Part shown: positions 1 to 64,000 of the stretch, piece after piece
How positions within the stretch are numbered: position 1 is the stretch's first letter
Layout: every line of letters starts with the position of its first letter
Source of the DNA: Siccirubricoccus deserti
Lineage (GTDB): Bacteria; Pseudomonadota; Alphaproteobacteria; Acetobacterales; Acetobacteraceae
Assembly: GCF_014283215.1 (NCBI RefSeq)
Contig: NZ_JACOMF010000005.1
Span: 62,001-126,000, forward strand
Direction of reading: 5' to 3'
DNA: 64,000 nucleotides
Program-made: the position numbers and the translations under genes
Notes under the pieces: model-generated
What the model saw: only the letters and a program-made list of their open reading frames with translations
Told to the model about the DNA's origin: nothing
Database searches by the model: none

Positions 1-2
1 AG

Positions 3-1019
3 GCCGAGTACCGCCGGCACGAGGCGCTGCATGCGCTGCCGCATCTGCACCAGCTCGGCAACAGCCTCGACCATGCGCATGTCTACCGCGCGGCGCTGCG
101 GACACCGGGTGTGCTGGTGCTGCACGACCCGGTGCTGCACCATCTGGTGGAGGCGCTGACCCTCGCCCGTGGCGACTGGGCGGCCTACGAAGCGGCGCTG
201 GCCGGCGAGTACGGCGCCGCCGGAAGGCGGCTGGCCCGGCTGCGGCGGGCCGGGCTGTTCGACCCGGCGCAGCGCTGGCTGCTGCCGCTGAACGGCGCAG
301 TGCTGGACCGGGCGAAGGGTGTCCTGGTCCACAGCCGCTTCGCCGCCGGCCGCATCGACCGGATCGGCGGGCCGGAGGTGCGGGTGGTGCCGCACCACCT
401 CTCGCCGCTGGTGCCGGCCGCCGACGGGCTGAGCCGAGAAGCCGCGCGCGTCCGGCTGGGCCTGCCGCAGGAGGTGCCGGTGCTGCTCTCGCTGGGCCAT
501 GCGACGCCGGCGAAGCGGATCGACCTGGTGCTGGCGGCGGTGGCGCGGCTGAAGGCGGCGGGATCGCCGCTGCTGCATGTCATCGCCGGTGCGTCGGACC
601 CCGGTTTCGATCTGGCCGGGCTGGTCGGCTCGCTCGGCCTCGGCGACCGGGTGCGCATCACCGGCTGGCTCACGGAGGCGGATTTCCTCGCCCATGCCCG
701 GGCCGCCGACCTGCTGGTGAACCTGCGTGCGCCGCTGGCGGGAGAAAGCTCCGGCGCGCTGGTGCGGGCCCTGGGGATGGGGCTGCCGGCGCTGGTGGAT
801 GATGCCGGGCCGGCAGCGGAATGGCCGGATGCGGTGGTGGCGAAGCTGCCGGTGGGACCGGAGCCGTTGCCGCGCCTCGGCGCGGCGATCGGCGCGCTGC
901 TCGCCGACCCGGCCGGGCTGGCGGCGCGCGGGTCGGCGGCGGCGGTGCATGTCCGGGCCGCCTGCGCCCCGGCGGTCTCGGCGGCCGCCTATCTGGCGGC
1001 GCTGCGCGACTGGCGGTGA
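3..1019 (+). CDS. Glycosyltransferase, family 4/GT1-like (5' end outside window)
   Basis: Partial gene: the reading frame is open from the first complete codon at position 3, and the protein match begins before the first ATG at 111, so the true start lies upstream of the window. The visible part starts with the end of the N-terminal Rossmann domain (LVLHDPVLHHL), passes an S-R-F-containing linker, and enters the GT-B C-terminal domain (LSLGHATPAKRIDLVL, then ITGWLTE and a SSGALVRALGMGLPALV nucleotide-sugar-binding loop). Family knowledge: such enzymes move a sugar from a nucleotide donor to a polysaccharide or lipid acceptor in the cytoplasm. An O-antigen ligase and a GT39-like protein lie within 15 kb, but they are not adjacent. 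Donor and acceptor cannot be told from sequence. Confidence 0.85.
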   Translation, partial: AEYRRHEALHALPHLHQLGNSLDHAHVYRAALRTPGVLVLHDPVLHHLVEALTLARGDWAAYEAALAGEYGAAGRRLARLRRAGLFDPAQRWLLPLNGAVLDRAKGVLVHSRFAAGRIDRIGGPEVRVVPHHLSPLVPAADGLSREAARVRLGLPQEVPVLLSLGHATPAKRIDLVLAAVARLKAAGSPLLHVIAGASDPGFDLAGLVGSLGLGDRVRITGWLTEADFLAHARAADLLVNLRAPLAGESSGALVRALGMGLPALVDDAGPAAEWPDAVVAKLPVGPEPLPRLGAAIGALLADPAGLAARGSAAAVHVRAACAPAVSAAAYLAALRDWR

Positions 1020-1220
1020 CGCCTGATGGGCTTCGCCTGGTCGCGTATCGCGCGAGATCCAACACATTTCACGTGATCAAGTGGGTTTGACTTCGCAACT
1101 TCGTGCCCTAACGGCATAGTTACGACTTACTTACGAAAAGTATGCATGGAGATGCAATCGTGCCCACGACCGGGACATGGTCGTCCGGCGGTGATAATGC
1201 GTATGAGGGATGATTGGGGC

Positions 1221-1661
1221 ATGGCGGATCGGGACAGGCCGGCGCTGAAGGTGCTGGTCGCGGAGGATGAGGCACTTGCGGCAATGGCCGTGGAGGATGT
1301 GCTCACCGGGTGCGGCCACACCGTGACCCTGGCGACGAACGGTGAGGATGCGCTGCACATGGCCAGGGCTTGCCATTTCGACGTTCTCATCACCGACCTG
1401 GCGATGCCGCGGATGACCGGCTGGGAGCTGCTCCACCAGCTGCGGCAGGAGCAGCCGGACCTGCCAGTGGTGGTGATGACCGGCTACCTGCCACCCGGCG
1501 GGCGGGAGATGCTGGTGAACGGCACCCAGACGCTGGTGGGGCTGCTGCTGAAACCCTTCACCATCACCCGGCTAGTGGAACTGCTGGAGGAGGTGGTGTC
1601 GCGGGCGCGGCGGCCTGCCCCCGTCGTGGAGGTGCGGCACCTGATGCAGGCGGCGGAGTAG
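1221..1661 (+). CDS. Orphan single-domain response regulator (CheY-like receiver)
   Basis: A lone receiver domain of about 146 residues with no output domain. The acidic pair (A-E-D-E), the phospho-accepting Asp in VLITDLAMP, the Thr in VVMTGY and the Lys in LLKPF are all present, so it should be phosphorylatable. The ATG at 1221 is preferred because the receiver fold begins nine residues later. In-frame ATGs at 1146 and 1200 would add an unconserved extension. No histidine kinase is adjacent; the nearest is at 15.5 kb. The 200 bp upstream are less GC-rich and include a near-palindrome, CACGTGATCAAGTG, around 1069-1082. Proteins of this kind usually act by contacting a partner or carrying phosphate in a relay. 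The partner here is unknown. Confidence 0.85.
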   Translation: MADRDRPALKVLVAEDEALAAMAVEDVLTGCGHTVTLATNGEDALHMARACHFDVLITDLAMPRMTGWELLHQLRQEQPDLPVVVMTGYLPPGGREMLVNGTQTLVGLLLKPFTITRLVELLEEVVSRARRPAPVVEVRHLMQAAE

Positions 1662-1947
1662 GAGCTTCCCACAGGATCGCTTCGCCGTGTTGCGGGGGTA
1701 CGATGATCCCTCCCGACCTGCGTTCCGGTATCCTGGGTGATCGGAGCGGATCGCGGCGGGGAGGTGAAGGCTGCGGCGCGAGACTCCGCTGTCAGGCACC
1801 GGCGCGATGCCGCAGGAGTGGCCGGGCCGGCGGTGGTTCGTTCATCCTTTTCCGCCACAGCTTCGGCCCTGTCGTGCCACCATCCGCGCCGAAGCTTCCG
1901 GCGCTGTCCGATTGACCTTGACCTCACGCCGCCGGCAGGGTGCACCG

Positions 1948-2823
1948 ATGCGTTCATGGACCGTTTTGCTTGCCGCCTGCACCCTGCTCGCCACACTGGC
2001 CCAGGGCCAGAAGCCGCCGCCACTTGGCGTCGAGCCCGCCCCCATGGGGCCCAGCGGCAAGCCTGCCCCCAGCGGAATCCGGCCGGAGATGCTGCAGCCA
2101 CAGCCCGGCTCCCGCGCCACCGCGCTGCCCGGCAAGCCGCCGCCGCTGCCACCCGGCGGCGGGCCCTTCGGCGGGGGTGATGCTGGCCGGCGCCAGGTCT
2201 CCTCCGGCACCGGCTTCGTGGTCGCGCCGGGGCGGCTGCTGACCAACCACCATGTGGCGGCCGGCTGCACCGAGATGCGGGTCCGCACCGCCGCCGGCGG
2301 CACCGAGCTGGTGGCGACCGTCGCGGCTCAGGACGAGCGGCGCGACCTCGCCCTGCTGAACATCCGCGGCGAGGTCGGGCCGCCGCTCACCTTCCGCGGC
2401 GGGCCGGAGCCGCGGCGGGGCGAGGGGGTGGTGACCTATGGCTTCCCCCTGGCCGGGCTGCTCTCCTCCGGCCCGACCCTCACCACCGGGGAGATCTCGG
2501 CGCTGGCCGGGCTGCGCGACAACCCGCGGCAGTTCCAGATCAGCGCGCCGGTGCAGCCGGGGAATTCCGGCGGCCCGCTGCTCGACATGCAGGGCCATGT
2601 GGTCGGCGTGGTGGTTTCCAAGCTGAACGCCCAGCGCATCGCCCAGAGCACCGGCGACATTCCGCAGAACGTCAATTTCGCGGTGAAGGGCACCGAGGCG
2701 CTGGAGTTCCTCCGCCGCAACGGGGTGGAGCCGCGGGTGAGCGCCTCCGCCGGCCCGCGCAGCGCGGCCGAGGTGGGGGAGCTGGCGCACCCATCCACGG
2801 TGTTCCTGCGCTGCATGCGGTAG
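1948..2823 (+). CDS. Secreted trypsin-like serine protease (S1C/HtrA-like, no PDZ)
   Basis: 291 residues. The ATG at 1948 is chosen because it starts a clear signal peptide (RSWTVLLAACTLLATLA, then AQGQ); an earlier in-frame ATG at 1807 would bury it. A proline-rich linker of about 65 residues follows, then the protease domain. His lies in TNHHVAAGC, Asp in RRDLALL and Ser in QPGNSGGPLL, so the triad is complete. There is no PDZ domain after the catalytic domain, unlike DegP/DegQ. It should act in the periplasm or outside the cell; the substrate is unknown. A close paralogue at 60132-61172 shares the stretches VVTYGFPLAG, QPGNSGGPLLD, VVVSKLNAQR and QNVNFAVKG. Confidence 0.85.
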   Translation: MRSWTVLLAACTLLATLAQGQKPPPLGVEPAPMGPSGKPAPSGIRPEMLQPQPGSRATALPGKPPPLPPGGGPFGGGDAGRRQVSSGTGFVVAPGRLLTNHHVAAGCTEMRVRTAAGGTELVATVAAQDERRDLALLNIRGEVGPPLTFRGGPEPRRGEGVVTYGFPLAGLLSSGPTLTTGEISALAGLRDNPRQFQISAPVQPGNSGGPLLDMQGHVVGVVVSKLNAQRIAQSTGDIPQNVNFAVKGTEALEFLRRNGVEPRVSASAGPRSAAEVGELAHPSTVFLRCMR

Positions 2824-2854
2824 TAGCGTCGGCCGCAACGGAGGAGAAATACCG

Positions 2855-4441
2855 ATGCGGCCAGTCGATGCGCCGACCCTGAAGCGCTGGATCAATGACG
2901 GCGGGGAGCTTGCCATCCTCGATGCCCGCGAGGATGGCGAGTTCGGCAAATCCCATCTGTTCTGGGCCAATCCCTGCGGCCAGTCCCGCGCCGAGCTGCG
3001 GGCCCGCGCGCTGTTGCCGCGCAAGGGTGTCCGCATCGTCTGCGTCGATGGCGGGGAGGGCGGGCTGGCGGTGCGGCTGGCCGGCTACCTCGAAGGCATC
3101 GGCTATGCCGAGGTGGCGGTGCTGGAGGGTGGCACCAGGGCCTGGGCGGCGGCCGGCTACGTGCTGTTCTCCGGGGTGAACGTGCCTTCCAAGGCCTTCG
3201 GCGAATGGGTCGAGCACCATTACGGCACGCCCTCCGTCGATCCCGGCGAGCTGCATGCGATGATCGAGGGTGGCACCGACATGGTGATCCTCGACAGCCG
3301 GCCGATGGAGGAATTCCACCGCATGTCCATCCCCGGCGCCATCGACGTGCCGGGCGGCGAGCTGGTCTACCGCATCGGCGAGATCGCGCCCGACCCGAAC
3401 ACCACCATCGTGGTGAACTGCGCCGGCCGGACCCGCAGCATCATGGGTGCGGAATCGCTGCGCAGCGCCGGGGTGCCGAACAAGGTCGTGGCGCTGCGCA
3501 ACGGCACCATGGGATGGGAGCTGGCGGGCTTTTCCTGCGACCGTGGCCGCGATGCGAGCTTCCCGCGCGGCACGCCTGCGAGCCTCGGCACCGCCCTTTC
3601 GCGTGCCACCGCCTTCGCCGAGCGCTCCGGGGTGAAGACGATCGACCGCGCCGGGCTGGCGGCGCTGCTGGCCGATGGCAGCCGCACCACCCACGTGCTG
3701 GATGTGCGCGACCCGGCGGAATACGCCGCCGGCCACCTGCCGGGCAGCCGCAACGCCCCGGGCGGGCAGCTGGTGCAGGGCACCGACAATTGGGTTGCCG
3801 TCCGCGGTGCCCGGATCGTGCTGGTGGATGACACCGGGGTGCGCGCCCGGATGACCGGCGGCTGGCTCCGCCAGCTCGGCCAATGGGAGGTCTTTGTGCT
3901 GGAAGCTGGCCTCGACGGGCCGCTGGAGACCGCGCCCTGGATGCCGGAATGCCCGGAGGCCGCCGCCATCGACGCGCCGCGCATTGCCCCCACCGCCCTG
4001 GCCGGGCTGCTGGAGAAGGGGGCCGCCCGCGTGGTGCAGCTCTCCCGCTCCATCGACTTCCGCGAGGCGCATCTGCCGGGCGCGCTCTGGGGCGTCCGCA
4101 CCCGGCTGGCCGGGCTGGCCCCGGCGCTGGCCGGCGCCGCGCAGGTGGTGGTCGCCGCCCCGGATGATGCCATCGCCCGGCTGGCGGTGCCGGAGCTGCA
4201 GGGCCTGACCAAGGCCCCCGTTGCGGTGCTGGAAGGCGGAATCGCTGCCTGGAAGGCGGCCGGGCTGCCGCTTTCCGCCAATCGCCGCACCCCGGAGGAT
4301 GCCGAGTGCATCGACGCCTACCTCCGCCCCTATGACCGCAATGACGGGGTCGAGGCGGCGATGCGGGAATACCTCTCCTGGGAGATCGACCTGGTGCACG
4401 AGGTTGCCCGGGATGGCGATGCCCGCTTCGGCCAGGCTTGA
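2855..4441 (+). CDS. Tandem rhodanese-domain protein (four domains)
   Basis: 528 residues built from four rhodanese-like repeats, at roughly 5-110, 130-235, 265-360 and 375-475. Only the second carries a standard CxxxxR active-site loop (VNCAGRTRS). The first has a Cys in VCVDGGEG without the usual Arg. The third has Asp (VLVDDTG) and the fourth Ala (VVAAPDD) where the Cys should be. Rhodaneses move sulfane sulfur through a cysteine persulfide, so at most one or two domains can be catalytic and the others are probably structural or binding modules. A GGAGGAG ribosome-binding site lies 7 bases before the ATG. comF overlaps its 3' end. The physiological sulfur donor and acceptor are unknown. 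Confidence 0.85.
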   Translation: MRPVDAPTLKRWINDGGELAILDAREDGEFGKSHLFWANPCGQSRAELRARALLPRKGVRIVCVDGGEGGLAVRLAGYLEGIGYAEVAVLEGGTRAWAAAGYVLFSGVNVPSKAFGEWVEHHYGTPSVDPGELHAMIEGGTDMVILDSRPMEEFHRMSIPGAIDVPGGELVYRIGEIAPDPNTTIVVNCAGRTRSIMGAESLRSAGVPNKVVALRNGTMGWELAGFSCDRGRDASFPRGTPASLGTALSRATAFAERSGVKTIDRAGLAALLADGSRTTHVLDVRDPAEYAAGHLPGSRNAPGGQLVQGTDNWVAVRGARIVLVDDTGVRARMTGGWLRQLGQWEVFVLEAGLDGPLETAPWMPECPEAAAIDAPRIAPTALAGLLEKGAARVVQLSRSIDFREAHLPGALWGVRTRLAGLAPALAGAAQVVVAAPDDAIARLAVPELQGLTKAPVAVLEGGIAAWKAAGLPLSANRRTPEDAECIDAYLRPYDRNDGVEAAMREYLSWEIDLVHEVARDGDARFGQA

Positions 4442-5204
4442 GCCGCTTCGCCGCTTCGGGCGCCGCCTCGGGATCGGTGCGCTCGACCTGCTGCTGCCGC
4501 CGCATTGCCTGACCTGCGATGCGGCGGTCGACCGCCAGGGGACGATGTGCGGCCCCTGTTTCGCCGGCCTCTCCTTCGTCGGCGCGCCTTGCTGCGGGTG
4601 CTGCGGCGTGCCCTTCCCGCATGCGGGCGTCGGCACGCCCTCGGCCGCCGGGCCGCTCTGCCCGGGCTGTGCCGGGCGGAAGCCGAGCTTCGGCCAGGCG
4701 CGGGCGGCGTTGCGCTATGATGCCGGGTCGCAGCGGCTGATCCTGCCCTTCAAGCATGCCGACCGGACCGAGCTGGCAGGGCCGCTGGCGGCCCACATGG
4801 CTCGTGCCGGGGCGGCGCTGCTGGCACGGGCGGATCTGCTGGCGCCGGTGCCGCTGCATTGGCGGCGGCTGCTCTCCCGCCGCTACAACCAAGCGGCGCT
4901 GCTCTCGGCCCGGCTGGCCCGGCGGGCCGGGAAACCCGACATCCCCGACCTGCTGCGCCGCCGCCGCGCCACCCCGCCGCTTGGCGAGCGCGGCGCGGCG
5001 GAGCGCACAGCGGTGCTGGCCGGGGCCTTCGCCATCGCCCGCCCGGCACGGATCGCCGGAAGGCGGGTGCTGCTGGTGGATGACGTCATGACCTCCGGCG
5101 CCACCGCCGAAGCCTGCGCCCTGGCGCTGCTGGAGGCCGGGGCGGCGGCGGTGGATGTGCTGGCCGCGGCCCGGGTGCCCGACCCGCGCCTGGAAGCAGC
5201 TTGA
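4413..5204 (+). CDS. comF: ComF family protein (double zinc ribbon + phosphoribosyltransferase fold)
   Basis: 263 residues from ATG 4413; the ATG at 4419 is an equally possible start, and both overlap the end of the rhodanese gene. The N-terminus has the double zinc-ribbon cysteine pattern of the family (HCLTC, MCGPC, CCGCC and LCPGC). The C-terminus has the type I phosphoribosyltransferase signature RVLLVDDVMTSGATA. ComF is needed for DNA uptake in naturally competent bacteria. In other bacteria the homologue is widespread without a proven role, so competence should not be assumed. The overlap suggests translational coupling to the upstream gene. A glutaredoxin follows 31 bases later. Confidence 0.9.
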   Translation: MAMPASARLEPLRRFGRRLGIGALDLLLPPHCLTCDAAVDRQGTMCGPCFAGLSFVGAPCCGCCGVPFPHAGVGTPSAAGPLCPGCAGRKPSFGQARAALRYDAGSQRLILPFKHADRTELAGPLAAHMARAGAALLARADLLAPVPLHWRRLLSRRYNQAALLSARLARRAGKPDIPDLLRRRRATPPLGERGAAERTAVLAGAFAIARPARIAGRRVLLVDDVMTSGATAEACALALLEAGAAAVDVLAAARVPDPRLEAA

Positions 5205-5235
5205 TTCGGACGCGGGCATCACCAAAATCCGGTGC

Positions 5236-5493
5236 ATGCCCAAAGTCGAAATCTACACCACCCCGTTCTGCCCCTTTTGCGACCGCGCCAAGGCGCTGCT
5301 GACGAAGAAGGGTGTCGCCTTCGAGGAATTCGATGCGCCGCATGGCTCGCAGGCCCGCAGGGATGCCATCGCACGCTCCGGCGGCCGCTCCACCGTGCCG
5401 CAGATCTTCATCGACGGCAGGGCGATCGGCGGCTCGGACGATCTTGCCGCGTTGGAGCGGGCGGGGAAGCTGGATGGGCTGCTCGCGGCCTGA
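5236..5493 (+). CDS. grxC: Glutaredoxin 3 family
   Basis: 85 residues, the full length of a class I glutaredoxin. The dithiol motif CPFC is near the N-terminus (YTTPFCPFCDRAK). The glutathione-binding TVPQIFIDG segment with its cis-Pro and the GGSDDL motif are intact. It should reduce protein disulfides or mixed disulfides in the cytoplasm using glutathione. The ATG at 5236 is taken because the thioredoxin-fold beta strand KVEIYTT starts directly after it. It lies between comF and a DUF1178 gene; this order is commonly kept in alphaproteobacteria. Confidence 0.93.
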   Translation: MPKVEIYTTPFCPFCDRAKALLTKKGVAFEEFDAPHGSQARRDAIARSGGRSTVPQIFIDGRAIGGSDDLAALERAGKLDGLLAA

Positions 5494-5602
5494 GAGGCGG
5501 AAAAATCCCGTGGCGCAAGGAGATGGCACTCGCCGCTGAGGAGTGCCAAGCTTATATGCTGAGCAGCGCCCCGGCATTGGCGCGGGGCCGAGGAAGAGCG
5601 GG

Positions 5603-6085
5603 ATGATTCACTACGACCTCCGTTGCGGGTCCGGTCACGAGTTCGACGGCTGGTTCAAGGACAGCGAGGCCTACAACAAGCAGGCCAAGGCCGGCTTCGT
5701 GCAGTGCCCGGTCTGCGGCGGCACCGAGGTGACCAAGCAGCTCATGGCCCCGGCGATCCCGAAGAAGGGCCGCAAACGGGTGCAGGAGGTTCCGCCCCCG
5801 CTGGCCGAGGCGCCGGCGGCACCCCCGGCTGCCACGCGCAGTCAGGCCGCTGCTGGCCCGGTGCCGGCCCAGGTGATGGCGCTGCTGCAACGCATGCGGT
5901 CCGAAGTCGAGAAGCATTGCGATTACGTCGGCAATGAGTTTGCCGAGGAAGCCCGCAAGATCCATCGTGGCGAAAGCGACCGCCGCGGCATCTACGGCGA
6001 GGCCAGCGATGCCGATGCCGATGCGCTGCGCGAGGAAGGCATCGAGGTGGCGCGGATCCCCTGGGTGCCGCGGGCCGACGGCTAG
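5603..6085 (+). CDS. DUF1178 family protein
   Basis: 160 residues. The start (MIHYDLRC, GHEFDGWF) and the paired cysteines in VQCPVCGG are typical of DUF1178, a small family of unknown function with a probable N-terminal zinc ribbon. The C-terminal half (EVEKHCDYVGNEFAEEARK to GIYGEAS and IPWVPRAD) is also conserved in the family. AGGAAGAG precedes the ATG at 5603. In many alphaproteobacteria a nitrilase-like carbon-nitrogen hydrolase gene sits between the glutaredoxin and this gene; here the 109-bp gap holds none. A two-hairpin intergenic repeat follows the stop codon. Confidence 0.88.
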   Translation: MIHYDLRCGSGHEFDGWFKDSEAYNKQAKAGFVQCPVCGGTEVTKQLMAPAIPKKGRKRVQEVPPPLAEAPAAPPAATRSQAAAGPVPAQVMALLQRMRSEVEKHCDYVGNEFAEEARKIHRGESDRRGIYGEASDADADALREEGIEVARIPWVPRADG

Positions 6086-6100
6086 AGAGAGCCCTCCCTG

Positions 6101-6180
6101 TCACGGCCGGACTTGATCCGGCCATCTCAAACCCTGGTTGTCGCCCAATCCAGGATGTGCGGGTCAAATCCGCGCATGAC
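6101..6180. repeat. Two-hairpin intergenic repeat, copy 1
   Basis: About 80 bp made of two facing hairpins, CGGCCGGACTTGATCCGGCC and TGCGGGTCAAATCCGCGCA, separated by about 30 bp. It lies between the convergent DUF1178 and O-antigen ligase genes. Its right half supplies the last few codons and the stop of the ligase gene. Related copies occur at 34905, 44383, 48831, 52934, 60019 and 62463. Confidence 0.7.
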
Positions 6181-7420
6181 GTGCAGGGGGCGGCTGCGAC
6201 AGCGCCGCCGCCGCGGCCAGCGCCAGCAGCTCCGTTCCCACCCACCATTCCTGCCAGGTGCCGAAGCTCAGCATGGCGGTGACGCTGCCAGCCGCCAGCA
6301 TCGCCGTCGCCACCGGCGGCGCGGCGGAGCGTGCCGCCGCCAGCCCCAGCAGCCAGGCCAGCGCCGCCGCCAGCAGCACCCCGGGCAGCCCCAGCTCCAG
6401 CCGCAACTGCAATGGCCCGTTATGCGGGTGCAGCGGCAGCAGCTCGGCCCGCGGCGCCCAGCTCTCGGCATGCGGGCTGGTCAGGCCGAAGCGTTCCCGC
6501 ACCGCCGGGCTCGGCGCATCATGGTTGCCGGGGATGTTGCGGCTGGCTTCCATGCCCCAGCCAAGCCAGGGCCGCTCGGCGATGCGATCGCCGACGAAGT
6601 CCCAGATCAGCAGCCGATGCGCCGCCGAGGGCGGTAGCCCGGCCGCGGGCACGCCGCCCGCCAGTACCGGGCCGAGCACCGCCGGTGTCGCCAGAATCGC
6701 CACCGCCAGCGCGGCCCCCAGCGCCCGCGGCACCAGGCGAGGCGCCGTCCAGGCGGCGAGCCCAGCCACCCCACCGGCCACCACTGCGATCCGCGCCGAC
6801 TCGCCTGGCAGCGCCAGCAGCACCGCCGCGCCGCCAACCAGCCCAAACCCGCGTAGCCAGCGCGGCAGCGGCGCCACAGCCAGCAGCGGCAGCCACAGCG
6901 CCATGGCCGAGGCCGCCGGCTTCAGCCCGAATTGCAGGCTCGGCGGAATCTCCCGCAGCCCGCGCACCAGGGCGCGGATGGCATTGCCGGTGGCGAAATC
7001 GAGCCCCGCCAGGACGAGGCCCGCCGCCAGCCCACCGCTCGCCACCAGCAGCAACCGCATTTGCGCCGCGGCGTCATCCGCCGCGACCGCCCGCACCGCC
7101 GCCGCGCCCAGGGCAACGAAGCCGCCGATCTGCAAGGCGGTGAAACCCGCCAGCCCCGGCCGCGGCGCCCAGAGCGCCGTCACCGCTGCCCAGCCGAACA
7201 ACGCCAGCGCCACCAGCGCCGCGGTACCGCGCGGCCAGGGCCAGGACCCCTGCCGCTGCCGATGCAGCACCACGCAGCCAAGCAATGCCGCCAGCGCAAT
7301 CGGCGCCAGCGCCTTGGATTGCAGCACCCCGGCCACCGGCGCCACCGCCAGCCCGATCGCCAGCGGCAGGCTCGGGGCCACGCGGGTGGCGCGCCCCGAG
7401 ACCGCAGTCGTCGTGCTCAA
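6164..7420 (-). CDS. O-antigen ligase family membrane protein
   Basis: 418 residues, almost entirely hydrophobic, with about ten predicted membrane segments. A larger periplasmic loop lies in the last third, with the Wzy_C-like motif around LLIWDFVGDRIAERPWLGWG and later HPHNGPLQLRLELG. Family knowledge: these inner-membrane enzymes join polymerised O-antigen or similar polysaccharide to lipid A-core, or act as polymerases or protein O-oligosaccharyltransferases. The start is a TTG at 7420 that overlaps the TGA of the upstream aminotransferase (TTGA), which suggests coupling. A GTG 39 bases further in is an alternative. The last codons lie in an intergenic repeat. No complete O-antigen cluster surrounds it. 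Confidence 0.82.
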   Translation of the reverse strand: MSTTTAVSGRATRVAPSLPLAIGLAVAPVAGVLQSKALAPIALAALLGCVVLHRQRQGSWPWPRGTAALVALALFGWAAVTALWAPRPGLAGFTALQIGGFVALGAAAVRAVAADDAAAQMRLLLVASGGLAAGLVLAGLDFATGNAIRALVRGLREIPPSLQFGLKPAASAMALWLPLLAVAPLPRWLRGFGLVGGAAVLLALPGESARIAVVAGGVAGLAAWTAPRLVPRALGAALAVAILATPAVLGPVLAGGVPAAGLPPSAAHRLLIWDFVGDRIAERPWLGWGMEASRNIPGNHDAPSPAVRERFGLTSPHAESWAPRAELLPLHPHNGPLQLRLELGLPGVLLAAALAWLLGLAAARSAAPPVATAMLAAGSVTAMLSFGTWQEWWVGTELLALAAAAALSQPPPARHARI

Positions 7421-8811
7421 ACCGCGGCGATGCTCTCGCGCCGCACCGTCACCGTGATCTCGTCGAGCGACTTGCCGAAGCGGTTCAGCATCTCGTCGAT
7501 CTCCTCCTCGGTGATGATCAGCGGCGGCGAGAAGCCAAGGCTGTCATTGGTCATGGCGCGGAGGATGACGCCGTTCTGCTCGCCGATCTTGGTCAGCCGG
7601 ATGCCGACCTTCTGCGCCGGGTCGAAGTTCTTCTTCGCTGCCTTGTCGGCCACCAGCTCGACACCGGCGATCAGCCCGGTGCCGCGGACCTCGCCGACCA
7701 GCGGATGGTCGGCGAAGCGGCGGCGCAACTCCTTCTGCATATGCGCGCCGACGCGCTGCACATGCTTCCCGATCTCCATCTCGTCGTAGATCTTCAGTGT
7801 CTCGATGGCGACGGCCGCCGGCACCGGATGGCCGGAATAGGTGAAGCCATGGCCCCAGGTGCCGATGGAGGATGACCCCTCGGCAATGCCCTGGAACACC
7901 CGCTCATTCACCATCACCGCCGAGATCGGCAGGTAGGAGGCGCTGAGCGCCTTGGCGCAGACCAGGATATCCGGCTCGATGCCGAGGGTCTGGCTGCCCC
8001 AGTAGTTGCCGGTGCGCCAGAAGCCGCAGATCACCTCATCCACCACGAAGAGCACGTCATGCTTCTTCAATACCGCCTGGATCTTCGGGAAATAGGTCTC
8101 GGGCGGCAGGATCACGCCGCCGGCGCCCATGATCGGCTCGGCCCAGAAGGCGGCGACCGTCTCCGGGCCCTCGGCCACGATCCTGGCGTCCAGCTCCTCG
8201 GCCAGGCGGGTGGCGAAGGCGTCCTCGGACTCGCCGGGCAGGGCGTTGTGGTAGTGGTGCGGCGTGCCGACGTGGTGGAAGCCCGGCAGCGGCAGGTCGA
8301 ACAGCTTGTGGTTGGCCGGCAGGCCGGTGAGGCTCGCCGCCGCCAGGGTGATGCCGTGGTAGCCCTTCAGCCGGGCGATGATCTTCTTCTTCTCCGGCCG
8401 GCCGATGGCGTTGTTCATGTACCAGATCATCTTGATGGCGCTGTCATTCGCCTCGGACCCCGAGTTGGCGAAGAACACCTTGCTCATCGTGACCGGCGCG
8501 CGCTCGATCAGCATTTCGCTGAGGTCGATCAGCGGCTCATGCGATTTGGCGGTGAAGGAATGGTAGAAGGGCAGCTTGCGCATCTGCGCCGCCGCCGCCT
8601 GCACCAGCCGCTCGTTGTCGAAGCCGAGGCTGGCGCACCACAGGCCGGCGACGCTCTCGATGTATTCCTTGCCCTGGTCGTCGTAGACCCGCACGCCCTG
8701 GCCACGGCTGATCACCACCGGGCCGGCTTGCAGATGCGCCTTGTGGTCGGTGTAGGGGTGCAGCGCATAGGCGATATCGCGGGCGGCATTGGAATTGCGG
8801 GGCGGGTTCAT
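7417..8811 (-). CDS. Class III (omega-amino acid) aminotransferase, PLP-dependent
   Basis: 464 residues. The fold-type I class III pattern is complete: NSGSEANDSAIKM, YHGIT, the Asp of VVDEVICGFWRTG that contacts the pyridine nitrogen (about residue 258), and the Schiff-base Lys in VCAKALSASYLP (about residue 287). This matches the aspartate-aminotransferase-family/omega-amino acid:pyruvate group, which moves amino groups from beta-alanine, GABA, putrescine-type amines or taurine to pyruvate or 2-oxoglutarate. The exact donor is not readable. The start at ATG 8811 follows GAGAAGG. The gene is divergent from the molybdoenzyme at 8981, and the downstream O-antigen ligase overlaps it. Confidence 0.9.
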   Translation of the reverse strand: MNPPRNSNAARDIAYALHPYTDHKAHLQAGPVVISRGQGVRVYDDQGKEYIESVAGLWCASLGFDNERLVQAAAAQMRKLPFYHSFTAKSHEPLIDLSEMLIERAPVTMSKVFFANSGSEANDSAIKMIWYMNNAIGRPEKKKIIARLKGYHGITLAAASLTGLPANHKLFDLPLPGFHHVGTPHHYHNALPGESEDAFATRLAEELDARIVAEGPETVAAFWAEPIMGAGGVILPPETYFPKIQAVLKKHDVLFVVDEVICGFWRTGNYWGSQTLGIEPDILVCAKALSASYLPISAVMVNERVFQGIAEGSSSIGTWGHGFTYSGHPVPAAVAIETLKIYDEMEIGKHVQRVGAHMQKELRRRFADHPLVGEVRGTGLIAGVELVADKAAKKNFDPAQKVGIRLTKIGEQNGVILRAMTNDSLGFSPPLIITEEEIDEMLNRFGKSLDEITVTVRRESIAAV

Positions 8812-8980
8812 GTCCGGGCCTTCTCTACGGTCGCCGGAGCTTACGCCAGGAATGGGCCGCGACCCAAGAGATGGTGGATCATGGCGTCCAGTGGCCGGTC
8901 GCAGCCTTGTCGGCCCGCCCCGGATGGACGGCCCCCGCCCGGCGGTGGCAGATAACCGCCACGGGTGAGAGGATGATGCG

Positions 8981-11296
8981 ATGACCGAAATCAAGCCGCA
9001 CGCCGCGCATTGGGGTTATTTCGATGCGGTGGTGGAGAACGGCCGCGTCACCGGCATCCGCCCCTTCGGCCCCGATCCCTTCCCGGGCGCCTTGATCGAG
9101 AGCGTGCCGGACGCCGTCCATGCCGCCGCCCGCATCGACCGCCCCCATGTCCGGAAGGGCTGGCTGGAGGGCAGGCGCCGCGGCCATCTGCGCGGCGGTG
9201 ACCCCTTCGTGCCGGTCTCCTGGGACCAGGCCACGCGGCTGCTGGCGGAGGAGACCGCGCGAGTCCGCGCCGAGCACGGGCCGACCGCGATCTACGGCGG
9301 CTCCTACGGCTGGTCATCGGCCGGGCGCTACCATCATGCGAAGACGCAATTGCAGCGTTTCCTCGGCCTCGGTGGCGGCTACACCACCTCGGTCACCGCC
9401 TATTCCTACGCCACGGCGCAGACCCTGCTGCCGCATATCCTCGGCACCAATGAGGTGCTGCTGGGACGGGTGACGGACTGGCAGGCGATCGCCCGGCACG
9501 CGAAGCTGATGCTCTGCTTCGGCGGGCTGGCGGCGAAGAACGGGCTGGTGAACTCGGGCGGCGCCGGGCGGCACGACTACATGGTGCTGATGCGCCGTGC
9601 CGCCGCCGCCGGCGTCCGCTTCGTCAACATCAGCCCCTACAAGGGCGATGTGGAGGATGAGCTCGGCGCCGAATGGGTGCCGATCCGCCCCGGCACCGAC
9701 GCGGCGATGATGCTGGCGATGGCGCAGGTGCTGGTCGAGGCGGGGCGCGAGGATCGCGACTTTCTCGCCAGCCATTGCACCGGCTGGGAGAGGCTGCGCC
9801 CTTACATCACTGGCGAGGCCGATGGCACGCCGAAGACCCCGGATTGGGCGGCGCCGATCACCGGCGTGCCGGCGGAGACCATCCGCCGCCTGGCGCTGGA
9901 ATGCGCCGCGAAGCCTACCATGCTGACCGCCGCCTGGTCGTTGCAGCGGGCGGATTACGGCGAGCAGCCCTATTGGATGCTGATCGCCCTGGCCGCCATG
10001 CTCGGCGCCATCGGCAAGCCGGGCCAGGGCGTCGCCTTCGGCTACGGCAGCATCAACGGCATGGGCACGCCGCGGAAGGAGTTGCCGGCGGTCTCCTCCC
10101 CGCCGATCCGCAACCCGGTCGGCCTCTACATCCCCGTCGCCCGCGTTACCGAGATGCTGGAGCGGCCGGGCGAGGTGCTGCAGTACAACGGCCGCGACAT
10201 CGTGCTGCCGGATATCCGCATCATCTGGTGGGCCGGCGGCAACCCCTTCCATCACCACCAGGACCTGCCGCGCCTGCAGCGCGCCTGGGCGCGGGCCGAG
10301 ACCATCGTGGTGCAGGAGCCCTGGTGGACCGCGGTCGCCCGTCATGCCGACATCGTGTTGCCGGCAACCACCACGCTGGAGCGCAACGACATCGCCTCCT
10401 CCAGCCGCGACCGCTTCGTCCGCGCCATGCACCAGGCGATCCCGCCGCTGGCCCAGGCGCGCAACGACGCCGACATGCTGGCCGATGTGGCCGACGCCCT
10501 CGGCTACCGCGACCGCTTCACCGAGCAGCGTGACGAGGGCGCCTGGCTGCGCCACCTCTACGAACGCTGGCGCCAGGCCTGCGCCCCGCGCGGCTTCCAG
10601 GCGCCGAGCTTCGAGGCGTTCTGGGCCGCCGGCCATATCGAGGTGCCGGACATCGCCCCCGGCGAGGAATACACGCAATTCGCCGATTTCGCCGCCGCTC
10701 CGGCGGCGGCGCCGCTCAACACCCCGACCGGCAAGGTCGAGCTTTTCTCGGAGACCATCGCCAGCTTCGGCTATGACGACTGCCCCGGCCATCCGGTGTG
10801 GATCGCCCCGCGCGAATGGCTCGGCGCCGAGTTGGCGAAGGACTACCCGCTGCACCTGCTGAGCTTCCAGCCGGCGACGAGGCTGCATGGCCAGCTCGAC
10901 ACCGGCCGCGTCGCCAATGCCGACAAGATCCAGGGCCGCGAGCCGATCCACCTGAATGCCGCCGACGCCGCCGCCCGTGGGCTGCGCGACGGCGATATCG
11001 TCCGGGTCTTCAACGCTCGCGGCGCCTGCCTCGGCGGCGTGCGGATCAAGCCGGACATGCTGCCCGGCGTCTGCGCCATGGCGACCGGTGCCTGGTACAA
11101 CCCCGCCACCCCGGGCGACCCGGACGCCACCTGCCTCCACGGCAACCCCAATGTGCTGACCGCCGATATCGGCACCTCTCGCCTCGGCCAGGGTCCCTCG
11201 GCGCAATCCTGCCTGGTGCAGGTGGAGAAATGGACGGGGCCGCTGCCGCCGGTCACCGCGCATGTCCCGCCACGGGTCGAGGAGCCCGTCGCTTGA
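8981..11296 (+). CDS. Molybdopterin-dependent sulfoxide reductase (BisC/TorZ-like)
   Basis: 771 residues of the DMSO-reductase superfamily, bis-MGD type. The segment YGGSYGWSSAGR places a serine as the probable molybdenum ligand, as in biotin sulfoxide reductase, TorA and DorA. No N-terminal iron-sulfur Cys motif and no Tat signal precede the catalytic domain, so it should be a cytoplasmic single-subunit enzyme like BisC, reducing biotin or methionine sulfoxide or a related S/N-oxide. Later blocks include WWAGGNPFHHHQD, VQEPWWTAVARHADIVLPAT and the C-terminal MGD-binding region around ATGAWYNP. The start follows GAGAGG. The next gene overlaps by four bases. Confidence 0.88.
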   Translation: MTEIKPHAAHWGYFDAVVENGRVTGIRPFGPDPFPGALIESVPDAVHAAARIDRPHVRKGWLEGRRRGHLRGGDPFVPVSWDQATRLLAEETARVRAEHGPTAIYGGSYGWSSAGRYHHAKTQLQRFLGLGGGYTTSVTAYSYATAQTLLPHILGTNEVLLGRVTDWQAIARHAKLMLCFGGLAAKNGLVNSGGAGRHDYMVLMRRAAAAGVRFVNISPYKGDVEDELGAEWVPIRPGTDAAMMLAMAQVLVEAGREDRDFLASHCTGWERLRPYITGEADGTPKTPDWAAPITGVPAETIRRLALECAAKPTMLTAAWSLQRADYGEQPYWMLIALAAMLGAIGKPGQGVAFGYGSINGMGTPRKELPAVSSPPIRNPVGLYIPVARVTEMLERPGEVLQYNGRDIVLPDIRIIWWAGGNPFHHHQDLPRLQRAWARAETIVVQEPWWTAVARHADIVLPATTTLERNDIASSSRDRFVRAMHQAIPPLAQARNDADMLADVADALGYRDRFTEQRDEGAWLRHLYERWRQACAPRGFQAPSFEAFWAAGHIEVPDIAPGEEYTQFADFAAAPAAAPLNTPTGKVELFSETIASFGYDDCPGHPVWIAPREWLGAELAKDYPLHLLSFQPATRLHGQLDTGRVANADKIQGREPIHLNAADAAARGLRDGDIVRVFNARGACLGGVRIKPDMLPGVCAMATGAWYNPATPGDPDATCLHGNPNVLTADIGTSRLGQGPSAQSCLVQVEKWTGPLPPVTAHVPPRVEEPVA

Positions 11297-12795
11297 TCCG
11301 CCGCCGCGCGCTGCTCGCCGCCCCCTTCGCCACGCCCGCCCTGGCGCAGCCGCGTCGCGCCGCGCTCACCGGCCTCGCCCTGCCGGTGAAGCAGGATGAC
11401 ACGGTGGCGCCCGGCTTCCGGCGCGACCCGCTGATCCGCTGGGGCGACCGCGTCATCTTCGACGCCCCGGCCTGGAACCCCGCCCGGACCGACGCCGATG
11501 CCGCTTCGGCGCAATTCGGCTGGGATGCCCGGGTGGTCGGCGTCGCCGCGCCCCAGCAGCAGGCGGCCGACAACATCCCGCGGGCCATCCTGGCCGTGGT
11601 CCATCCGACGGTCGATCCCGTCATGGCCTTCCCCGGCGGCCGCGACCAGCCGGCGGTCGCCGCCGCCATGCAGGGTGCCTCGCTGCTCAACATCGAGAAG
11701 CAGGGCAGCCGCTGGGTGGTGGTGGATGGCGGCTACCAGAGCCGGCGCCTCTCCGCCGCGACGCTCTGCCGCATGACCGGGCCGAACCCGGGCAGCGGCA
11801 GCGTGCTCGGCGTCCTCGGCCTCGGCGGCGGCTGCGTGACGCCCTGGGGGACGCTGCTGCTGGCCGAGGGTGATCCGGGTTTCTGGACCGGGCGCCTCAC
11901 CGGCCTCGACCCCGCCGGCTTCGGCTGGGTGGTGGAAGTAAACCCCTTCGACCCGCAATCCGTGCCGGCCAAGCGCAGCGCCCTCGGCCGGTTCCCGCAT
12001 GGCGACGTGGCGGCGACCCTGGCGCGGGACGGCCGCGCGGTGGTCTACCTGACCGACCGCCGGGTCGGCGGGTTCCTGTTCCGCTTCCTCTCCGCCGGCC
12101 CGGCGACGGCCGAGGATGTGCTGGATTCAGGCACCCTCGCGGTCTGCCGGATGGAGGCCGACCGGATCACCTGGCTGCCCCTGCCGGCTGGCGCGGATCC
12201 GCTGGCGGCGGCAACCCAGGCCGGCGGCAGCCCGCTGGACACGCCGGCGGGCCTCGGCCTCGACCCGACCGGTCCACGGCTGCTGCTGGCCTGCCACGGC
12301 AGCCCGGTGCGGCCGGCCGGGCATGTGATCGAGATCTCCGCCGCCGGCGGCGATGACGGCGCGAACACTGCCGCGGCGGTGCTGCTCTTCGCCGCCGGCA
12401 ACCCGAACAGCGCCGATGCCCGCTACGGCCGCGCCGGCCTGCCCATGGGCAGTGCCTGGCCGGAAAACCCCGATACCGTCATGGTCGATAGCCGCGGCCG
12501 CGCCTGGGTCGGCACCGACCGCGGCGGCCGCGTCGGGCCGCAGGCGGAAGGGCTCTACGGCGTCGACCTCGACGGGCCGCGGCGGGGTGTGCCGCTGCCG
12601 GTCTATGGCGCCCCACGCGGCGCCTCGGTCGGCGGCGCGGCGATGACGCCGGATGGCGAGGCGATGTTCGTCGCCGTGCGCCACCCGGGGGCGGAGCCCG
12701 GGGCGAGCTTCGACCGGCCCGGCACCCGCTGGCCTGCCTTCCAGCCCGGCGTGCCGCCGCGCAGTACGCTGATCGGGCTGGCGCGGCAGGGGTGA
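11293..12795 (+). CDS. PhoX/DUF839-type phosphatase-like protein
   Basis: About 500 residues starting at a TTG (11293) that overlaps the upstream TGA (TTGA). The first residues, IRRRALLAAPFATPALAQ, look like a short Tat-type or Sec-type export signal. The rest matches the PhoX/DUF839 beta-propeller family: VILRWGD-like LIRWGDRVIFDAP, the G-rich EVNPFDPQSVPAKRSALGR block, and PDTVMVDSRGRAWVGTDRGG. PhoX enzymes are secreted Ca/Fe-dependent alkaline phosphatases. Many DUF839 members have not been tested, so the activity is family inference. Coupling to a sulfoxide reductase gene is unusual and is noted separately. Confidence 0.8.
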   Translation: MIRRRALLAAPFATPALAQPRRAALTGLALPVKQDDTVAPGFRRDPLIRWGDRVIFDAPAWNPARTDADAASAQFGWDARVVGVAAPQQQAADNIPRAILAVVHPTVDPVMAFPGGRDQPAVAAAMQGASLLNIEKQGSRWVVVDGGYQSRRLSAATLCRMTGPNPGSGSVLGVLGLGGGCVTPWGTLLLAEGDPGFWTGRLTGLDPAGFGWVVEVNPFDPQSVPAKRSALGRFPHGDVAATLARDGRAVVYLTDRRVGGFLFRFLSAGPATAEDVLDSGTLAVCRMEADRITWLPLPAGADPLAAATQAGGSPLDTPAGLGLDPTGPRLLLACHGSPVRPAGHVIEISAAGGDDGANTAAAVLLFAAGNPNSADARYGRAGLPMGSAWPENPDTVMVDSRGRAWVGTDRGGRVGPQAEGLYGVDLDGPRRGVPLPVYGAPRGASVGGAAMTPDGEAMFVAVRHPGAEPGASFDRPGTRWPAFQPGVPPRSTLIGLARQG

Positions 12796-12828
12796 GGAGG
12801 AATACGAAGTAAAATCAAAGGCGGGATC

Positions 12829-12942
12829 GCTGGTTCCGCGCCCGATTGAACGCTTGCGTTCAACCGGTTGGGGACAAGCATCTCCTAGACCCTGACATGG
12901 GTCTGGGCTTGGCCGGCTCTCCAGGCCCGGCGCGGAACCAGC
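12829..12942. other. Cloverleaf-like inverted-repeat structure
   Basis: A 14-bp perfect outer stem (GCTGGTTCCGCGCC at 12829-12842, complement at 12929-12942) encloses at least two inner hairpins: TTGAACGC-TT-GCGTTCAA at 12846-12863 and AGACCC-TGACAT-GGGTCT at about 12888-12905. It lies between convergent genes. It could be a transcribed structure ending both genes, or a small repeat element. The T-arm consensus of a tRNA is absent. Confidence 0.45.
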
Positions 12943-12948
12943 CAGGTT

Positions 12949-12977
12949 GATGGCCGGGTCGGGCCCGGCCACGACGG
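12949..12977. repeat. Single-hairpin relative of the two-hairpin repeat
   Basis: ATGGCCGGGTCGGGCCCGGCCA-type hairpin resembling one half of the dispersed two-hairpin repeat. The other half is not recognisable here, so this is a partial or diverged copy. Confidence 0.4.
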
Positions 12978-13007
12978 CCCGCGGTGGGACAGCAACGCCC
13001 ATGCTGC

Positions 13008-13502
13008 CTACTTCGCCGGCGCCGCCTCCAGCGCCTCGACCAGCAGCGTCAGCAGCCGGGCGCCGAACTCCCGCATATTGGCGATGCGGTCGCCATGGCC
13101 GGTTTCCACCGTCGCGGTCCGGCTGACCGGCCCGGCGACGCCTAGGCAGACGTGCCCGGCGGCGTCGCCGTAGCGGTTGCCGGTGGGCCCGGTGGCGCCG
13201 GTCTCGCCGAGGCCCCAGACCGTGCCCAGCCGCTGCCGCGCGCCTTCCGCCAGCAGCGCCGCATAGGGTTCGGTGGCGGCGCGGACGCCTTCCAGCTTCG
13301 CCGCCGGGATCGCCAGCAGCACCTCGCGCGCCGCGCGGGTGTAGACCACCGTGCCGCCAAGGAAATAGGCGGAGGCCCCCGGCACCGCGAGCAGCGCCGC
13401 GGAAACCAGCCCGCCCGCCGAGCTTTCCGCCACGGCGATGGTCTCACCGCGCGCCTTCAGCAGTGCCCCGGCCCGCGCGGCGATCGGCAACAGCGTGTCC
13501 AT
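13008..13502 (-). CDS. CinA C-terminal-type nicotinamide-nucleotide amidohydrolase (PncC-like)
   Basis: 164 residues, the length of the stand-alone CinA C-terminal domain. The family pattern is clear: VAESSAGGLVSAALLAVPGAS, FLGGTVVYT, GLGETGATGPTGNRYG and a final Ala-rich helix. The enzyme deamidates nicotinamide mononucleotide in pyridine-nucleotide recycling. The ATG at 13502 is preferred because GGGAGGAG lies six bases upstream; the in-frame ATG at 13508 directly abuts this site and has no spacer. The gene is alone between two convergent or divergent neighbours, so it is probably transcribed singly. Confidence 0.9.
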   Translation of the reverse strand: MDTLLPIAARAGALLKARGETIAVAESSAGGLVSAALLAVPGASAYFLGGTVVYTRAAREVLLAIPAAKLEGVRAATEPYAALLAEGARQRLGTVWGLGETGATGPTGNRYGDAAGHVCLGVAGPVSRTATVETGHGDRIANMREFGARLLTLLVEALEAAPAK

Positions 13503-13656
13503 CGGCATCTCCTCCCAAAGCCGGCAGCAGACCAGCCCCGGGCAGTGTGCTGCAAGCCCCCCGAGGGTAGGGGCTGGAGGGGTGCCAGCGGGAGCGTGAT
13601 TCCGCGCGGCTCCCACAAGCTGCGCATTCTCTGCCTGCCACAACCGGAGAGACTGC

Positions 13657-15282
13657 ATGCACCTTGGGCGGATCGGCACCCACACCCGCGATGGCCGCTT
13701 TCCCTGGCGTGGCGCCGCCCTGCTGCTGTTGGCAGCGGCGCTGGTGTTCGGCGCGGCGACGCTGCTGCGTGGCACGGAATACGATGAGAACTACTCGGTC
13801 TTCGTCACCGGCGGCATCGCCCGGCCGGCCTGGCCCACCACCCCCTTCACCGCCACCGAGGTGCCGGCGCCCTTCCATGACCATGCCGATCTCGGCACCG
13901 TCACCGAGCTGATCCGCCGCACCGACGTCCATCCGCCGCTGTATTTCTGGCTGCTGCATGGCTGGCGAGCGGTGGTCGGGGATGGGCTGCCGGCGCTGCG
14001 GCTGCTCAGCGTGGTGTGCGCCCTGGGCGCCCTGCTGGCCTGGATGCGGGCGGCTTGGCTGGCCGGGCTGCCACCGCTGGTCACCGGCGCGCTGCTGGCG
14101 CTGTCCTACGGCTTCGGGCTGACCGGGCATGTGGTTCGCGGCTATGCGCTGGCGCATCTGCTGGTCGGGCTGACGGTGCTGGCGGCGGTCGCCGCCTGGC
14201 GCAAGCCGGGGCTGCTGCGGGCCGGGCTGGCCGGGCTGGCGGGCGGGCTGGCCTGCCTCACCAACTATCTTGCCGTCTTCCCGGTGGGGGTGGTGCTGGC
14301 TTGGCTGGTGCTGACGACGCCGGGCTGGGGCCGGCGGCTACGGGTGGCGCTGGTGGCCGGCGTGCCCTGCCTGGCGCTGCTCGGGATGGCCGGTTCCGTC
14401 TGGCTGTCGCAGCGCGCCAGCGCGGTGAGCCAGAGCGCCGAGCAATTCGACGCGCTGCCGCTGCTCGCCACCCTGGCGCGGCTGGCGCAGTACGAGGCAG
14501 CGATCCTGCTCGGCGGGCTGCCGCTCTACGTCCCCGCGGGGCTGCCGCGGGCCGCGCTCGGCGCCGCCCTGGTGCTGCTGCTGGTCGCGGTGGCGCTGGC
14601 CATGCTGTGGCGCTGGCGCGGCCTCGGTCCGCTGCGCTGGATGTGGCTGGCAGCGGCGCTGGCGCCACCGCTCGGGCTGCTGGTGTTGGGCGCGCTGTTC
14701 GGCACGGTGCCAGTGGAACTGCGCTACCTGGTGCTCGGCGCGCCCTTCTTCGCCGTGCTCGGTGCCGCGACGGTCCAGGCCTGGTACCGGGAGGCGCCGC
14801 GGGCCGCCGCCTGGGGCCTTGGGCTGGTGCTGGCGGTGCAGGCGGCGGGGACCCTCGGCATGGTGCTGCATCCGGCGACCCAGCAGCCGTTCCGCGCCGC
14901 CGTCGCTGCCCTGGCGCCGGCGCTGCGCCCACCGACCCTGCTGCTGGTGCCCTTCGGCCAGGATGGCGTCGGCATCGTCGGCAGCCTGTTGCGGGAACTG
15001 CCGCCGGACCAGCCGATCCTGGTGCTGCGCACGGCGGATGCGGCGGCGGTACCGGATCGGGTGGCCGGGGCCTGCCGGCTGCTGCTGTTGGGCTTCGGCG
15101 AGCGTGACCGGGCCAGCGCGGCGCAGGTGGCGGCGGCCGCGGCGGCGCTGGCGGCGGCCCCGGGCTGGCGGGAGGACGCGGTCCTGTGGCGGGAGGAGCG
15201 GGGCGGGCTGGCACGGCTTTACCTCGCCGGGCCTGGGTGCATGCCGGGGGCTGGCCGGGACACCGGCCAGGAGCGTCGGTAG
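13657..15282 (+). CDS. GT39/ArnT-like membrane glycosyltransferase
   Basis: 541 residues with a first membrane segment at about 20-38, then a large first loop holding an acidic D-E pair (GTEYDENYSV) and the RRTDVHPPLYFWLLH block. About ten further hydrophobic segments and a small soluble C-terminal domain of about 130 residues follow. This layout (acidic loop 1 and HPPLYF) is that of the GT-C fold of protein O-mannosyltransferase/ArnT-like enzymes, which use a polyprenyl-phosphate sugar at the periplasmic face. The ATG follows CCGGAGAG. The acceptor cannot be judged. It stands alone, followed by an AT-rich intergenic patch. Confidence 0.8.
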   Translation: MHLGRIGTHTRDGRFPWRGAALLLLAAALVFGAATLLRGTEYDENYSVFVTGGIARPAWPTTPFTATEVPAPFHDHADLGTVTELIRRTDVHPPLYFWLLHGWRAVVGDGLPALRLLSVVCALGALLAWMRAAWLAGLPPLVTGALLALSYGFGLTGHVVRGYALAHLLVGLTVLAAVAAWRKPGLLRAGLAGLAGGLACLTNYLAVFPVGVVLAWLVLTTPGWGRRLRVALVAGVPCLALLGMAGSVWLSQRASAVSQSAEQFDALPLLATLARLAQYEAAILLGGLPLYVPAGLPRAALGAALVLLLVAVALAMLWRWRGLGPLRWMWLAAALAPPLGLLVLGALFGTVPVELRYLVLGAPFFAVLGAATVQAWYREAPRAAAWGLGLVLAVQAAGTLGMVLHPATQQPFRAAVAALAPALRPPTLLLVPFGQDGVGIVGSLLRELPPDQPILVLRTADAAAVPDRVAGACRLLLLGFGERDRASAAQVAAAAAALAAAPGWREDAVLWREERGGLARLYLAGPGCMPGAGRDTGQERR

Positions 15283-15289
15283 TTGCAGC

Positions 15290-15490
15290 ATCGGTTTCGC
15301 AAAAATATCTGCGAGGGCAAAATTTTGCATTTAACAGCCGAGATATTGCTGAACTGAAAGTAGAACATCGCAGAAGCTACAGTAGTCTTTACGGCAAATT
15401 CAGAATGAATGAGCAATAGTTCATTTCGTAGCGAAATTTTGCTTTACGCTGAAACACAAAACAGCGATCTTGCGACTCTAGGATCCAGGA
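15290..15490. promoter_or_regulatory. AT-rich upstream region of the signalling operon with paired palindromes
   Basis: About 200 bp far richer in A/T than the surroundings, directly ahead of the HWE kinase. It has a perfect 12-bp palindrome GCAAAATTTTGC at 15317-15328 and a one-base variant GCGAAATTTTGC at 15431-15442, 114 bp apart. They could be two sites for one dimeric regulator or a nucleoid protein. No promoter was assigned with confidence. Confidence 0.45.
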
Positions 15491-15494
15491 CTTC

Positions 15495-17222
15495 ATGCGG
15501 GTCCTCGCCTTTCGGAGTCGCAAGCCCCTTTTCAGCCTCGGCGGCAGCAGGCTTGCTCCCGGACAGCAGCACCCGCCGGATGCGGCGGTACAATCGGCTG
15601 CCGCCCGTCCCGCCTTCCACCTCGGACGGCATGGGGAGGCCATCTGCACCGCGGTGATCGGCGTCGGCATGCTGGCCGTGCTGGGCACCATCCCGGGGCC
15701 GGCCGATCTGGTGGAGCCGCTGCTGTTCGCGCTGCTTGGCGCCGTCGCGGCGCTGCTGCTGGTCCGGCATCGGCGGCCACCCGCCGCCGCCCCAAACGCG
15801 ACGGCGCCGGATCTCGCCCCGCTGTTCGACCGCGGCGTGGTGCTCGCCCGTACCCTTGAGGGCGAGATCACCTATTGGTCGGCCGGCTGCGAGCGGCTGT
15901 TCGGCATCCCTGCCGCCGCCGCCCTCGGTCAGCGGGCGCAGGAGTTGCTCGGCACTCGTTTCCCGCCGGGTGGCCTGCGCACCGCCCAGGCCGTGCTGCT
16001 GCGCGACGGCGAGTGGCACGGCGAATTGCGCCACCGTTGCCCAGCCAGCGACGCGCTGGTGGTCGCCGCCCATTGGGTGCTGCGGCGCGATCCGGACACC
16101 GGCGCCCCGCTCGGTGTCGTCGAGCTGCATGCCGATGCCACCGCGCTGACCGCGGCCGAGGCGGCGCTCAGGGCCGGCGAGGCGCGGCTGCTGCTGGCGC
16201 AGGAGCTGGCCGGAGTAGGCACCTGGGAATGGGATGTGGAGACCGATGCCTTCGCCTGGGTACCGGCGCAGCATGGTCTGCCAGACCTCGCCCCATCACC
16301 GGCCGGGCCGCGCAACGGCGAGCCCGGGTCGGTTGAGGCCTTCCTCGCCGTGGTGCACCCCGACGACCGCGAGGCGGTGCGCGCCGCCGCCCGGCAGGCG
16401 CTCGAGACCGGCGAGTATGAATGCGAGTTCCGCATCCTCCGCCCCACCCGCGACGGCACCCGGGCGCTGCGCTGGCTGATCGGCCGCGGCCGTCGGCTGC
16501 CCGGCCCGACCGGCCGGCATGGCGCCATCCTCGGCGTGCATGTCGACATCACCGCCCGCAAGGAAGCCGAGGAGCGCCAGACGCTGCTGATGCGGGAGGT
16601 CGACCACCGCGCCAAGAACGCCCTGGCGGTGGTGCACGCGGTGCTGCGGCTGACCCGGGCGGAAAGCCCGGAGGCCTTCGGCCGCGCCATCGGCGGCCGG
16701 GTCGCGGCACTCGCCCGGGCGCAGACGCTGCTGACCGAATCGCGCTGGATCGGCGCCGACCTCGCCGCGCTGGTCCAGGGCGAGCTGGCACCCTTCCTCG
16801 GCAATGCCGAGGCAACCCGGGTGACGCTCGACGGTCCGCCGGTCATCATCGCGCCGATGGCGGCCCAGCCGCTGTCGATGACGCTGCACGAGCTGGCGAC
16901 CAATGCGGCGAAATACGGCGCGCTATCGGTGCCGGGCGGCAGTCTTGAGCTGGCCTGGACGTTCGACTGGCGGGCCGACCGGCTGCGGCTCCGCTGGCGC
17001 GAGCGCGGCGGGCCGGCGATCGCCGCGCCGCCGGACAGCCATGGCTTCGGCTCGCGGATGATCCGCGCCACCATCGAGGACCAGCTCGGCGGCAGCCTCG
17101 CCGCGCGCTGGGAGGCGAATGGGCTGGTCTGCGAGATCGCCGTGCCGATCAGCCGCAGCGTCGCCCGGGCGACGGAGGATGAGGCGCCGCCGGGCCGCCC
17201 GCCGGCGGTGGGGAGTGCATGA
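15495..17222 (+). CDS. HWE-family sensor histidine kinase with two PAS domains
   Basis: 575 residues. Two membrane segments lie near 50-95 (ICTAVIGVGMLAVLGTI and LLFALLGAVAALLLV). A PAS domain covers about 110-215, and a second PAS_3-type domain about 230-355, ending in GVHVDITARKEAEE. The phospho-accepting His is His371 in EVDHRAKNALAVV. The ATPase domain contains HELATNAAKYGALS and the WxE signature in RWRERGGP (Trp about 501) that names the HWE family. There is no receiver of its own. The stop codon overlaps the ATG of a receiver-PAS gene (ATGA), so the two are probably translated together and form a pair. The input signal is unknown. Confidence 0.88.
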   Translation: MRVLAFRSRKPLFSLGGSRLAPGQQHPPDAAVQSAAARPAFHLGRHGEAICTAVIGVGMLAVLGTIPGPADLVEPLLFALLGAVAALLLVRHRRPPAAAPNATAPDLAPLFDRGVVLARTLEGEITYWSAGCERLFGIPAAAALGQRAQELLGTRFPPGGLRTAQAVLLRDGEWHGELRHRCPASDALVVAAHWVLRRDPDTGAPLGVVELHADATALTAAEAALRAGEARLLLAQELAGVGTWEWDVETDAFAWVPAQHGLPDLAPSPAGPRNGEPGSVEAFLAVVHPDDREAVRAAARQALETGEYECEFRILRPTRDGTRALRWLIGRGRRLPGPTGRHGAILGVHVDITARKEAEERQTLLMREVDHRAKNALAVVHAVLRLTRAESPEAFGRAIGGRVAALARAQTLLTESRWIGADLAALVQGELAPFLGNAEATRVTLDGPPVIIAPMAAQPLSMTLHELATNAAKYGALSVPGGSLELAWTFDWRADRLRLRWRERGGPAIAAPPDSHGFGSRMIRATIEDQLGGSLAARWEANGLVCEIAVPISRSVARATEDEAPPGRPPAVGSA

Positions 17223-18022
17223 CCATCATCCTGATTCTCGACGACAGTGCCACCAACCGCAGCATCTACACCCGGCTCGCCGGGCTGGTGGAGGAGGGGG
17301 TTGGGGTCGAGGCCTTTGCCGATCCGCTGGATGCGCTGGAATGGCTGGGCCACAACAGGGTCGACCTGGTGATCAGCGACTTCCGCATGCCGGGGATGGA
17401 CGGCGCCGCCTTCACCCGCCAGCTGCGCGCGACCCCGGGCTGCGCCACCCTGCCGGTGCTGATCGTCACCGCGCATGACGACCGCGGCTACCGGGTGCGC
17501 GCACTGGACGCAGGGGCAACGGATTTCCTGCAGAGCCCGATCGACCACTTCGAATTCGTCGCCCGGGCGCGAAACCTGCTGGCGCTCGGCCGGCGCGTCG
17601 CCGCCAGGCTGCCGGAAGGCCTGGCGGGGATGCAGGACAGGCTGTTGCGCATCCTCGACAGCGTGCCGGCCATGATCAGCGCCACCGACCGCGATGGCCG
17701 CTTCGTCTACGCCAATGCCGCCTTTGCCCAGGGCTGCGGCGTTGATCCGGCGGCGATCCCCGGCGCCCCGGTGGCGCGGCTGCTCGGGCCCGGCCGGGCG
17801 GCGTGGAACCGCGCCGCCGACCTCTCCGTCTTCGCCTCCGGCCAGCCGCTGCAGAGCCAGCGCGAGGCGGTCGTCGAAGGCGCCGGCGGGCCGCGCGTCC
17901 TGCTCACCAGCAAGACCCCGCTGCGCGACGCCGAGGGCGCCGTCGCGGCGGTGCTGACCACCACCTTCGAGGTAGCGCCGGACAGCCTGGCCACGCCGGA
18001 GCCGGCGCCGGGCGTCCGATGA
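17219..18022 (+). CDS. Response regulator: receiver + PAS, no DNA-binding output
   Basis: 267 residues. The receiver has DD at 8-9, phospho-accepting Asp54 in [12 protein letters not shown], and Thr in VLIVTAHDD; the usual Lys is replaced by Gln-Ser in DFLQSPIDH, which may alter signalling. A PAS domain at about 135-250 begins with [23 protein letters not shown]-like residues. No effector, cyclase or DNA-binding domain follows. It overlaps its neighbours at both ends by four bases (ATGA), so it sits in the middle of a three-gene signalling operon and probably passes or senses a signal between the HWE kinase and the hybrid kinase. Confidence 0.85.
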
Positions 18023-19992
18023 GGACGTCCGGCGACCGCGGCACCGGACGGTGCGCCGCGCTGCACGGCGACCTCGGCTCCGAACAGCAGATGAGCTTCA
18101 ACCGGCTCGTCTTCGCCGTGATCCTCGTCGTCTACCTGCTGACCCTGGGCGCGCCGGTGGCGGGGCCGGCGCTCGGCTGGTTCGGCGCCTGGAGCCTGCT
18201 CGCCCTCGGCGTCTACCTGCATATCCGTCTGCGTCGGCGGCCGAGCACGCTGCGCCGCGGCTTCGCCCTGTTGCTCGACACCGGCTTCCTGTCGACCCTG
18301 ATGCACATCGGCGACGTCTACGCGGCGCCATTCTTCCCGGTGTACCTGTGGATCGCGCTCGGCAACGGGTTCCGTTTCGGCCTGGGCTGGCTGATCGCCG
18401 GCATGGCCGCCTTCACGCTGGGCTTCGGCGCGGTGGTGCTGAGCACCCCTTATTGGCGCGACCAGCCGCACCTCTCGTTCGGGCTGCTGATCGGGCCGAG
18501 CATCTTCGCGGTCTACGCCGCGGTGCTGATCCGCAAGCTGTCCCAGGCCCGCTTGCAGGCCGAGCAGGCGAATGAGGCGAAGAGCCGCTTCCTTGCCGGC
18601 ATCAGCCATGAGCTGCGCACGCCGCTCAACGCCATCATCGGCATGTCCGCGCTGTTGCGGGAGACGCCGCTGGACCGCGAGCAGCGCGACATGGCCCAGG
18701 TGGTGGACACCGCCGGGCGCACGCTGCTGTCGCAGATCAACGGCCTGCTCGATTTCTCCCGCATCGAGGCGGGGGCCATGGTGACCCGGCCGGAGCCCTT
18801 TGCCCTGGCGCCGCTGCTCCAGGATGTGCGCGGCCTGCTCTCCGCCCAGGCGCAGGAGAAAGGGCTGTCCCTGGCGCTGCATGTGACGCCACGGGTCCCG
18901 CCGGGCGTGGTCTGCGACCGCGCGCAGCTGCGCGACATCCTGCTGAACCTTGGCGGCAATGCTGTGAAGTTCACCGAGTCCGGCAGCGTCACCATCGCGG
19001 TCGACGCGACCTCGGCCGGCGCCGGCGACGTGCGGCTGCTGCGCTTCGAGGTGAGCGACACCGGTATCGGCATCCCGCCCGAGGCGCGCGAGCGTATCTT
19101 CGACCGCTTCACCCAGGCGGATGCGGAGATCGGCATCCGGTTCGGCGGTACCGGCCTCGGCCTTGCCATCTGCAAGGGGCTGGTCGGGCTTCTGGGTGGC
19201 GAGATCGGGGTCGAGAGCCAACTGGGCGAGGGCAGCACATTCTGGTTCACCGCCCGGGCGGCGGAGGCTGCGATGGACACCCCGATACCGGCCGGCAGCG
19301 GCGCCCTGCTGCTCGGCACCCATGCGGCGGCAGCGGAGCCGGCGGCGGTGCTGCAGGCCGAAAGCATGATCGTTGCCACTAAGCTGCTCGATGCCGCCGG
19401 CATGGCCAGGCTCTGGGGGGAGGCGTCGGCGCCGCCCGCGCTGCTGCTGCCCGGCGCCACGGTGCCGGTGGCCGCGGTAATGGCGACGGCGCTCGGCCGT
19501 GGCGGACGGGCGATCGCCCTCGGCGGCGCCGGCGCCGGCGACGGCGGGCTGCCGGCGCTGGCCGTGCGCCGCCGGGTGCTGAGCCTGCTGCCGGCCCACC
19601 CGGCGCCGGCGGCGCTGCGCCGGGCGGTGGCGCTGAGCCTGGCGCTGGGCGAGGCGCCGTCGGAGCCGGCCGAGGCCACGCCGGTGCTGCCGGGCCCGAC
19701 GGCCTCCGGGCTGCGGGTGCTGGTGGCCGACGACAACCGGGTGAACCGCGCGGTGGTGGAGCGGATCCTCGCCCGCGAGGGCCACGCGGTGCGGCTGGTC
19801 GAGGATGGCGGGGCGGCGCTGGACGCGCTGGAGGCCGAGGCCTTCGACCTGGTGCTGAGACGTGAACATGCCCGGGCTGGACGGCATCACCGCGACCAGG
19901 CTGTACCGGGCCGCGGCCCTCGGCCGCCCGCATGTGCCGATCCTCGGTCTGACCGCGGATGCGACGCCGGCGGCGGTCGCCCGTTGCCGTGA
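18019..19992 (+). CDS. Hybrid sensor histidine kinase, 5' part (frameshifted in the receiver domain)
   Basis: Starts at ATG 18019 overlapping the previous stop. Four or five membrane segments fill about residues 30-170, then a HisKA domain with His197 in [13 protein letters not shown] and a HATPase domain ([36 protein letters not shown]). A degenerate linker domain leads to a receiver beginning [20 protein letters not shown]. At about 19855-19862 the frame breaks: after AFDLVL the translated product runs into an unrelated tail and stops at 19992. The conserved receiver continues in another frame (19862-20461). Either two bases were lost (or one gained) exactly next to the phospho-accepting Asp codon, or the sequence has an error. 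Restored length would be about 813 residues. Confidence 0.8.
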
Positions 19993-20461
19993 CGCGGGAA
20001 TGGATGGCTGTCTGGTCAAGCCGGTGGAGCCGTCCCGGCTGGCGGCGGCGGTGCTGGCGCATGCCCGGCCGGCGCCGCCCCTGGCGGTGCCCCCCATCGT
20101 CTCGCATCCCTGCTCCCGCCAGGCCTCGGTGCCGGCGCTGGACCTGGAGGTGCGGGCCAATCTGACGGCGCTGGGCGGCGAAGACTTTGCCGCCGGGCTG
20201 CTGCAGGATTTCCTGGCCGATGCGGAGCAGACGACCCGGCTGCTGGCCGAGGCCGCCGGGGCAGGTGATGCTGCGGGCTTCCGCGCCGCCGCGCATGCGC
20301 TGCGCAGCAGCGCCGCGAACATCGGGGCGCGCGGGGTGTTCGAGATGTGCGCCGCCGCCGAGGCGATCGCTGCCCCCGAGGTTGCGACGCTGGGGGCGCG
20401 GCAGGTGGCGATGCTGACCGCGGAGCTGGACCGGGTGCGGCGGGCGGGAGACCAGGGGTAA
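19862..20461 (+). CDS. Hybrid kinase 3' part: receiver C-half + Hpt domain (out of frame with 5' part)
   Basis: The open frame begins at GTG 19862 and reads VNMPGLDG, the residues that normally follow the phospho-accepting Asp; that Asp codon (GAC) lies three bases upstream. It continues with [10 protein letters not shown] and the KPVEP motif, then a linker and an Hpt-type helical bundle with the phospho-His motif [16 protein letters not shown] at about 140-155. As a free-standing gene it would lack the phospho-acceptor and a normal start site, so it is best read as the severed end of the gene starting at 18019. The Hpt domain might still work in a phosphorelay if translated separately; there is no evidence for that. 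Confidence 0.7.
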
Positions 20462-20478
20462 CGGGCGGCCCGCCGCGA

Positions 20479-20504
20479 GAGCGGATCGCGGAGCGGCGCG
20501 AACG
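20479..20504 (+). repeat. 26-bp repeat R3, copy 1
   Basis: GAGCGGATCGCGGAGCGGCG followed by CGAACG. It matches 31456-31481 with one difference. Both copies are intergenic. Confidence 0.55.
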
Positions 20505-20681
20505 GCCGGGGAAACGCCGGGCGGCGACGCGGCCGCGGGGAAGGCGGTGGTCCTGCGAGCCGACCAGCCCGGCCATCCGCCGCAGGTCCTGCTCGCTCAG
20601 GCACAGCGCCGCATCGGCCCAAAACTCGGCGATGTCGCGTAGCGGGATGGGGCTGAAGCAAGGAGCGGCCGGACGGGTTTT

Positions 20682-20768
20682 TCACTGTCCAGGCGACATG
20701 GGCCGGGACGGCCGCTCCGAGGCGACGTCGGCGAGGTCCCAGGGGATGGGGCGGCAGATGAATGTCAT
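20682..20768 (-). CDS. Possible 28-residue small protein
   Basis: A short ORF with an unusually good ribosome-binding site: GGAGAGAAG ends five bases before the ATG, and AT-rich DNA lies upstream with a TACAAT-like hexamer near 20832-20837 on this strand. The peptide begins MTFICRPIPWDLADV. After its TGA the same frame stays open and reads a second, similar-looking segment (PIPLRDIAEFWADAALCLSE), so a longer gene may have gained a stop or frameshift. I do not recognise either part. The call rests only on the start region and the protein-like composition. Confidence 0.28.
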   Translation of the reverse strand: MTFICRPIPWDLADVASERPSRPMSPGQ

Positions 20769-21064
20769 ACGATCTTCTCTCCTGGCTCCAATCCGGACCC
20801 GCGGGAGACATGAGCTATTACAACCTTAGAATTGTATACGTTGTGCATAAATATTTATGAGATACATGTATTTGTGCACTAATCGATCGGCATGGCGATC
20901 TGCTCCCTCAGATCAGCCAGTCGCGGCATTGCCGGAACCATAGAAGCCGGCGCCAGACACCGAGTGACTGCCACTACAGTGGTAATTCCGGTTGGATTTT
21001 TTTGTAGTTTTGGTTTGATCCTTCACGGCAGGAATGAAGTCGCCGTTCGGATACCACGCCCGGT

Positions 21065-21988
21065 TCAACGCAGGGAGAAGCGGACCGGTACCAATAGTTC
21101 CACCAAGTCGCCGGGGAGTTCAGCGGGAGGCGCCGGCAGTGGCGAGGCACGGCGGACCATGACCCCTACCGCAGCGTCGAGATCGGCGTTGCCGGTGCTG
21201 CGCTCCAGCCGCCAGGCACTCACCGAGCCATCCCGCCGCATTGCCACCCGCAGCAGCGCGCTACCCTCGATCCGGTGCCAGCGGGCGGTGGTCGGATACT
21301 GCTTGTGGCGTTCAAGCGCCGCCAGCAGGGCACCGACATAGCTCGGCGGCGGGGCCACTCGGGTGGGGGCAGGCGCCGCGGCGACCGGGGCGGGGGGTGG
21401 TGCAGCGGCCGGGGCCGGGGTCGCGACTCGCGCCGGCTGCGGCCGGGGCGGCGTCGGTCGGGCTGGCCGCGGCGGCGCGACGGGCGGCGGTGGCGGCGGC
21501 AAGGGCAGCGCCGTTTCCTCCACCGCCGGCTCCGGCTCCGGCTCTGGCTGGACCTGTTCGAGCGGCGCCGGTTCGGGTGGAGGGGGTTCGGGCGGGATCG
21601 GCTCGGGCGGAATCTCCGCGACCTGCGGCGGCTCGGGCGGGGCGGTCGGCGGAGTCGGCTCCGGCGGGGCCGCGGCCGTCAACTCGGGGGGCGCCGGTTC
21701 GGCGATGGGCTCGGCTGCCGCGGCCGCCAGCAGGGGGGGCGCCGGCTCCTCGAGGGGCTCGGCCGCCGGGGCCGCGCTCTCCGGTGCCGGCTCGATTTCG
21801 AGGTCGGTGACGATCTCCGCTGCCGGCTCCTGGTTGCCCGGCCAGACCAGTGGCGCCAGCACCGCCGCATGCAGCAGCAGCGCGGCCAGCGCCGCGGCGG
21901 CGTGGCGGCTGCCCACCGCAGCCGGAACAGGTTTCGGCTCGGGTGGCGTCAGGGCCGGCGGGCGATGGTGGAAGGAGCCGTCCGGCAT
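21065..21988 (-). CDS. tonB: TonB-family energy transducer
   Basis: 307 residues from ATG 21988, five bases after the exbD stop. A single N-terminal membrane anchor (AAAALAALLLHAAVLAPLVW) is followed by about 160 residues of Pro/Glu/Ala-rich periplasmic spacer and a C-terminal TonB domain (YVGALLAALERHKQYPTTAR, GSALLRVAMRRDGSVSAWRL, LDAAVGVMVRRASPLPAPP). It should couple the proton gradient, through ExbB-ExbD, to outer-membrane TonB-dependent receptors for iron complexes or other large nutrients. No receptor gene is adjacent. A longer upstream reading frame overlaps exbD and is rejected. Confidence 0.92.
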   Translation of the reverse strand: MPDGSFHHRPPALTPPEPKPVPAAVGSRHAAAALAALLLHAAVLAPLVWPGNQEPAAEIVTDLEIEPAPESAAPAAEPLEEPAPPLLAAAAAEPIAEPAPPELTAAAPPEPTPPTAPPEPPQVAEIPPEPIPPEPPPPEPAPLEQVQPEPEPEPAVEETALPLPPPPPPVAPPRPARPTPPRPQPARVATPAPAAAPPPAPVAAAPAPTRVAPPPSYVGALLAALERHKQYPTTARWHRIEGSALLRVAMRRDGSVSAWRLERSTGNADLDAAVGVMVRRASPLPAPPAELPGDLVELLVPVRFSLR

Positions 21989-21993
21989 GTGGC

Positions 21994-22443
21994 TCAGTGC
22001 GCCGCCGCTGCTGCCGGCACGGCCTCGGCTTCGGCCACCAGGGAGACGCGGGTGACCCCCGCGGCGCGCACCCGGCCCAGCACCCGCAGCACCTCGCCAT
22101 AGGGGACGGTGCGGTCGCCGCACACGTGCACCGCCGCATCCTCGGCCTCACCGGTGCGCAGCGCGGTGATGCGGGCGCCGAGCTCGGCCTCCGGCACCAG
22201 CTCCTGCGCAATGTAGATCTGGCCGCCCGGCGCCACGGTCACCACCAGGGGCGGGGTGTTCGCCGCGATGCGTGCCGCCGCGGTGCGCGGCAGCTGCACC
22301 GGCACGCCGACCAGCATCATCGGCGCAGTCACCATGAAGACGATCAGCAGCACCAGCATCACATCGACCAGCGGCGTGACGTTGATGTCGGCCATCGGGC
22401 TGGACTCGTCCTCCGACGAACCACCGGCCTGGTGCATCGCCAT
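21994..22443 (-). CDS. exbD: ExbD/TolR-type biopolymer transport protein
   Basis: 149 residues. A short cytoplasmic start precedes MADINVTPLVDVMLVLLIVF, which carries the membrane-embedded Asp that handles protons. A periplasmic domain follows, with the usual VPYGEVLRVLGRVRAAGV segment. It lies five bases after exbB and five before tonB, all on the minus strand, giving the classic exbB-exbD-tonB order. Lack of tolA, tolB or pal nearby argues for ExbD rather than TolR. Confidence 0.93.
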   Translation of the reverse strand: MAMHQAGGSSEDESSPMADINVTPLVDVMLVLLIVFMVTAPMMLVGVPVQLPRTAAARIAANTPPLVVTVAPGGQIYIAQELVPEAELGARITALRTGEAEDAAVHVCGDRTVPYGEVLRVLGRVRAAGVTRVSLVAEAEAVPAAAAAH

Positions 22444-22448
22444 CGCGG

Positions 22449-23138
22449 CTACTCCGCTGCCTGCTGGTGCTGCGGTGGCGGGGCCGCCCGGCTCAGCCGC
22501 AGAGCGAGGTCGGAGGCGGCGGCCAGCGCCTCATGCCGCAGCGTTGCCATCGCCGCGGTCAGGCGGTTGTAGCCAATCACCGCGGGAATGGCGGCGAACA
22601 GCCCGATGGCGGTGGCGAACAGCGCCTCGGCAATGCCCGGGGCAACCACGGCGAGGCTGGTGTCATTGCTCGCGGCGATGCCGTTGAAGCTGTTCATGAT
22701 GCCCCAGACGGTGCCGAGCAGCCCGACGAAGGGCGCGACCGAGCCGGTGGTGGCGAGCAGCAGCATGCCTGCCTCGGCCCGGCGCAACGCGCCGGCAACC
22801 GGCTTGCGCGTCGCTGCCTCCAGCCGGCTGCGGTACTCGCCATCGGTCTCCTTCGCGCCCTGGCCACGGCGCCATTCCGGCAGCCCGCCGCGCAGCGCCG
22901 CGGTGGCGAGGTCTTCCCGCCCGGACAGGGTCTCCGGCAGTTCGCCGGTGGCGGCGGCGAGGCCCCTGGCCTCCCGCCGCAGCCGGCGCAGCGTGCCGAG
23001 CTTCTCGATGATCACCGTCCAGCAGGCGAGGGAGGCGAGCAGCAGCAGCAGCATCACCGCCTTCACCACCAGATCGGCGGCAAGGAACAACTCCCAGGGG
23101 GAGGGCAGGGCAGCCGGCGGAATATGTGTCGGATCCAT
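22449..23138 (-). CDS. exbB: ExbB/TolQ-type proton channel protein
   Basis: 229 residues with three membrane segments: about 20-42 (DLVVKAVMLLLLLASLACW), about 125-150 in the signature LLLATTGSVAPFVGLLGTVWGI, and about 165-190 (GIAEALFATAIGLFAAIPAV). This is the MotA/TolQ/ExbB fold. First gene of an exbB-exbD-tonB operon. A possible Fur-like site and an R2 repeat lie upstream, which fits iron control but is not proof. Confidence 0.93.
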   Translation of the reverse strand: MDPTHIPPAALPSPWELFLAADLVVKAVMLLLLLASLACWTVIIEKLGTLRRLRREARGLAAATGELPETLSGREDLATAALRGGLPEWRRGQGAKETDGEYRSRLEAATRKPVAGALRRAEAGMLLLATTGSVAPFVGLLGTVWGIMNSFNGIAASNDTSLAVVAPGIAEALFATAIGLFAAIPAVIGYNRLTAAMATLRHEALAAASDLALRLSRAAPPPQHQQAAE

Positions 23139-23204
23139 CGCCGGGTCAGGCCAGGGTGGGGACGGAGAAGGGAAGGGTTGGGTGGAGGCAGTGCATACCG
23201 CAGC

Positions 23205-23235
23205 TTATTCGCAAATGCGAGTTGATTGCAAATCA
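23205..23235. promoter_or_regulatory. Possible Fur/Irr-like operator upstream of exbB
   Basis: AT-rich segment 70-100 bp before the exbB start, with two GCAAAT repeats (23211 and 23228) in the context ATTCGCAAATGCGA and TTGCAAATCA. Alphaproteobacterial Fur-family sites often contain such TTGCAAAT/TTCGCAA half-sites. Position and target fit iron repression; the assignment is by eye only. Confidence 0.35.
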
Positions 23236-23264
23236 GCGGGCTGATCACAGGCGGGTGTGGTCTG

Positions 23265-23336
23265 GAGCGGCTTCCGTCCGCCTTGGCTCACGTAAACCGC
23301 TTCAGCCGTTTCGTTCGGGCGAGCAAATTGCTCCGG
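23265..23336. repeat. Dispersed repeat R2, copy 1
   Basis: About 72 bp matching 62314-62382 at most positions (shared CGCCTTGGCTCACG and CGAGCAAATT). It contains a 13-bp palindrome GAGCAAATTGCTC at 23321-23333. Like the other copy it lies upstream of a minus-strand gene, here exbB. Confidence 0.6.
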
Positions 23337-23436
23337 TCAGGCGCTTCCACTGACCGGGTTTGCTCTGGCGCCCGGCCTCGGGTCGCAGCCGGGCGTTGCC
23401 GGCGCGTGCCAGGAGATGGAGGGCCGGCGCGGCCGG

Positions 23437-24675
23437 CTATCGTCGCGTCGCGCAGCCGTTGCGGATGTGCATCCGCTCCGTCGCGCTCAGCGTCCCGCCC
23501 TGCTGGAAGCGGAACACCGCGTCGCGGCAGGCCCGGTCGATGGCCTCCTGCCGCCGGACTGGCCGTGGGGTGGGGCGGGGCGGCGGCGGTGGTGGCGTGG
23601 GCAGTGCCGCTTCAAGGGTCGGCTCGTCAGGCGGCGGCGCGGATTCGAGCACGGGTATGGCCGGACCGGCCGGTGCCGGCGATGGCTCCGGCGCCGTCTC
23701 CGCCGCCAAAACCCGCGGCGGGGGCGGGGCTTCGGCCGGCATCGGCTTGGGAGCGGGTGCCACGGCGATAGGCGGAACTTCCGGCGGCGGCGCGGCTGGG
23801 GTGGCGATGGTGGGCTGGACCGCTGGCGGCGGGTCGATCGGAGTGGTGACCAAGGACTGCGCCACCTGCGGCGGGACGGCCAGGGCCGCGAGGATGGGTT
23901 GGGCGGCCTGCGGCAGCTCCGGCTGAGTCGTGGCAAAAGGCCGGCCATCGGATGGCGGACCGGCCGTCGCCTCGGCCGGCGGCGTCCGCGTCGCCGGCAC
24001 GGCCGCGACCTCCGGGCCGGCCTGGGTTGCAGCCTCCGACGTGCGGACCGGCGCCGGCGACTCATCGCCGAGCAGCAGCGCCCCGGCCCCCAACCCCAGG
24101 ATGAAGGTCAAGGCAAAGCCGGCCGTGGCCGCCAGCCGCGGGCTGCGCCAGGCGTGGCGCGGCGCAGCCGTCTCATGTTCGATCATCAGCGGCGCGAGCG
24201 CGGGCCGCAGCGGCCGGCCGGGCACCTGCCAGGCGGCATCCTCGGCCAGCGCGGCGGCGGCGGCGGCGACCCAGGCGGATTTGCCCGGCACGGTCAGCGG
24301 CGACATGTCGGCGAAGGCGTCGCGCACCAGGCCGTCCAGTTCGCGCAGGGCGCCGCCTTCCACCCTGCCGTGCCAGACCGGCAGGTTGCCCGGGAACTCC
24401 TCCCAGAACCGCACCGCGTTCAGCGCCCGGCGCAGCCGCGACTCGGCATTCGGCGTCGCGTCCGGCGCCACGTCGATCAAGGCGATCCCGAAGGCCGGGT
24501 GAGCCAGGGCGTGGCAGCCGGTGGCATGGACCGCCGGCCCTGCGGTGCCGTACCGGCAGCGGCCGAGCACGCGCCAGCCGGGAGGCATGGCCGCGAGGAG
24601 CAGGCGCTCCGCCGCCGCGGCCTCAAGTCCGAAGACGGGCGCGGCCATGACCGACGGATTCCATTCCTGCTCCAC
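23437..24675 (-). CDS. Unrecognised membrane protein with proline-rich periplasmic linker
   Basis: 412 residues, family not recognised. Residues 1-170 form a soluble, probably cytoplasmic domain (blocks ALAHPAFGIALIDVAPDATP and NAVRFWEEFPGN). One membrane segment lies at about 180-202. A long Pro/Ala/Glu linker (about 205-365) leads to a conserved-looking C-terminal stretch with two Cys (AIDRACRDAVFRF and HIRNGCATRR). The order cytoplasmic domain, single span, Pro-rich spacer, small C-terminal domain recalls TonB-like or anti-sigma architecture. The GTG at 24675 is chosen because GGGGAGGAGG precedes it; an ATG at 24648 is possible. It is upstream of exbB on the same strand but 298 bp away. 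Confidence 0.7.
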   Translation of the reverse strand: MEQEWNPSVMAAPVFGLEAAAAERLLLAAMPPGWRVLGRCRYGTAGPAVHATGCHALAHPAFGIALIDVAPDATPNAESRLRRALNAVRFWEEFPGNLPVWHGRVEGGALRELDGLVRDAFADMSPLTVPGKSAWVAAAAAALAEDAAWQVPGRPLRPALAPLMIEHETAAPRHAWRSPRLAATAGFALTFILGLGAGALLLGDESPAPVRTSEAATQAGPEVAAVPATRTPPAEATAGPPSDGRPFATTQPELPQAAQPILAALAVPPQVAQSLVTTPIDPPPAVQPTIATPAAPPPEVPPIAVAPAPKPMPAEAPPPPRVLAAETAPEPSPAPAGPAIPVLESAPPPDEPTLEAALPTPPPPPPRPTPRPVRRQEAIDRACRDAVFRFQQGGTLSATERMHIRNGCATRR

Positions 24676-24846
24676 GGCCTCCTCCCCTACTTCCGTCGTT
24701 CCTCATAACGGATCAGTGGAGGGGCTGGCCGATTGCAATCCCGTGATCAGGCGTCGATCCGGCAATAATGTCACGGTAAATTCGCTTGATACGAAAGTAT
24801 TAAAACTGCGAATCAATCATGGGAATGGATGGTTCCGGCCTGATAC

Positions 24847-25662
24847 TCAGGTGCCGGGCTCCTGGATTCCAGGGAAGATCGGACCATAAGCGCGGCGCAG
24901 CTCGGCGATTTGATCCGCCGGCGGCTGCGCATAGGCGCCGCGGCGGCTGGTGAAGCGACCGCCCATCAGCCAGTTGAGCTTCACCGCCGTCTCTCCTGCC
25001 TTGAGCAGGGCGACGGCGGCGTTCAGCACCGGCGTGCCGCGGCCGGCGTCATGCACCCCGGCCTCGGCCACCAGCACCATGGCGACGCCGGCGGCGGGGA
25101 TCACCACTTCCGCCCCCCGCGCCACGCAGGCGGCGGCGGCCTCCTGGAACTGGCCGAGGATGCGGTCGCGCACAGGCCCTTCCGCGAAGGCGGTGTCGAG
25201 GTCGACCAGCCGGTCCACTGTCATCCGCTCCACCGCCACGACGCGGGAGGTGAGGCCGGCAAGGGCGACATTCTCCATCACCCTTCCATGGTGCTTGTCG
25301 TTGGCGACGACCAGGCCGATGGAGGCGCCCATCTGGCAGGCGGTCAGCAGCGCCGTCTCGCACAGGCCGAGCACCGGAATGTTCAGCATCTCCCGTGCCT
25401 GCCGCAGGCCCGGATCGGCGATGTTGCCAAGCAGCACGGCATCGAATCCCTCCGCCTCGGCGCGGGTGGCATTCTCCAGCACCTCGATGGTCTCGATGAA
25501 CTCCAGGCTGCGGTACTGGTCGCCGATGCCGCCGCGCCTGGTGATGCCGTGCACGGCGAATTCGGTGCCGGGATCGGCGGCGGTCGAGAGCAGCCGGCGC
25601 AGCGCGGCGGAATAGGCCGGCCAGGCATCCGGCCGGGTCATGGATTGGTACCAGAGGCGCAT
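24847..25662 (-). CDS. Asp/Glu/hydantoin racemase-superfamily protein lacking both catalytic Cys
   Basis: 271 residues. The two-domain racemase fold is visible: LLGNIADPGLRQARE, PVLGLCETALLTACQMG, and EVVIPAAGVAMV. In cofactor-independent racemases the catalytic pair are Cys residues at the positions read here as Asn (LLGNIADPG) and Ala (IPAAG), so ordinary two-base racemization looks impossible. It may be a binding protein or an isomerase or lyase of the same fold. The ATG at 25662 is chosen because the first beta strand RLWYQS follows directly. It is last in a minus-strand run after a hydroxylase and a small membrane protein, with an 80-bp gap. Confidence 0.75.
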   Translation of the reverse strand: MRLWYQSMTRPDAWPAYSAALRRLLSTAADPGTEFAVHGITRRGGIGDQYRSLEFIETIEVLENATRAEAEGFDAVLLGNIADPGLRQAREMLNIPVLGLCETALLTACQMGASIGLVVANDKHHGRVMENVALAGLTSRVVAVERMTVDRLVDLDTAFAEGPVRDRILGQFQEAAAACVARGAEVVIPAAGVAMVLVAEAGVHDAGRGTPVLNAAVALLKAGETAVKLNWLMGGRFTSRRGAYAQPPADQIAELRRAYGPIFPGIQEPGT

Positions 25663-25742
25663 GGGGTGACGTGCCGTTTCCGCAATGTGTCGAGGGGCAG
25701 GATCCACAGCGCTGCACGGAAGACAATAGCCGGCAGGTAGCG

Positions 25743-25946
25743 CTACAGATCCGCCCGCCAGATCCACAGCCCGACCAGCGCGCTGACCGCCGCACCGGCG
25801 AGCAGCGGCAGTACGCCTTCCGCCTGCAACTCCCGGGCGATGGCAACCCAAAGCACGAAGACCCCGATCGCCACCGCAATGCCGCCGACCAATGAGGCGC
25901 GGGACTGCTTGATCTGGCCGCCGTCGAGCGGCGTCAGCGCGGCCAT
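25743..25946 (-). CDS. Small two-span membrane protein
   Basis: 67 residues with two hydrophobic segments (ASLVGGIAVAIGVFVLWVAI and GVLPLLAGAAVSALVGLWIW) and charged ends. It starts five bases after the stop of the fatty-acid-hydroxylase-type gene, which argues that it is real and co-translated. Function unknown; it may help that membrane enzyme, but this is only from position. Confidence 0.65.
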   Translation of the reverse strand: MAALTPLDGGQIKQSRASLVGGIAVAIGVFVLWVAIARELQAEGVLPLLAGAAVSALVGLWIWRADL

Positions 25947-25951
25947 GGCGG

Positions 25952-26767
25952 CTATTCCGCCGCCATGGCCCGCGGCCGGCCGGCGCGCGGGTCGTCCAGC
26001 GTGTGCCTCACCCGCTTCAGGTCGCCGCGCTGGTGGCGGTTGTCATAGCCGTTGAACAGATGGCCGAGCAGCCCGCGCCGCAGGTCGCTGGTGCCGAACA
26101 GCCAATCGGCGATCGGGTAGGTGAGGTTGAAGTTCCGCTCCATCATGATCGCCGTGTTGTGGTGCGCGGCATGGTGACGGCGGATGGTGTTGATGAAGGG
26201 CAGGTGGCGGACGATCCGGTCGTCCTTCACATGGCAGCAGAAGTGGAAGAATTCGTAGTTGAGGTAGAGCGCGGTATTGGTGATCAGCAGCAGCCAGCCG
26301 GCATCCGCCAGCCCGGCGCGGTTGAGCAGGAAGGCCGGCACCAGCGACATCGCCAGAAAGGCGATGAGCGCATAGGGCGGGAAGAAGACGATGCGGAAGT
26401 CGCGCGCATTGTCGATGGTGTACTCGTTCTCGGTGAAGAACTGGTGGTGCGCCAGGGTGTGCCGCTTGTAAATCCCCATCATGCCGCGCCGTGGGCGGTG
26501 CATGACGTATTTGTGGATCCACCATTCGAAGATATTGGCGCCGAGGAGGGCCGCCGGCACCACCAGCCATTCGTACCAGGCCGGCGCGACGACCTGCCGG
26601 GCGCAGTACCAGATGGCGGCGCCGCCGATGGCGTAGATCAGCGCGACATGCACCCAGCCATGGTAGAGCCGGCCGATCCTGGCGCGGAAATCGGCGCGAA
26701 AGGCCTGCTGCCGGCGCGACAGGCGGTCGCGTTTCATCGCCTCGCTGCTGCCCGGCGTTCCGTCCAT
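25952..26767 (-). CDS. Sterol desaturase/fatty acid hydroxylase family membrane di-iron oxygenase
   Basis: About 271 residues with four or five membrane segments and all His clusters of the family: HKYVMH, HTLAHH, HFCCH and HHAAHH. These bind two irons; members hydroxylate or desaturate sterols, fatty acids, carotenoids or hopanoid-related lipids with O2. The substrate cannot be assigned. The start at 26767 is preferred because GGAGCGAGG lies just before this ATG; ATG 26797 would add ten residues without a good site. It is followed at once by a small membrane protein gene and preceded by a GntR regulator, all minus strand. Confidence 0.87.
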   Translation of the reverse strand: MDGTPGSSEAMKRDRLSRRQQAFRADFRARIGRLYHGWVHVALIYAIGGAAIWYCARQVVAPAWYEWLVVPAALLGANIFEWWIHKYVMHRPRRGMMGIYKRHTLAHHQFFTENEYTIDNARDFRIVFFPPYALIAFLAMSLVPAFLLNRAGLADAGWLLLITNTALYLNYEFFHFCCHVKDDRIVRHLPFINTIRRHHAAHHNTAIMMERNFNLTYPIADWLFGTSDLRRGLLGHLFNGYDNRHQRGDLKRVRHTLDDPRAGRPRAMAAE

Positions 26768-26831
26768 CGCCTCGCTCCGCTCCCGTGCCGCTGACATATC
26801 AGCGGTGTGCGGAGGCGGTCAAGCAAGGGCG

Positions 26832-27530
26832 TCAGGGCTCCGGGCCGACGGTCGCCCGGGTGAAGGCCTCGATGTAGTCGAGCAGCGCGTCGGAGGCCGC
26901 CGCGGCCTTCTCCGGCGCGCCCTCGGCAACGGCCAGCGCCAGCGCCGCATGCGCCACGGCGGAGCGCGGCAGGTCGGCGTTGCGCTGCCAGTGGATGAAC
27001 CAGAACCGGCGCGACAGCCCGTGCATCAGCGCCATCGCCGCGCCGGCGAATTCATTGTGCGCCGCCTCCAGCATCAGCAGGTTCAGCGCCCGGTCGAGGC
27101 GGAGGAAGGCGGTGCCGTCATTGCTCGCCGCCGCCTGCTCCATGCGCTCGGCGATGCTGCGGAAGCGGCGGCGCTGCGCCGGATCCGCGCGGCGCGCGGC
27201 GGCGCGGGCGGTCAGCCGCTCGATCTCCCGCCGCACCTCCAACAGGCGCAACTGCTCCCGTACGTCGACGCTGGCGACGACGATGCCGCGGCGGGGCAGG
27301 ATGCGCACCAGCCGTTCGCGGGCCAGGCGCTGCAGTGCCTCCCGCACCGGCGTGCGGCCGAAGCCGAAGCGGGCCGAGAGCTGCGTCTCGCTCACCGCCT
27401 CCCCAGGGGCGAGGTCGAGCGTGACGATCGCTTCCTCGATGGCGCGATAGGCCTGTTCGGTCATGGTCTCGTCGGCCGCCGCGCGAAGGCGCGGCCGGCT
27501 GCGACGGGAGGAGGGGAGGGTATCGGGCAT
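26832..27530 (-). CDS. GntR family transcriptional regulator (FadR/FCD type)
   Basis: 232 residues. The N-terminal winged helix is clear: AYRAIEEAIVTLDLAPGEAV, SETQLSARFGFGRTPVREAL, QRLARERLVRILPRRGIVVA. The all-helical FCD effector domain follows (LLEVRREIERLTARAAA, then H residues in AVAHAALAL that often help bind metal or ligand). Members are usually ligand-relieved repressors of nearby metabolic genes. Likely targets are the alcohol dehydrogenase/acyl-CoA synthetase side or the hydroxylase side, but only from position. The upstream 230 bp contain small A/T-rich inverted patches (GATATATC and GGGATATGG). Confidence 0.85.
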   Translation of the reverse strand: MPDTLPSSRRSRPRLRAAADETMTEQAYRAIEEAIVTLDLAPGEAVSETQLSARFGFGRTPVREALQRLARERLVRILPRRGIVVASVDVREQLRLLEVRREIERLTARAAARRADPAQRRRFRSIAERMEQAAASNDGTAFLRLDRALNLLMLEAAHNEFAGAAMALMHGLSRRFWFIHWQRNADLPRSAVAHAALALAVAEGAPEKAAAASDALLDYIEAFTRATVGPEP

Positions 27531-27759
27531 TGTTGCAGCTTTTGCTGGAAGCGCGCGTGCAGCGCAACCACGGTTGACAAGTGGTCGGGGATCAACCCAC
27601 ACTGTCGGCATCAGATATATCACCGGGATATGGATTGTACGCCCGTGGATATGTCGAGCCCTGCGGAAAGCCGGGTTTAGGGAGGATGAGGTTCAGGGAC
27701 GGGTCGCGTACCGGGTGCTGTGTTCCGCGCCTGTCGGAGCCACCCCGGTACGTGGCCCT

Positions 27760-28047
27760 TCACCGGTCCAGGGCAGCGTCGATATCCGCGCTGGTCAGTA
27801 CCCAGGCGTTGTCCAGCTCCGCCACCACATCACGCATGAAGCCTTCGGTCAGCGCCAGGGCGCGCGCCGGGTCGCCGAGGTGGTCGCAGAGCAGCGCCAG
27901 GGCGAGTTGCCGCGGTCCGTCGCCTTCGTAGGTCCATTCGAAGCCCATCGGCGAGAAGCGCCGTACCTCGAACTGCGGATCAAGCGGCGCGCCATCCACC
28001 GTCACCTCGGCGCCGGCCAGGCCGCGCCCGCCTTCATAGATCTTCAT
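27760..28047 (-). CDS. DUF6166 family protein
   Basis: 95 residues. The pattern VTVDGAPLDP, FSPMGFEWTYEGDGPRQLAL and ALLCDHLGDPARAL matches DUF6166, a small family of unknown function. Its ATG overlaps the stop of the alcohol dehydrogenase (ATGA), so it is translationally coupled to that enzyme. No catalytic motif or membrane segment is seen. Confidence 0.75.
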   Translation of the reverse strand: MKIYEGGRGLAGAEVTVDGAPLDPQFEVRRFSPMGFEWTYEGDGPRQLALALLCDHLGDPARALALTEGFMRDVVAELDNAWVLTSADIDAALDR

Positions 28048-29171
28048 GCGAACATCACCACGGAGCGGATCGCCTCGCCACGCTTCAGCGCCGCGAAGCC
28101 TTCGTTGATGTCATCGAGCCGAATGCGACGGGTGATCAGGCTGTCGAGGTCCAGCCGGCCTGCGAGATACGCCTCCGCCATCGCCGGGAAATCCTCCGCC
28201 GGACGGGCGCCGCCGTAGCTGCTGCGGGTGATGCGCTTCTCCTGCATCAGCGCGCCCCAGCGGAAACCCATCTCGTCGTTCACCCCGAGCTTGCCGAGCC
28301 AGACCACTTGGCCGCCGGGTCGCGCCGCCTCGACGCTGGCGCGGAAGGCAGCGGCGACCCCGGCCGCCTCGATCACCACATCGGCGCCGCGGCCGGCGGT
28401 CAGCGATTTCGCCAGCGCCGCCGGATCCTCGGTGGCGGGATCGCAGAGGCTGGTGGCGCCGGCCCGTTCGGCGATCGCCCGGCGGGCGGGGTTGGGGTCG
28501 GCGGCGATGATGCGCCCGGCACCGGCCAGCCGCGCCCCCTGGATGGCGGCGAGCCCGACCGCGCCGGCGCCGATCACCAGGACGGTCATGCCCCATTCGA
28601 TCCGCGCGACATGCGTCGCCGCGCCGAAGCCGGTCATCACCGCGCAGCCGAGCAGGCAGGCGCGGTCCGGCGGCAGCGTGGCCGGGACAGGGACCGCCTG
28701 CTGCGCCGGCACCACCACGTATTCGGCGAAGCCGCCGAGGTACATCAGCTGGTGCAGCGGGCCGCCGTCGTCGCAGGCGAGCCGCGGGCGCCCGTCGAAA
28801 TGCCCGGCCTTCGGGCCGTTCGCCAGGTAGCTGTCGCAAAGGATCGGCTGGGCGCGGCGGCACTGGAAGCAATGGCCGCAGTGCGGGTTCCAGGACAGCA
28901 CCACCGGATCACCAAGGCCGAGGCCGGTGACGCCCTCGCCCAGCGCCGCGATGGTCCCGGCGGTCTCATGCCCCAGCACCGCCGGCAGGAGCAGGCCGAG
29001 CTGGCCCTCGATCACCTCCAGGTCGGTATGGCAGAGCGAGGCGGCGGTTACCCGCACCAGCACGTCGCCGGGCGCCAGCGGCCCGAGGCTGATGCGCTCG
29101 ATCGCCATCGGCGTGCCGATACGCCGCAGCACCGCCGCGCGCCCCGCGAATCGCTGCCCATCCCCCGCCAT
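28044..29171 (-). CDS. Zinc-dependent alcohol dehydrogenase (class III-like MDR)
   Basis: 375 residues. Catalytic zinc ligands are in SLCHTDL, GHETAG and the later LLGCAVMTG. The structural-zinc cysteine cluster is in HCGHCFQCRRAQPILC. The NAD-binding Rossmann motif is VLVIGAGAVGLAAIQGA. This is the S-(hydroxymethyl)glutathione/aryl-alcohol dehydrogenase branch of the medium-chain family, acting on alcohols, aldehydes or glutathione adducts. The gene lies between an acyl-CoA synthetase gene (49-bp gap) and a DUF6166 gene it overlaps, which suggests alcohol to acid to CoA-thioester metabolism. The exact substrate is unknown. Confidence 0.9.
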   Translation of the reverse strand: MAGDGQRFAGRAAVLRRIGTPMAIERISLGPLAPGDVLVRVTAASLCHTDLEVIEGQLGLLLPAVLGHETAGTIAALGEGVTGLGLGDPVVLSWNPHCGHCFQCRRAQPILCDSYLANGPKAGHFDGRPRLACDDGGPLHQLMYLGGFAEYVVVPAQQAVPVPATLPPDRACLLGCAVMTGFGAATHVARIEWGMTVLVIGAGAVGLAAIQGARLAGAGRIIAADPNPARRAIAERAGATSLCDPATEDPAALAKSLTAGRGADVVIEAAGVAAAFRASVEAARPGGQVVWLGKLGVNDEMGFRWGALMQEKRITRSSYGGARPAEDFPAMAEAYLAGRLDLDSLITRRIRLDDINEGFAALKRGEAIRSVVMFA

Positions 29172-29219
29172 CGGCGCCTCCCGGTGTTGGGGGAGGCTAC
29201 CGCGGCAGCGGTTGATATG

Positions 29220-31361
29220 TCATCCGCACTTTACCAGCCCGTCGACCGCCAGGCACCCCCAGGGGCCGGCGATCAGCGGGTTCACCTCGGCTTCCTGCAG
29301 CCGCTCGCCGGCCTCGGCGGCCAGCACCGAGAAGGCGGAGACGGCCTTCGCCACCGCCGCGACATCGGCCTTGGGCGAACCGCGGAACCCGTCCAGCAGC
29401 GGGAAGCCCTGCAGGCTGCGGAGCATCGCCTCGGCCCGCTCCGGCGTCACCGGCGCCAGGTCGAGCGCCACGTCGCGCCACAGCTCCGCCTGCACCCCAC
29501 CAGTGCCGACCAGCACCATGGCGCCGAACTGCGGGTCGCGCCGGGCGCCGAGGATCAGCTCCACCCCCTTCTGCGCCATCCGCTGCACCAGCACGCCATC
29601 CAGCCGCGCTGTCGGCGCATGCGCCTTCGCGCTGGACATGATGGCGCCGAAGGCGCCCCGCACCGCATCGGCATCGGCAAGGTGAAGGCGCACCCCGCCG
29701 ACCTCCGTCTTATGCGCGATATCCGGGCTGTCGAGCTTCAGCACCACCGGGAAGCCCAGCGCCGTCGCCTGTTCGGCGGCGGCGTCCGCCGTGGCGGCAC
29801 GGCGTTCCTCCACCACCGGCACGCCGACCTTGGCGAAGAGCGCCTTGGCTTCCGCCTCGGTCAGCACCGCGCCCTTGCCCGGCAACGCGGCAATCGCCTC
29901 CTCCAGCCCGGGCGGCGGGGTGGGAGGCGCTTCCTCCTGCCGGTCGTGATAGGCCTGCCAGAGCTTGATGCCCTTCATCAGCCGCCGCATGGAGCGGAAC
30001 AGCGGCACCACCGGCGAGGCATCCGCCGCCGCCGCCCCCGGCCCTTCGAGCTGCTCCGGGATCCAGGCGACGATGATCGGCTTGCCGGCCCTCTCTGTCA
30101 GATTGGCGATCTCCTGGATGCGCCCGGTCGTCGTCTGGTGGTGCGAGTAGACCTGCGGATAGACGATGACGCCGTATTGCGGGTCCGCCGCCATGGCGAG
30201 GACACATTTGCCGAAGCTGGTCGGGTCGCTCGCCGCCTGGGCCGTCAGGTCGCAAGGGTTGCGCGGTGCGCCGAAATCCGGGATCGCCGCCTCCAGCACC
30301 GCCTTCGCATCCGCCGAGGGCTGCGGCATGGGCAGGTCCAGCGCCTCCGCATGATCCGCCGCCATGATGCCGGCGCCGCCCGAGGCGGTGACGATCGCGA
30401 CACCCTTCGCCTTCGGCTTGCCCACCTTTGCGAAGAGCCCGGCGGTCTCCAGCAGCGCGTCGAAATCCTCCACCTCCACCATGCCTGCACGCTTGAAGGC
30501 GGCGGACCAGGCGGCGGCGCTGCCGGCGAGCGAGCCGGTGTGGGAGACGGCGGCCGCCGCCCCCGCCTCGCCGCGGCCGAGCTTCAGCACGACGATCGGC
30601 TTGCCGGCCTTCCGCGCCGCCTCGCCGAGCAGGGCGATGCGGCGGCCGTCGCGCAAGCCTTCCACCGCCAGCGCCACGGCGCGGCATTCCGGCATGGAAA
30701 GCTGATAGGCCGCCAGGTCGCAGACATCGAGGTCGGTGGCATTGCCTGCTGTCGTCATGTGGCAGACCGCGAATCCGCGCTCCGCCGCCTGCATCAGCGC
30801 ATAGCCGAGGGCGCCGGACTGGCTGGTGATGGCGACGCCGCCGGCCGGCGCGGTGAGGCGCGCATATTCCGGCATGAAGGTGACACCGGCCTTCAGCACA
30901 TGGTCGACGATGCCGAGGCAATTGACGCCCACCAGCGGCAGCCCGGCCGCGCGGCAGCGGTCGCGCAGCGCCTCCTCCTCGGCGATGCGCTCGGCGAGGC
31001 CGGTTTCGCCATAGCCCGAGGCGAAGGCGATGATGCCTCCAGCTCCCTTCTCAATGCAGGCTTCCACCGCCGGCATGATGCCCTGGCGGGGCAGGGCGAG
31101 CAGGGCGCAATCCGGCGCCTCGGGCAGTTCGGCGATGCTGCCGTAGCAGGGGAAGCCGTGCAGCTCCTGGCCGGCATATTTCGGGTTCACCGCCCAGACC
31201 GGGCCGGCGAAGCCGCGCATGTTGCCGATGCTGCGGGCGCCGAAGCCGATCGGGTCGGCCGAGACACCGACGATGGCGACGCTGCGGGGCGATAGCAGCC
31301 GGCGCAGCGTGGCCGGATCGCGCAATGGTTCGGGCCCATTGATGGAACGCTGCTGCTGCAA
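29220..31361 (-). CDS. Acyl-CoA synthetase, NDP-forming (acetyl-CoA synthetase/Pat-like fusion)
   Basis: About 713 residues. The N-terminal CoA-binding domain (SPRSVAIVGVSADP) and two succinyl-CoA-ligase-like domains, with GVAITSQSGALGYAL and VSHTGSLAGS, are fused to a C-terminal ATP-grasp domain (LTEAEAKALFAKVGVPVVE, GFPVVLKLDSPDIAHKTEVG). This is the ADP-forming acyl-CoA synthetase architecture, without an acetyltransferase domain. It makes acyl-CoA from acid, ATP and CoA, or runs in reverse. I chose the TTG at 31361 because AGGGAGG lies five bases before it; the GTG at 31391 is an alternative. It is divergent from the hydrolase at 31588 across a region with a perfect 20-bp hairpin. Confidence 0.87.
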   Translation of the reverse strand: MQQQRSINGPEPLRDPATLRRLLSPRSVAIVGVSADPIGFGARSIGNMRGFAGPVWAVNPKYAGQELHGFPCYGSIAELPEAPDCALLALPRQGIMPAVEACIEKGAGGIIAFASGYGETGLAERIAEEEALRDRCRAAGLPLVGVNCLGIVDHVLKAGVTFMPEYARLTAPAGGVAITSQSGALGYALMQAAERGFAVCHMTTAGNATDLDVCDLAAYQLSMPECRAVALAVEGLRDGRRIALLGEAARKAGKPIVVLKLGRGEAGAAAAVSHTGSLAGSAAAWSAAFKRAGMVEVEDFDALLETAGLFAKVGKPKAKGVAIVTASGGAGIMAADHAEALDLPMPQPSADAKAVLEAAIPDFGAPRNPCDLTAQAASDPTSFGKCVLAMAADPQYGVIVYPQVYSHHQTTTGRIQEIANLTERAGKPIIVAWIPEQLEGPGAAAADASPVVPLFRSMRRLMKGIKLWQAYHDRQEEAPPTPPPGLEEAIAALPGKGAVLTEAEAKALFAKVGVPVVEERRAATADAAAEQATALGFPVVLKLDSPDIAHKTEVGGVRLHLADADAVRGAFGAIMSSAKAHAPTARLDGVLVQRMAQKGVELILGARRDPQFGAMVLVGTGGVQAELWRDVALDLAPVTPERAEAMLRSLQGFPLLDGFRGSPKADVAAVAKAVSAFSVLAAEAGERLQEAEVNPLIAGPWGCLAVDGLVKCG

Positions 31362-31455
31362 CCCCGCCTCCCTTTGCCCACCCCGATTCACGGGTGCTTC
31401 GATTGAACCGGCAGCCTAGCCGCGGGGCCGGGGTGGTCAACCTATGTGGCGCCCG

Positions 31456-31481
31456 GAGCGGATCGCGGAGCGGCGTGAACG
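31456..31481 (+). repeat. 26-bp repeat R3, copy 2
   Basis: GAGCGGATCGCGGAGCGGCG followed by TGAACG, one base different from 20479-20504. A partial inverted counterpart (GTGAATCCGCTC) follows at 31491-31502. Confidence 0.55.
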
Positions 31482-31514
31482 CCCCGGAGCGTGAATCCGC
31501 TCTACAAAGAACAA

Positions 31515-31560
31515 GCTACCGCGGGCTGGCGTTCGGATATGAACGCCAGCCCGCGGTAGC
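31515..31560. promoter_or_regulatory. Perfect 20-bp inverted repeat between divergent genes
   Basis: The arm GCTACCGCGGGCTGGCGTTC at 31515-31534 is exactly complementary to 31541-31560, with a six-base loop GGATAT. It ends 27 bases before the ATG of the alpha/beta hydrolase and lies 154 bases from the start of the divergent acyl-CoA synthetase. It could be a large operator, a transcribed hairpin in the 5' leader, or a remnant of a small mobile element. No T-run follows on the plus side. Confidence 0.6.
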
Positions 31561-31587
31561 CGGCGCCTGGGCGGAGGAAAGACGGCG

Positions 31588-32820
31588 ATGGCACTCTGGA
31601 ACGAGGATTTCGTCACGGCATGGCAGACGGCGACGGTGGCCGATGCGGTGCTGCGCCGCCAGGCCCGCCATGCGGGGCTGCGGTTCGCCTTCGCCAGCGA
31701 GGCCTGCCGCGCCGAATTCGCCTTCGGCCCGGCGCCGGACCGGCCGGTGTTCACCCTGCACGCGCCGGCCGCGGCCTGGGCGAAGGCGTTGCAACCGGTG
31801 CCGCCGCGGCACCACCACAGCATCTTTGCGATGCGCATGCGGGTGCCCGGCTTTGCCATCATGGGCGAGGAGCTGGCTTTCGCCCAGCACGCGCATTTGG
31901 CGCGGCGGGTGCTGGAGGTCGGCCGCTGGGTGCTGGAAGGGCGCGCGCCGCCGGTGCCCGAGATCCCCCGCCCGCCGCTGGCTGAGCCGGAGCCGGCCGA
32001 GATCCGTGGCCGCTATGTCGGCGTGCCGCCCTGGCGCATCCAGATTGAGCAGGCCGGGCCGGAAGACGGCCTCGACCTGCTCTGCCTGCACACCGCCGGC
32101 GCCGACGGCCGGCAATTCCACCGGCTGATGGCCGACCGCCGGCTGACCCAACACTGGCGGCTGACCGCCTTCGACCTGCCCTGGCATGGCAAGTCGCCGC
32201 CGCCGTCCGGGGAGGCGCCGGGGGCCTGGTTCCTCGACACCGAGCGCTACGTCCGGATCATCATGGGGGTGATCGCTGCGGCGGGGCTGCGCCGGCCCGT
32301 GGTGCTCGGCGCCTCCATGTCCGGGGAGATCTGCCTGGAGCTGGCGCTGCGCCATCCGGAAAGCTTCCGCGGCATCGTCGCCTGCGAGGCCAGTGCGCAT
32401 ATCGAGGGTCGCAAGGTGGCCTGGGCCGACCACCCGCAGGTCAACCAGGCGGTCTTCGTGCCGGAATGGATCGAGGGGCTGATGGCGCCGCAATCCCCGG
32501 CGCCCTGTGCCGCCGATGTGTGGTGGCACTACAGCCAGGGCGGCCATGCCACCTTCGCCCGCGACATCGACTTCTACTCGGGCGAATGGGATGCGCGGGA
32601 CCGCGTACACCGCATCGACACCGCGCGCTGCCCGCTATGGATGCTGACCGGCGAGTACGACTACTCCTGCACCGCCGAGCATTCCGCGGCGACCGCGGCG
32701 CTGATCCCCGGCGCCCGCTTCACGATGATGCCGGGCATCGGCCATTTCCCTTTTGCCGAGAACCCGCCGCTGTTCGCCGGGCATCTGGTGCCGATCCTCG
32801 ACGAACTCAGGCGGGGGTAG
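31588..32820 (+). CDS. Two-domain alpha/beta hydrolase
   Basis: 410 residues. About 1-125 is an N-terminal domain with a helical, lipid- or CoA-binding-like look (not recognised); 150-410 is an alpha/beta hydrolase. The nucleophile elbow reads GASMSG (Ser about 243), which departs from GxSxG by having Ser at the last position. The acid is probably Asp in TGEYDYSC, and the base His is in GIGHFPFAE. An HTAGADGRQF oxyanion-side loop is present. The substrate is unknown; C-C bond hydrolases and esterases of this type are common in aromatic pathways. GGAGGAAAG precedes the ATG. A perfect hairpin lies just upstream. Confidence 0.8.
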   Translation: MALWNEDFVTAWQTATVADAVLRRQARHAGLRFAFASEACRAEFAFGPAPDRPVFTLHAPAAAWAKALQPVPPRHHHSIFAMRMRVPGFAIMGEELAFAQHAHLARRVLEVGRWVLEGRAPPVPEIPRPPLAEPEPAEIRGRYVGVPPWRIQIEQAGPEDGLDLLCLHTAGADGRQFHRLMADRRLTQHWRLTAFDLPWHGKSPPPSGEAPGAWFLDTERYVRIIMGVIAAAGLRRPVVLGASMSGEICLELALRHPESFRGIVACEASAHIEGRKVAWADHPQVNQAVFVPEWIEGLMAPQSPAPCAADVWWHYSQGGHATFARDIDFYSGEWDARDRVHRIDTARCPLWMLTGEYDYSCTAEHSAATAALIPGARFTMMPGIGHFPFAENPPLFAGHLVPILDELRRG

Positions 32821-32829
32821 CGCCGCCGC

Positions 32830-33915
32830 TCAGGCCGCTGCCGGCATGCGGGCGGCGTTGCGCGCGGCGAGGATCGGCCGCACCCAGCGCGCGAAGCGCG
32901 TCGCCTCCTCGTCATGCAGGTAGCCGGAGAGGCAGAAGCTGTGGCAGCCGACATCGATGAAGCGCTGCAGCGCCGCGGCGCATTGCGAAGGGTCGCCAAC
33001 CACGGCGATGCCGGCACCCTGGCGCGCCCGGGTCAGCCCGGTCCAGAGCGCGGGGGCGATCCAGTCGCCATGGTCGCGCGCCAGCGCCTGGACCCGCTGG
33101 TTGGCGACCGAGTTGGCGACATTGGCGCGCAGCGCGGCGGTGCGCTCTGGGCTGACGTCGCGGACCAGTTCCTTCGCCGCCGCCAGCGCCTCGGCCTCTG
33201 TCTCCCGGCAGATGATCTGCAGCCGCATGCCGAAGCCGAGTGCCTCCGCCCTGCCATGGCGCGCCGCGATGGCGCGGATCTCGGCGATCTGCGCGGCGAT
33301 GCCCTCCGGCGTGTCGCCCCAGAAGAGATGCACATCGGCATGCGCCGCCGAGATCTCCCAGGCCTCGCGCGAGCCGCCGCCGAGGTAGAAGCGCGGATGC
33401 GGGGCCTGGAAGGGCGGCGGCAGGATGCGGGCGCCGCGCAGGGTGTGGAAGGCGCCGGCATGGTCGATCGGCCCGCTGGCGGTCCATAGCGCCTTCAGGA
33501 TGCCGACTTCCTCGGCCATCAGCGCGTAGCGGTCCTCCTTGCCGTAGCGGATGCCGTCGGCGGTGGTCTCCGCCTCGCTCTGGCCGGCGATGAGGTTGAC
33601 CGCGATGCGGCCGCCGGTGAGCTGGTCGAAGGTGGTGACCATCTTCGCCAGCATCACCGGGTTGATGTAGCCCGGCCGGGCGGCGACCAGCATGCGGATG
33701 CGCTGCGACCGCCCGGCCATGAAGGCGGTGGTGACCCAGGCTTCCCAGCAGGGCACCGCGACCGGCACCAGCATGTATTCGAATCCCGCCGCCTCGGCCG
33801 CCGCCACCACCCGGTCGAACATCGGGGTGCCGGGCGGCACCGTGTCATGGCCAGCGGCGTAGCTGGTGGTGTCGCCGTTGGTGGGCAGGTACCAGCCGAA
33901 TTCGAGTGGGCGCAT
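32830..33915 (-). CDS. LLM-class FMNH2-dependent monooxygenase (SsuD-like)
   Basis: 361 residues of the bacterial-luciferase fold. Matches to the alkanesulfonate monooxygenase group include EFGWYLPTNGD, LVAARPGYINPVMLAKM, GGRIAVNLIAGQSEAE and FYLGGGSREAWEISAAHADV. With reduced FMN and O2 such enzymes cleave C-S bonds of sulfonates or oxidise related compounds. No ssuE reductase and no sulfonate ABC transporter is next to it, so the sulfonate role is family inference. Start ATG 33915; ATG 33921 is equally possible. It is convergent with the hydrolase gene and separated by 146 bp from the Anbu-type gene upstream. Confidence 0.88.
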   Translation of the reverse strand: MRPLEFGWYLPTNGDTTSYAAGHDTVPPGTPMFDRVVAAAEAAGFEYMLVPVAVPCWEAWVTTAFMAGRSQRIRMLVAARPGYINPVMLAKMVTTFDQLTGGRIAVNLIAGQSEAETTADGIRYGKEDRYALMAEEVGILKALWTASGPIDHAGAFHTLRGARILPPPFQAPHPRFYLGGGSREAWEISAAHADVHLFWGDTPEGIAAQIAEIRAIAARHGRAEALGFGMRLQIICRETEAEALAAAKELVRDVSPERTAALRANVANSVANQRVQALARDHGDWIAPALWTGLTRARQGAGIAVVGDPSQCAAALQRFIDVGCHSFCLSGYLHDEEATRFARWVRPILAARNAARMPAAA

Positions 33916-34061
33916 TGCCATCCCCGCTTGCTGTCGGGGGCATTCTGACCGCAGCGCGGAAAAGCGGCCAGTGCCGCGTTGCGGCGGCGGCTCAGCCCGG
34001 CTGGATCTTCGCCATGCGGATCCACTCCCGCTGCCGCTCGATGTCGCGGCGAGGCGGGCCT

Positions 34062-34799
34062 CTACCCCAGCCCCCACTCCGGCCGCGGCAGCTCCAGATA
34101 GGCCTCGCGCAGCGCATTCGACCAGCCGTCATGGATGGAGCGGAAATACGGGTCATCCTCGGTGATGCGCCGGCGCACCGTCACCTCCAGGGTGTCGGCG
34201 CGGCAGACCAGCAGGTCGATCGGCAGGCCGACCGTCAGGTTGGACCGCAGGGTGCTGTCCATGCTGATCAGCACCAGCTTCACCCCATCCACCAGCGGCG
34301 TGCCGAAGCTGACCACGCGGTCGAGGATCGGCTTGCCGTATTTATGCTCGCCGATCTGCAGGAAGGGGGTGTCGGTGGTCGCCTCGATGAAATTGCCGGC
34401 GGCATAGACCAGGAACAGCCGCGGCGGCTCGCCGGCGATCTGGCCGCCGAGCAGCAGCGAGCAGTCGAAGCCGATGCCCTGCTGCGACAAGGTCGGCCCA
34501 TCCTGCTGGTAGACCTCCCGCACCGCCTGGCCGACGAGCTGCGCCGCGCGGAACATGCTGGGCACGGTGCGGAGGGTGAGCTTTTCGCCGCCCAGGCAGA
34601 CCCCTTCCTGCAGCAGGTTCCACACCGCCTGGGTGATCGCCAGGTTGCCGGCCGAGAGCATGACCAGCACCCGCTCGCCGGGCACCTCCTCGGTCTGCAT
34701 CTTGCTGAAGACGGAGATGTTGTCGACGCCGGCATTGGTGCGGGTGTCGGATAGGAATACCAGCCCTTCCTGCAGATAGAGGCCGACGCAATAGGTCAT
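34062..34799 (-). CDS. Proteasome-type peptidase, Anbu (ancestral beta subunit)
   Basis: 245 residues starting MTYCVGLYLQEGLVFLSDTR. The Ntn-hydrolase N-terminus after the initiator Met (Thr2) and the S-D-T-R-T-N-A-G-V-D segment are typical of Anbu. Further blocks are SAGNLAITQ, FLVYAAGNFIEA, FLQIGEHKYGKPILDR and the Ser-Met-Asp-Ser stretch. Anbu forms open-ring assemblies; its substrates are not settled. The ATG at 34799 is chosen so that Thr2 is exposed after Met removal; an upstream frame extension is rejected. It is the last gene of a set with alpha-E and ATP-grasp genes, separated from alpha-E by 196 bp that hold a repeat element. Confidence 0.9.
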   Translation of the reverse strand: MTYCVGLYLQEGLVFLSDTRTNAGVDNISVFSKMQTEEVPGERVLVMLSAGNLAITQAVWNLLQEGVCLGGEKLTLRTVPSMFRAAQLVGQAVREVYQQDGPTLSQQGIGFDCSLLLGGQIAGEPPRLFLVYAAGNFIEATTDTPFLQIGEHKYGKPILDRVVSFGTPLVDGVKLVLISMDSTLRSNLTVGLPIDLLVCRADTLEVTVRRRITEDDPYFRSIHDGWSNALREAYLELPRPEWGLG

Positions 34800-34904
34800 G
34801 CCGAGGACTCCGGAATGCATGACGAGCCGCACTGCCAGGCAGAGTAGCAGGGTGCCGCGGAAAGGCGAGTTGGCCGCCGCCCGTCACCTCCGGGCGCTTC
34901 CGCC

Positions 34905-34970
34905 GTCATGGCCGGGCCTGACCCGGCCATCCGCCTCCGTACCGACCGGATGGCCGGGTCAGGCCAGACC
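34905..34970. repeat. Two-hairpin intergenic repeat, copy 2
   Basis: GTCATGGCCGGGCCTGACCC-type hairpin at 34905 onward and a second, facing GGATGGCCGGGTCAGGCC half. It lies between the tandem alpha-E and Anbu genes, where other genomes often have the transglutaminase gene. Confidence 0.7.
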
Positions 34971-34995
34971 GTACAGGGAAAGGGCGCGCGCGCCT

Positions 34996-35934
34996 TCAGC
35001 CCTGGATGTAGAAGGCCTCGATCTCGCCGCCGAGCTCGGCGGCGCGGCTGATCATGGTGGTGAGGAAGGCGTGCAGCCCTTCCTCGAAGATCGCGTCGAT
35101 GCGGCCGTAGCGCAGCCGCGCATGCAGCCCGCCGGCCAGGCGGTGGCATTCGCCGCGGCGGCCGCCCTGGCCGACCGCGATCGCCTCCAGCGTCTCCGCC
35201 ACCCCGGCGAAGCAGGCCAGCAGGCTGCGCGGCAGCTCCGGTCGCAGGATCAGCAACTCGGCGATGCGCCGCGGCTGCAGCCGTTCGCGGAACACCCATT
35301 GGTAGGAGCGGAGCGCGGAGACCGAGCGCAGCACCGCCTGCCATTGCACGTAATCCACCGCGCCCTCGGTCTCGGCGGTCAGCAGCTTGTGCCGCGCGTC
35401 CAGCAGCCGGGCGGTGTTGTCGGCTCGCTCCAGCATCGTGCCGAGGTGGACGAAGCGCCAGGCCTCGTCGCGCAACATGGTCTCGTAGGCGGCGCCGTTG
35501 AACAGCGTCACCCGCTCCCGCACCCAGCCGAGCAGGTCGGGCAGGTTGCCGCCCTCGGTGGCGTCGGGGAGCAGGGTGCGCAGATGGTTCCAGCCGTCGT
35601 TCAGCGCTTCCCACATGTCGACCGTCAGCGCGGTGCGCACCGCCCGGGCGTTGCGCCGCGCCGCCTCGAAGCAGGGCAGGATGCCGGAAGCATTGTCCGG
35701 GTCGAAGACCAGCCAATGCACCACCGCCTCGGCGGTCGGCTCCGGGTATTTGCGGTAGAAGTCGGTCTCGCCGCCCAAGGCGGTGAGCAGCGAATGCCAC
35801 TCCTCCACCTCATCGCCGAGGCGCGCCGAGACGGCGGCCATGCGGGAGGCAACGGCCAGGCCGCGGGCGACGTTGCCGGCGCGTTCGGTGTAGCGCGCCA
35901 GCCAGAACAGGCTGTCGGCGGTGCGGCTCAGCAT
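34996..35934 (-). CDS. Alpha-E domain protein (DUF403)
   Basis: 312 residues, mainly helical. The start LSRTADSLFWLARYTERAGN is diagnostic of the alpha-E family, and the ATG at 35934 overlaps the stop of the ATP-grasp gene (TGATG). A longer start at 35949 is possible but unneeded. The family is almost always found with a circularly permuted ATP-grasp protein, often with a transglutaminase-like protease and Anbu, and is thought to belong to a peptide-ligation or peptide-processing system. The product is not known. Confidence 0.9.
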   Translation of the reverse strand: MLSRTADSLFWLARYTERAGNVARGLAVASRMAAVSARLGDEVEEWHSLLTALGGETDFYRKYPEPTAEAVVHWLVFDPDNASGILPCFEAARRNARAVRTALTVDMWEALNDGWNHLRTLLPDATEGGNLPDLLGWVRERVTLFNGAAYETMLRDEAWRFVHLGTMLERADNTARLLDARHKLLTAETEGAVDYVQWQAVLRSVSALRSYQWVFRERLQPRRIAELLILRPELPRSLLACFAGVAETLEAIAVGQGGRRGECHRLAGGLHARLRYGRIDAIFEEGLHAFLTTMISRAAELGGEIEAFYIQG

Positions 35935-37433
35935 CAGCCGGCCACCCACCGGCTCTGGGATTGCCCCTGGCTCGGGGCCTCGGTCGGCGCCTCATCCTCC
36001 AGGATCCAGGTGTCCTTGGTGCCACCGCCCTGGGAGGAGTTCACCACCAGTGAGCCCTCCCGCAGCGCGACCCGGGTCAGCCCGCCAGGGATGATGCGGA
36101 TCTCGCGGCCGGAGAGGATGAAGGGGCGCAGGTCGACATGGCGCGGCGCGATGCCCTGTTCCACCATCGTCGGGCAGGTGGAGAGCGCGAGGGTGGGCTG
36201 GGCGATGTAGTCGCCGGGTTTCGCCAGGATGCGGGCGTGGAATTCCTGGCGCTGCGCCAGCGTCGCATGCGGGCCGATCAGCATGCCGTAGCCGCCGGAG
36301 CCCTTGGCCAGCTTCACCACCAGCGTGTCGAGGTGGGACAGCACGTATTTGCGGTCCTCCTCGCGCTCGCAAAGGAAGGTGGGCACGTTCGCCAGCAGCG
36401 GCGCCTCGCCCAGGTAGAAGCGGATCATCTCCGGCACATAGGGGTAGATCGCCTTGTCGTCGGCGATGCCGGCGCCCGGCGCATTGGCCAGCGCGACATT
36501 GCCGGCGCGATAGGCCGCCATCAGCCCCGGCACGCCGACCAGGCTGTCCGGCCGGAACGCCTGCGGGTCCAGGTATTCGTCGTCGATCCGGCGGTAGATC
36601 ACATCCACCCGGCGCGGCCCGGCGGTGGTGCGCATGTAGACCACCAGATCCTGCACGAAGAGGTCGGCGCCCTCCACCACCTCGACGCCCATCTCGTCGG
36701 CCAGGAAGCAGTGCTCGTAATAGGCGCTGTTGTAGGGACCGGGGGTCAGCAGCACGACGCAGGGGGCGCCGCCGGCGCGGGCGGGGGCGACCGCCTTCAA
36801 CGTCTCCAGCAGCTCCTCCGGGTAGCGCCCGACCGGCGCCACCTTGTGCCGGGCGCAGAGCCGCGGGAACAGCCGCAGCATCGCCTCCCGGTTCTCCAGC
36901 ATGTAGGAGACGCCGGAGGGCGTGCGGCAATTATCCTCGAGCACGTAGAACTCATCCGGCGCGGTGCGCACCATGTCGATGCCGGCGACATGGGTATAGA
37001 CCCCGCCCGGCGGGGCGATGCCGGCCATCTCCTGGCGGTAGCCCTCGTTCTCCAGCACCAGCGCGGTCGGCACCTTGCCGGCCCGCAGGATCTCCTGCTT
37101 GCCGTAGACATCGGCTAGGAAGGCGTTCAGCGCCCGCACCCGCTGGCGGAGGCCGGCGGAAAGCCGTTCCCATTCGCTGCGGGCGATGATCCGCGGAATG
37201 ATGTCGAAGGGGATCAGCCGTTCGGGGTCGCCGCCCTCGCCGTACACGGCGAAGGTGATGCCGATGCGGCGGAACAGCAGCTCCGCCACATGGCGCTTGC
37301 GGTCGAGTTCCTCGCGCAGGGTGGCGCGCAGCCAGCGCTCGATCTCGGCATAGGCGGGGCGGACGCCATCCTTGGTGTGCATCTCGTCATAAGCGGCAGT
37401 TCTGGCCTGTGACACGGGCGCCCCTGTTTCCAT
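35934..37433 (-). CDS. Circularly permuted ATP-grasp protein (DUF404/DUF407)
   Basis: About 499 residues from ATG 37433; a GTG at 37457 would add eight. Family blocks are present: RIGITFAVYGEGGDPERLIPF-like region, the ERLSAGLRQRVRALNAFLAD segment, VLEDNCRTPSGVSYMLENR, LLTPGPYNSAYYEH, and VVKLAKGSGGYGMLIGP, the ATP-binding glycine loop. Such enzymes are presumed to be peptide ligases forming an amide bond at the expense of ATP. First gene of the alpha-E/Anbu set. Upstream the gene is divergent from a TPP enzyme. Confidence 0.9.
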   Translation of the reverse strand: METGAPVSQARTAAYDEMHTKDGVRPAYAEIERWLRATLREELDRKRHVAELLFRRIGITFAVYGEGGDPERLIPFDIIPRIIARSEWERLSAGLRQRVRALNAFLADVYGKQEILRAGKVPTALVLENEGYRQEMAGIAPPGGVYTHVAGIDMVRTAPDEFYVLEDNCRTPSGVSYMLENREAMLRLFPRLCARHKVAPVGRYPEELLETLKAVAPARAGGAPCVVLLTPGPYNSAYYEHCFLADEMGVEVVEGADLFVQDLVVYMRTTAGPRRVDVIYRRIDDEYLDPQAFRPDSLVGVPGLMAAYRAGNVALANAPGAGIADDKAIYPYVPEMIRFYLGEAPLLANVPTFLCEREEDRKYVLSHLDTLVVKLAKGSGGYGMLIGPHATLAQRQEFHARILAKPGDYIAQPTLALSTCPTMVEQGIAPRHVDLRPFILSGREIRIIPGGLTRVALREGSLVVNSSQGGGTKDTWILEDEAPTEAPSQGQSQSRWVAG

Positions 37434-37628
37434 GCTCCAGCCCTGCCAACGCAGCACGGAGCATGGCGGCGTCGCAAGCCGAACCGGCCATGGAAATGGC
37501 GGCTTCCGGCAGGTTTGCCCAAGGCTTGGACAGGCCCGCCCCGGGGCGCGCCACTCCGGCAGGCAGCCACGGTTTGGGCCATGACGGTCGTCCGCCTATG
37601 CTGGCCAGGGGACAGCGGAGAGGCGCGG

Positions 37629-39260
37629 ATGTCGAGTGGCGTGACCGGGGCGGCGGCGGTGGCCGAGGCGATGCAGGCGGCGGGAGTCGCCCGGCTGTTC
37701 GGAGTGCCCGGCGGCGGTTCCTCCCTCGACCTGATCGAGGCGGCGGCGGCCCGCGGCATCCCCTTCGTCCTGGCCCGACAGGAGAGTGCCGCGGTCATCA
37801 TGGCGGCGACCGAGGCCGAGCTGTCCGGCCGCCCCGGCGCGGTGCTGGTGACGCGCGGGCCTGGTGTCGGCAATGCCGCGAACGGCATGGCCCAGGCGCG
37901 CCTCGACCGGGCGCCGGTGCTGCTGCTGGCGGATGGCTTCACCGGCGCGGAGCGGGCCTTCGCCAACCATCAATTCTTCGACCATGCCGCCATGCTGCGG
38001 CCGGTGACCAAGGCGGCGGCCCAGGCGGTGGAGCCGGGCGGCGCCCCGGGCGCCATCGCCGCCACCCTGCTGGACACCGCGCTCGCCGCGCCACGTGGCC
38101 CGGTGCTGCTGGAGCTTTCGGCCGCGGTCGCCCGCGGTCCGGCGGCACCGCTGCCGGCCAATGCCCTGGCCGGCCCCGCCGCGCTGCCGGCCGGCCCCGC
38201 CCTCGCCGCCGCAAGGCGCCTGCTGGCCGAGGCGCGCCACCCGGTGCTGGTCGCCGGGCTGGAGGCGACCGACCCCGCTGCCTGCGCCGCGCTCCGCGCC
38301 CTGGTGGAGGCGCTCGGCTGCCCCGCCCTGGTCACCTACAAGGCCAAGGGGGTGATCCCCGACTCCCACCCGCTCTTCGGCGGCGTCTTCACCGGTGGCG
38401 AGGCGGAGGCGCCGCTGCTGCGGGAGGCCGATCTGGTGCTGCTCGCCGGCGCCGATCCGGTGGAGTTCATCCCGCAGCCCTGGCGCTACGCCGCGCCGCT
38501 GATCGACCTCGGCACCGCGCCGCGGCCGCTGCACTACCGCGCCCCGGCGGCCGGGCTCTATGGCGCGCTGGGCCCGGCGCTGGCGGCGCTGGCCGAGGGC
38601 ATGCAGCGCAGCGCCTGGACGGCGGCGGAGGTCGCCGCGCACCGCGCCGCTTGGCTCTCCTGCCTCGCCAACCCACCGGGCGGCAACCGTGGCCTGTCGC
38701 CGCAGGCGGTGGTGGAACTGGCGCAGGCCGCCTGCCGCCGCGCCAGTGCCGATCCGCGCGTTTCGGTCGACGCCGGGGCGCATATGTTCCCCTGCACCAG
38801 CTTCTGGCAGGCGGAGCGGCCGGGCGACCTGCTGATCTCGAACGGCCTCGCCACCATGGGCTTCGCCCTGCCGGCCGGCATCGCCGCGGCGCTGCACGAC
38901 CCGGCGCGCGGCGCGCTGGCCTTCACCGGCGATGGCGGGCTGCTGATGGCGCTCGGCGAGCTGGCGACGGCGGCGGTGCTCGGGGTGAAGCTGGTGGTGG
39001 TGGTGTTCAACGACAGCACCCTCTCGCTCATCGACATCAAGAAGGGCGGGCGCGAGCTGCCGGGCGGCGCGCTCGGCTGGCCGATGGCGGATTTCGCGGG
39101 GGTGATGCGCTCGCTCGGCGGCCTCGGACTGCAGGCGCGGGACGAGGCGGAGTATCGTGCGGCGCTGGAGCAGGCACTGGCCGCGCCCGGGCCGGTGGTG
39201 GTGGATGTGCTGGTGGACCCCGGCAGCTACCCGGCGCAGATCAAGGCGCTCAGGGGCTGA
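37629..39260 (+). CDS. ThDP-dependent enzyme, acetolactate synthase/benzoylformate decarboxylase-like
   Basis: 543 residues in the usual three-domain order PYR-middle-PP. The catalytic Glu that activates ThDP is Glu52 in LARQESAAVIMA. The Mg/diphosphate motif begins at GDGGLLMALGE (Asp435) and continues to VVVVFNDSTLS. The middle domain lacks an obvious FAD-binding acetolactate-synthase pattern, and no small regulatory subunit is adjacent, so an ilvB role is doubtful; a decarboxylase or lyase is as likely. The ATG follows GGAGAGGCG. A flavoprotein gene begins two bases after the stop, so the two are co-transcribed. Confidence 0.85.
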   Translation: MSSGVTGAAAVAEAMQAAGVARLFGVPGGGSSLDLIEAAAARGIPFVLARQESAAVIMAATEAELSGRPGAVLVTRGPGVGNAANGMAQARLDRAPVLLLADGFTGAERAFANHQFFDHAAMLRPVTKAAAQAVEPGGAPGAIAATLLDTALAAPRGPVLLELSAAVARGPAAPLPANALAGPAALPAGPALAAARRLLAEARHPVLVAGLEATDPAACAALRALVEALGCPALVTYKAKGVIPDSHPLFGGVFTGGEAEAPLLREADLVLLAGADPVEFIPQPWRYAAPLIDLGTAPRPLHYRAPAAGLYGALGPALAALAEGMQRSAWTAAEVAAHRAAWLSCLANPPGGNRGLSPQAVVELAQAACRRASADPRVSVDAGAHMFPCTSFWQAERPGDLLISNGLATMGFALPAGIAAALHDPARGALAFTGDGGLLMALGELATAAVLGVKLVVVVFNDSTLSLIDIKKGGRELPGGALGWPMADFAGVMRSLGGLGLQARDEAEYRAALEQALAAPGPVVVDVLVDPGSYPAQIKALRG

Positions 39261-39262
39261 GC

Positions 39263-39877
39263 ATGGACCCGCACGCGATCACCAGCCTGGACGGCCTCAT
39301 GCGGCACTACGAGGCGCCGCATGAGCGCTTCATCCGCAAGGTCACCGACCGGCTGGAGGAGCGTGCGCGTGATTTCATCGCCGCCTCGCCCTTCTGCATC
39401 CTGGCGACCAGCGGCCGGCACGGCCCGCATGCCACGCCGCGCGGCGACGCGCCCGGCTTCGTCCGGCCGCTCGACGACCGGACCCTGGCGCTGCCCGACC
39501 GCCGCGGCAACAACCGGCTGGACGGGCTGCGCGACATCCTGGAGCAGCCGGAGGTGGCGCTACTCTTCCTCATCCCCGGCGTCGGCGAGACGCTGCGGGT
39601 CCATGGCACCGCCCGCATCACCACCGACCCGGCGCTGCGCACCCGCTGCGCCGCCCAGGGCAAGGCGCCGGCGACGGTGGTGCTGGTCGCGGTGCGCGAG
39701 GTCTATGCGCATTGCGCCAAGGCGATCATCCGCTCGAAGCTCTGGGGCGAGCGGCGGCGGCCGGAAGGCGTGCCGACCAATGGCGAGCTGATCGCCGCCC
39801 ATACCGCCGGCGCCACCATCGACCCGGTGCAATACGAGGCCGAGTACCAGCAACGGCTGATCACCCAGCTATATTGA
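39263..39877 (+). CDS. PPOX-type FMN flavoprotein, MSMEG_1061 family
   Basis: 204 residues. The pyridoxamine-phosphate-oxidase-like split barrel is visible in FCILATSGRHGPHATPRGDAPGFV, TLALPDRRGNNRLDGLRDIL and LRVHGTARI. The C-terminal helix VYAHCAKAIIRSKLW is typical of the MSMEG_1061 group. It probably binds FMN or F420 and acts as a small oxidoreductase; no substrate is known. It starts two bases after the ThDP enzyme, which suggests one functional unit. Its 3' end overlaps the convergent decarboxylase remnant by 17 bases. Confidence 0.85.
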   Translation: MDPHAITSLDGLMRHYEAPHERFIRKVTDRLEERARDFIAASPFCILATSGRHGPHATPRGDAPGFVRPLDDRTLALPDRRGNNRLDGLRDILEQPEVALLFLIPGVGETLRVHGTARITTDPALRTRCAAQGKAPATVVLVAVREVYAHCAKAIIRSKLWGERRRPEGVPTNGELIAAHTAGATIDPVQYEAEYQQRLITQLY

Positions 39878-40141
39878 CCGGGGCGTCTTCCGGCACCGGC
39901 ACGTCGAAGCCGTTCAAGGTCATCGACACCAGCGCGTAGAGGCCGACCAGATAGATCAGCTCCGCCGCGCCATGCGGGCCGAAGCGCTGCACCGCGATGC
40001 GCCAGGTCAGCTCCGGCGGGCGCTGGCCGGCGACAATGGTGGTGAAGCCCTTGAAATTGGGGGCGATGCCCTGGCACCTATTCTCATAGGCCGGGCGCTG
40101 CTCGGGCTCAGGCTGGAGGGGTCTATCAGGGGCAGGCGCAT
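39861..40141 (-). pseudogene. Carboxymuconolactone decarboxylase-family remnant (frameshift + internal deletions)
   Basis: The start MRLPLIDPSSLSP and the end FGPHGAAELIYLVGLYALVS, then MTLNGFDVPVPED, are those of a CMD/AhpD-like protein, but only about 94 codons remain where the family has about 180. The join NFKGFTTIVAGQRPPELTW brings together segments that are normally far apart, so the centre, with the active-site region, is missing. One base is also absent near 40108 (CCGAGCAG where CCGGAGCAG is expected), which breaks the frame. It overlaps the 3' end of the flavoprotein gene. It is divergent from fumC. A non-functional relic is the simplest reading. Confidence 0.75.
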
Positions 40142-40300
40142 GCTGTGCTTCGTTCCACGATCCGGGCGCAACGCCGCGCCGCGGCGATTGCTGTGTTGCG
40201 AAGCGTCCCGCCGCCGCCGCCGGGATGGCGAACCTCGCGCCGCTGTCGCGTTGGTGGCAGCATCGCGCCCCTCGCGATCCGCTCTAGCCGGAGCCATGCC

Positions 40301-41740
40301 ATGTGCAGCGACACCACCACGGCCTTCTCGGCCGGAACCCGCACCGAGACCGACAGCCTCGGCAGCATCGACATCCCCGCCGACCGCTACTGGGGGCCGC
40401 AGACCGAACGTGCCCGCCGCCTGTTCCGTATCGGCATCGAGCGCTTCCCGCCCGGGATGATCCGTGCCGTCGGCCTGCACAAATGGGCCTGCGCCGAGGC
40501 CAACCAGCGGTTGGGCGAACTGCCCGCGGAACTCGCCGGCGCCATCCGCGATGCCGCGGAGGAGATCATCGAGGGCCGGCGCGACGCCGATTTCCCGCTG
40601 CCGATCTGGCAGACCGGCTCCGGCACCCAGACCAACATGAACGCCAACGAGGTGATCTCGAACCGCGCCAACGAGATGCTCGGCCAGACGCTCGGCACGC
40701 GGAAGCCGGTGCATCCGAACGACCACGTCAACCGCGGCCAGTCCTCCAATGATAATTTCCCGACCATGATGCACATCGCCGCGGTCGAGGCGGTGGAGGG
40801 CAGGCTGCTGCCCGCGCTCGGCCGGCTGCATGCGGCGCTGTGGCGACGGTCGGAGGAATGGGCGGAGATCATCAAGCTCGGCCGCACCCACATGATGGAT
40901 GCGGTGCCGATGACCCTGGGCCAGGAGACGGCGGCCTGGGCGCGCCAGGTGGAGCTGGGCCAGGAACGCCTGCGTGGAGTGCTGCCGCGGCTGCTGAGCC
41001 TGCCGCAGGGCGGCACCGCGGTCGGCACCGGGCTCAACCGCCACCGCGACTTCGATGCGGTGTTCTGCACCATCCTGACCGAGCGCACCGGCCTCGCCTT
41101 TTCCCCCAACCCGAACAAGTTCGAGGGCATGGGCGCGCATGACGCCTTCGTCGAGCTGCAGGGGGCGATGAACACCATCGCCGTCTCGCTGAACAAGGTG
41201 GCGAACGACATCCGCCTGCTCGGCAGCGGCCCGCGTTCCGGCCTGGGCGAGCTGGTGGTCCCGGCCGACGGCCTCTCCTCCTCCATCATGCCGGGCAAGA
41301 CCAACCCGACGCAGTCCGAGGCGCTGACCATGGTCTGCGCCCAGGTGATGGGGAACACCACCACGGTGACCGTCGCCGGCGCCCAGGGCCACCTGGAGCT
41401 GAACGTCTTCAAGCCGGTGATCATCCAGGCGGTACTGCAATCCGCGACCCTGCTGGCCGATGCCGCCGAGAGCTTCGCCGAGCACATGGTGCTGAAGCTG
41501 GAGCCGAACCGCGAGCGCATCGCCGAGAACCTCGCCCGCTCGCTGATGCTGGTAACGGCGCTCAACCCGCGGATCGGCTACGACAAGGCGGTGGCCATCG
41601 GCAAGAAGGCGCTGGCGGAGAACCTGACCCTGAAGGAGGCGGCGCAGCGGCTCGGCCATGTCGCGCCGGAGGATTTCGACCGCTGGGTGCGGCCGGAGGA
41701 TATGGTCACCCCGGGCGCCACCCTGGATGGGGGCGGATGA
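40301..41740 (+). CDS. fumC: Class II fumarate hydratase
   Basis: 479 residues, full length. Signatures are intact: TGSGTQTNMNANEVISNRA, the HPNDHVNRGQSSNDNFPT substrate loop, IKLGRTHMMDAVPMTLGQE and the catalytic-loop motif SSSIMPGKTNPTQSEA. It interconverts fumarate and malate in the citric-acid cycle without an iron-sulfur cluster. The ATG at 40301 is chosen because the family N-terminus (TRTETDSLGSIDIPADRYWG) follows closely; a longer frame to 40145 has no similarity. An RHH gene overlaps its stop. Confidence 0.96.
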   Translation: MCSDTTTAFSAGTRTETDSLGSIDIPADRYWGPQTERARRLFRIGIERFPPGMIRAVGLHKWACAEANQRLGELPAELAGAIRDAAEEIIEGRRDADFPLPIWQTGSGTQTNMNANEVISNRANEMLGQTLGTRKPVHPNDHVNRGQSSNDNFPTMMHIAAVEAVEGRLLPALGRLHAALWRRSEEWAEIIKLGRTHMMDAVPMTLGQETAAWARQVELGQERLRGVLPRLLSLPQGGTAVGTGLNRHRDFDAVFCTILTERTGLAFSPNPNKFEGMGAHDAFVELQGAMNTIAVSLNKVANDIRLLGSGPRSGLGELVVPADGLSSSIMPGKTNPTQSEALTMVCAQVMGNTTTVTVAGAQGHLELNVFKPVIIQAVLQSATLLADAAESFAEHMVLKLEPNRERIAENLARSLMLVTALNPRIGYDKAVAIGKKALAENLTLKEAAQRLGHVAPEDFDRWVRPEDMVTPGATLDGGG

Positions 41741-42012
41741 GCGGCGCCGATCGCCACCTGCGCAAGCGCAGCTTCCAGCTCGCCGGGCACCGCACCTCGG
41801 TGGCGCTGGAGCCGGAATTCTGGGCGGTGCTGGATGGCGTCGCGCGGCAGCGGGGCAGCAGCCTGGCGGCGGTGGTGACGCAGGTGGACACGGTCCGGGC
41901 GACGCCGCTGGCAAGTGCGCTCAGGGTATTCGCGCTGCGGGAGTGCGAGAGGGGCGCTGTTCCCCTCGCGCTCCCCCTGCCAGGGGCCACGCGGCCCCTG
42001 GACCCGGCCTGA
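41737..42012 (+). CDS. Ribbon-helix-helix domain protein (RHH_4)
   Basis: 91 residues. LRKRSFQLAGHRTSVALEPE, then FWAVLDGVARQRGSSLAAVV and PLASALRVFALR, are the RHH_4 pattern found behind fumC in many Rhodospirillales and Acetobacteraceae. The ATG overlaps the fumC stop (ATGA). The fold suggests DNA binding, but no target is known. The last 20 or so residues (GAVPLALPLPGATRPLDPA) are outside the family and are encoded across a perfect hairpin at 41980-42001 (CCAGGGGCC-ACGC-GGCCCCTGG), so the tail may be read through a terminator-like element. Confidence 0.85.
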   Translation: MSGADRHLRKRSFQLAGHRTSVALEPEFWAVLDGVARQRGSSLAAVVTQVDTVRATPLASALRVFALRECERGAVPLALPLPGATRPLDPA

Positions 42013-42120
42013 GGGAATTCCCACGCAGCCGCTGCGCGGTTTTGTGGACCCCGACGGTCGCTCCCGATCGGGGTTCAGGACGGTTTGCCGCGAATTGGAT
42101 TCACACCCTCCGCAACCGCT

Positions 42121-42453
42121 CTAGCGGGAGGTGGGGCCGGCCGAGACGCCGGCGGATGAGGTGCCGGTGCCGCCGCCGGCAGGCAGAAGCACCGCCAGCG
42201 CCGCGGCGGCGGCCAGCGGCGCCACCAGCCAGGGGTTTGGCAGCGGCAGGTCGCGGCTTGCCGACCAGCGCGCCGGCCCCTGCGACGCCAGCCGCGGCAG
42301 GGCAGGGGGCGCCACGGCGGTGGGGAGTTCGGGCTGCAACGCGCCGCGCGGCGGGATTGCCACTGCATCGGCCGGGCCGATCACCAGGGCGCGCTGCTGC
42401 GCCCCGGCCGGCACGGCAAGGCTCAGCATCAGGGCGGCCAGCAGGTGGATCAT
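42121..42453 (-). CDS. Hypothetical small exported protein
   Basis: 110 residues. A signal-peptide-like start, MIHLLAALMLSLAVPAGAQ, is followed by a Pro-rich stretch, a second hydrophobic segment (WLVAPLAAAAALAVLLPAGG) and a Gly/Ser/Thr tail. The ATG at 42453 is chosen to give the signal peptide; an upstream ATG at 42489 is possible. It lies 38 bp after the isomerase gene on the same strand. The family is not recognised. Confidence 0.5.
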   Translation of the reverse strand: MIHLLAALMLSLAVPAGAQQRALVIGPADAVAIPPRGALQPELPTAVAPPALPRLASQGPARWSASRDLPLPNPWLVAPLAAAAALAVLLPAGGGTGTSSAGVSAGPTSR

Positions 42454-42491
42454 TCCGCTTATGTGCCGCAGCGCCTGGCCCGGTTGCAAGC

Positions 42492-43124
42492 CTATTCGAA
42501 ATCCGCCTGGCGTTCCGGCGCCGCCGCGGCGAAGGCGGGCAGTGCCAGGCAGGCCGCCTCGGCCGCCAGCAACCGCGGCAGCGCCTCCAGCGCCACCCCG
42601 AACCGCCGCGCGTTGAACAGCTGCGGCACCAGGCAGAGATCGGCCAGCCCCGGCGCGGCGCCGAAGCAGAAGGGGCCCGCGGCATCCGGCAGCAGCACCT
42701 CGCAGGCCGCCAGACCCTCGGCGATCACCTCCCGCGCCCAGCCATCCGCCTCCTCCTGGGAATGGCCAAGCGCCTTCACCCGGTTGAGGACCTTGAGGTT
42801 CTGCACCGGATGGATATCGCAGGCGATGGCCTGGGCGAAACCCCGCACCCGCGCCCGCGCCAGCGGCGGGCCCGGCAGCAGCGGCGGCTCCGGCTGCACT
42901 TCCTCAAGGTATTCGCAGATCGCAAGCGACTGGGTGAGCACCGCGCCGTCTTCCAGAGCCAGCGCCGGCAGCAGCCCCTGCGGGTTCAGCGCCAGGTAGT
43001 CCGGCGCCCGATGCTCGCCGCGGCGCAGGTGGCGGAAGCGGTGCTCCGCCGCCATGCCCTTTAGGTTCAGGGCGATCCGCACCCGCCAGGCGGCGGTGGA
43101 GCGATAGTAGCCGTGGAGGATCAT
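42492..43124 (-). CDS. maiA: Maleylacetoacetate isomerase (zeta-class GST)
   Basis: 210 residues. The zeta-class GST motif is in YYRSTAAWRVRIALNLKG, with the catalytic Ser and Arg. LNPQGLLPALALEDG and the helix DIHPVQNLKVLNRV match maleylacetoacetate isomerases. The enzyme uses glutathione to turn maleylacetoacetate into fumarylacetoacetate in tyrosine/homogentisate or gentisate breakdown. Homogentisate dioxygenase and fumarylacetoacetase genes are not in the window. Its start overlaps the stop of the acyl-CoA dehydrogenase gene (ATGA), so the two are coupled. Confidence 0.88.
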   Translation of the reverse strand: MILHGYYRSTAAWRVRIALNLKGMAAEHRFRHLRRGEHRAPDYLALNPQGLLPALALEDGAVLTQSLAICEYLEEVQPEPPLLPGPPLARARVRGFAQAIACDIHPVQNLKVLNRVKALGHSQEEADGWAREVIAEGLAACEVLLPDAAGPFCFGAAPGLADLCLVPQLFNARRFGVALEALPRLLAAEAACLALPAFAAAAPERQADFE

Positions 43125-44284
43125 GCCCGCCTCCCCAACATGGACCGCGCGACGATCAGCCGCATCACCTCGTTGGTGCCTTCCAGAATGCGGTGAACGC
43201 GCAGGTCGCGGACCAGCTTCTCGATCCCGTATTCCGCCAGATAGCCGTAGCCGCCCAGCAGTTGCAGCGCCTCATCGGCGATGCGGTGGCAGGTGTCGGT
43301 GACGAAGCGCTTGGCCATGGCGCAGAAGGCGGTGGCATCCGGCGCCTTGGCGTCCAGCTTGGCGCAGGCGCGCCACAGCAGGCTGCGTGCCGCCTCCAGC
43401 TCGGTCCGCATGTCGGCCAGGCGGAACTGGGTGTTCTGGAAATCGGCGATGGCGCGGCCGAAGGCCCGGCGCTCCTGCACATAGGCCAGGGCCTTCGCCA
43501 CCGCCGCCTCCGCCCCGCCAAGCGAGCAGGCGGCGATGTTCAGCCGCCCGCCGTCGAGGCCAGCCATGGCGAAGCGGAACCCATGCCCTTCCTCCCCCAG
43601 AAGGGCCGAGGCCGGCACGCGCGCGGCATCGAAGATCACCTGCCGGGTCGGCTGGGCGTTCCAGCCCATCTTCTTCTCGTTGGCACCGAAGCTGAGCCCC
43701 GGCGTCTCCTTCGGGATCAGCAGCGCCGAGACGCCGCCCGGCCCGTCTTCCCCGGTACGCACCATGGTGAGGTAGAGGTCGGAGGCGCCGGCGCCGGAGA
43801 TGAATTGCTTGGTGCCGTCCAGCACGTAGTGATCGCCGTCCCGTCGCGCCCGGGTGCGCAGCGCCGCGGCGTCGGAGCCCGAGCCGGGCTCGGTCAGCGC
43901 ATAGCTGGCGACCTTCGCCATCGGCACCAGCGCCGGCAGCCATTCCGCCCGCTGGGCATCGTCGCCGAAGCGGTCGATCATCCAGGCGACCATGTTGTGG
44001 ATGGAGAGATAGGCCGCGACGGTGGGGCAGCCGGTGCTCAGCGCCTCGAACACCACCGCCGCATCCAGCCGGGTGAGCCCGGCCCCGCCGCTCTCCTCCC
44101 GCACATAGAGCGCGGCCATGCCGAGCGCCGCCGCTTCCCGCATCGCCTCCACCGGGAAATGCCGCTGCTCGTCCCAGGCCAGGGCATGCGGCGCCAGCTG
44201 CTCCGCGGCGAAGCTGAGCGCCACCTCCCGCAGCGCCTCGGTGGCGTCCGACAGGGCGAAGGCGGGCGGCTGATCGAGCGGCAT
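43121..44284 (-). CDS. Acyl-CoA dehydrogenase (isobutyryl/short-branched-chain type)
   Basis: 387 residues, typical of the family. The FAD- and substrate-binding blocks include ALTEPGSGSDAAALRTRA, KQFISGAGASDLYL, AFGRAIADFQNTQF and LLGGYGYLAEYGIEKLVRDL. The catalytic base is the Glu of ILEGTNEVMRLIVAR. Sequence style is closest to isobutyryl-CoA dehydrogenase (ACAD8-like) of valine breakdown; short-chain straight substrates are possible. It oxidises acyl-CoA to enoyl-CoA and passes electrons to ETF. GGAGGAAC precedes the ATG at 44284. The maiA gene is directly coupled downstream. Confidence 0.9.
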   Translation of the reverse strand: MPLDQPPAFALSDATEALREVALSFAAEQLAPHALAWDEQRHFPVEAMREAAALGMAALYVREESGGAGLTRLDAAVVFEALSTGCPTVAAYLSIHNMVAWMIDRFGDDAQRAEWLPALVPMAKVASYALTEPGSGSDAAALRTRARRDGDHYVLDGTKQFISGAGASDLYLTMVRTGEDGPGGVSALLIPKETPGLSFGANEKKMGWNAQPTRQVIFDAARVPASALLGEEGHGFRFAMAGLDGGRLNIAACSLGGAEAAVAKALAYVQERRAFGRAIADFQNTQFRLADMRTELEAARSLLWRACAKLDAKAPDATAFCAMAKRFVTDTCHRIADEALQLLGGYGYLAEYGIEKLVRDLRVHRILEGTNEVMRLIVARSMLGRRA

Positions 44285-44675
44285 GGCGGTTCCTCCAGGG
44301 ACGGTATCGGGCTGTTGGGTGGGCGGCGTCCAGGGGATGAGCGGCGGGGCGTCGGGAAAACGCCGCGGGCGGCGCCCGGGATCGTCATGGCCGGGCTTGA
44401 CCCGGCCATCCCATCCCTTGTGTTCACCTCGGATCCGGAAGCGTGGGTCAAGCCCGCGCATGGCTGGAAGCGCGCGGCACGCGTGGCGCCGCCCGGATCC
44501 CTTGGCCGACCGCATCACCCGCCTTTGCGGCCGACCGAAGGCGGTTGAGGTACAGCGCCGCGCCGATGCCTATGGCTTCGCTCGGCTCGACACTCGTTGC
44601 CTGCCGCCGGCGCCCTGCCCGGAGCGGCGCGCGGCGGGGCGCGGGCGATGTCCCGCCCTGGCGGGGGCGGCGGGC
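44285..44675. other. 391-bp intergenic region
   Basis: Lies between two minus-strand genes. It contains one copy of the two-hairpin repeat (44383-44463) and otherwise GC-rich sequence with no convincing ORF, tRNA or operator. The promoter of the acyl-CoA dehydrogenase should be at its left edge. Confidence 0.5.
44383..44463. repeat. Two-hairpin intergenic repeat, copy 3
   Basis: The clearest copy: GTCATGGCCGGGCTTGACCC with complement GGCCAT at one end, and GTGGGTCAAGCCCGCGCATG at the other, about 35 bp apart. It lies between tandem minus-strand genes. Confidence 0.75.
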
Positions 44676-47600
44676 CTACTCCGCCGCCACCAGGACCGGG
44701 CGCTCCGAAGGGCTGAGCACCGCCGCCTCCAGCTCCGCCATCCGCGCCTGCGTCGCCGCGACGTTGCGCGCCTTGATGTGGCCGTAGCCCTTGAAGCCCG
44801 CGGCGGCCTCGGCCCAGTCGCAGATCCGCGCATGGGTCTCGGGCGAGAGCAGCTCCAGCAGCCGCTCGATCCCGGCGCGGTACTCGGCGATCAGCGCCCG
44901 CTCCATCCGCCGCTCCTCGGTGCGGCCGAAGGGGTCGAGGGCGGTGCCGCGCAGCCGCTTGCCATGGCGCAGCAGCCCCATCGCCTTCAGCATCCAGGGG
45001 CCGAAGACCATCTTGCGCGGCACGCCGGTGACAGGATCGGGCTTCGCCAGGATCGGCGGCGCCAGGTTCAGCTCGACGCGTTGCGTGCCGGTGAAATGCG
45101 CGGCGAGGCTGGCCTGCCAGTCCGGCAGGCTGTGCAGCCGGGCGACCTCGTACTCATCCTTGTAGGCCATGAGGCGGTAGAGCTGCGTCGCCACCGCCCG
45201 GGTCAGCCGTTCGGCGCCATTCGCATCACGCTGCTCCGCCACCCGCACCCGGGCGACGAAATCGGCGTAATCGCGGGCATAGGCGGCGTTCTGGTAGTCG
45301 GTGAGGTCGGCGATGCGGCGGGCGATCAGCGCATCCAGCGCCTCCTCCTCCGGCCGCACCGGGGCGGGCGGCGCCAGGGCGGCGGCGCGGCCGAGGGCGA
45401 AGGCGGCCTTGTTGCGCTCGATCTGCGCGCCGTTGAGTTCCAGCGCGCGGTTGATCGCTTCGCTGCTCAGGGGCACGAGGCCGCGCTGATAGGCGATGCC
45501 GAGCAGCCAGACGTTCAGGTAGATCAGGTCGCCCAGCGCCTCCTCCACCGCCTGCACGCCGGGCACGGTGATCACCTCCCGGCAGGCGGAGCGCACGCTG
45601 GCGAGCATGCCGTCGCGGTCGTAGCGCGTCGCGGTATTCAGCACGAATTGCGCGGTGGGTTGCAGATCGGCATTCAGCACCGCAGCGGTGCGGTCGGCGC
45701 CGAGCAGCGGTCGCGCCGTCCGCCCCTGCGCCACCACCATATCGGCCGAGAGCAGCAGATCCGCCTGGCCCATGCCGATGCGCGGCGCCTCGATCGTCTC
45801 CGGCGCCGCGCCGGCGCGGCCGATGCGCAGCTGGGCGAAGACGCCGCCGCCCTTCTGCGCGAGGCCGAGCATGTCGACCGAGCGCGACGGCCGCCCTTCC
45901 AGATACGCCGCCATGCCGAGGATGGCCGAAAGCGCCGTCACCCCCTGGCCGCCGACGCCGGCGAGCAGGATGTTGAAGGCCGGCTCATCGGCCCGGGCAT
46001 CCGGCAGCACCGGCTCGGGCAGCGCCTCGCCCGGTTGCGGCACCGGCTTCTTCACCGGCTCGGCGCCGACCAGGGTGACGAAGGAGGGGCAGAAGCCCTC
46101 GACGCAACTCAGATCCTGGTTGCAGGCGCTCTGGTCGATCTGGCGCTTGCGGCCGAACTCGGTCTCGATCGGCTCCACCGCGAGGCAGTTGGAGGTGCGG
46201 GAGCAATCGCCGCAATCCTCGCAGACCCGCGGGTTGATCGCCACGCGCTTCACCGCCTGCGGCTGGGTGCCGCGCTTGCGCTTGCGGCGCCGCTCCGTCG
46301 CGCATTGCTGGTCGTAGATCAGCACGGTGACGCCGGGGACCTCGCGCAGCTCCCGCTGCACCGCATCCAGGTCGCGGCGGTGGTGGTAGGCGATGCCCTT
46401 CGGCATCCGCTCATCGCCCTGGTGCCGCGTCGGATCGTCGGAGACGACGACGATCTTCGCCGCGCCCTCGGCCGCCACCTGCGCGGCGATCTCAGGCACG
46501 CCCAGCTCGCCTTCCGGGGTCTGCCCGCCGGTCATGGCGACGGCGCTGTTGACCAGGATCTTGTAGGTCATGTTGGCGCCGGCGGCGATGGCCTGGCGGA
46601 TCGCCAGCGCGCCCGAATGGGCATAGGTGCCGTCGCCGATATTCACGAACATATGTTTCTCGGAGACGAAGGGCGCCATGCCGAGCCAGGGCATGCCCTC
46701 CGCGCCCATATGCGTATAGAGATCGGTCTGCCGGTCCATGTAGATCGCCAGGGTGTGGCAGCCGATACCGGCCATCGCGTGGCTGCCTTCCGGCACGCGC
46801 GTGCTGGTGTTGTGCGGGCAGCCTGGGCAGAAATGCGGCGTGCGGTCATGCACCGGCGCCGGCTGCAGCCCGGCCAGCGCATCAAGCTGGGCGATGCGCG
46901 CCTTCAGTTGCTCGGTCTGCAGCGCCTCCGGCAACCGCGCGGCCAGCGCTCGCAGCACCGCGCCGGTGTCGAGCTCGGTCAGGTCCGAGAGCAGGCGGTT
47001 GCCCTGCTCGTCGCGCTTGCCGGTGATCCGTGGGTGGGTCACCTCATGGTAGAGCGCGTCGCGGAGCTGCGGCTCGATCACCGGGCGGCGGTCCTCGACC
47101 ACCAGGATCTCCTCCAGCCCATGGGCGAATTCCCGTGCGCCGATCGCATCCAGCGGCCAGGCGAGGCCGACCTTCCAGATGCGGAGGCCGGCCATCCGGG
47201 CGATCTCATCGGTGATGCCGGCGTCGTGCAGCGCCTGCCGCAAGGTGGCGTAGCCGCGGCCGCGGGCGGCGATGCCGAAGCGGGCGCGCGGGCTGTCCAC
47301 CACGATCCGGTTGAGGCCATTGGCGCGGGCGAAGGCCAGTGCCGCCGGCAGCTTCACCTGGCGCAGCCGCTGCTCCTGCGGAATCGCATGGTCGCGCAGG
47401 CGGATGTGCACGCCATCGGGCGGGAAGCTGAACTCTGGCAGCACGCTGGAGTAGGCGGCGGGGTCCACCAGCACCGTGCCGGCGCCGTCCATCGTCTCGG
47501 CGACGCATTTCATCCCGACCCAGAGCCCGGCGAAGCGCGACATGTCGAGCGCCTTCAGCCCGTAGTCGAGGATCTCGGTGACACCGGCGGGGTCGAGCAC

Positions 47601-48116
47601 CGGCATCTCGACATCCATGAAGGAATATTCGCAGCCGGAGGTGATGGTGGAGGATTTGCAGGAAGGATCGTCGCCGGCCAGCGCCAGCACGCCACCGCGC
47701 GGCGCGGTGCCGGCGCTGTTGGCGTGGCGCAGCGCATCGCCGCTGCGGTCCACACCAGGCCCCTTGCCGTACCAGATGCCGAAGACGCCATCGAATTTCT
47801 GCGCGCCATAGAGCGCGACCTGCTGGGTGCCCCAGATGGCGGTCGCCGCCAGATCCTCGTTCAGCGCCGGGCGGACGACGACATTGGCCTCCGCCAGCCG
47901 CTTCGCCTGCTTCTGCAACTGAAGGTCATAGGTGCCGAGGGGCGAGCCGCGGTAGCCGCTGATATAGCCGGCGGTATTCCAGCCCAACGCCTGGTCCAAC
48001 TGGTGTCGCACCAGCGGCAGGCGGACCAGCGCCTGGATCCCGGTCAGCAGCAGGGTCTCGCCCGCCTTTTCCCAGCGGTCTTCCAGCGTAGCGTCGGGGC
48101 GTTGGATGCTGCCCAT
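44676..48116 (-). CDS. Indolepyruvate ferredoxin oxidoreductase, fused alpha-beta-gamma type
   Basis: 1146 residues, a single-chain fusion. The N-terminal part has the pyruvate-oxidoreductase pyrimidine domain (GYISGYRGSPLGTYD, EDLAATAIWG). The ThDP diphosphate-binding domain is in the middle (CPGCPHNTSTR, GIGCHTLAIYM, NIGDGTYAHSG). Near residues 630-680 is a cysteine-rich iron-sulfur segment (CEDCGDCSRTSNC, later CNQDLSCVEGFCP). The gamma domain (LLAGVGGQGVTALSAIL) and a C-terminal DUF6537-like region follow. It decarboxylates aryl-2-oxoacids from aromatic amino acids to aryl-acyl-CoA, reducing ferredoxin. The ATG at 48116 is chosen because the conserved N-terminus LEDRWEKAGETLLLTG follows. 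It is divergent from an Lrp-type regulator. Confidence 0.92.
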   Translation of the reverse strand: MGSIQRPDATLEDRWEKAGETLLLTGIQALVRLPLVRHQLDQALGWNTAGYISGYRGSPLGTYDLQLQKQAKRLAEANVVVRPALNEDLAATAIWGTQQVALYGAQKFDGVFGIWYGKGPGVDRSGDALRHANSAGTAPRGGVLALAGDDPSCKSSTITSGCEYSFMDVEMPVLDPAGVTEILDYGLKALDMSRFAGLWVGMKCVAETMDGAGTVLVDPAAYSSVLPEFSFPPDGVHIRLRDHAIPQEQRLRQVKLPAALAFARANGLNRIVVDSPRARFGIAARGRGYATLRQALHDAGITDEIARMAGLRIWKVGLAWPLDAIGAREFAHGLEEILVVEDRRPVIEPQLRDALYHEVTHPRITGKRDEQGNRLLSDLTELDTGAVLRALAARLPEALQTEQLKARIAQLDALAGLQPAPVHDRTPHFCPGCPHNTSTRVPEGSHAMAGIGCHTLAIYMDRQTDLYTHMGAEGMPWLGMAPFVSEKHMFVNIGDGTYAHSGALAIRQAIAAGANMTYKILVNSAVAMTGGQTPEGELGVPEIAAQVAAEGAAKIVVVSDDPTRHQGDERMPKGIAYHHRRDLDAVQRELREVPGVTVLIYDQQCATERRRKRKRGTQPQAVKRVAINPRVCEDCGDCSRTSNCLAVEPIETEFGRKRQIDQSACNQDLSCVEGFCPSFVTLVGAEPVKKPVPQPGEALPEPVLPDARADEPAFNILLAGVGGQGVTALSAILGMAAYLEGRPSRSVDMLGLAQKGGGVFAQLRIGRAGAAPETIEAPRIGMGQADLLLSADMVVAQGRTARPLLGADRTAAVLNADLQPTAQFVLNTATRYDRDGMLASVRSACREVITVPGVQAVEEALGDLIYLNVWLLGIAYQRGLVPLSSEAINRALELNGAQIERNKAAFALGRAAALAPPAPVRPEEEALDALIARRIADLTDYQNAAYARDYADFVARVRVAEQRDANGAERLTRAVATQLYRLMAYKDEYEVARLHSLPDWQASLAAHFTGTQRVELNLAPPILAKPDPVTGVPRKMVFGPWMLKAMGLLRHGKRLRGTALDPFGRTEERRMERALIAEYRAGIERLLELLSPETHARICDWAEAAAGFKGYGHIKARNVAATQARMAELEAAVLSPSERPVLVAAE

Positions 48117-48329
48117 GTTCTGTCTCCGGACCCGGACGTTCAATGTCGGGCGGGCAACCGCCGGGGACAAGCCCCAGGCAACCCTGCCGAGGCTGGAAGA
48201 ATGCGCCGGGTTTACAAGGATTTTCTGCCGTTGTTCGTTGTGCACCGCCGAAGGGACGGAAGCATCTGCTGCTGAAGGCCGGACACACGGCAGGTATCAC
48301 CGGGTCCCGACGCCGGTCTAGCATGCGCC

Positions 48330-48797
48330 ATGGACGCCCCCCGCCTCGACGCCATCGATCGCCGCATCCTGCGCGCCCTGCACCGCAACGCCCGGCTGAC
48401 CAATGCCGAGCTGGCCGAGCAGGTCGGCCTCTCGCCCTCGCCCTGCTGGACGCGGGTGAAGCGGCTAGAGCAGGCGGGGGTGATCAAGGGCTATGTCGCC
48501 ATCCTCGACCAGCAAAGCCTCGGCCTGCCCGACACGGTCATCATCGAGGTGATGATGGAGCGCCACGATGAGGAAAGCCTGCGCCGCTTCGAGCAGGCGG
48601 TGACCGAGATGCCGGAAGTGATCGAGGCCTGGCTGGTCACCGGCGAATACGACTATGTGATCAAGGCCGCCGTCGGCGGCACCGCGGGCTACGAACGGCT
48701 GCTACGGGAGAAGCTCTACCGCTTGCCTGGCGTCCGCCACACCCGCACCAGCTTCACCCTGCGCAGCCTGAAGCAGAGCTGGACCCCAGCCCCCTAG
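48330..48797 (+). CDS. Lrp/AsnC family transcriptional regulator
   Basis: 155 residues. The N-terminal winged HTH (LDAIDRRILRALHRNARLTN, AELAEQVGLSPSPCWTRVKR) is followed by the RAM/AsnC ligand domain (EVIEAWLVTGEYDYVIKAAV). It is divergent from the indolepyruvate oxidoreductase gene across 213 bp; pairing of an Lrp regulator with this enzyme is common, so it probably senses an aromatic or branched amino acid and controls that gene. A repeat element follows the stop. Confidence 0.92.
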   Translation: MDAPRLDAIDRRILRALHRNARLTNAELAEQVGLSPSPCWTRVKRLEQAGVIKGYVAILDQQSLGLPDTVIIEVMMERHDEESLRRFEQAVTEMPEVIEAWLVTGEYDYVIKAAVGGTAGYERLLREKLYRLPGVRHTRTSFTLRSLKQSWTPAP

Positions 48798-48830
48798 CAG
48801 GGCACCAGCGCGAGCCGGGTGCTCCTCCCC

Positions 48831-48911
48831 CGTCATGCGTGGACCTGCTTCGTGCATCCTCTTGCGCGGGAGCCTCAGGGCTAGGGATGGCCGGTCGAGC
48901 TGGGGCATGAC
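48831..48911. repeat. Two-hairpin intergenic repeat, copy 4 (diverged)
   Basis: CGTCATGCGTGGACCTGCTTCG-like left half and GATGGCCGGTCGAGCTGGGG right half, followed by GCATGACC. It lies between convergent genes and is less symmetric than other copies. Confidence 0.55.
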
Positions 48912-48939
48912 CGCCTTCCCCAACTCCCCCACGCCCCCG

Positions 48940-50232
48940 CTACATCACCCAAACCCCGTCCGTCGCCTGCCCGCCCGCGCCGCCGCCGGTGCCAAGCCCG
49001 CCGGGGTCGGAGCGCCAGGCCGCGCCGCTGCCGGGCGGCTGGAAGGCCCAGTAGCCGGCCTCGTTCTCCGCCGCCTGCAAGGCCAGCGCATCCGGGCTCA
49101 TCGCCACGTCCACCGCGAGCTGCGCGCGGGAGAGGCCGGAGGCAAGGCGGCCGGCGTGCAGCGCCAGCTCCGCCGCGGTCGGGGCGCGGTCCAGCATCTC
49201 CTGGAACAGCAGCGCGACGTAGTCGGCATCGCCCAGCATCGCCCCCGGCCCGGGCGCCATCCCCGCGGCGATCTCCACCCAGCCGATCCCCGCCTCGGCC
49301 TCGCCCGCATGCTGCGCCAGCGCCGCCCCGCCGGCCTCGCCGCCGTGCAGGGCCACCTGCAGCGCCGCCGCCCGCGCCGCCACCCCATCCGCGGTGAACT
49401 CCACATAGCCATCGGCCAGCACCAGCCGCTCCACCCCCCCGAGCCACACCTCGGTCCCGGTCCCCAGCACCAGCTGCACCACCCCGCCGCCATAGGCGTT
49501 CCCCGCCACCACCTGGCGGGCCTCGCGCAGCGCCGTCGCCTGGGTGTCGCCATCCAGGCTGAAGCCGGATTGCGTCTCGCCCGGCTGCAGCAGCGGAATC
49601 ACCGTCTGCTGCTCCTCCGGCGTGCGGACGGTGAGGTCGAGGGTGAAGGCGGCGCTCTGCCGTCCGTCCGAGACCTCGATGACCAATGGATGCAAAGGCG
49701 CCTCGTCGAGGCCGAGGCTGATGCCGTCGCGCAGCTTCAGCGTGTTGCCCACCACCTCGAAGCGCCAGGCGTCCGCCTCGGCAAAGGTGAAGGTGAAGGG
49801 GCCGTCGGTATCCGGGTCGGTCACCGCCAGCGTGCCGATGACGGCGCCGATCGCCCCAGCGGTGACGGCGCCGCCGGTGGCGAAGCGCAGCGCGGTGGGG
49901 GCGGTGTCGTCGCGGTCGAGCACCGTCACCTGATAGGTGGTCGGCAGGTCCAGCATCGTGCCGTCGGCGTAGTTGAGCCGGAGCGCGAACGCCAGCCGCG
50001 GCATGGCCCCGCCGAAACTCTCGAAATCCGCCAGCGCGCCGGGGCTGACGAAGGCGAGGCTGAGGGCGGCATCCCAGCGCACCGAGACATACAGCCCATG
50101 CGGGCCGATCGCCTCGATGCCGGTCAGCCCGGCGAGGTCGCCGGCCAGCGCCAAGGTGCCCACCCAGTCGCCCAGGCGGCTGTTCTCGGCCATGGAAGCC
50201 GGCAGGGAACCCGTCGCCGTCACCATTCGCAT
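48940..50232 (-). CDS. Cadherin-like/DUF4214 surface-type protein
   Basis: 430 residues without a classical signal peptide. Residues about 105-205 form a cadherin-like repeat (IGTLAVTDPDTDGPFTFTFA, FEVVGNTLKLRDG, HPLVIEVSDG). The C-terminal third resembles DUF4214 (YVALLFQEMLDRAPTAAELA, then LASGLSRAQLAVDVAMSPD). Proteins with these parts are usually large secreted adhesins or S-layer-like proteins leaving through type I secretion. This one is short and has no clear RTX nonapeptides. The start region is uncertain. It is divergent from a secreted lectin-like protein gene at 50436. Confidence 0.7.
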   Translation of the reverse strand: MRMVTATGSLPASMAENSRLGDWVGTLALAGDLAGLTGIEAIGPHGLYVSVRWDAALSLAFVSPGALADFESFGGAMPRLAFALRLNYADGTMLDLPTTYQVTVLDRDDTAPTALRFATGGAVTAGAIGAVIGTLAVTDPDTDGPFTFTFAEADAWRFEVVGNTLKLRDGISLGLDEAPLHPLVIEVSDGRQSAAFTLDLTVRTPEEQQTVIPLLQPGETQSGFSLDGDTQATALREARQVVAGNAYGGGVVQLVLGTGTEVWLGGVERLVLADGYVEFTADGVAARAAALQVALHGGEAGGAALAQHAGEAEAGIGWVEIAAGMAPGPGAMLGDADYVALLFQEMLDRAPTAAELALHAGRLASGLSRAQLAVDVAMSPDALALQAAENEAGYWAFQPPGSGAAWRSDPGGLGTGGGAGGQATDGVWVM

Positions 50233-50435
50233 TGCCGCACTCCATCCCGCTGCACCACGTCCATGGAACTGCGCAAAGGCTGAAGAATCCCTTATGTTCG
50301 TCTTTTTGAGACGAAACGAGGATGGAGGTGGATTGGCTGGCGAGACGTTGTGCCTTCACCGGTTCGATGTTGGACCGCGGCCATGGCATCCGGCGTAAGC
50401 TGGCGACCGGGACAAGACCCCGATGGGAGGACAGG

Positions 50436-51095
50436 ATGGTTGCACGACCGATGGCGGCGGCGCTGCTGGCCCTGACGCTGGGCGCCGGCCCCGCGATCGC
50501 CCAGGCCCCGGCCCAGCCGGCCCAGGCCTCGCCGCAGATGAGCTTCTTCGTCACCAGCGCCAATCCCGGCCGTGGCGGCGATCTCGGTGGCCTCGCCGGG
50601 GCGGATGCCCATTGCCGCAACCTCGCCGCCGCGGTCGGTGCCGGCACCCGGAGCTGGCGTGCCTACCTCAGCGCCACCGGCGTCAACGCCCGCGACCGCA
50701 TCGGCCGCGGCCCCTGGCGCAACGCGAAGGGCGAGGTCATCGCCCAGGACCTCGCCGAGCTGCATGGCCAGGCCGCCGGGCTGACCAAGCAGACCGCGCT
50801 GACCGAGCGTGGCACGGTGGTGAACGGCCGCGGGGACACCCCGAACGACCATGACATCCTCACCGGCAGCCAGGCCGACGGCACCGCCTTCACCGGCACC
50901 GAGGACCGCACCTGCCGCGACTGGACCAGCGGCGGGGAGGGCGCGGCCATGGTCGGCCATAGCGACCGCATCGGGCTGCGCGACGATGCCGCCGCGCGGT
51001 CATGGAATTCCTCGCACGTCTCGCGCGGCTGCGACCTGTCGGCGCTGCGCAGCACCGGCGGCGCCGGGCTGTTCTACTGCTTCGCCGCGGATTGA
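50436..51095 (+). CDS. Secreted lectin-like protein
   Basis: 219 residues. The ATG at 50436 is chosen because GGGAGGACAGG precedes it and a signal peptide follows (MAAALLALTLGAGPAIAQ). The mature protein has a compact pattern with four Cys (AHCRNL, RTCRDW, RGCDLS, FYCFA) and blocks FVTSANPGRGGDLGGLAGAD, HDILTGSQADGTAF and SWNSSHVSRGC, reminiscent of C-type-lectin/endostatin-like folds annotated as lectin in alphaproteobacteria. Two disulfides are likely. It should be periplasmic or secreted. The ligand is unknown. pdxA follows 38 bases later on the same strand. Confidence 0.75.
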   Translation: MVARPMAAALLALTLGAGPAIAQAPAQPAQASPQMSFFVTSANPGRGGDLGGLAGADAHCRNLAAAVGAGTRSWRAYLSATGVNARDRIGRGPWRNAKGEVIAQDLAELHGQAAGLTKQTALTERGTVVNGRGDTPNDHDILTGSQADGTAFTGTEDRTCRDWTSGGEGAAMVGHSDRIGLRDDAAARSWNSSHVSRGCDLSALRSTGGAGLFYCFAAD

Positions 51096-51133
51096 CGGTT
51101 ACGCGCCGGGCGGCGCGCGACTACATCGGGGGC

Positions 51134-52132
51134 ATGGACACCCCCATGCCCCCTGAACGGCTCCCGCTGGCGCTGACGATGGGCGAGCCGGCCGGTATCG
51201 GCGGCGAGATCGCCGCCGGCGCCTGGGCCGCGCTGCGCGCCACCGGCCCGGTCTTCCTGCTGATCGACGACGCCAGCCGCATTCCCGGCCCGGTGCGGCG
51301 CATCGAGGCGCCGGAGCAGGCGGCGGCGGTCTTCGGGCAGGCGCTTCCGGTGCTGCACCGGCCGCTGCCGCGCCCCGCCGTGCCCGGCAGGATCGATCCG
51401 GCCAATGCCCCGGCGGTGATCGCCTCGATCGATGAGGCGGTGGCGCTGGCCCGGGCCGGCCGAGCCGCCGGGGTGGTGACCAATCCGATCCAGAAATCCG
51501 CCCTCTACGCCGCCGGTTTCGCCCATCCCGGCCATACCGAATACCTGGCCGAGATCGCCGGCACCGGCGTGCCGCCGGTGATGCTGCTGGCCTGCCCCGA
51601 GCTCCGCGTCGTGCCGGTGACCATCCATGAGCCGCTGAAGCAGGCCATCGCCCGGCTCACCCCCGCGCTGATCGCCGAGGTGGCCCGGCTGACCGCCGCC
51701 GGGTTGCGCCGGGACTTCGGCATCGCCGCGCCGCGCCTCGCCATCGCCGGGCTCAACCCACATGCCGGGGAGGATGGCACCATCGGCACCGAGGACCGCG
51801 ACATCGTCGCCCCCGCCGTCGCCGCGCTGCGGGCGGAGGGGATCGACGCCCGTGGCCCGATCCCGCCGGACACCATGTTCACCGCCAAGGCGCGGCCGGG
51901 CTACGATGTGGCGCTTGGCCTCTATCACGACCAGGCGCTGATCCCGATCAAGACACTCGACATGGCGGGCGGGGTGAATGTGACGCTCGGCCTGTCCATC
52001 GTGCGGACCAGCCCGGACCACGGTACCGCCCTCGACATCGCCGGCACCGGCAGGGCCGACCCGGCCAGCCTGATCGCCGCCCTCCGCCTCGCCGCCGAGA
52101 TCGCGGGCCATCGCCAGAAGGGTTTCGTCTGA
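51134..52132 (+). CDS. pdxA: 4-hydroxythreonine-4-phosphate dehydrogenase
   Basis: 332 residues. The family start LALTMGEPAGIGGEI, the metal-site histidines (HPGHTEYLAE and the HDQALIPIKTLDM block) and the GLNPHAGEDGTIGTED loop are intact. It oxidises 4-phosphohydroxy-L-threonine with NAD in vitamin B6 synthesis. Start at ATG 51134, with 51146 as an alternative. The stop overlaps the pdxJ ATG (TGATG), so the two act in sequence in the pathway and are coupled in translation. Confidence 0.95.
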   Translation: MDTPMPPERLPLALTMGEPAGIGGEIAAGAWAALRATGPVFLLIDDASRIPGPVRRIEAPEQAAAVFGQALPVLHRPLPRPAVPGRIDPANAPAVIASIDEAVALARAGRAAGVVTNPIQKSALYAAGFAHPGHTEYLAEIAGTGVPPVMLLACPELRVVPVTIHEPLKQAIARLTPALIAEVARLTAAGLRRDFGIAAPRLAIAGLNPHAGEDGTIGTEDRDIVAPAVAALRAEGIDARGPIPPDTMFTAKARPGYDVALGLYHDQALIPIKTLDMAGGVNVTLGLSIVRTSPDHGTALDIAGTGRADPASLIAALRLAAEIAGHRQKGFV

Positions 52133-52851
52133 TGCGCCTCTCCGTGAATGTCGACCACGTCGCCACCCTCAGGAACGCCCGCGGCGGCGCCTTTCCCTGT
52201 CCGGTGGAGGCCGCCCGCTGCGCGGTGCGGGCCGGCGCCGATGGGGTGACCGTGCATCTGCGCGAGGACCGCCGCCACATCCGCGACCGCGACGTGGAAC
52301 GCATCTCGGCCGAGGTTGCCACCCGGCTGAATTTCGAGATGGCGGCGACCGAGGAGATGGTCGGCATCTGCCTCCGCCTGAAGCCGCCGGCCTGCTGCCT
52401 GGTGCCGGAGAAGCGCGCCGAGCTGACCACCGAAGGCGGGCTCGACGTGCTGCGCAGCGGCCCCGCCCTCGGCGAGGCGGTGAAGCGTCTGGCCGGCGCC
52501 GGCATCGAGGTCTCGATCTTCATCGAGGCCGATGCGGCGCAGATCGAGGCCGCCGCCCGGCTCGGCGCCCAGGCGATCGAGCTGCATACCGGCACCTACG
52601 CCGATGCCACGCCGGCGGCCCGGGCGCCGCAGCTCGAACGGCTGAAGGCCGGGGCGGCGGCGGCGGCGGCGGCGGGCCTCGCCTGCCATGCCGGGCACGG
52701 GCTGACCTATGACACCATCGGCCCGATCGCCGCCATGCCGCAGGTGGCGGAGGTCTCGATCGGCCATTTCATCATCTCGCAGAGCATCTTCGAGGGGTTG
52801 CCGAGCGTGGTGCACCGCTTCCGCCGGCTGATCACCGAAGCCCGCGGGTAG
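52132..52851 (+). CDS. pdxJ: Pyridoxine 5'-phosphate synthase
   Basis: 239 residues. LSVNVDHVATLRNARGG, VTVHLREDRRHIRDRDV, NFEMAATEEM and LVPEKRAELTTEGGLDV are the classic PdxJ blocks, ending with HAGHGLTYDT and EVSIGHFIIS. It condenses deoxyxylulose 5-phosphate with the PdxA product to pyridoxine phosphate. It begins on the last base of the pdxA stop. A two-hairpin repeat follows the gene. Confidence 0.97.
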   Translation: MRLSVNVDHVATLRNARGGAFPCPVEAARCAVRAGADGVTVHLREDRRHIRDRDVERISAEVATRLNFEMAATEEMVGICLRLKPPACCLVPEKRAELTTEGGLDVLRSGPALGEAVKRLAGAGIEVSIFIEADAAQIEAAARLGAQAIELHTGTYADATPAARAPQLERLKAGAAAAAAAGLACHAGHGLTYDTIGPIAAMPQVAEVSIGHFIISQSIFEGLPSVVHRFRRLITEARG

Positions 52852-52933
52852 CTGCCTCCACGCCCGCGGGCGTTACCGCCCTCCGGCGGTCCGCTCCAAC
52901 AGGGCGTGGAAGAACGGTGGTCGCACCCCACAC

Positions 52934-53013
52934 GTCAGGCGCGGGCTTGGCCCGCGCCTCCGATGCCGGCGGAAAGCCAACGACCTGGGACGGCCGGGCC
53001 ACGCCCGGCCATG
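52934..53013. repeat. Two-hairpin intergenic repeat, copy 5
   Basis: GCGCGGGCTTGGCCCGCGC hairpin near 52938-52957 and CGGCCGGGCCACGCCCGGCC near 52990-53010. It lies between tandem plus-strand genes, pdxJ and the iron-sulfur subunit. Confidence 0.65.
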
Positions 53014-53124
53014 AGGGGTTGTGGTGGCGTTCACGCCCGGCAGCGGATTCCTTCGCGGCCTTGCCGAGGCTTGCCGCCGTCCGCCGGGCACGGGATGCTC
53101 CGCCCCAAAATACGGAGGGGCGGC

Positions 53125-53586
53125 ATGGTGGAATTCACCCTGAACGGCGCGGCGGTGGCGCTGGACGTGCCGTCCGAGGCATCGCTGCTGCAGGCGCTAC
53201 GCGGCCCCGCCGGACTCTCCGGCCCCCGCTTCGGCTGCGGCGACGAGCAATGCGGCAGCTGCATGGTGCTGGTGGATGGCAAGCCTGCCTATGCCTGCAC
53301 CCTCTCCGTCGCGGCCGCTGTCGGACGGGCGGTGACGACAGTGGAAGGCCTCGGCACCCCGGACGCGCCGCACCCGCTGCAGACGGCTTTCCTGGCCGAG
53401 CAGGCTGGGCAATGCGGCTACTGCCTCTCCGGCATCCTGGTCAGCGCCGCGGCGCTGCTGGCGCGGGATCCCGCCCCGGATGAGGCGGCGATCCGCGCCG
53501 CCCTCGACCCGCACCTCTGCCGCTGCGGCAGCCACAACCGGATCATTCGCGCGGTGCGCCGCGCGGCGCGGGAGATGGCGGCATGA
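53125..53586 (+). CDS. 2Fe-2S subunit of molybdenum hydroxylase (IorA/xanthine-oxidase type)
   Basis: 153 residues. The plant-type ferredoxin cluster is CGDEQCGSC with a later Cys in AYACTL; the second cluster is CGYCLSG with CRCG. This is the small subunit of the xanthine-oxidase family as in isoquinoline 1-oxidoreductase or nicotinate dehydrogenase. It carries electrons from the molybdenum centre of the next gene product. GGAGGGG precedes the ATG. The next gene overlaps by four bases (ATGA). No FAD subunit is adjacent, as in IorAB. Confidence 0.93.
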   Translation: MVEFTLNGAAVALDVPSEASLLQALRGPAGLSGPRFGCGDEQCGSCMVLVDGKPAYACTLSVAAAVGRAVTTVEGLGTPDAPHPLQTAFLAEQAGQCGYCLSGILVSAAALLARDPAPDEAAIRAALDPHLCRCGSHNRIIRAVRRAAREMAA

Positions 53587-55748
53587 GCCCGGCGAAGGAG
53601 CCTGGCGCCTCGCCCCAGGGCAGCGGCTTCGCCGCCGTCACCGCCGCGCCGCCGCCGGGGGCGCCGACGCTGCCCGGCAGCCTCAACGGCAACCGCCTTC
53701 TGTCGCACTGGCTCGGCTTTCATGCCGATGGAAAGGTCACCATCACCCCCGGCAAGGTGGAGCTGGGGCAGGGGATTCTCACCACCCTCAGCCAGATCGC
53801 CGCCGATGAGCTGGACGTGGATTTCACCCGCGTCACCGCCCGCGCCGCGGCGACGCCGGACAGCCCGGATGAGGGCGTGACCAGCGGCAGCCTCTCCACC
53901 CAGGACAGCGGCAGCGCGATGCGCCATGCCTGCGCCGCGGCGCGGGCGATCTTCCTGCAGGTGGTGGCGCAGCGCACCGGCATCCCGGTCGAGGACATCA
54001 CCATCGAGGATGGCATCTTCCACGGCCCGGCCGGGGAGATCGGCAGCTACTGGGCACTGGCCGATGCTGCGCTGCTGGAGACCGAGGCGCCGCCCGAGGT
54101 CACGCCGAAGCCCGCTTCGGCACGACGCATCGCCGGCACCTCCGTGCCGCGCATCGACCTGCCGGACAAGGTCTTCGGCGCGGCGCGCTACGTCCATGAC
54201 CTGCGCCTGCCGGGCCTGCTGCACGCCCGCGTGGTCCGCCCGCCGTCGCGCGGCGCGGTACTGACCATGCTGCGCGATGGCCCGCTGCCAGGCGAGGCGC
54301 GGGTGGTGCGCGACGGCAGCTTCCTCGCCGTTCTCGCCGCCACCGAATGGGATGCGGAGGCGGCGGCGACCCGCCTCGCCGCCCGCGCCGAATGGGCGGA
54401 GCGCGACACTTTGCCGGAGGCCACCACCCTGCCCGACTGGCTGCGCGAGGCCGCCGCGCGCGGCGAGCGCAGCGCCGTCGTGCAACGCGGCGACCCCGCC
54501 GCCGGCGTCACCCGCTGGCTGAAGCGCAGCTTCCACCGGCCCTACATCGCCCATGCCTCCATCGCCCCTTCCTGCGCCGTGGCGCGCTGGCAGGACGGGA
54601 GCGTGGAGGTCTGGAGCCATAGCCAGGGCCCCTACAACCTCCGCGCCGATCTGGCGAAGACGCTGAAATGCCCGGCGGAGCGCATCACCGTCCGCCATAT
54701 GGAAGGTGCCGGCTGCTACGGCCATAACGGCGCCGACGACGTGGCGCTGGATGCGGTGCTGGCGGCGCGGGCGGTGCCCGGCGTGCCGGTGCGGCTGCTG
54801 TGGAGCCGGGCGGAGGAGCTGGGCTGGTCGCCCTTCTCCCCCGGCATGCTGGTGGAGATCGAGGCCGGCACCGACGCCACCGGCACGCTGGTGGGCTGGC
54901 GCAGCCACATCATCAGCAACGGCCATTCCTCCCGCCCCGGCCGGGCGCCGGAGCCGACCCTGCTCTCGGCCTCCATGTTGGCCGAGCCTTTCCCGGTGAA
55001 GCCCAGCATCAACCCGCCGATGTCCGGCGGCGGCGGGGCGCCGCGCAACGGCGTGCCGCTCTACCGCATTCCCGGCATGGACATCGCCACCACGAGGCTG
55101 CTGGAGATGCCGATCCGCGCCTCCGCGCTGCGCGGACTCGGCGCCACCTTGAACGTCTGGTCGATCGAGAGCGTGATGGATGAGCTGGCCGGGCAGGCCG
55201 GCGCCGATCCGCTCGACTACCGGCTGCGCCACCTGGACGACGGGCGCGCCGCCGCGGTGCTGACCCGCGTGGCGGAGATGGCCGGCTGGGCGAAGCGGGT
55301 GAAGCGCGAGGGATGGGGCCTTGGCCTCGGCATGGCGCGCTACAAGAACCTCGGCGGCTGGGCCGCCGTGGTGGCGGAGGTGGAGGCGTGCGAGCGGGTG
55401 TTCTGCCGAAGGCTCTGGATCGCCGGCGATGTCGGCGAGGTGGTGAACCCGGATGGTGTCGCCAACCAGTACGAGGGCGGCGCCATCCACGGCACCAGCG
55501 TCGCGCTGCTGGAGCAGGTGCGCTTCGACCGCCGCCGCGTCACCAGCGACAGCTGGGAGGACTACCCGATCCTCCGCTTCTCCGAGGTGCCGCGGGTGGA
55601 GGTTGCGTTCATCGACCGGCCGGAGCAGCCCTTCCTCGGCGCCGGTGAAGCCAGCATGGCGCCGACCATCGCGGCCATCGGCAATGCCATCACCGACGCG
55701 CTGGGTGTGCGGCCCTCGCGGTTGCCGTTTACGCCGGATAACCTCTGA
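53583..55748 (+). CDS. Molybdopterin-cytosine-dinucleotide subunit of aldehyde/N-heteroaromatic hydroxylase (IorB-like)
   Basis: 721 residues, the large subunit of the same enzyme. The start region GKVTITPGKVELGQGILTTL, the second large domain after RIAGTSVPRIDLPDKVFGAA, and the C-terminal FLGAGEASMAPTIAAIGNAI, whose Glu is the catalytic base of the family, are all there. The IorB-like group hydroxylates N-heteroaromatic rings or aldehydes with water as oxygen source. No cytochrome c domain is fused, and no cytochrome gene is next to it, so the electron acceptor is unclear. A perfect hairpin directly follows the stop. Confidence 0.9.
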   Translation: MSPAKEPGASPQGSGFAAVTAAPPPGAPTLPGSLNGNRLLSHWLGFHADGKVTITPGKVELGQGILTTLSQIAADELDVDFTRVTARAAATPDSPDEGVTSGSLSTQDSGSAMRHACAAARAIFLQVVAQRTGIPVEDITIEDGIFHGPAGEIGSYWALADAALLETEAPPEVTPKPASARRIAGTSVPRIDLPDKVFGAARYVHDLRLPGLLHARVVRPPSRGAVLTMLRDGPLPGEARVVRDGSFLAVLAATEWDAEAAATRLAARAEWAERDTLPEATTLPDWLREAAARGERSAVVQRGDPAAGVTRWLKRSFHRPYIAHASIAPSCAVARWQDGSVEVWSHSQGPYNLRADLAKTLKCPAERITVRHMEGAGCYGHNGADDVALDAVLAARAVPGVPVRLLWSRAEELGWSPFSPGMLVEIEAGTDATGTLVGWRSHIISNGHSSRPGRAPEPTLLSASMLAEPFPVKPSINPPMSGGGGAPRNGVPLYRIPGMDIATTRLLEMPIRASALRGLGATLNVWSIESVMDELAGQAGADPLDYRLRHLDDGRAAAVLTRVAEMAGWAKRVKREGWGLGLGMARYKNLGGWAAVVAEVEACERVFCRRLWIAGDVGEVVNPDGVANQYEGGAIHGTSVALLEQVRFDRRRVTSDSWEDYPILRFSEVPRVEVAFIDRPEQPFLGAGEASMAPTIAAIGNAITDALGVRPSRLPFTPDNL

Positions 55749-55771
55749 CGAGAGGGGCGCCGCCCCTCTCG
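55749..55771 (+). terminator. Hairpin terminator-like sequence after the hydroxylase genes
   Basis: CGAGAGGGGCG-C-CGCCCCTCTCG, a perfect 11-bp stem with a one-base loop as written, starting right after the stop codon. No T-run follows closely (GTTTTTGG is about 25 bases on), so it may only stabilise mRNA ends. Confidence 0.5.
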
Positions 55772-55820
55772 TGCCCGCTCCGCCAGAGGCCGGAAGGTTT
55801 TTGGAAGCCATGAGTTGGCC

Positions 55821-56725
55821 ATGACGATCAGCATCACGCTTGCCTGCACGCTCAGCGATCGGGCCCGGCCGATCCTGGATGAGGGCATCAGCATCCGGGC
55901 ATCCGTCTCACGGCGCTGCCGGGAGAGCCGGGGGGCATCTTCCGCCGCGCCCTGCGCGACCGCGCCTCCGAAATCTCCGAACTCTCCAAGGGTTCGCACA
56001 TCGTCAGCACGGCACGCGGCGACAGCCCCTATGTCGGCGTGCCCGTCTTCCTCTCCCGCGGCATCCGCACGCCGGCCGAGTTGGCGGGGAAGACCATCGG
56101 CCTGCCGGAATGCCAGCAGACCGCCGCCCTCTGGGTCCGCGGCATGTTGCGGGAGCACTACGGGGCCGACACGCGCCGCATCGCCTGGCGCACCGGCGGG
56201 GAGCGGATGCCGATCACCCTGCCGCCGGGCTTCGACGTGAGGCCACAGGGCGAGGGCCTGCCAGAGGCCCTGGCTTCCGGTCGCGTCGATGCGCTGGCCG
56301 CCACGCGCCCGCCCGCCTGTCTGCTGGACGGCCCCGCCCCGGTCGCCCGGCTCCGGCCTGACACGCACGCGGAGGAGATCGCCTGGCACCGGGCGACGGG
56401 GTTCTTCCCCATCATGCGTTGCCTGGCGGTGCGGAAGGATGTGGCGGGGCGCCGCCCCTGGCTGCCGGTGGAACTGCACCGCGCCTTCTGCAAGGCGCGC
56501 GCGCTGTCGCTGGCGGAGCTGCAGCTGACCAAGGTGCTGCGGGTCTCGCTGCCCTGGATCGCCAATGCCTATGCCGAGCAGGCGGCAATCATGGGCGGCA
56601 ACCCCTGGCCCTATGGCTTCGCCCGCAATTGCACCGAGATGGAGGCGATGATCCGCTACGCCGTGGCCGATAGGATGGCAGCGGAGGCGCTGTTCCACCC
56701 GAGCACCCTGGCGGAACCCACATGA
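55821..56725 (+). pseudogene. 4,5-dihydroxyphthalate decarboxylase-like/binding protein gene, frameshifted
   Basis: Begins MTISITLACTLSDRARPILD and is clearly one gene of about 301 residues, but the frame breaks near 55895. The bases AGCATCCGGGCATC lack one C of an expected CCC; adding it restores PGIRLTALPGEPGG and then SPYVGVPVFLSRG onward. The remaining 228 residues read LPECQQTAALWVRG, FFPIMRCLAVRKDV and NPWPYGFARN, the pattern of 4,5-dihydroxyphthalate decarboxylases, a periplasmic-binding-like fold. Without repair only the C-terminal part could be made, from an ATG at 56039. It overlaps the monooxygenase start (ATGA). Decay or a sequence error cannot be told apart here. Confidence 0.75.
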
Positions 56726-57903
56726 GCGAGCCGATTCTGATCGCCGGCGGCGGCATCGGCGGGCTTGGCGCCGCGCTGGCACTGGCGCGCGCCGGCCATC
56801 CGGTGCGGCTGTTCGAGCGTGGTGCCGAATTCCGCGAGCTTGGCGCCGGCATCCAGCTCGGCCCCAATGTTTTCGGCATGTTCGACCGCCTCGGCGTGCG
56901 CGCCGCCATGGAGGCGCAGGCGGCCTTCCCCAAGGCGCTGGTGATGCGCTGCGCGATCCATGGCCACGAGATCGCCCGCATCCCGCTGGAAGGCATGCCG
57001 GCGCGCTATGGCAACCCCTACGCCGTCATCCATCGCGGCGACATGCTGGAGGCGCTGCTCGCCGCCTGCCGCACCACGCCCGGCGTCTCGCTCGAGACCA
57101 GCCGCACCGTCACCGGCTACGAGCAGGATGCGGCGGGGGTGACCTTGCGCTTCGAATCGGGTGGGCCGGTGCGCGGCGCCGCGCTGGTCGGTGCCGACGG
57201 ACTCTGGAGCCGCATCCGCGCGCAACTCCTGGGTGACGGCCCGCCTGTCGTCTCCGGCCACATTGCCTATCGCGCGGTGCTGCCGATGGCCGAGGTGCCT
57301 GAGGGTATTCCGCGCAACATCGTCCAGCTCTGGGCCGGGCCGCGGCTGCATCTGGTGCATTACCCGCTGCGCCGGGGCGAGCTGATGAACCTTGTCGCCG
57401 TCTTCCACTCCGACCGCTACGAGGAGGGCTGGGACCAGGCCGGCGACACCGCCCTGCTGTGGGAGCATTTCGCGGGCACGCGGCCGGAGGTGCGGGCGAT
57501 GCTCGGGAAGATCGACGCCTGGCGCTTCTGGGTGCTCTGCGATCGCGAGCCGCAGCGCGGCTGGTCGGAGGGGCGGGTGGCGCTGCTGGGCGACGCGGCG
57601 CATCCGATGCTGCAGTATCTGGCGCAGGGCGCGAACATGGCGCTGGAGGATGCGGTCTGCCTCGCCGACCAGCTCGCCCTGCATGGCGACATCCCGCGGG
57701 CGCTGGCGGAATACGAGGCGCAGCGGGTGCTGCGCACCGGCCGGGTGCAGACCACGGCCCGCATCTTCGGCGAGATCTATCATGCGGCGGGGGTGCGGGC
57801 GGAGCTGCGCGACCAATGGCTGGCCGGGCGCGACCCGGCGACGGCGCGGGAGGGCATGGCCTGGCTCTACGACCGTCCGCGCTGGCCGGGGGAGCCGGGC
57901 TGA
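56722..57903 (+). CDS. FAD-dependent monooxygenase (3-hydroxybenzoate 6-hydroxylase/salicylate hydroxylase type)
   Basis: 393 residues. The dinucleotide motif is IAGGGIGGLGAALALARAG; the group A hydroxylase signatures are ALVGADGLWSRIR and VALLGDAAHPMLQYLAQGAN with MALEDA. GAGIQLGPN near the N-terminus is typical of aromatic-acid hydroxylases. With NAD(P)H and O2 it should add a hydroxyl group to an aromatic or N-heteroaromatic acid. The ring substrate is unknown. It overlaps the upstream gene by four bases and precedes a Bug-type binding protein. Confidence 0.9.
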   Translation: MSEPILIAGGGIGGLGAALALARAGHPVRLFERGAEFRELGAGIQLGPNVFGMFDRLGVRAAMEAQAAFPKALVMRCAIHGHEIARIPLEGMPARYGNPYAVIHRGDMLEALLAACRTTPGVSLETSRTVTGYEQDAAGVTLRFESGGPVRGAALVGADGLWSRIRAQLLGDGPPVVSGHIAYRAVLPMAEVPEGIPRNIVQLWAGPRLHLVHYPLRRGELMNLVAVFHSDRYEEGWDQAGDTALLWEHFAGTRPEVRAMLGKIDAWRFWVLCDREPQRGWSEGRVALLGDAAHPMLQYLAQGANMALEDAVCLADQLALHGDIPRALAEYEAQRVLRTGRVQTTARIFGEIYHAAGVRAELRDQWLAGRDPATAREGMAWLYDRPRWPGEPG

Positions 57904-58159
57904 CCTCTGCGACTGTCAGGCCGGGGCTCCTACCGGCGGCATGACTGTTCCATTCATGCCGAGGCCGCGACCGGTGCCCGCCGGTCGCGCAAGGCGCGGC
58001 GCATGACGAACGAGGGCCGGTTGATCGGCCGCGCCGCCCGTGAGTGTGGTTGCCCGGGCAGGCGCTGCCCTGGCCAGGCCGGTCATGGGCTGGCAGCATC
58101 GGCGAAACCCCGGCGCAGGCTCCGCCCGCGCCCCAAGCGAAGGGAATGCCGGAAACCCC

Positions 58160-59158
58160 ATGACCCATGCTTCTGCTCTCTCGCGCCGGGGCCTGGCGCT
58201 GCTCGCCGCCGCGCCGGCTCTCGGCCGGCTGACGACGCCGCGCGCCGCCGCGGCGCAGGACATCGCCTGGCCGACCCGTCCGCTGCGTGCCCTGGTCGCC
58301 TTCCCCGCCGGCAGCGGCACCGACTCCCTGGCGCGCTTCTATGGCGAGCGGCTTACGCGCGCCCTCGGCCAGCCGGTGCCGGTGGAGAACATGGGCGGGG
58401 CGAACGGCGTCATCGCCACCCGCGCCGCGGCACGCGCAGCGCCGGATGGCACCACCATGTTCTTCGGCACGGTCTCCACCCATGCCGCCAACCCGAATCT
58501 GCTGCGTGAGCCGGGCTTCGACCCGATCAAGGATTTCGCGCCGGTCTCGCTCATCACCATCAACGCCCTGGCGCTGCTGGTGCGGGCGGATTTCCCGGCG
58601 CGCACCCTGCAGGAGTTCATCGCCCGGGCGCGGAGCGCGGAGAACCCGCTGAATTACGGCATCGGCAATGCCGGCGGCATCGGGGGGACGCATCTGCTGC
58701 GCCAGGCCACCGGCATCCGCGGCGAGCAGATCGCCTATCGCGGCACGCCGGCGGCGATCACCGACCTGCTCGGCGGACGGCTGGACTTCATGGTGGTCGA
58801 CCTCGGCCCGGCGGTGACGCATCTGCGCGCCGGCACACTGCGGGCGCTGGCGGTGACCACGCCGCAGCGGATCGACTTGCTGCCCGATGTGCCGACGATG
58901 CAGGAGGGCGGGCTGGCCGGCTACGATTTCGCCTCCTGGAATGCGGTGTGGATGCCGGCGCGGACCCCGGCGCCGATCATCGCCCGGCTGAACCGCGAGA
59001 TCGTTGCGATCGGCGAAAGCGCCGAGGCGAAGCGCTTCGCCGCCGCCATGGGCGTCACCTCCACGACCAGCACGCCGGAGGCGCTGGAGGCCTTCACCCG
59101 GCGGGAGTTGGCGCTCTGGGAGCGGATCGTGGCGGAGGCGGGGATTCCGAAGGAATGA
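58160..59158 (+). CDS. Tripartite tricarboxylate transporter substrate-binding protein (Bug family)
   Basis: 332 residues. A Tat/Sec-like leader (SRRGLALLAAAPALGRLT then AAAAQD) precedes the Bug fold: RPLRALVAFPAGSGTDSLAR, VPVENMGGANGVIATRAAA, YGIGNAGGIGGTHLLRQATG and PDVPTMQEGGLAGYDF. These periplasmic proteins bind carboxylated or aromatic solutes for TctAB-type transporters, but no tctA or tctB is nearby, as is usual for this very large family. The ATG at 58160 starts the leader. Position suggests uptake of the substrate for the neighbouring enzymes. Confidence 0.92.
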   Translation: MTHASALSRRGLALLAAAPALGRLTTPRAAAAQDIAWPTRPLRALVAFPAGSGTDSLARFYGERLTRALGQPVPVENMGGANGVIATRAAARAAPDGTTMFFGTVSTHAANPNLLREPGFDPIKDFAPVSLITINALALLVRADFPARTLQEFIARARSAENPLNYGIGNAGGIGGTHLLRQATGIRGEQIAYRGTPAAITDLLGGRLDFMVVDLGPAVTHLRAGTLRALAVTTPQRIDLLPDVPTMQEGGLAGYDFASWNAVWMPARTPAPIIARLNREIVAIGESAEAKRFAAAMGVTSTTSTPEALEAFTRRELALWERIVAEAGIPKE

Positions 59159-59235
59159 GCCGGGCTCGCTGACGCCGGCGGCTCGGGGATGGCAGACTGA
59201 GGGCAGTGACATGCAATCGCGGGAGGGCCAGGACC

Positions 59236-60006
59236 ATGAGCCGCTTCGACAGCTACGCCACGAGATACTCCTGCATCCGGATGCGGCGTGAGAACGGCAT
59301 CCTTGAAGTGCGGCTGCACACCGATGACGGACCACTGCGCTGGGGTCTGGTGCCGCATGGCGAACTGCCCGACGCCTTCGCCGACATCGCGCGCGACCGC
59401 GATAACCGCGTGGTGATCCTGACCGGGACGGGCGAGGAATTCTCCGGCATCCGCGCCACCGCCGGTACCCGGTCCCTGGCCCAGGGCATCACCGCCAACG
59501 CCTATGACCGGGTGCATTGGGAAGGCCGTGCCCTGCTGATGAACCTGCTGAATATCGAGGTGCCGGTGATCGCCGCCATCAACGGCCCGGCCTGGCGGCA
59601 TTGCGAGATCCCGCTGCTGTCGGACATCGTGCTGGCCTCCGACACCGCGGCCTTCCAGGATTCGGCGCATTTCATGTCCGGCATGCTGCCGGGTGACGGC
59701 ATGCACATCGTCATGCCACTGCTGATGGGCATGAACCGCGGCCGCTACTTCCTTCTAACCGGCCAGACGCTGTCCGCCCAGGAGGCGAAGGAGCTCGGTC
59801 TGGTGGCGGAGGTGCTGCCGCCGGACAAGGTGCTGGCCCGCGCCTGGGAACACGCCGAGGCGCTGGCGCAGAAGCCGACCCTGCTGCTGCGCTACACACG
59901 GCTGATGTTCACCGAATACCTGCGGAAGCGGATGCAGGATCTGCTCGGCTACGGCCTGGCGATGGAAGGGCTGGCGCTGATGGAGCAGACCGGGCCGGAG
60001 GAGTAG
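59236..60006 (+). CDS. Crotonase-superfamily hydrolase resembling 6-oxocamphor hydrolase
   Basis: 256 residues from ATG 59236, after GGGAGGGCCAGG. Crotonase fold: VVILTGTGEEFSG, NLLNIEVPVIAAINGP, LLSDIVLASDTAAFQDSAHF and NRGRYFLLTGQTLSAQEAKE. The match in wording and spacing to 6-oxocamphor hydrolase (a beta-diketone-cleaving crotonase), as I remember it, is close, including Trp-x-x-x-x-His in RWGLVPHGEL, the Asp-x-x-His of AFQDSAHF and the whole EVPVIAAINGP region. It lacks strong signs of a normal enoyl-CoA hydratase Glu pair. So C-C cleavage of a cyclic beta-diketone is plausible, though CoA substrates are not excluded. Confidence 0.8.
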   Translation: MSRFDSYATRYSCIRMRRENGILEVRLHTDDGPLRWGLVPHGELPDAFADIARDRDNRVVILTGTGEEFSGIRATAGTRSLAQGITANAYDRVHWEGRALLMNLLNIEVPVIAAINGPAWRHCEIPLLSDIVLASDTAAFQDSAHFMSGMLPGDGMHIVMPLLMGMNRGRYFLLTGQTLSAQEAKELGLVAEVLPPDKVLARAWEHAEALAQKPTLLLRYTRLMFTEYLRKRMQDLLGYGLAMEGLALMEQTGPEE

Positions 60007-60018
60007 CTGCGCCGCCAC

Positions 60019-60099
60019 ATCATGCACGGGCCTGACCCGTGTAGCCATTTTCGTTGTGGCGACAGTGGGTTGGATGGCCGGTCAAGCCCGGCCATGACG
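60019..60099. repeat. Two-hairpin intergenic repeat, copy 6
   Basis: CATGCACGGGCCTGACCCGTG and, about 40 bp on, GGATGGCCGGTCAAGCCCGG followed by CCATGACGG. It lies between the convergent crotonase and protease genes. Confidence 0.65.
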
Positions 60100-60131
60100 G
60101 GTCGGGGACGGTCACGCCCCTCCGCATCCCG

Positions 60132-61172
60132 CTATCGCTCGCAGCGGATGAACAGCGTGCTGCGGTGGGCGACCTCGCCGATGTCGGCGGTGCTGCGGTC
60201 CGGATCCTGGCTGGGGGCGATCCGCGGCTGCAGCCCGGCGCGGCGGACGAACTCCAGCGCTGCCGCGCCCTTCACCGCGAAATTGACGTTCTGCGCGATG
60301 TCGCCGGTGACCCGCGCCAGCCGCTGCGCATTCAGCTTGGAGACGACGACGCCAACCACATTGCCCTGGCGGTCCAGCAGCGGCCCGCCGGAATTGCCCG
60401 GCTGCACCGCGGCGCTGATCTGGAATTGCGCCTGGTTGTCGGCCAGCCCGGCCAGGCCGCTGATGACTCCCTCGGTCAGCTTGGGGTCGGAGGAGAGGAC
60501 CCCAGCCAGCGGGAAGCCATAGGTCACCACGCTCTCGCCACGGCGGACCTCCGGCGTGCTGCGGAAGGCCAGCGCCGGGCCGGGCAGCCCGGGCACCGCC
60601 AGCAGCGCCAGATCGAGCTGCGCATCCACCCGCGCCGGCGGCACCGCCCCCAGCCAGCGGCCGTCCGGCGCGCGCATGACGATGCGGTCGCAGCCACCGA
60701 CCACATGCTGGTTGGTCAGCACGCGATCCGCCGCCACCAGGAAGCCGGTGCCGGTCGAGACGTTGCGGGCGCCGGTGTTCGGCCGCTGCTGCGGCACCGC
60801 GGGGGCGGGCGGCACCGGCGCGGCGCCCAGGGCCGGGCGGGGCAGCGCCGCCTGGTCCAGCACCAATTCCCGCGCCACGCAGATGTCCTGGTCGCGCAGC
60901 ACGGATTCGCGCCCATCGGCCAGCACCAGCCGCAGGTCGAAGCGGCAGCCGGCCGCTTCGTTCGGGTTGACGCGGAAGCCCGCGCCTGGGCGCAGCGGCC
61001 GGTCGGGGGAGAGCAGGTTATTTCCCCATAACCCCTCCGCGCCGCGCGGCGTGCGCACCGCATAAAGCGCCGTCGCATCGGCGCCGGTGCGGTTGGTGAC
61101 GCGGAAGGGCTGCGGTTCGGCCGCGGCCGGGGCGGCGATCAGCAGCAGCAGGGCGAGGGGAAGGTACTTCAT
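60132..61172 (-). CDS. Exported trypsin-like serine protease, paralogue of 1948-2823
   Basis: 346 residues with a signal peptide (KYLPLALLLLIAAPAAAEP). A domain of about 110 residues with two Cys (AAGCRFDLRL and DICVAREL) precedes the protease domain. The triad is His in TNQHVVGGC, Asp in AQLDLALLAV and Ser in QPGNSGGPLLD. No PDZ domain follows. The last 190 residues are close to the protease at 1948-2823, while the N-terminal domain is absent there. So the two share a catalytic module and differ in targeting or recognition. Substrate unknown. Confidence 0.87.
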   Translation of the reverse strand: MKYLPLALLLLIAAPAAAEPQPFRVTNRTGADATALYAVRTPRGAEGLWGNNLLSPDRPLRPGAGFRVNPNEAAGCRFDLRLVLADGRESVLRDQDICVARELVLDQAALPRPALGAAPVPPAPAVPQQRPNTGARNVSTGTGFLVAADRVLTNQHVVGGCDRIVMRAPDGRWLGAVPPARVDAQLDLALLAVPGLPGPALAFRSTPEVRRGESVVTYGFPLAGVLSSDPKLTEGVISGLAGLADNQAQFQISAAVQPGNSGGPLLDRQGNVVGVVVSKLNAQRLARVTGDIAQNVNFAVKGAAALEFVRRAGLQPRIAPSQDPDRSTADIGEVAHRSTLFIRCER

Positions 61173-61296
61173 GCCGGCGAGATGTCGACCAATCCCGCTG
61201 GCGTTTCAATCACCCCCAGTGACCCTGAACCTCGGCACCTTCAGAGGCCCTCATGCCAGCGAACCGGCCGATGACCGTTTCGTCGTGCCGCACAGG

Positions 61297-62274
61297 CTAC
61301 CCCGCCCGCGCCCCGATCCGCCGCACCACCGCGCCATACATTTCACGCTCCCGGTGGATGCGGCTGGCGAAGGCCTCGCCGGCCTCGAACCGTGGCATCA
61401 GCCCCATCGGCGCCATCGCCCGCGCCGCCTCTGGCGCCGCCAGGGCGGTCTGCAGCGCCCCGGTCAGCCGGTCGACGACCGGCCGCGCGATGCCGGCGGG
61501 GGCGGCGATGCCGAACCAGGGCATTGCCTCGGCCTTTGCCAGCCCGGCCTCCCGCAGGGTCGGCACATCCGGCAGCTGCGGGTTGCGGGTCTCGCCGATG
61601 GTGGCAATGCCGGTCAGCCTGCCCTCGACGATTGCCGGGATCGCCACCGGGTCGAACAGGAGCTGGATCCGCCCCGCCAGCAGGTCGGTCAGCGAGGGTG
61701 CCGAGCCGCGATAGGGCACGTGCTCCAGCCGGATGCCGGCGGCCTCGGCGAACATCTCGCCGGAGAGCTGGGTGATGGTGCCATTGCCGGCCGAGCCGAA
61801 GCGCAGCTCGCCAGGGTGGGCCTTGGCATGCGCCACCAGCCCGGCGACGTCGCGGAAGGGCAGCGACGGGTGGGCGACGACGATGCCGTAGGCGACCGCG
61901 CTCATCGAAATGGGGGTGAAGGCGGTAGCCGGGTCGTAGGACAGGGACATGATGTGCGGGCTGATGGTCAGCACCGCGGTCGGGAAGGCCAGCAGGGTCA
62001 AGCCGTCCGGCCGGGCTCGGGCGACCACCTCGGCGCCGATGCTGCCGCCGGCGCCGGCGCGGTTCTCGATCACCACCGTCTGGCCGAGCAGCTCGCTCAG
62101 CCGCGGTACCAGCGGGCGGATCGCGAGGTCGGAGGTGCCGCCCGGCGGGTAGGGCACGACCATCGTCAGCGGCCGGCCCTGGTCCTGCTGCGCGCGGGCA
62201 AGGCGTGGGGCGGCGAGCGCCGGCACGGCCGCCAGGGCCAGCAGCCCGCGGCGCCCGGGGTATTGGTGGGCCAT
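61297..62274 (-). CDS. Tripartite tricarboxylate transporter substrate-binding protein (Bug family)
   Basis: 325 residues. The leader GRRGLLALAAVPALAAPRLA is followed by the Bug pattern: RPLTMVVPYPPGGTSDLAIR, VVIENRAGAGGSIGAEVVAR, FGSAGNGTITQLSGEMF and LPDVPTLREAGLAKAEAMPW. It is a periplasmic solute-binding protein for a TctAB-type carrier; the ligand is unknown and no carrier gene is near. An R2 repeat lies 40 bp upstream of its start, as for exbB. It stands alone. Confidence 0.92.
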   Translation of the reverse strand: MAHQYPGRRGLLALAAVPALAAPRLARAQQDQGRPLTMVVPYPPGGTSDLAIRPLVPRLSELLGQTVVIENRAGAGGSIGAEVVARARPDGLTLLAFPTAVLTISPHIMSLSYDPATAFTPISMSAVAYGIVVAHPSLPFRDVAGLVAHAKAHPGELRFGSAGNGTITQLSGEMFAEAAGIRLEHVPYRGSAPSLTDLLAGRIQLLFDPVAIPAIVEGRLTGIATIGETRNPQLPDVPTLREAGLAKAEAMPWFGIAAPAGIARPVVDRLTGALQTALAAPEAARAMAPMGLMPRFEAGEAFASRIHREREMYGAVVRRIGARAG

Positions 62275-62313
62275 GGAGTCCTCCCTGTGTTCTTGCTTAT
62301 GGCGTGGAGTTTA

Positions 62314-62382
62314 GAGCGGTTCCGTTCGCCTTGGCTCACGGAACTGCTCCAGTCGTCTTGTTTGGACGAGCAAATTACTCCG
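62314..62382. repeat. Dispersed repeat R2, copy 2
   Basis: Matches 23265-23336 (shared CGCCTTGGCTCACG and CGAGCAAATT). The central palindrome has decayed to GAGCAAATTACTC. As with copy 1 it is upstream of a minus-strand gene start. Confidence 0.6.
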
Positions 62383-62462
62383 ATCCGGTAATTCAGCCAG
62401 CTCGGAGTCTGCCCTGGCAGACTGCGGAGAAGCGCGGACAACGCTCGTGCCCGCCGCCTCCT

Positions 62463-62548
62463 CGTCGGGGCCGGGCTTGACCCGGTCATCCGTTAGTAAG
62501 CGGCTTCTGCCGAACATATGGATGCGCCGGTCAAGCCCGCGCATGGCG
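62463..62548. repeat. Two-hairpin intergenic repeat, copy 7
   Basis: GGGGCCGGGCTTGACCCGGTC at one end and GATGCGCCGGTCAAGCCCGC followed by GCATGG at the other. It lies between tandem minus-strand genes. Confidence 0.7.
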
Positions 62549-62639
62549 GAAATGGGCGCGCATCGCCATTCTTCCGCAGCCTGCCAGCGCGAACGGACGT
62601 CCCGGCGGCACAGCCATTCTGCAGGCGAGGGAGGTCGGT

Positions 62640-63071
62640 TCACGCGGCGATCCCGAGCAATTCGCGCAGCGCCGGCGCGGGCTGCGCCAGCTCGGCGATG
62701 GTGGTCGCGTCCAGCACCGCGAGGAAGGCCTCGCGCGCCTGGTGCAGCGTCTGCTTGAGCCGGCAGGCCGGCAGGATGGCACAGTCGGCGCCGGCGAAGC
62801 AGGGGACCAGAGCCATGTCCGGCTCGACCCGCCGCACCACCTCGCCGGCGGTGATCTCCGCCGCCGGCCGTCCCAGGCTCAGCCCGCCGCCGCGGCCGCG
62901 CAGGGTGGTCACGTAGCCGGCCTGCCCGAGGAGATGCGCCACCTTCATCAGATGGTTCTCCGAGATGCGGTAGGCCGCAGCCACCTCGGCGATGGTGGCG
63001 CGACCGTCCGGCCGCAGCGCGAGGTGGATCAGCATGCGGAGGGAGAAGTCGGTCAGGGCGGTGAGGCGCAT
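62640..63071 (-). CDS. nsrR: NsrR-type Rrf2 regulator, nitric-oxide sensing
   Basis: 143 residues. The Rrf2 winged helix (LTALTDFSLRMLIHLALRPD, ISENHLMKVAHLLGQAGYV, TLRGRGGGLSLGRPA) is followed by the cluster cysteines Cys91, Cys97 and Cys103. Asp8 is present at the position used as a fourth ligand in NsrR. The spacing matches NsrR, not IscR. It holds a NO-sensitive iron-sulfur cluster and represses NO-defence genes until NO destroys the cluster. The ATG at 63071 fits the family start; 63086 is less likely. It is divergent from a small membrane protein and a globin, with matching operators between them. Confidence 0.92.
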   Translation of the reverse strand: MRLTALTDFSLRMLIHLALRPDGRATIAEVAAAYRISENHLMKVAHLLGQAGYVTTLRGRGGGLSLGRPAAEITAGEVVRRVEPDMALVPCFAGADCAILPACRLKQTLHQAREAFLAVLDATTIAELAQPAPALRELLGIAA

Positions 63072-63077
63072 GGCCAA

Positions 63078-63096
63078 AAGATGCATGGTAAATCTT
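63078..63096. promoter_or_regulatory. Possible second, shorter NsrR-like site at the nsrR start
   Basis: AAGATGCATGGTAAATCTT, with an AAGATGCAT half-site like NsrR boxes but a shortened spacing. It lies just upstream of the nsrR start codon, so it could serve autoregulation. Confidence 0.35.
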
Positions 63097-63121
63097 GCTT
63101 TACAAGCCTCGGCCTTATAAG
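63095..63121 (+). promoter_or_regulatory. Probable promoter of the small protein/haemoglobin operon
   Basis: TTGCTT at 63095-63100 and TATAAG at 63116-63121, 15 bases apart, on the plus strand. The -10 hexamer overlaps the NsrR box, so bound repressor would block RNA polymerase. Spacing is short, hence moderate confidence. Confidence 0.4.
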
Positions 63122-63141
63122 ATGTATGATGTTTACATCTT
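63119..63141. promoter_or_regulatory. NsrR operator
   Basis: A 23-bp palindrome with perfect arms AAGATGTA and TACATCTT around a seven-base centre, closely fitting the known NsrR consensus (AAGATG-N11-CATCTT). It sits between nsrR and the divergent globin operon, ending 11 bases before the first plus-strand start codon. Confidence 0.8.
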
Positions 63142-63152
63142 AACGGGCGCCC

Positions 63153-63305
63153 GTGAGTCCGCTCCAGCTGTTCCTCCTGCCCGGCAACCTGCTCAGCGAT
63201 GCGCTGCACATCGCCGATCCCGACAGCCGCACCATGTTGCGCATCCTGGTGAACATGCTGGTGTGGAACCTGGTGGCGGTGCTCGCCGTGCTGCCCTTCA
63301 TCTGA
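63153..63305 (+). CDS. 50-residue single-span membrane protein under NsrR control
   Basis: Starts at GTG 63153 (VSPLQLFLLPGNLLSDALHI) and ends with a hydrophobic segment of about 20 residues (LVNMLVWNLVAVLAVLPF). The middle is polar (ADPDSRTMLRI). It is too short for usual gene callers. It is likely real because it fills the space between an NsrR operator and the haemoglobin gene, ends 19 bases before that gene, and its codon use fits the genome. No strong ribosome-binding site is seen; translation may be from a short leader. Family not recognised; it may be an NO-linked membrane partner. Confidence 0.6.
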   Translation: MSPLQLFLLPGNLLSDALHIADPDSRTMLRILVNMLVWNLVAVLAVLPFI

Positions 63306-63324
63306 CGCGCCAAGGCCCGAGTTC

Positions 63325-63720
63325 ATGACCGACATCACCGAAGCGGAGATCGCCCTGCTGGTGGAGCGCTTCTACGGCCGCGTCCGCGCCCACCCGTCGC
63401 TCGGCCCGGTCTTCCACGCCGCCATCGGCGAGTCGGAAGCCGCCTGGGACCGGCACCTCGCCAGGCTGCGGCAATTCTGGTCGTCGGTGATGCTGCGCAG
63501 CGGCGCCTATCACGGCGACCCCTACAGCGTGCACCTGCGGCTGCCCGGGCTGACGCCGGCGCTCTTCGCCGATTGGCTCGCGCTGTTCGACACGACCTGC
63601 ACCGAGCTCTTCCCGGAACCGCTCGCAGCGGCATTCCAGGAACGTGCGCAGCGCATCGCCCGCAGCCTGCAAATGGGGCTGTTCGATCGCCTGCCCCCGG
63701 TACGGACTGCGGCCGGCTGA
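63325..63720 (+). CDS. Group III truncated haemoglobin
   Basis: 131 residues. LLVERFYGRVRAHPSLGPVF starts the globin fold. RHLARLRQFWSSVMLRSGAY and the following HGDPYSVHLRL are the group III pattern, with the haem-binding His in this region. Such globins bind O2, CO and NO and are thought to detoxify NO or related species. It follows the 50-residue membrane protein by 19 bases and is divergent from nsrR across a clear NsrR operator, so NO control is well supported by context. Confidence 0.9.
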   Translation: MTDITEAEIALLVERFYGRVRAHPSLGPVFHAAIGESEAAWDRHLARLRQFWSSVMLRSGAYHGDPYSVHLRLPGLTPALFADWLALFDTTCTELFPEPLAAAFQERAQRIARSLQMGLFDRLPPVRTAAG

Positions 63721-64000
63721 TGCGGCCATGCGGCGGGCAGCATGGCGGCAGGGCCCGATAACCCGGCGACAGGACAGCGCTGCAGCGCACCGCGTCGCGC
63801 CATGGCACGATGCCGTGACTTGCCGAAGCCTGCCAAGGATGCGATCCCTACGGTACGATGTTGATCCTTGTGACATTCCACCGTCGCCTCGCTCACGCGG
63901 GCAGTCTGATCACGGGCGTCTAGCCCCGGGTCGGGGTGGTGCGCGTCCGGCGCCTGCCTGAACCCGGGGGATACTCCATCGGAGAATCCTGTTCCGTCGT
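63721..64000. other. 280 bp at the window end without a gene
   Basis: No ORF with protein-like composition, no tRNA and no clear terminator or operator was seen. It may hold the promoter of a gene beyond the window. Confidence 0.4.

Follow-up and report, generated by a model that had tools for sequence, protein, structure and literature searches.

The operon described below would be expected to have the same two activities as a pair of enzymes from Alcaligenes sp. UK21, quinolinate dehydrogenase and 6-hydroxyquinolinate decarboxylase (Uchida et al. 2003, as summarized in PMC6346535, ref. 55, and PMC6644310), namely hydroxylation of an aromatic N-heterocycle followed by decarboxylation. In these summaries, the UK21 decarboxylase has no reported cofactor and is said to resemble phthalate decarboxylases. 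The UK21 enzymes were characterized as proteins, the operon is known from genes alone, and no UK21 gene sequences were found in the papers examined. A direct description of such an operon was likewise not found in these papers, which were searched for the gene set, the quinolinate genes and the decarboxylase structure, nor was a functional description of this molybdenum hydroxylase-decarboxylase pairing.

The locus lies in a 64,000-nt stretch of the genome of Siccirubricoccus deserti (the window). A sequence-only reading had placed a single ring-catabolic cluster there, running from iorA to a crotonase gene. The positions given for iorA, iorB, the FAD monooxygenase, the Bug protein and the crotonase, all on the plus strand, were correct, and the overlap of the FAD monooxygenase gene with the gene before it was confirmed (4 bp). 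The five or six genes did not form a conserved unit; only iorA-iorB-dhpD, with or without the FAD gene, was conserved. Roseomonas-group Acetobacteraceae share a conserved operon, of which positions 53125–57903 are a rearranged copy in partial decay. The anatomy of the whole locus is likely that of a decayed copy of this operon with a dead dhpD, plus unrelated genes on the 3' side.

The conserved operon consists of Bug-iorA-iorB-dhpD, with the FAD monooxygenase as an optional last gene. A survey of iorB found 78 close clade genes in 75 of 397 genomes of the family. dhpD lay no more than 400 bp downstream in 67 of the 78 (within 37 bp in 65 of those) and elsewhere in the genome in six, and the FAD gene came next in the operon in 10. 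When 80 dhpD loci from named genomes were surveyed, dhpD was adjoined by iorB in 63 and by the FAD gene in seven; the operon Bug lay upstream of most, and the crotonase was found in none. The sequence stretch examined contained no iorAB in 16 of the 80 loci. This, and the six iorB genes with a distant dhpD, suggested that iorAB and dhpD can work apart.

The operon is common to many soil and water relatives of the acetic-acid bacteria. The ring-catabolic gene set that had been proposed stood in part: the genes for IorAB, the decarboxylase-like protein and the FAD monooxygenase belong together, since several genera of Acetobacteraceae have intact operons with this gene order, but the order did not extend to the crotonase or to the window Bug.

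The small subunit gene iorA (53125–53586, plus strand) encodes 153 aa with Pfam domains Fer2 and Fer2_2, and all eight cysteines of the two [2Fe-2S] clusters were present. The large subunit gene iorB (53583–55748, plus strand) encodes a molybdopterin-binding protein of 721 aa with MoCoBD_1 and MoCoBD_2 domains. With no gene for an FAD subunit, the pair is a xanthine-oxidase-type molybdenum hydroxylase of the two-subunit layout seen in isoquinoline 1-oxidoreductase IorAB and nicotinate dehydrogenase NicAB. We take the domain order of the large subunit to be the same as in IorB of isoquinoline 1-oxidoreductase. The best solved relative of the window IorB was 8gy3, the large subunit of an aldehyde dehydrogenase and not an N-heterocycle hydroxylase, with which a GxGE motif near the C-terminus aligned. 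NicB carries fused cytochrome domains; the window IorB sequence contained neither a fused cytochrome nor a Tat signal. IorA deviated at none of the 64 columns invariant in 18 orthologues and IorB at one of 216 invariant columns of its orthologue alignment, and IorB matched the Siccirubricoccus soli orthologue at 83%.

Folding and a motif search showed a GC-rich perfect hairpin directly 3' of iorB (arms within 55749–55771, no strand assigned). The hairpin had been noted before, but its supposed role in splitting the cluster into two transcripts was not borne out. It has no T run, and scans found neither a terminator nor a sigma-70 promoter at this place; it was set aside as an unproven terminator. 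No RNA families were found in 50000–64000.

The decarboxylase-like gene dhpD (55821–56725, plus strand), of the 4,5-dihydroxyphthalate decarboxylase family, is a dead pseudogene, which the sequence-only reading had missed. Only the C-terminal two thirds stand in an open frame. This remnant, at 56039–56725, matched only residues 115–344 of the 349-residue solved enzyme (PDB 9jp7). The part that encodes the N-terminus starts at 55821 in a different frame and is cut off from the rest by a frameshift of one base near 55894; the genome search flagged an internal TGA. There were also two in-frame deletions, one of 13 codons at about 56056, which removed conserved residues, and one of 5 codons near the 3' end. 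Thirteen substitutions fell at positions invariant in 17 relatives. With the frameshift, both deletions and the loss of invariant residues, the window gene is not an intact full-length member of its family, and it was an outlier among 80 homologues. The genome search found no second dhpD in the window strain.

The genome is a draft of 275 contigs, in which a frameshift might be an error of sequencing or assembly in an intact gene. We consider this highly improbable, because a single base cannot account for the 13-codon and 5-codon deletions and the 13 substitutions at invariant positions. The comparison of invariant columns showed no decay in iorA, iorB or the FAD gene.

In the relatives, the operon dhpD orthologues matched the 4,5-dihydroxyphthalate decarboxylase of Comamonas testosteroni (9jp7) over the full length, with a profile E value of 1.6e-95 and 41–42% identity. 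Comparison of a dhpD model with 9jp7 gave Z 37.7 and 1.9 A over 311 residues at 41% identity, the next best match having Z 20.2. By full-length homology and fold, these orthologues are members of the family. Unlike the C. testosteroni enzyme, the operon dhpD is linked to a molybdenum hydroxylase and not to a phthalate dioxygenase, and in the window it is reduced to a pseudogene. In Cupriavidus necator, one plasmid cluster holds a dhpD cousin (46%), a gene for an FAD enzyme like 3-hydroxybenzoate 6-hydroxylase and a gentisate-dioxygenase-like gene.

This cousin beside the gentisate-dioxygenase-like gene, the closeness of dhpD to a phthalate-pathway enzyme and the aldehyde dehydrogenase relative of IorB are what would be expected if IorAB were an aldehyde or alcohol oxidase, or if dhpD acted on a benzenoid hydroxyphthalate, so that the operon handled a benzene-type and not a pyridine acid. 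On the other hand, periplasmic aldehyde dehydrogenases have a Tat signal or a cytochrome partner, and IorB has neither. Nor did the annotated neighbours of the operon, in the loci examined, include a ring dioxygenase for phthalate. A benzene-type acid is possible but rather unlikely, and the operon probably serves the breakdown of nitrogen-ring acids.

The FAD monooxygenase gene (56722–57903, plus strand) is intact. Its product scored 475.6 bits against NF006021, the 3-hydroxybenzoate 6-hydroxylase family (curated cut-off 459), and deviated at two of 200 invariant columns. H210, Y214 and Q298, corresponding to His213, Tyr217 and Gln301 of the Rhodococcus jostii RHA1 enzyme (PDB 4bjy), were present in the window protein and in all 15 clade members. 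Gln301 is presumably an active-site residue, to which the variant chain 4bk2 also points. His213 and Tyr217 are named active-site residues of 3-hydroxybenzoate 6-hydroxylase (PMC5472690). Unlike the RHA1 enzyme, the window enzyme has no adjoining gentisate dioxygenase and ends the iorAB-dhpD operon, a position that suggested a different aromatic acid as its substrate. Gentisate pathway genes were absent from the annotated neighbours in the window and in the operon loci examined.

A class II aldolase gene adjoins the FAD gene in one genome (G112). It is at most a lead to a dihydroxyphthalate decarboxylase, its best match, NF053537, being far below the cut-off.

The FAD enzyme may make dhpD dispensable, either by use of a monocarboxylate such as picolinate or by oxidative removal of the carboxylate, and the window copy would then be a working, remodelled pathway. 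dhpD was lost in three of 10 operons with an adjacent FAD gene (G000, G061 and G294) and in two of 68 without it (Fisher p 0.014), one of the latter two at a contig edge. These numbers are small, the count ignores shared ancestry, and G000 was counted because it is the window genome. A fourth genome, G190, kept the FAD gene with a 78-aa dhpD remnant; however, it also lost iorAB, and G023 has the FAD gene alone, so the FAD enzyme may act independently. The lack of decay in the window iorA, iorB and FAD genes is in line with a working pathway, which we hold as a tentative but serious possibility.

The same copy could also be a relic on its way out that no longer serves any function, in which iorAB and the FAD gene have not yet had time to decay. 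Both the cognate Bug and dhpD have been lost, and the locus has moved from its usual chromosomal site. Against this, iorA (0/64), iorB (1/216) and the FAD gene (2/200) showed no excess of substitutions at invariant columns, compared with 13 plus the deletions in dhpD. We regard a relic as conceivable, if doubtful.

The Bug/TctC solute-binding protein gene (58160–59158, plus strand; PF03401) starts 256 bp after the FAD gene. Its product shared less than 40% identity with the operon Bugs, whereas those in the first position of the operon mostly shared 75–90% with each other. The window Bug is not an orthologue of the operon-head Bug and was ruled out by identity as the transporter protein of the operon. 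At least 53 Bug/TctC-type proteins were present in the genome of the window strain, and the genome search found no operon-Bug orthologue above 46%. The window Bug is probably an unrelated neighbour of the operon remnant.

The crotonase-fold gene (59236–60006, plus strand) is intact and belongs to the 6-oxocamphor hydrolase/ALR4455 group of beta-diketone hydrolases. Its best PDB matches, the Anabaena beta-diketone hydrolase (2j5g) and 6-oxocamphor hydrolase (1o8u), aligned over its length. H51, H155, D164 and E254 (266-aa reading) aligned with H43, H144, D153 and E243, the catalytic residues of beta-diketone hydrolases in ABDH numbering (PMC3584854). With all four residues of the CoA-independent OCH/ABDH enzymes, such an activity is predicted. 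In five of the relatives examined, the gene was flanked by one for an iron alcohol dehydrogenase, one for an FMO-like monooxygenase, or both, and it lay on another contig than the operon in all 13 other matches in a 150-genome set. The crotonase is not part of the iorAB-dhpD operon.

The sequence-only reading had joined everything from iorA to the crotonase in one pathway of uptake, two hydroxylations and opening of the ring as a cyclic beta-diketone. The genes do lie on a single strand within 7 kb, and the crotonase has the catalytic residues for the last step. By the reading's own criterion of gene order, the crotonase falls outside the pathway (another contig in 13 of 13, none of the 80 dhpD loci); moreover, the Bug is not that of the operon, the gap precedes it, and the middle gene is dead. 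A unified ring-opening cluster that includes the crotonase was rejected on gene order, and the joint pathway is very improbable.

For the conserved operon, we propose the breakdown of a nitrogen-ring acid. Ligands of the Bug family include dicarboxylates and, for Bug27, nicotinate (PMC8556258); the operon Bug would deliver an N-heteroaromatic (di)carboxylate. IorAB would use water to hydroxylate the ring carbon adjoining the nitrogen. The carboxylate para to the hydroxyl so introduced would be removed by dhpD, a decarboxylase that works without a cofactor and has the fold of periplasmic binding proteins. Where the operon includes an FAD enzyme, this would add a second hydroxyl para to the one made by IorAB. 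The combination of a molybdenum hydroxylase with an intact dhpD like 4,5-dihydroxyphthalate decarboxylase, resembling the UK21 pair, made quinolinate our best guess for the substrate, a tentative one. The candidate route would run from quinolinate through 6-hydroxyquinolinate and 6-hydroxypicolinate to 3,6-dihydroxypicolinate. In the window strain, with dhpD dead and the cognate Bug gone, the remaining enzymes could still act on a monocarboxylate, for which picolinate is an example.

The last two intermediates would be shared with the pic cluster for picolinate degradation in Alcaligenes faecalis JQ135 and Bordetella bronchiseptica (PMC10142695). The 6-hydroxypicolinate monooxygenase of that cluster, PicB, is multi-component and not of the FAD-enzyme family seen here, and lower-pathway genes are clustered with it (PMC10142695); neither feature was seen at the window operon. 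Genes for a 2,5-dihydroxypyridine dioxygenase or a maleamate amidase were not found in the annotated flanks.

The locus illustrates that a plausible seven-kilobase cluster can consist of a conserved operon, chance neighbours and a dead gene. Some proteins annotated as 'ABC transporter substrate-binding protein' in the Acetobacteraceae are suggested to be decarboxylases. In 75 of the 397 Acetobacteraceae genomes sampled, about one in five, a molybdenum hydroxylase is tied in an operon to a decarboxylase of the cofactor-free type. If the guess at the substrate is true, genes would be assigned to a pathway that has been described from its enzymes.

Within the window (bases 62001-126000 of contig 221 in a draft genome of 6.33 Mb), the small- and large-subunit genes of an IorAB-like molybdenum hydroxylase, iorA (53125-53586) and iorB (53583-55748), were followed on the plus strand by an open frame resembling a decarboxylase gene (56039-56725), the gene for an FAD monooxygenase (56722-57903), a Bug/TctC solute-binding protein gene (58160-59158) and a crotonase gene (59236-60006). 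Upstream of iorA lie pdxA and pdxJ; downstream of the crotonase gene, the opposite strand carries genes for a trypsin-like protease, another Bug protein and a regulator of the Rrf2 type. The sequence-only reading had taken iorA through the crotonase gene as one catabolic cluster. Its coordinates and family names were correct, but the decarboxylase gene was not whole, and the window holds a damaged operon copy next to unrelated genes. Elsewhere in the window, the minus strand at 44676-48143 encodes a protein of 1155 aa that has POR and DUF6537 domains and is probably of the indolepyruvate-ferredoxin-oxidoreductase type; its gene adjoins an Lrp/AsnC regulator gene.

IorB, the FAD protein and the product of dhpD, the 4,5-dihydroxyphthalate-decarboxylase-like gene, were used as queries against 397 Acetobacteraceae genomes. 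The iorB clade, defined by at least 58% identity, comprised 78 genes in 75 genomes. A same-strand dhpD lay within 400 bp after iorB in 67 of the 78 loci, with the dead copy of the window counted in, and within 37 bp in 65; the FAD gene came next in 10. An independent scan of named genomes with a dhpD alignment yielded a best 80 loci, nearly all bearing the label Acetobacteraceae and the remainder Rhodospirillales or Alphaproteobacteria bins. Among these, iorB was adjacent in 63 and the FAD gene in 7. Most also had, upstream of dhpD, a Bug gene from a single orthologous group. Gene ends in intact operons overlapped by a few bases (e.g. loci L029 and L033). The linkage of iorAB to dhpD is far above chance. 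Gene order was thus conserved in relatives for iorAB-dhpD, but not for the crotonase: none of the 80 dhpD loci contained one of the beta-diketone-hydrolase kind. The operon is of a known type (molybdenum hydroxylase, decarboxylase and Bug protein), in a variant form that is new.

Fourteen of the 80 loci, from Roseomonas, Pararoseomonas and Pseudoroseomonas, had an FCD regulator gene and a fumarylacetoacetate-hydrolase-family gene ahead of the operon. Roseomonas marmotae and R. haemaphysalidis (L146, L147) carry it on plasmids, with these two genes followed by Bug-Bug-iorA-iorB-dhpD. Many relatives (L033, L037, L040, L045 and others) have it flanked on one side by ATP-grasp-like/alpha-E-like/proteasome-type protease genes or an amidase gene, and on the other by genes for queuosine (queE/D/C, tgt, queA); these were named from sequence starts. 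Since pdxAJ adjoins it in Siccirubricoccus in place of these usual flanks, the operon has moved there. The two nearest genomes in the comparison set belong to this genus; one of the two, G002, is Siccirubricoccus soli KC 17139. In S. soli an opposite-strand RTX-repeat protein gene (L028:7981-9606) between iorB and dhpD splits the operon by about 2.2 kb.

IorA contained two iron-sulfur domains with eight cysteines, and IorB had the molybdopterin domains together with a GxGE motif. Among solved structures, the best match to IorB was an aldehyde dehydrogenase large subunit. The FAD protein exceeded the cut-off for 3-hydroxybenzoate 6-monooxygenase and retained the active-site residues. The dhpD orthologues matched the 4,5-dihydroxyphthalate decarboxylase of Comamonas testosteroni (9jp7) with a profile E of 1.6e-95. 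Superposition of an AlphaFold model of dhpD (mean pLDDT 85.6) onto 9jp7 gave Z 37.7, with 311 residues fitted at 1.9 A; next came sulfonate-binding proteins and MqnA/MqnD enzymes (Z 20.2 or lower). By profile and predicted fold, dhpD of the relatives is placed in this decarboxylase family. The public annotation is ABC transporter substrate-binding protein, but no signal peptide was found in the dhpD sequence, which opens directly with the first strand of the fold.

The sequence-only reading had not recognised that the decarboxylase gene of the window is broken. Its N-terminus begins at 55821, and the frame switches at about 55894. Thirteen codons (AFRH...RTDR in relatives) and five codons near the end were lost, both in frame; the larger deletion covers a predicted strand that, in the model, comes after long strand E69-78. 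A sequencing error would account for one base, but not for the remaining lesions. Thirteen residues invariant in 17 orthologues were changed, against none in iorA, one in iorB, two in the FAD protein and at most seven in intact dhpD orthologues. At 108 nearly invariant columns the window copy deviated at 18, versus a mean of 1.1 among 80 homologues. At the thresholds applied, the genome yielded no second dhpD.

The orthologue of the operon's Bug protein was likewise not found in the window's genome (best match 46%); it is kept at 78-80% in S. soli, G061 and G294. With a threshold of E 1e-60, the genome encodes at least 53 Bug/TctC proteins. The presence of one next to any gene is therefore weak evidence, and such adjacency to catabolic genes is expected to arise often by chance.

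The crotonase family had been named well, because the nearest solved structures were 2j5g, a beta-diketone hydrolase from Anabaena, and 1o8u, 6-oxocamphor hydrolase, with enoyl-CoA hydratases far behind, and H51, H155, D164 and E254 (266-aa reading) aligned with the Anabaena catalytic residues H43, H144, D153 and E243 (PMC3584854). Its proposed membership in the cluster failed. The 150 family genomes searched contained 13 other matches, nine with 80-91% identity, and every one was on a different contig from iorB or the FAD gene. The crotonase is a neighbour of the operon, not a member. In G001, G002, G026, G165 and G115 it adjoins an iron alcohol dehydrogenase and/or FMO-like monooxygenase gene. 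The dehydrogenase and crotonase genes overlap by 4 bp in L024 (6378-10139) and L025, and also occur together in L026 and L145, sometimes with the monooxygenase. These genes form a candidate separate alicyclic-ketone cluster.

The proposed joint pathway was therefore half right: iorAB and dhpD are conserved together, with the FAD gene next in 10 loci, but the crotonase falls outside. We infer that iorAB and dhpD would form a pair like quinolinate dehydrogenase and 6-hydroxyquinolinate decarboxylase of Alcaligenes sp. UK21. The latter was likened to phthalate decarboxylases, with no cofactor requirement reported (PMC6644310). By structure formulas, 4-hydroxyphthalate has 6-hydroxyquinolinate as its aza-analogue, and decarboxylation takes place para to the hydroxyl, as for 4,5-dihydroxyphthalate. 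Similarly, 6-hydroxypicolinate is the aza-analogue of 3-hydroxybenzoate, and a 3-hydroxybenzoate 6-hydroxylase-like enzyme would para-hydroxylate it to 3,6-dihydroxypicolinate, which is formed as an intermediate when picolinate is degraded (PMC10142695). Quinolinate is a tentative, rather doubtful, choice of operon substrate. A parallel from outside is plasmid pBB2 of Cupriavidus necator, where a 46% dhpD cousin and a 47% cousin of the 3-hydroxybenzoate 6-hydroxylase-like FAD enzyme share one cluster (L148:1550-8984) with gentisate-dioxygenase-like and fumarylacetoacetate-hydrolase-like genes, possibly a hydroxyphthalate-to-gentisate route.

Loss of dhpD may be associated with the FAD gene. 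The decarboxylase gene was dead or absent in three of the 10 operons with an adjacent FAD gene (the window's genome, G061 and G294) versus two of the 68 without, one of these being at a contig edge (Fisher's p 0.014, relatedness and the choice of the window disregarded). At its usual operon site, G190 has kept just the FAD gene, along with a dhpD remnant of 78 residues (L136:4384-4620); Bug, iorA and iorB were gone. At least three independent losses of dhpD are suggested by the FAD tree and by G145 and G232, which are closely related to G061 and G294 but intact. In G112 (L051:2868-4788) a 65% FAD relative adjoins a gene of the class II aldolase family; the top match of this neighbour, below threshold, was 3,4-dihydroxyphthalate decarboxylase. 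One idea, rather than a result, is that strains with the FAD gene may use a monocarboxylate such as picolinate, so that dhpD would be unneeded.

Follow-up and report, generated by a model that had tools for sequence, protein, structure and literature searches.

An undescribed family of predicted small membrane proteins, probably an accessory part of the NsrR regulon in Alphaproteobacteria

We examined a locus at positions 62640-63720 of a 64,000-nucleotide stretch of DNA from Siccirubricoccus deserti (the window, which here means the whole stretch that was analysed). A gene for an NsrR-type repressor diverges from a pair formed by a small open reading frame (ORF) and a globin gene, and a palindrome sits between them. 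The features are as follows.

62640..63071, reverse strand: NsrR-type Rrf2 repressor, 143 amino acids (D8, C91/C97/C103; PF02082; PDB 5n07)
63078..63100, forward strand: predicted, imperfect NsrR-like site, AAGATGCATGGTAAATCTTGCTT, which overlaps the -35 TTGCTT and abuts the nsrR start codon
63095..63100, forward strand: putative -35 element, TTGCTT (found upstream in 31 of 36 loci)
63116..63123, forward strand: putative -10 region, TATAAG (63116-63121) or TAAGAT (63118-63123), judged by the spacing to TTGCTT
63119..63141, forward strand: NsrR palindrome, AAGATGTA-N7-TACATCTT (exact match; box kept upstream of 22 of 36 relatives)
63153..63305, forward strand: predicted single-span small membrane protein of a new family, 50 amino acids, GTG start (50 codons plus stop)
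63325..63720, forward strand: group III truncated haemoglobin, 131 amino acids (Y17, H44, H70, W84; PDB 2ig3)

These coordinates agree with the preliminary description of this DNA, in which a 50-residue single-span ORF was the first gene after the box and was followed by the globin. Before the locus, the translations of two genes (58040-59158, forward; 61297-62274, reverse) look by eye like tripartite-tricarboxylate-receptor (Bug-type) proteins. Downstream, a Rnk/GreA-like protein, a stand-alone PAS protein, and a 5-FTHF cyclo-ligase are encoded (L064:7101-9794, in the window's genome but beyond the end of the window; L079:4575-5078). PAS proteins similar to this one occur at four of 29 loci and also beside the Alsobacter globin, and 5-FTHF cyclo-ligase recurs near the loci of the Sulfitobacter group.

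The repressor contains an Rrf2 domain (PF02082, 7e-33; 114 bits versus the Pfam cut-off of 30), and its best match in the PDB is NsrR (5n07, 1.5e-20). Its best NCBIfam model is the NsrR equivalog, at 136.8 bits and below the cut-off of 182; the RirA model gave 113.3 bits versus a cut-off of 193. The cluster ligands of ScNsrR are given as C93, C99, and C105 together with D8 (PMC5411485), and the window's protein has D8 and three cysteines (C91, C97, and C103) with the same spacing of six. The domain, these four residues, and the structure match all support the original naming of the gene as nsrR.

The globin did not reach the cut-off of any Pfam or NCBIfam model. It aligns without gaps, over residues 4-120, to PDB entry 2ig3 (E = 3.2e-22), which we take to be the group III truncated haemoglobin of Campylobacter. 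Y17, H44, and H70 are invariant among nine globins, align to 2ig3, and are present in the window; we assume that they correspond to Tyr B10, His E7, and the proximal His F8. The ungapped match and the retained haem-pocket residues bear out the class that was first assigned. In Campylobacter, the regulator is NssR, unlike the NsrR of this locus, and we know of no small membrane gene beside the group III haemoglobin there.

The operator sequence is also confirmed: AAGATGTATGATGTTTACATCTT occurs exactly at 63119-63141, is the only match in the 64 kb even if up to three mismatches are allowed, and was not found in any of 100 shuffles. Compared by eye to the published NsrR consensus (gATGyAT-N5-ATrCATc; PMC1274295), the operator is a near fit, not letter-perfect, with a TATGATGTTTA core. 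The box was said to overlap a -10 hexamer. The overlap with TATAAG/TAAGAT is there, with TTGCTT upstream, but a generic sigma-70 scan of 62000-64000 found no promoter that reached its threshold, so the promoter call rests on conservation (31 of the 36 loci have TTGCTT in the upstream 130 nt).

To ask how widely the box is kept, we used the window's own pattern on the 100 nt upstream of 36 loci, the window's among them. Boxes with at most 3 mismatches out of 16 were present at 22 loci, versus none in 720 dinucleotide shuffles. The other 14 loci have weak boxes, and these include Neoroseomonas loci that keep only the -35 element. A consensus of 32 aligned upstream regions has a second element, AAGATgcAT...ATaTTGCTT, over the -35. 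In the window, the second NsrR-like site lies some 41 bp before the palindrome, and because it directly precedes the start codon of nsrR, it could serve in autoregulation. In Rhodobacterales carriers (L109, L116, L151, and L154-L156), a repeated and different-looking motif, like TTAGCATTTGnAATGCG, is found upstream of the small gene; it is perhaps a clade-specific operator for an Rrf2 regulator.

We searched for relatives of the small protein with a profile that was blind to gene context. Matches were found in 30 of 397 genomes from the window's family, and 27 of these were clear. Among GTDB contigs, 30 named loci matched (many are from the same genomes as in the family search), with carriers that include Roseococcus, Falsiroseomonas, Neoroseomonas, Pararoseomonas, Limobrevibacterium, Acidisphaera, Alsobacter, and several metagenome-assembled genomes (MAGs). 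Once remote members were added to the profile, 10 of 198 genomes from a second alphaproteobacterial family matched; we take this family to be the Rhodobacter/Roseobacter group because of the likeness to Sulfitobacter proteins. In wider samples the gene is seldom met: searches across the class matched 9 of 385 genomes and searches across the phylum 9 of 398, and several of these matches are due to chance. Of the matches in the window's family, four were kept out of the first set of 36 loci: L032 is frameshifted, L033 and L034 are remote, longer forms that do not adjoin nsrR, and L035 is a likely chance match. From the later searches, we left out L099-L103 in the class (low scores, mostly long frames) and L112-L115 in the phylum (parts of long frames), merged copies of the same gene, and dropped L160, whose protein accession is that of L116. 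The 18 later loci bring the non-redundant total to 54. The longer relatives L033 and L034 come from two genomes of one genus (G299 and G232) and lie away from nsrR. In a MAG labelled Frigidibacter (L065), the copy is 82% identical to the window's protein, from Acetobacteraceae; either it was transferred or the bin is mislabelled.

Among 23 divergent members, P10, G11, and R30 are invariant, and N34 is kept in most members. In 13 of the 14 closest pairs, pN/pS is between 0.04 and 0.34, and the remaining pair differs at a single base. The 145 pairs that are 60% identical or more have a mean pN/pS of 0.43, and changes at third positions are the commonest. Together, the conserved residues and the purifying selection mark this as a selected protein family. 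The window's own copy starts with GTG, and among the 35 loci scored for anti-SD pairing its Shine-Dalgarno sequence is the weakest. Its translation therefore cannot be taken for granted, and the gene may be poorly translated or in early decay. At 63142-63155, the AGGAGG that close relatives carry right after the box has been lost.

The protein was presented as undescribed, and our searches agree. Scans of 26 members against Pfam and NCBIfam gave no significant match, nor did searches of the PDB by profile and by fold with the small protein. With the window's protein and two other members as queries, tblastn against plasmids found nothing, and the matches that were obtained there came only from the Rhodobacterales forms. 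Among the papers listed by searches of the open-licence PMC literature, none describes such a protein in its title or the opening of its abstract, a search with three protein accessions from the family returned no paper, and the available portions of papers on Dinoroseobacter and Magnetospirillum (PMC5398030 and PMC11014258) do not mention it. The expectation that gene calling would miss the gene does not hold in general: five of six plasmid records annotate the relative as "hypothetical protein", and the sixth record is unannotated.

The structure model has helices at residues 3-7, 9-18, and 23-49 (mean pLDDT 82, pTM 0.52), and the most hydrophobic 19-residue segment begins at residue 32 (mean hydropathy 2.28). 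We predict a single-span membrane protein; its topology is probably N-in, as suggested by the arginines that precede the hydrophobic stretch. The preliminary description offered a redox partner of the globin as one possible role. We disfavour this because neither cysteine nor histidine is conserved as a ligand (the best columns have 11 of 23 and 4 of 23, respectively), which makes it unlikely that the protein carries electrons or haem and leaves a binding role.

If the small protein belongs to a nitric oxide (NO) response, then its relatives should have related neighbours. A Rrf2/NsrR-type gene lies within 1.5 kb at 45 of the 54 loci, a group III globin at 33, and one or the other at 48, so the association proposed from the single locus recurs in loci that were found without regard to context; six loci have neither nearby. 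The globin is directly downstream of the small gene at 31 of the 54. Gene order varies: nsrR may be divergent, may follow the globin, or may come immediately after the small gene, and in G813 the small gene comes after the globin. Loci without the globin often keep other NO-response neighbours, such as DUF1971 and flavohaemoglobin (Hmp) in Roseococcus, and elsewhere NnrU, HTHP and then NnrS, HPP, or a cupin with ScdA/hemerythrin farther on. At some loci, nsrR is the only such neighbour. Since the globin can be swapped for DUF1971 and Hmp, for HPP, or for HTHP and NnrS, the small protein appears to belong to the NO regulon and not to the globin alone. The hexameric tyrosine-coordinated haem protein adjoins relatives in L118 (3704-4162) and in L150, and NnrS is next in L150.

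Six Rhodobacterales plasmid records also carry relatives. In all five of the annotated plasmids, a "group III truncated hemoglobin" adjoins the small gene, and an Rrf2 gene adjoins in four of the five and is about 2.8 kb away in the fifth. The S. pontiacus plasmid additionally has hmpA and DUF1971, the W027 plasmid has hemerythrin, nirK, ccoN, and ccoS, and on a Sulfitobacter plasmid the frames of the small gene and the globin overlap by 4 nt.

The converse association is looser. Of the 30 globin loci that scored best, 17 have no small gene in the roughly 3 kb of sequence available. In three genomes (G196, G274, and G304), the box is 46-60 nt before the globin match, which leaves no room for the small ORF, while their congener G140 does have it. 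The ORF is thus conserved as a family, but it is not kept everywhere that the box and globin are kept, which implies that the small protein is accessory. Co-control had also been taken to suggest a role in NO handling. The NO-response context of the 48 loci and the boxes at 22 of 36 loci favour this. The other neighbours speak against an exclusive tie to the globin. Overall, these comparisons of sequences make it very likely that we are dealing with an undescribed alphaproteobacterial family of small membrane proteins with an accessory place in the NsrR regulon.

Two explanations would deny the protein any function of its own. This DNA contains many long spurious frames, and the window copy has a weak Shine-Dalgarno sequence and a GTG start, as might be expected if the frame were open by chance because the DNA is GC-rich, or if it were antisense to an extended nsrR frame. 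However, the protein is conserved in 54 loci, including loci of other gene orders and some that lack nsrR on the opposite strand at that place, and it is under purifying selection, so this explanation is already contradicted for the family; we reject it as scarcely credible. Alternatively, the ORF might be a leader peptide or a translational coupler whose sequence is irrelevant, which would suit its position between promoter and globin and the near or overlapping frames. We consider this very improbable given the low pN/pS in 13 close pairs, the loci that have the small gene but no globin, and the reversed order in G813.

If the accessory protein acts by binding, the question is what it binds. 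We think that the group III globin is the likeliest partner, and a dedicated membrane dock for it, much like the membrane anchor named in the preliminary description, is a tentative possibility to which the arrangement of the genes lends some weight (the globin is often immediately 3', and the frames overlap on the Sulfitobacter plasmid). Also, within the window's family, a group III globin is encoded somewhere in 26 of 27 clear carriers versus 84 of 370 other genomes (Fisher test, 6e-15, ancestry ignored; G232, G299, and G355 were not included, and with them the counts are 26 of 30 versus 84 of 367), although non-adjacent globins in these counts may be of another subtype. A strict partnership is weakened by operons that have one gene without the other: most of the best-scoring globin loci lack the small gene, and some carriers have Hmp/DUF1971, HPP, or HTHP/NnrS in the globin's place. 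Next in our ranking is a membrane haem enzyme, such as a terminal oxidase or NO reductase, of which the small protein would be an accessory subunit made under NO. CydX and CcoQ are small single-span subunits of respiratory enzymes, and the small protein is like them in its size and its single membrane helix, in which R30 and, mostly, N34 are conserved polar residues. Loci without an adjoining globin, and two Sulfitobacter plasmids on which ccoN/ccoS lie at a distance of a few kb, are compatible with such a subunit. But the loci we examined show no consistent linkage to any one oxidase or reductase, and we found no match in sequence or fold to CydX, CcoQ, or a solved respiratory subunit, so we view this role as rather doubtful. 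Otherwise, the partner would be something else. We are similarly sceptical of a broader version, in which NO-induced mini membrane proteins dock truncated haemoglobin at the inner membrane, or Hmp and other NO enzymes where the globin has been replaced.

Known NsrR biology suggests how such a locus would work. NsrR, an Rrf2 Fe-S repressor, would sit on the palindrome that covers the -10 of the operon's promoter, and probably also on the second site over the -35, and so keep both the small gene and the globin silent. NO would damage the cluster, the repressor would leave, and both genes would be made. The small protein might then bind a partner at the inner membrane, which is the weaker part of the model; if the partner is the globin, this soluble protein would be docked close to where NO acts, at the respiratory chain.

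Parts of this arrangement have precedents. In Legionella, glbN-lpg2536 is a globin operon under a predicted NsrR site (Rodionov 2005, PMC1274295), as is the globin gene here, but its partner gene is ferredoxin-reductase-like, whereas here the globin is of group III and comes after a 50-residue single-span membrane protein. The NsrR regulon of gamma- and beta-proteobacteria comprises hmp, dnrN/ytfE, hcp, nnrS, and a tehB-like gene (PMC1274295). Hmp, ScdA/hemerythrin, NnrS, and DUF1971 relatives adjoin the small gene in other genomes, but no single-span small membrane protein is among the members named in the available part of that paper. In Bradyrhizobium, bll6222 is likewise a group III globin from an alphaproteobacterium and belongs to an NO/denitrification regulon; it differs in being controlled by NnrR, an activator, and is listed without a co-transcribed gene in the available text (PMC6710368). 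Early reconstruction found almost no NsrR in alphaproteobacteria (Rodionov 2005, PMC1274295, available portion), and nsrR genes beside hmp and ytfE are described in Paracoccus (PMC5339346, PMC5588039).

NsrR, its box, and the globin are thus known parts, and what is new is the family of small membrane proteins, which would add a recurrent and unnamed member to the alphaproteobacterial NsrR regulon. Truncated globins are single-domain proteins without a reductase domain, and how they work in NO defence is an open question. If the small protein does dock the globin, then globin-based NO defence would have a dedicated membrane partner. For addressing that question, a conserved membrane protein that shares its NO-sensing repressor with a truncated globin is a concrete and genetically tractable candidate.
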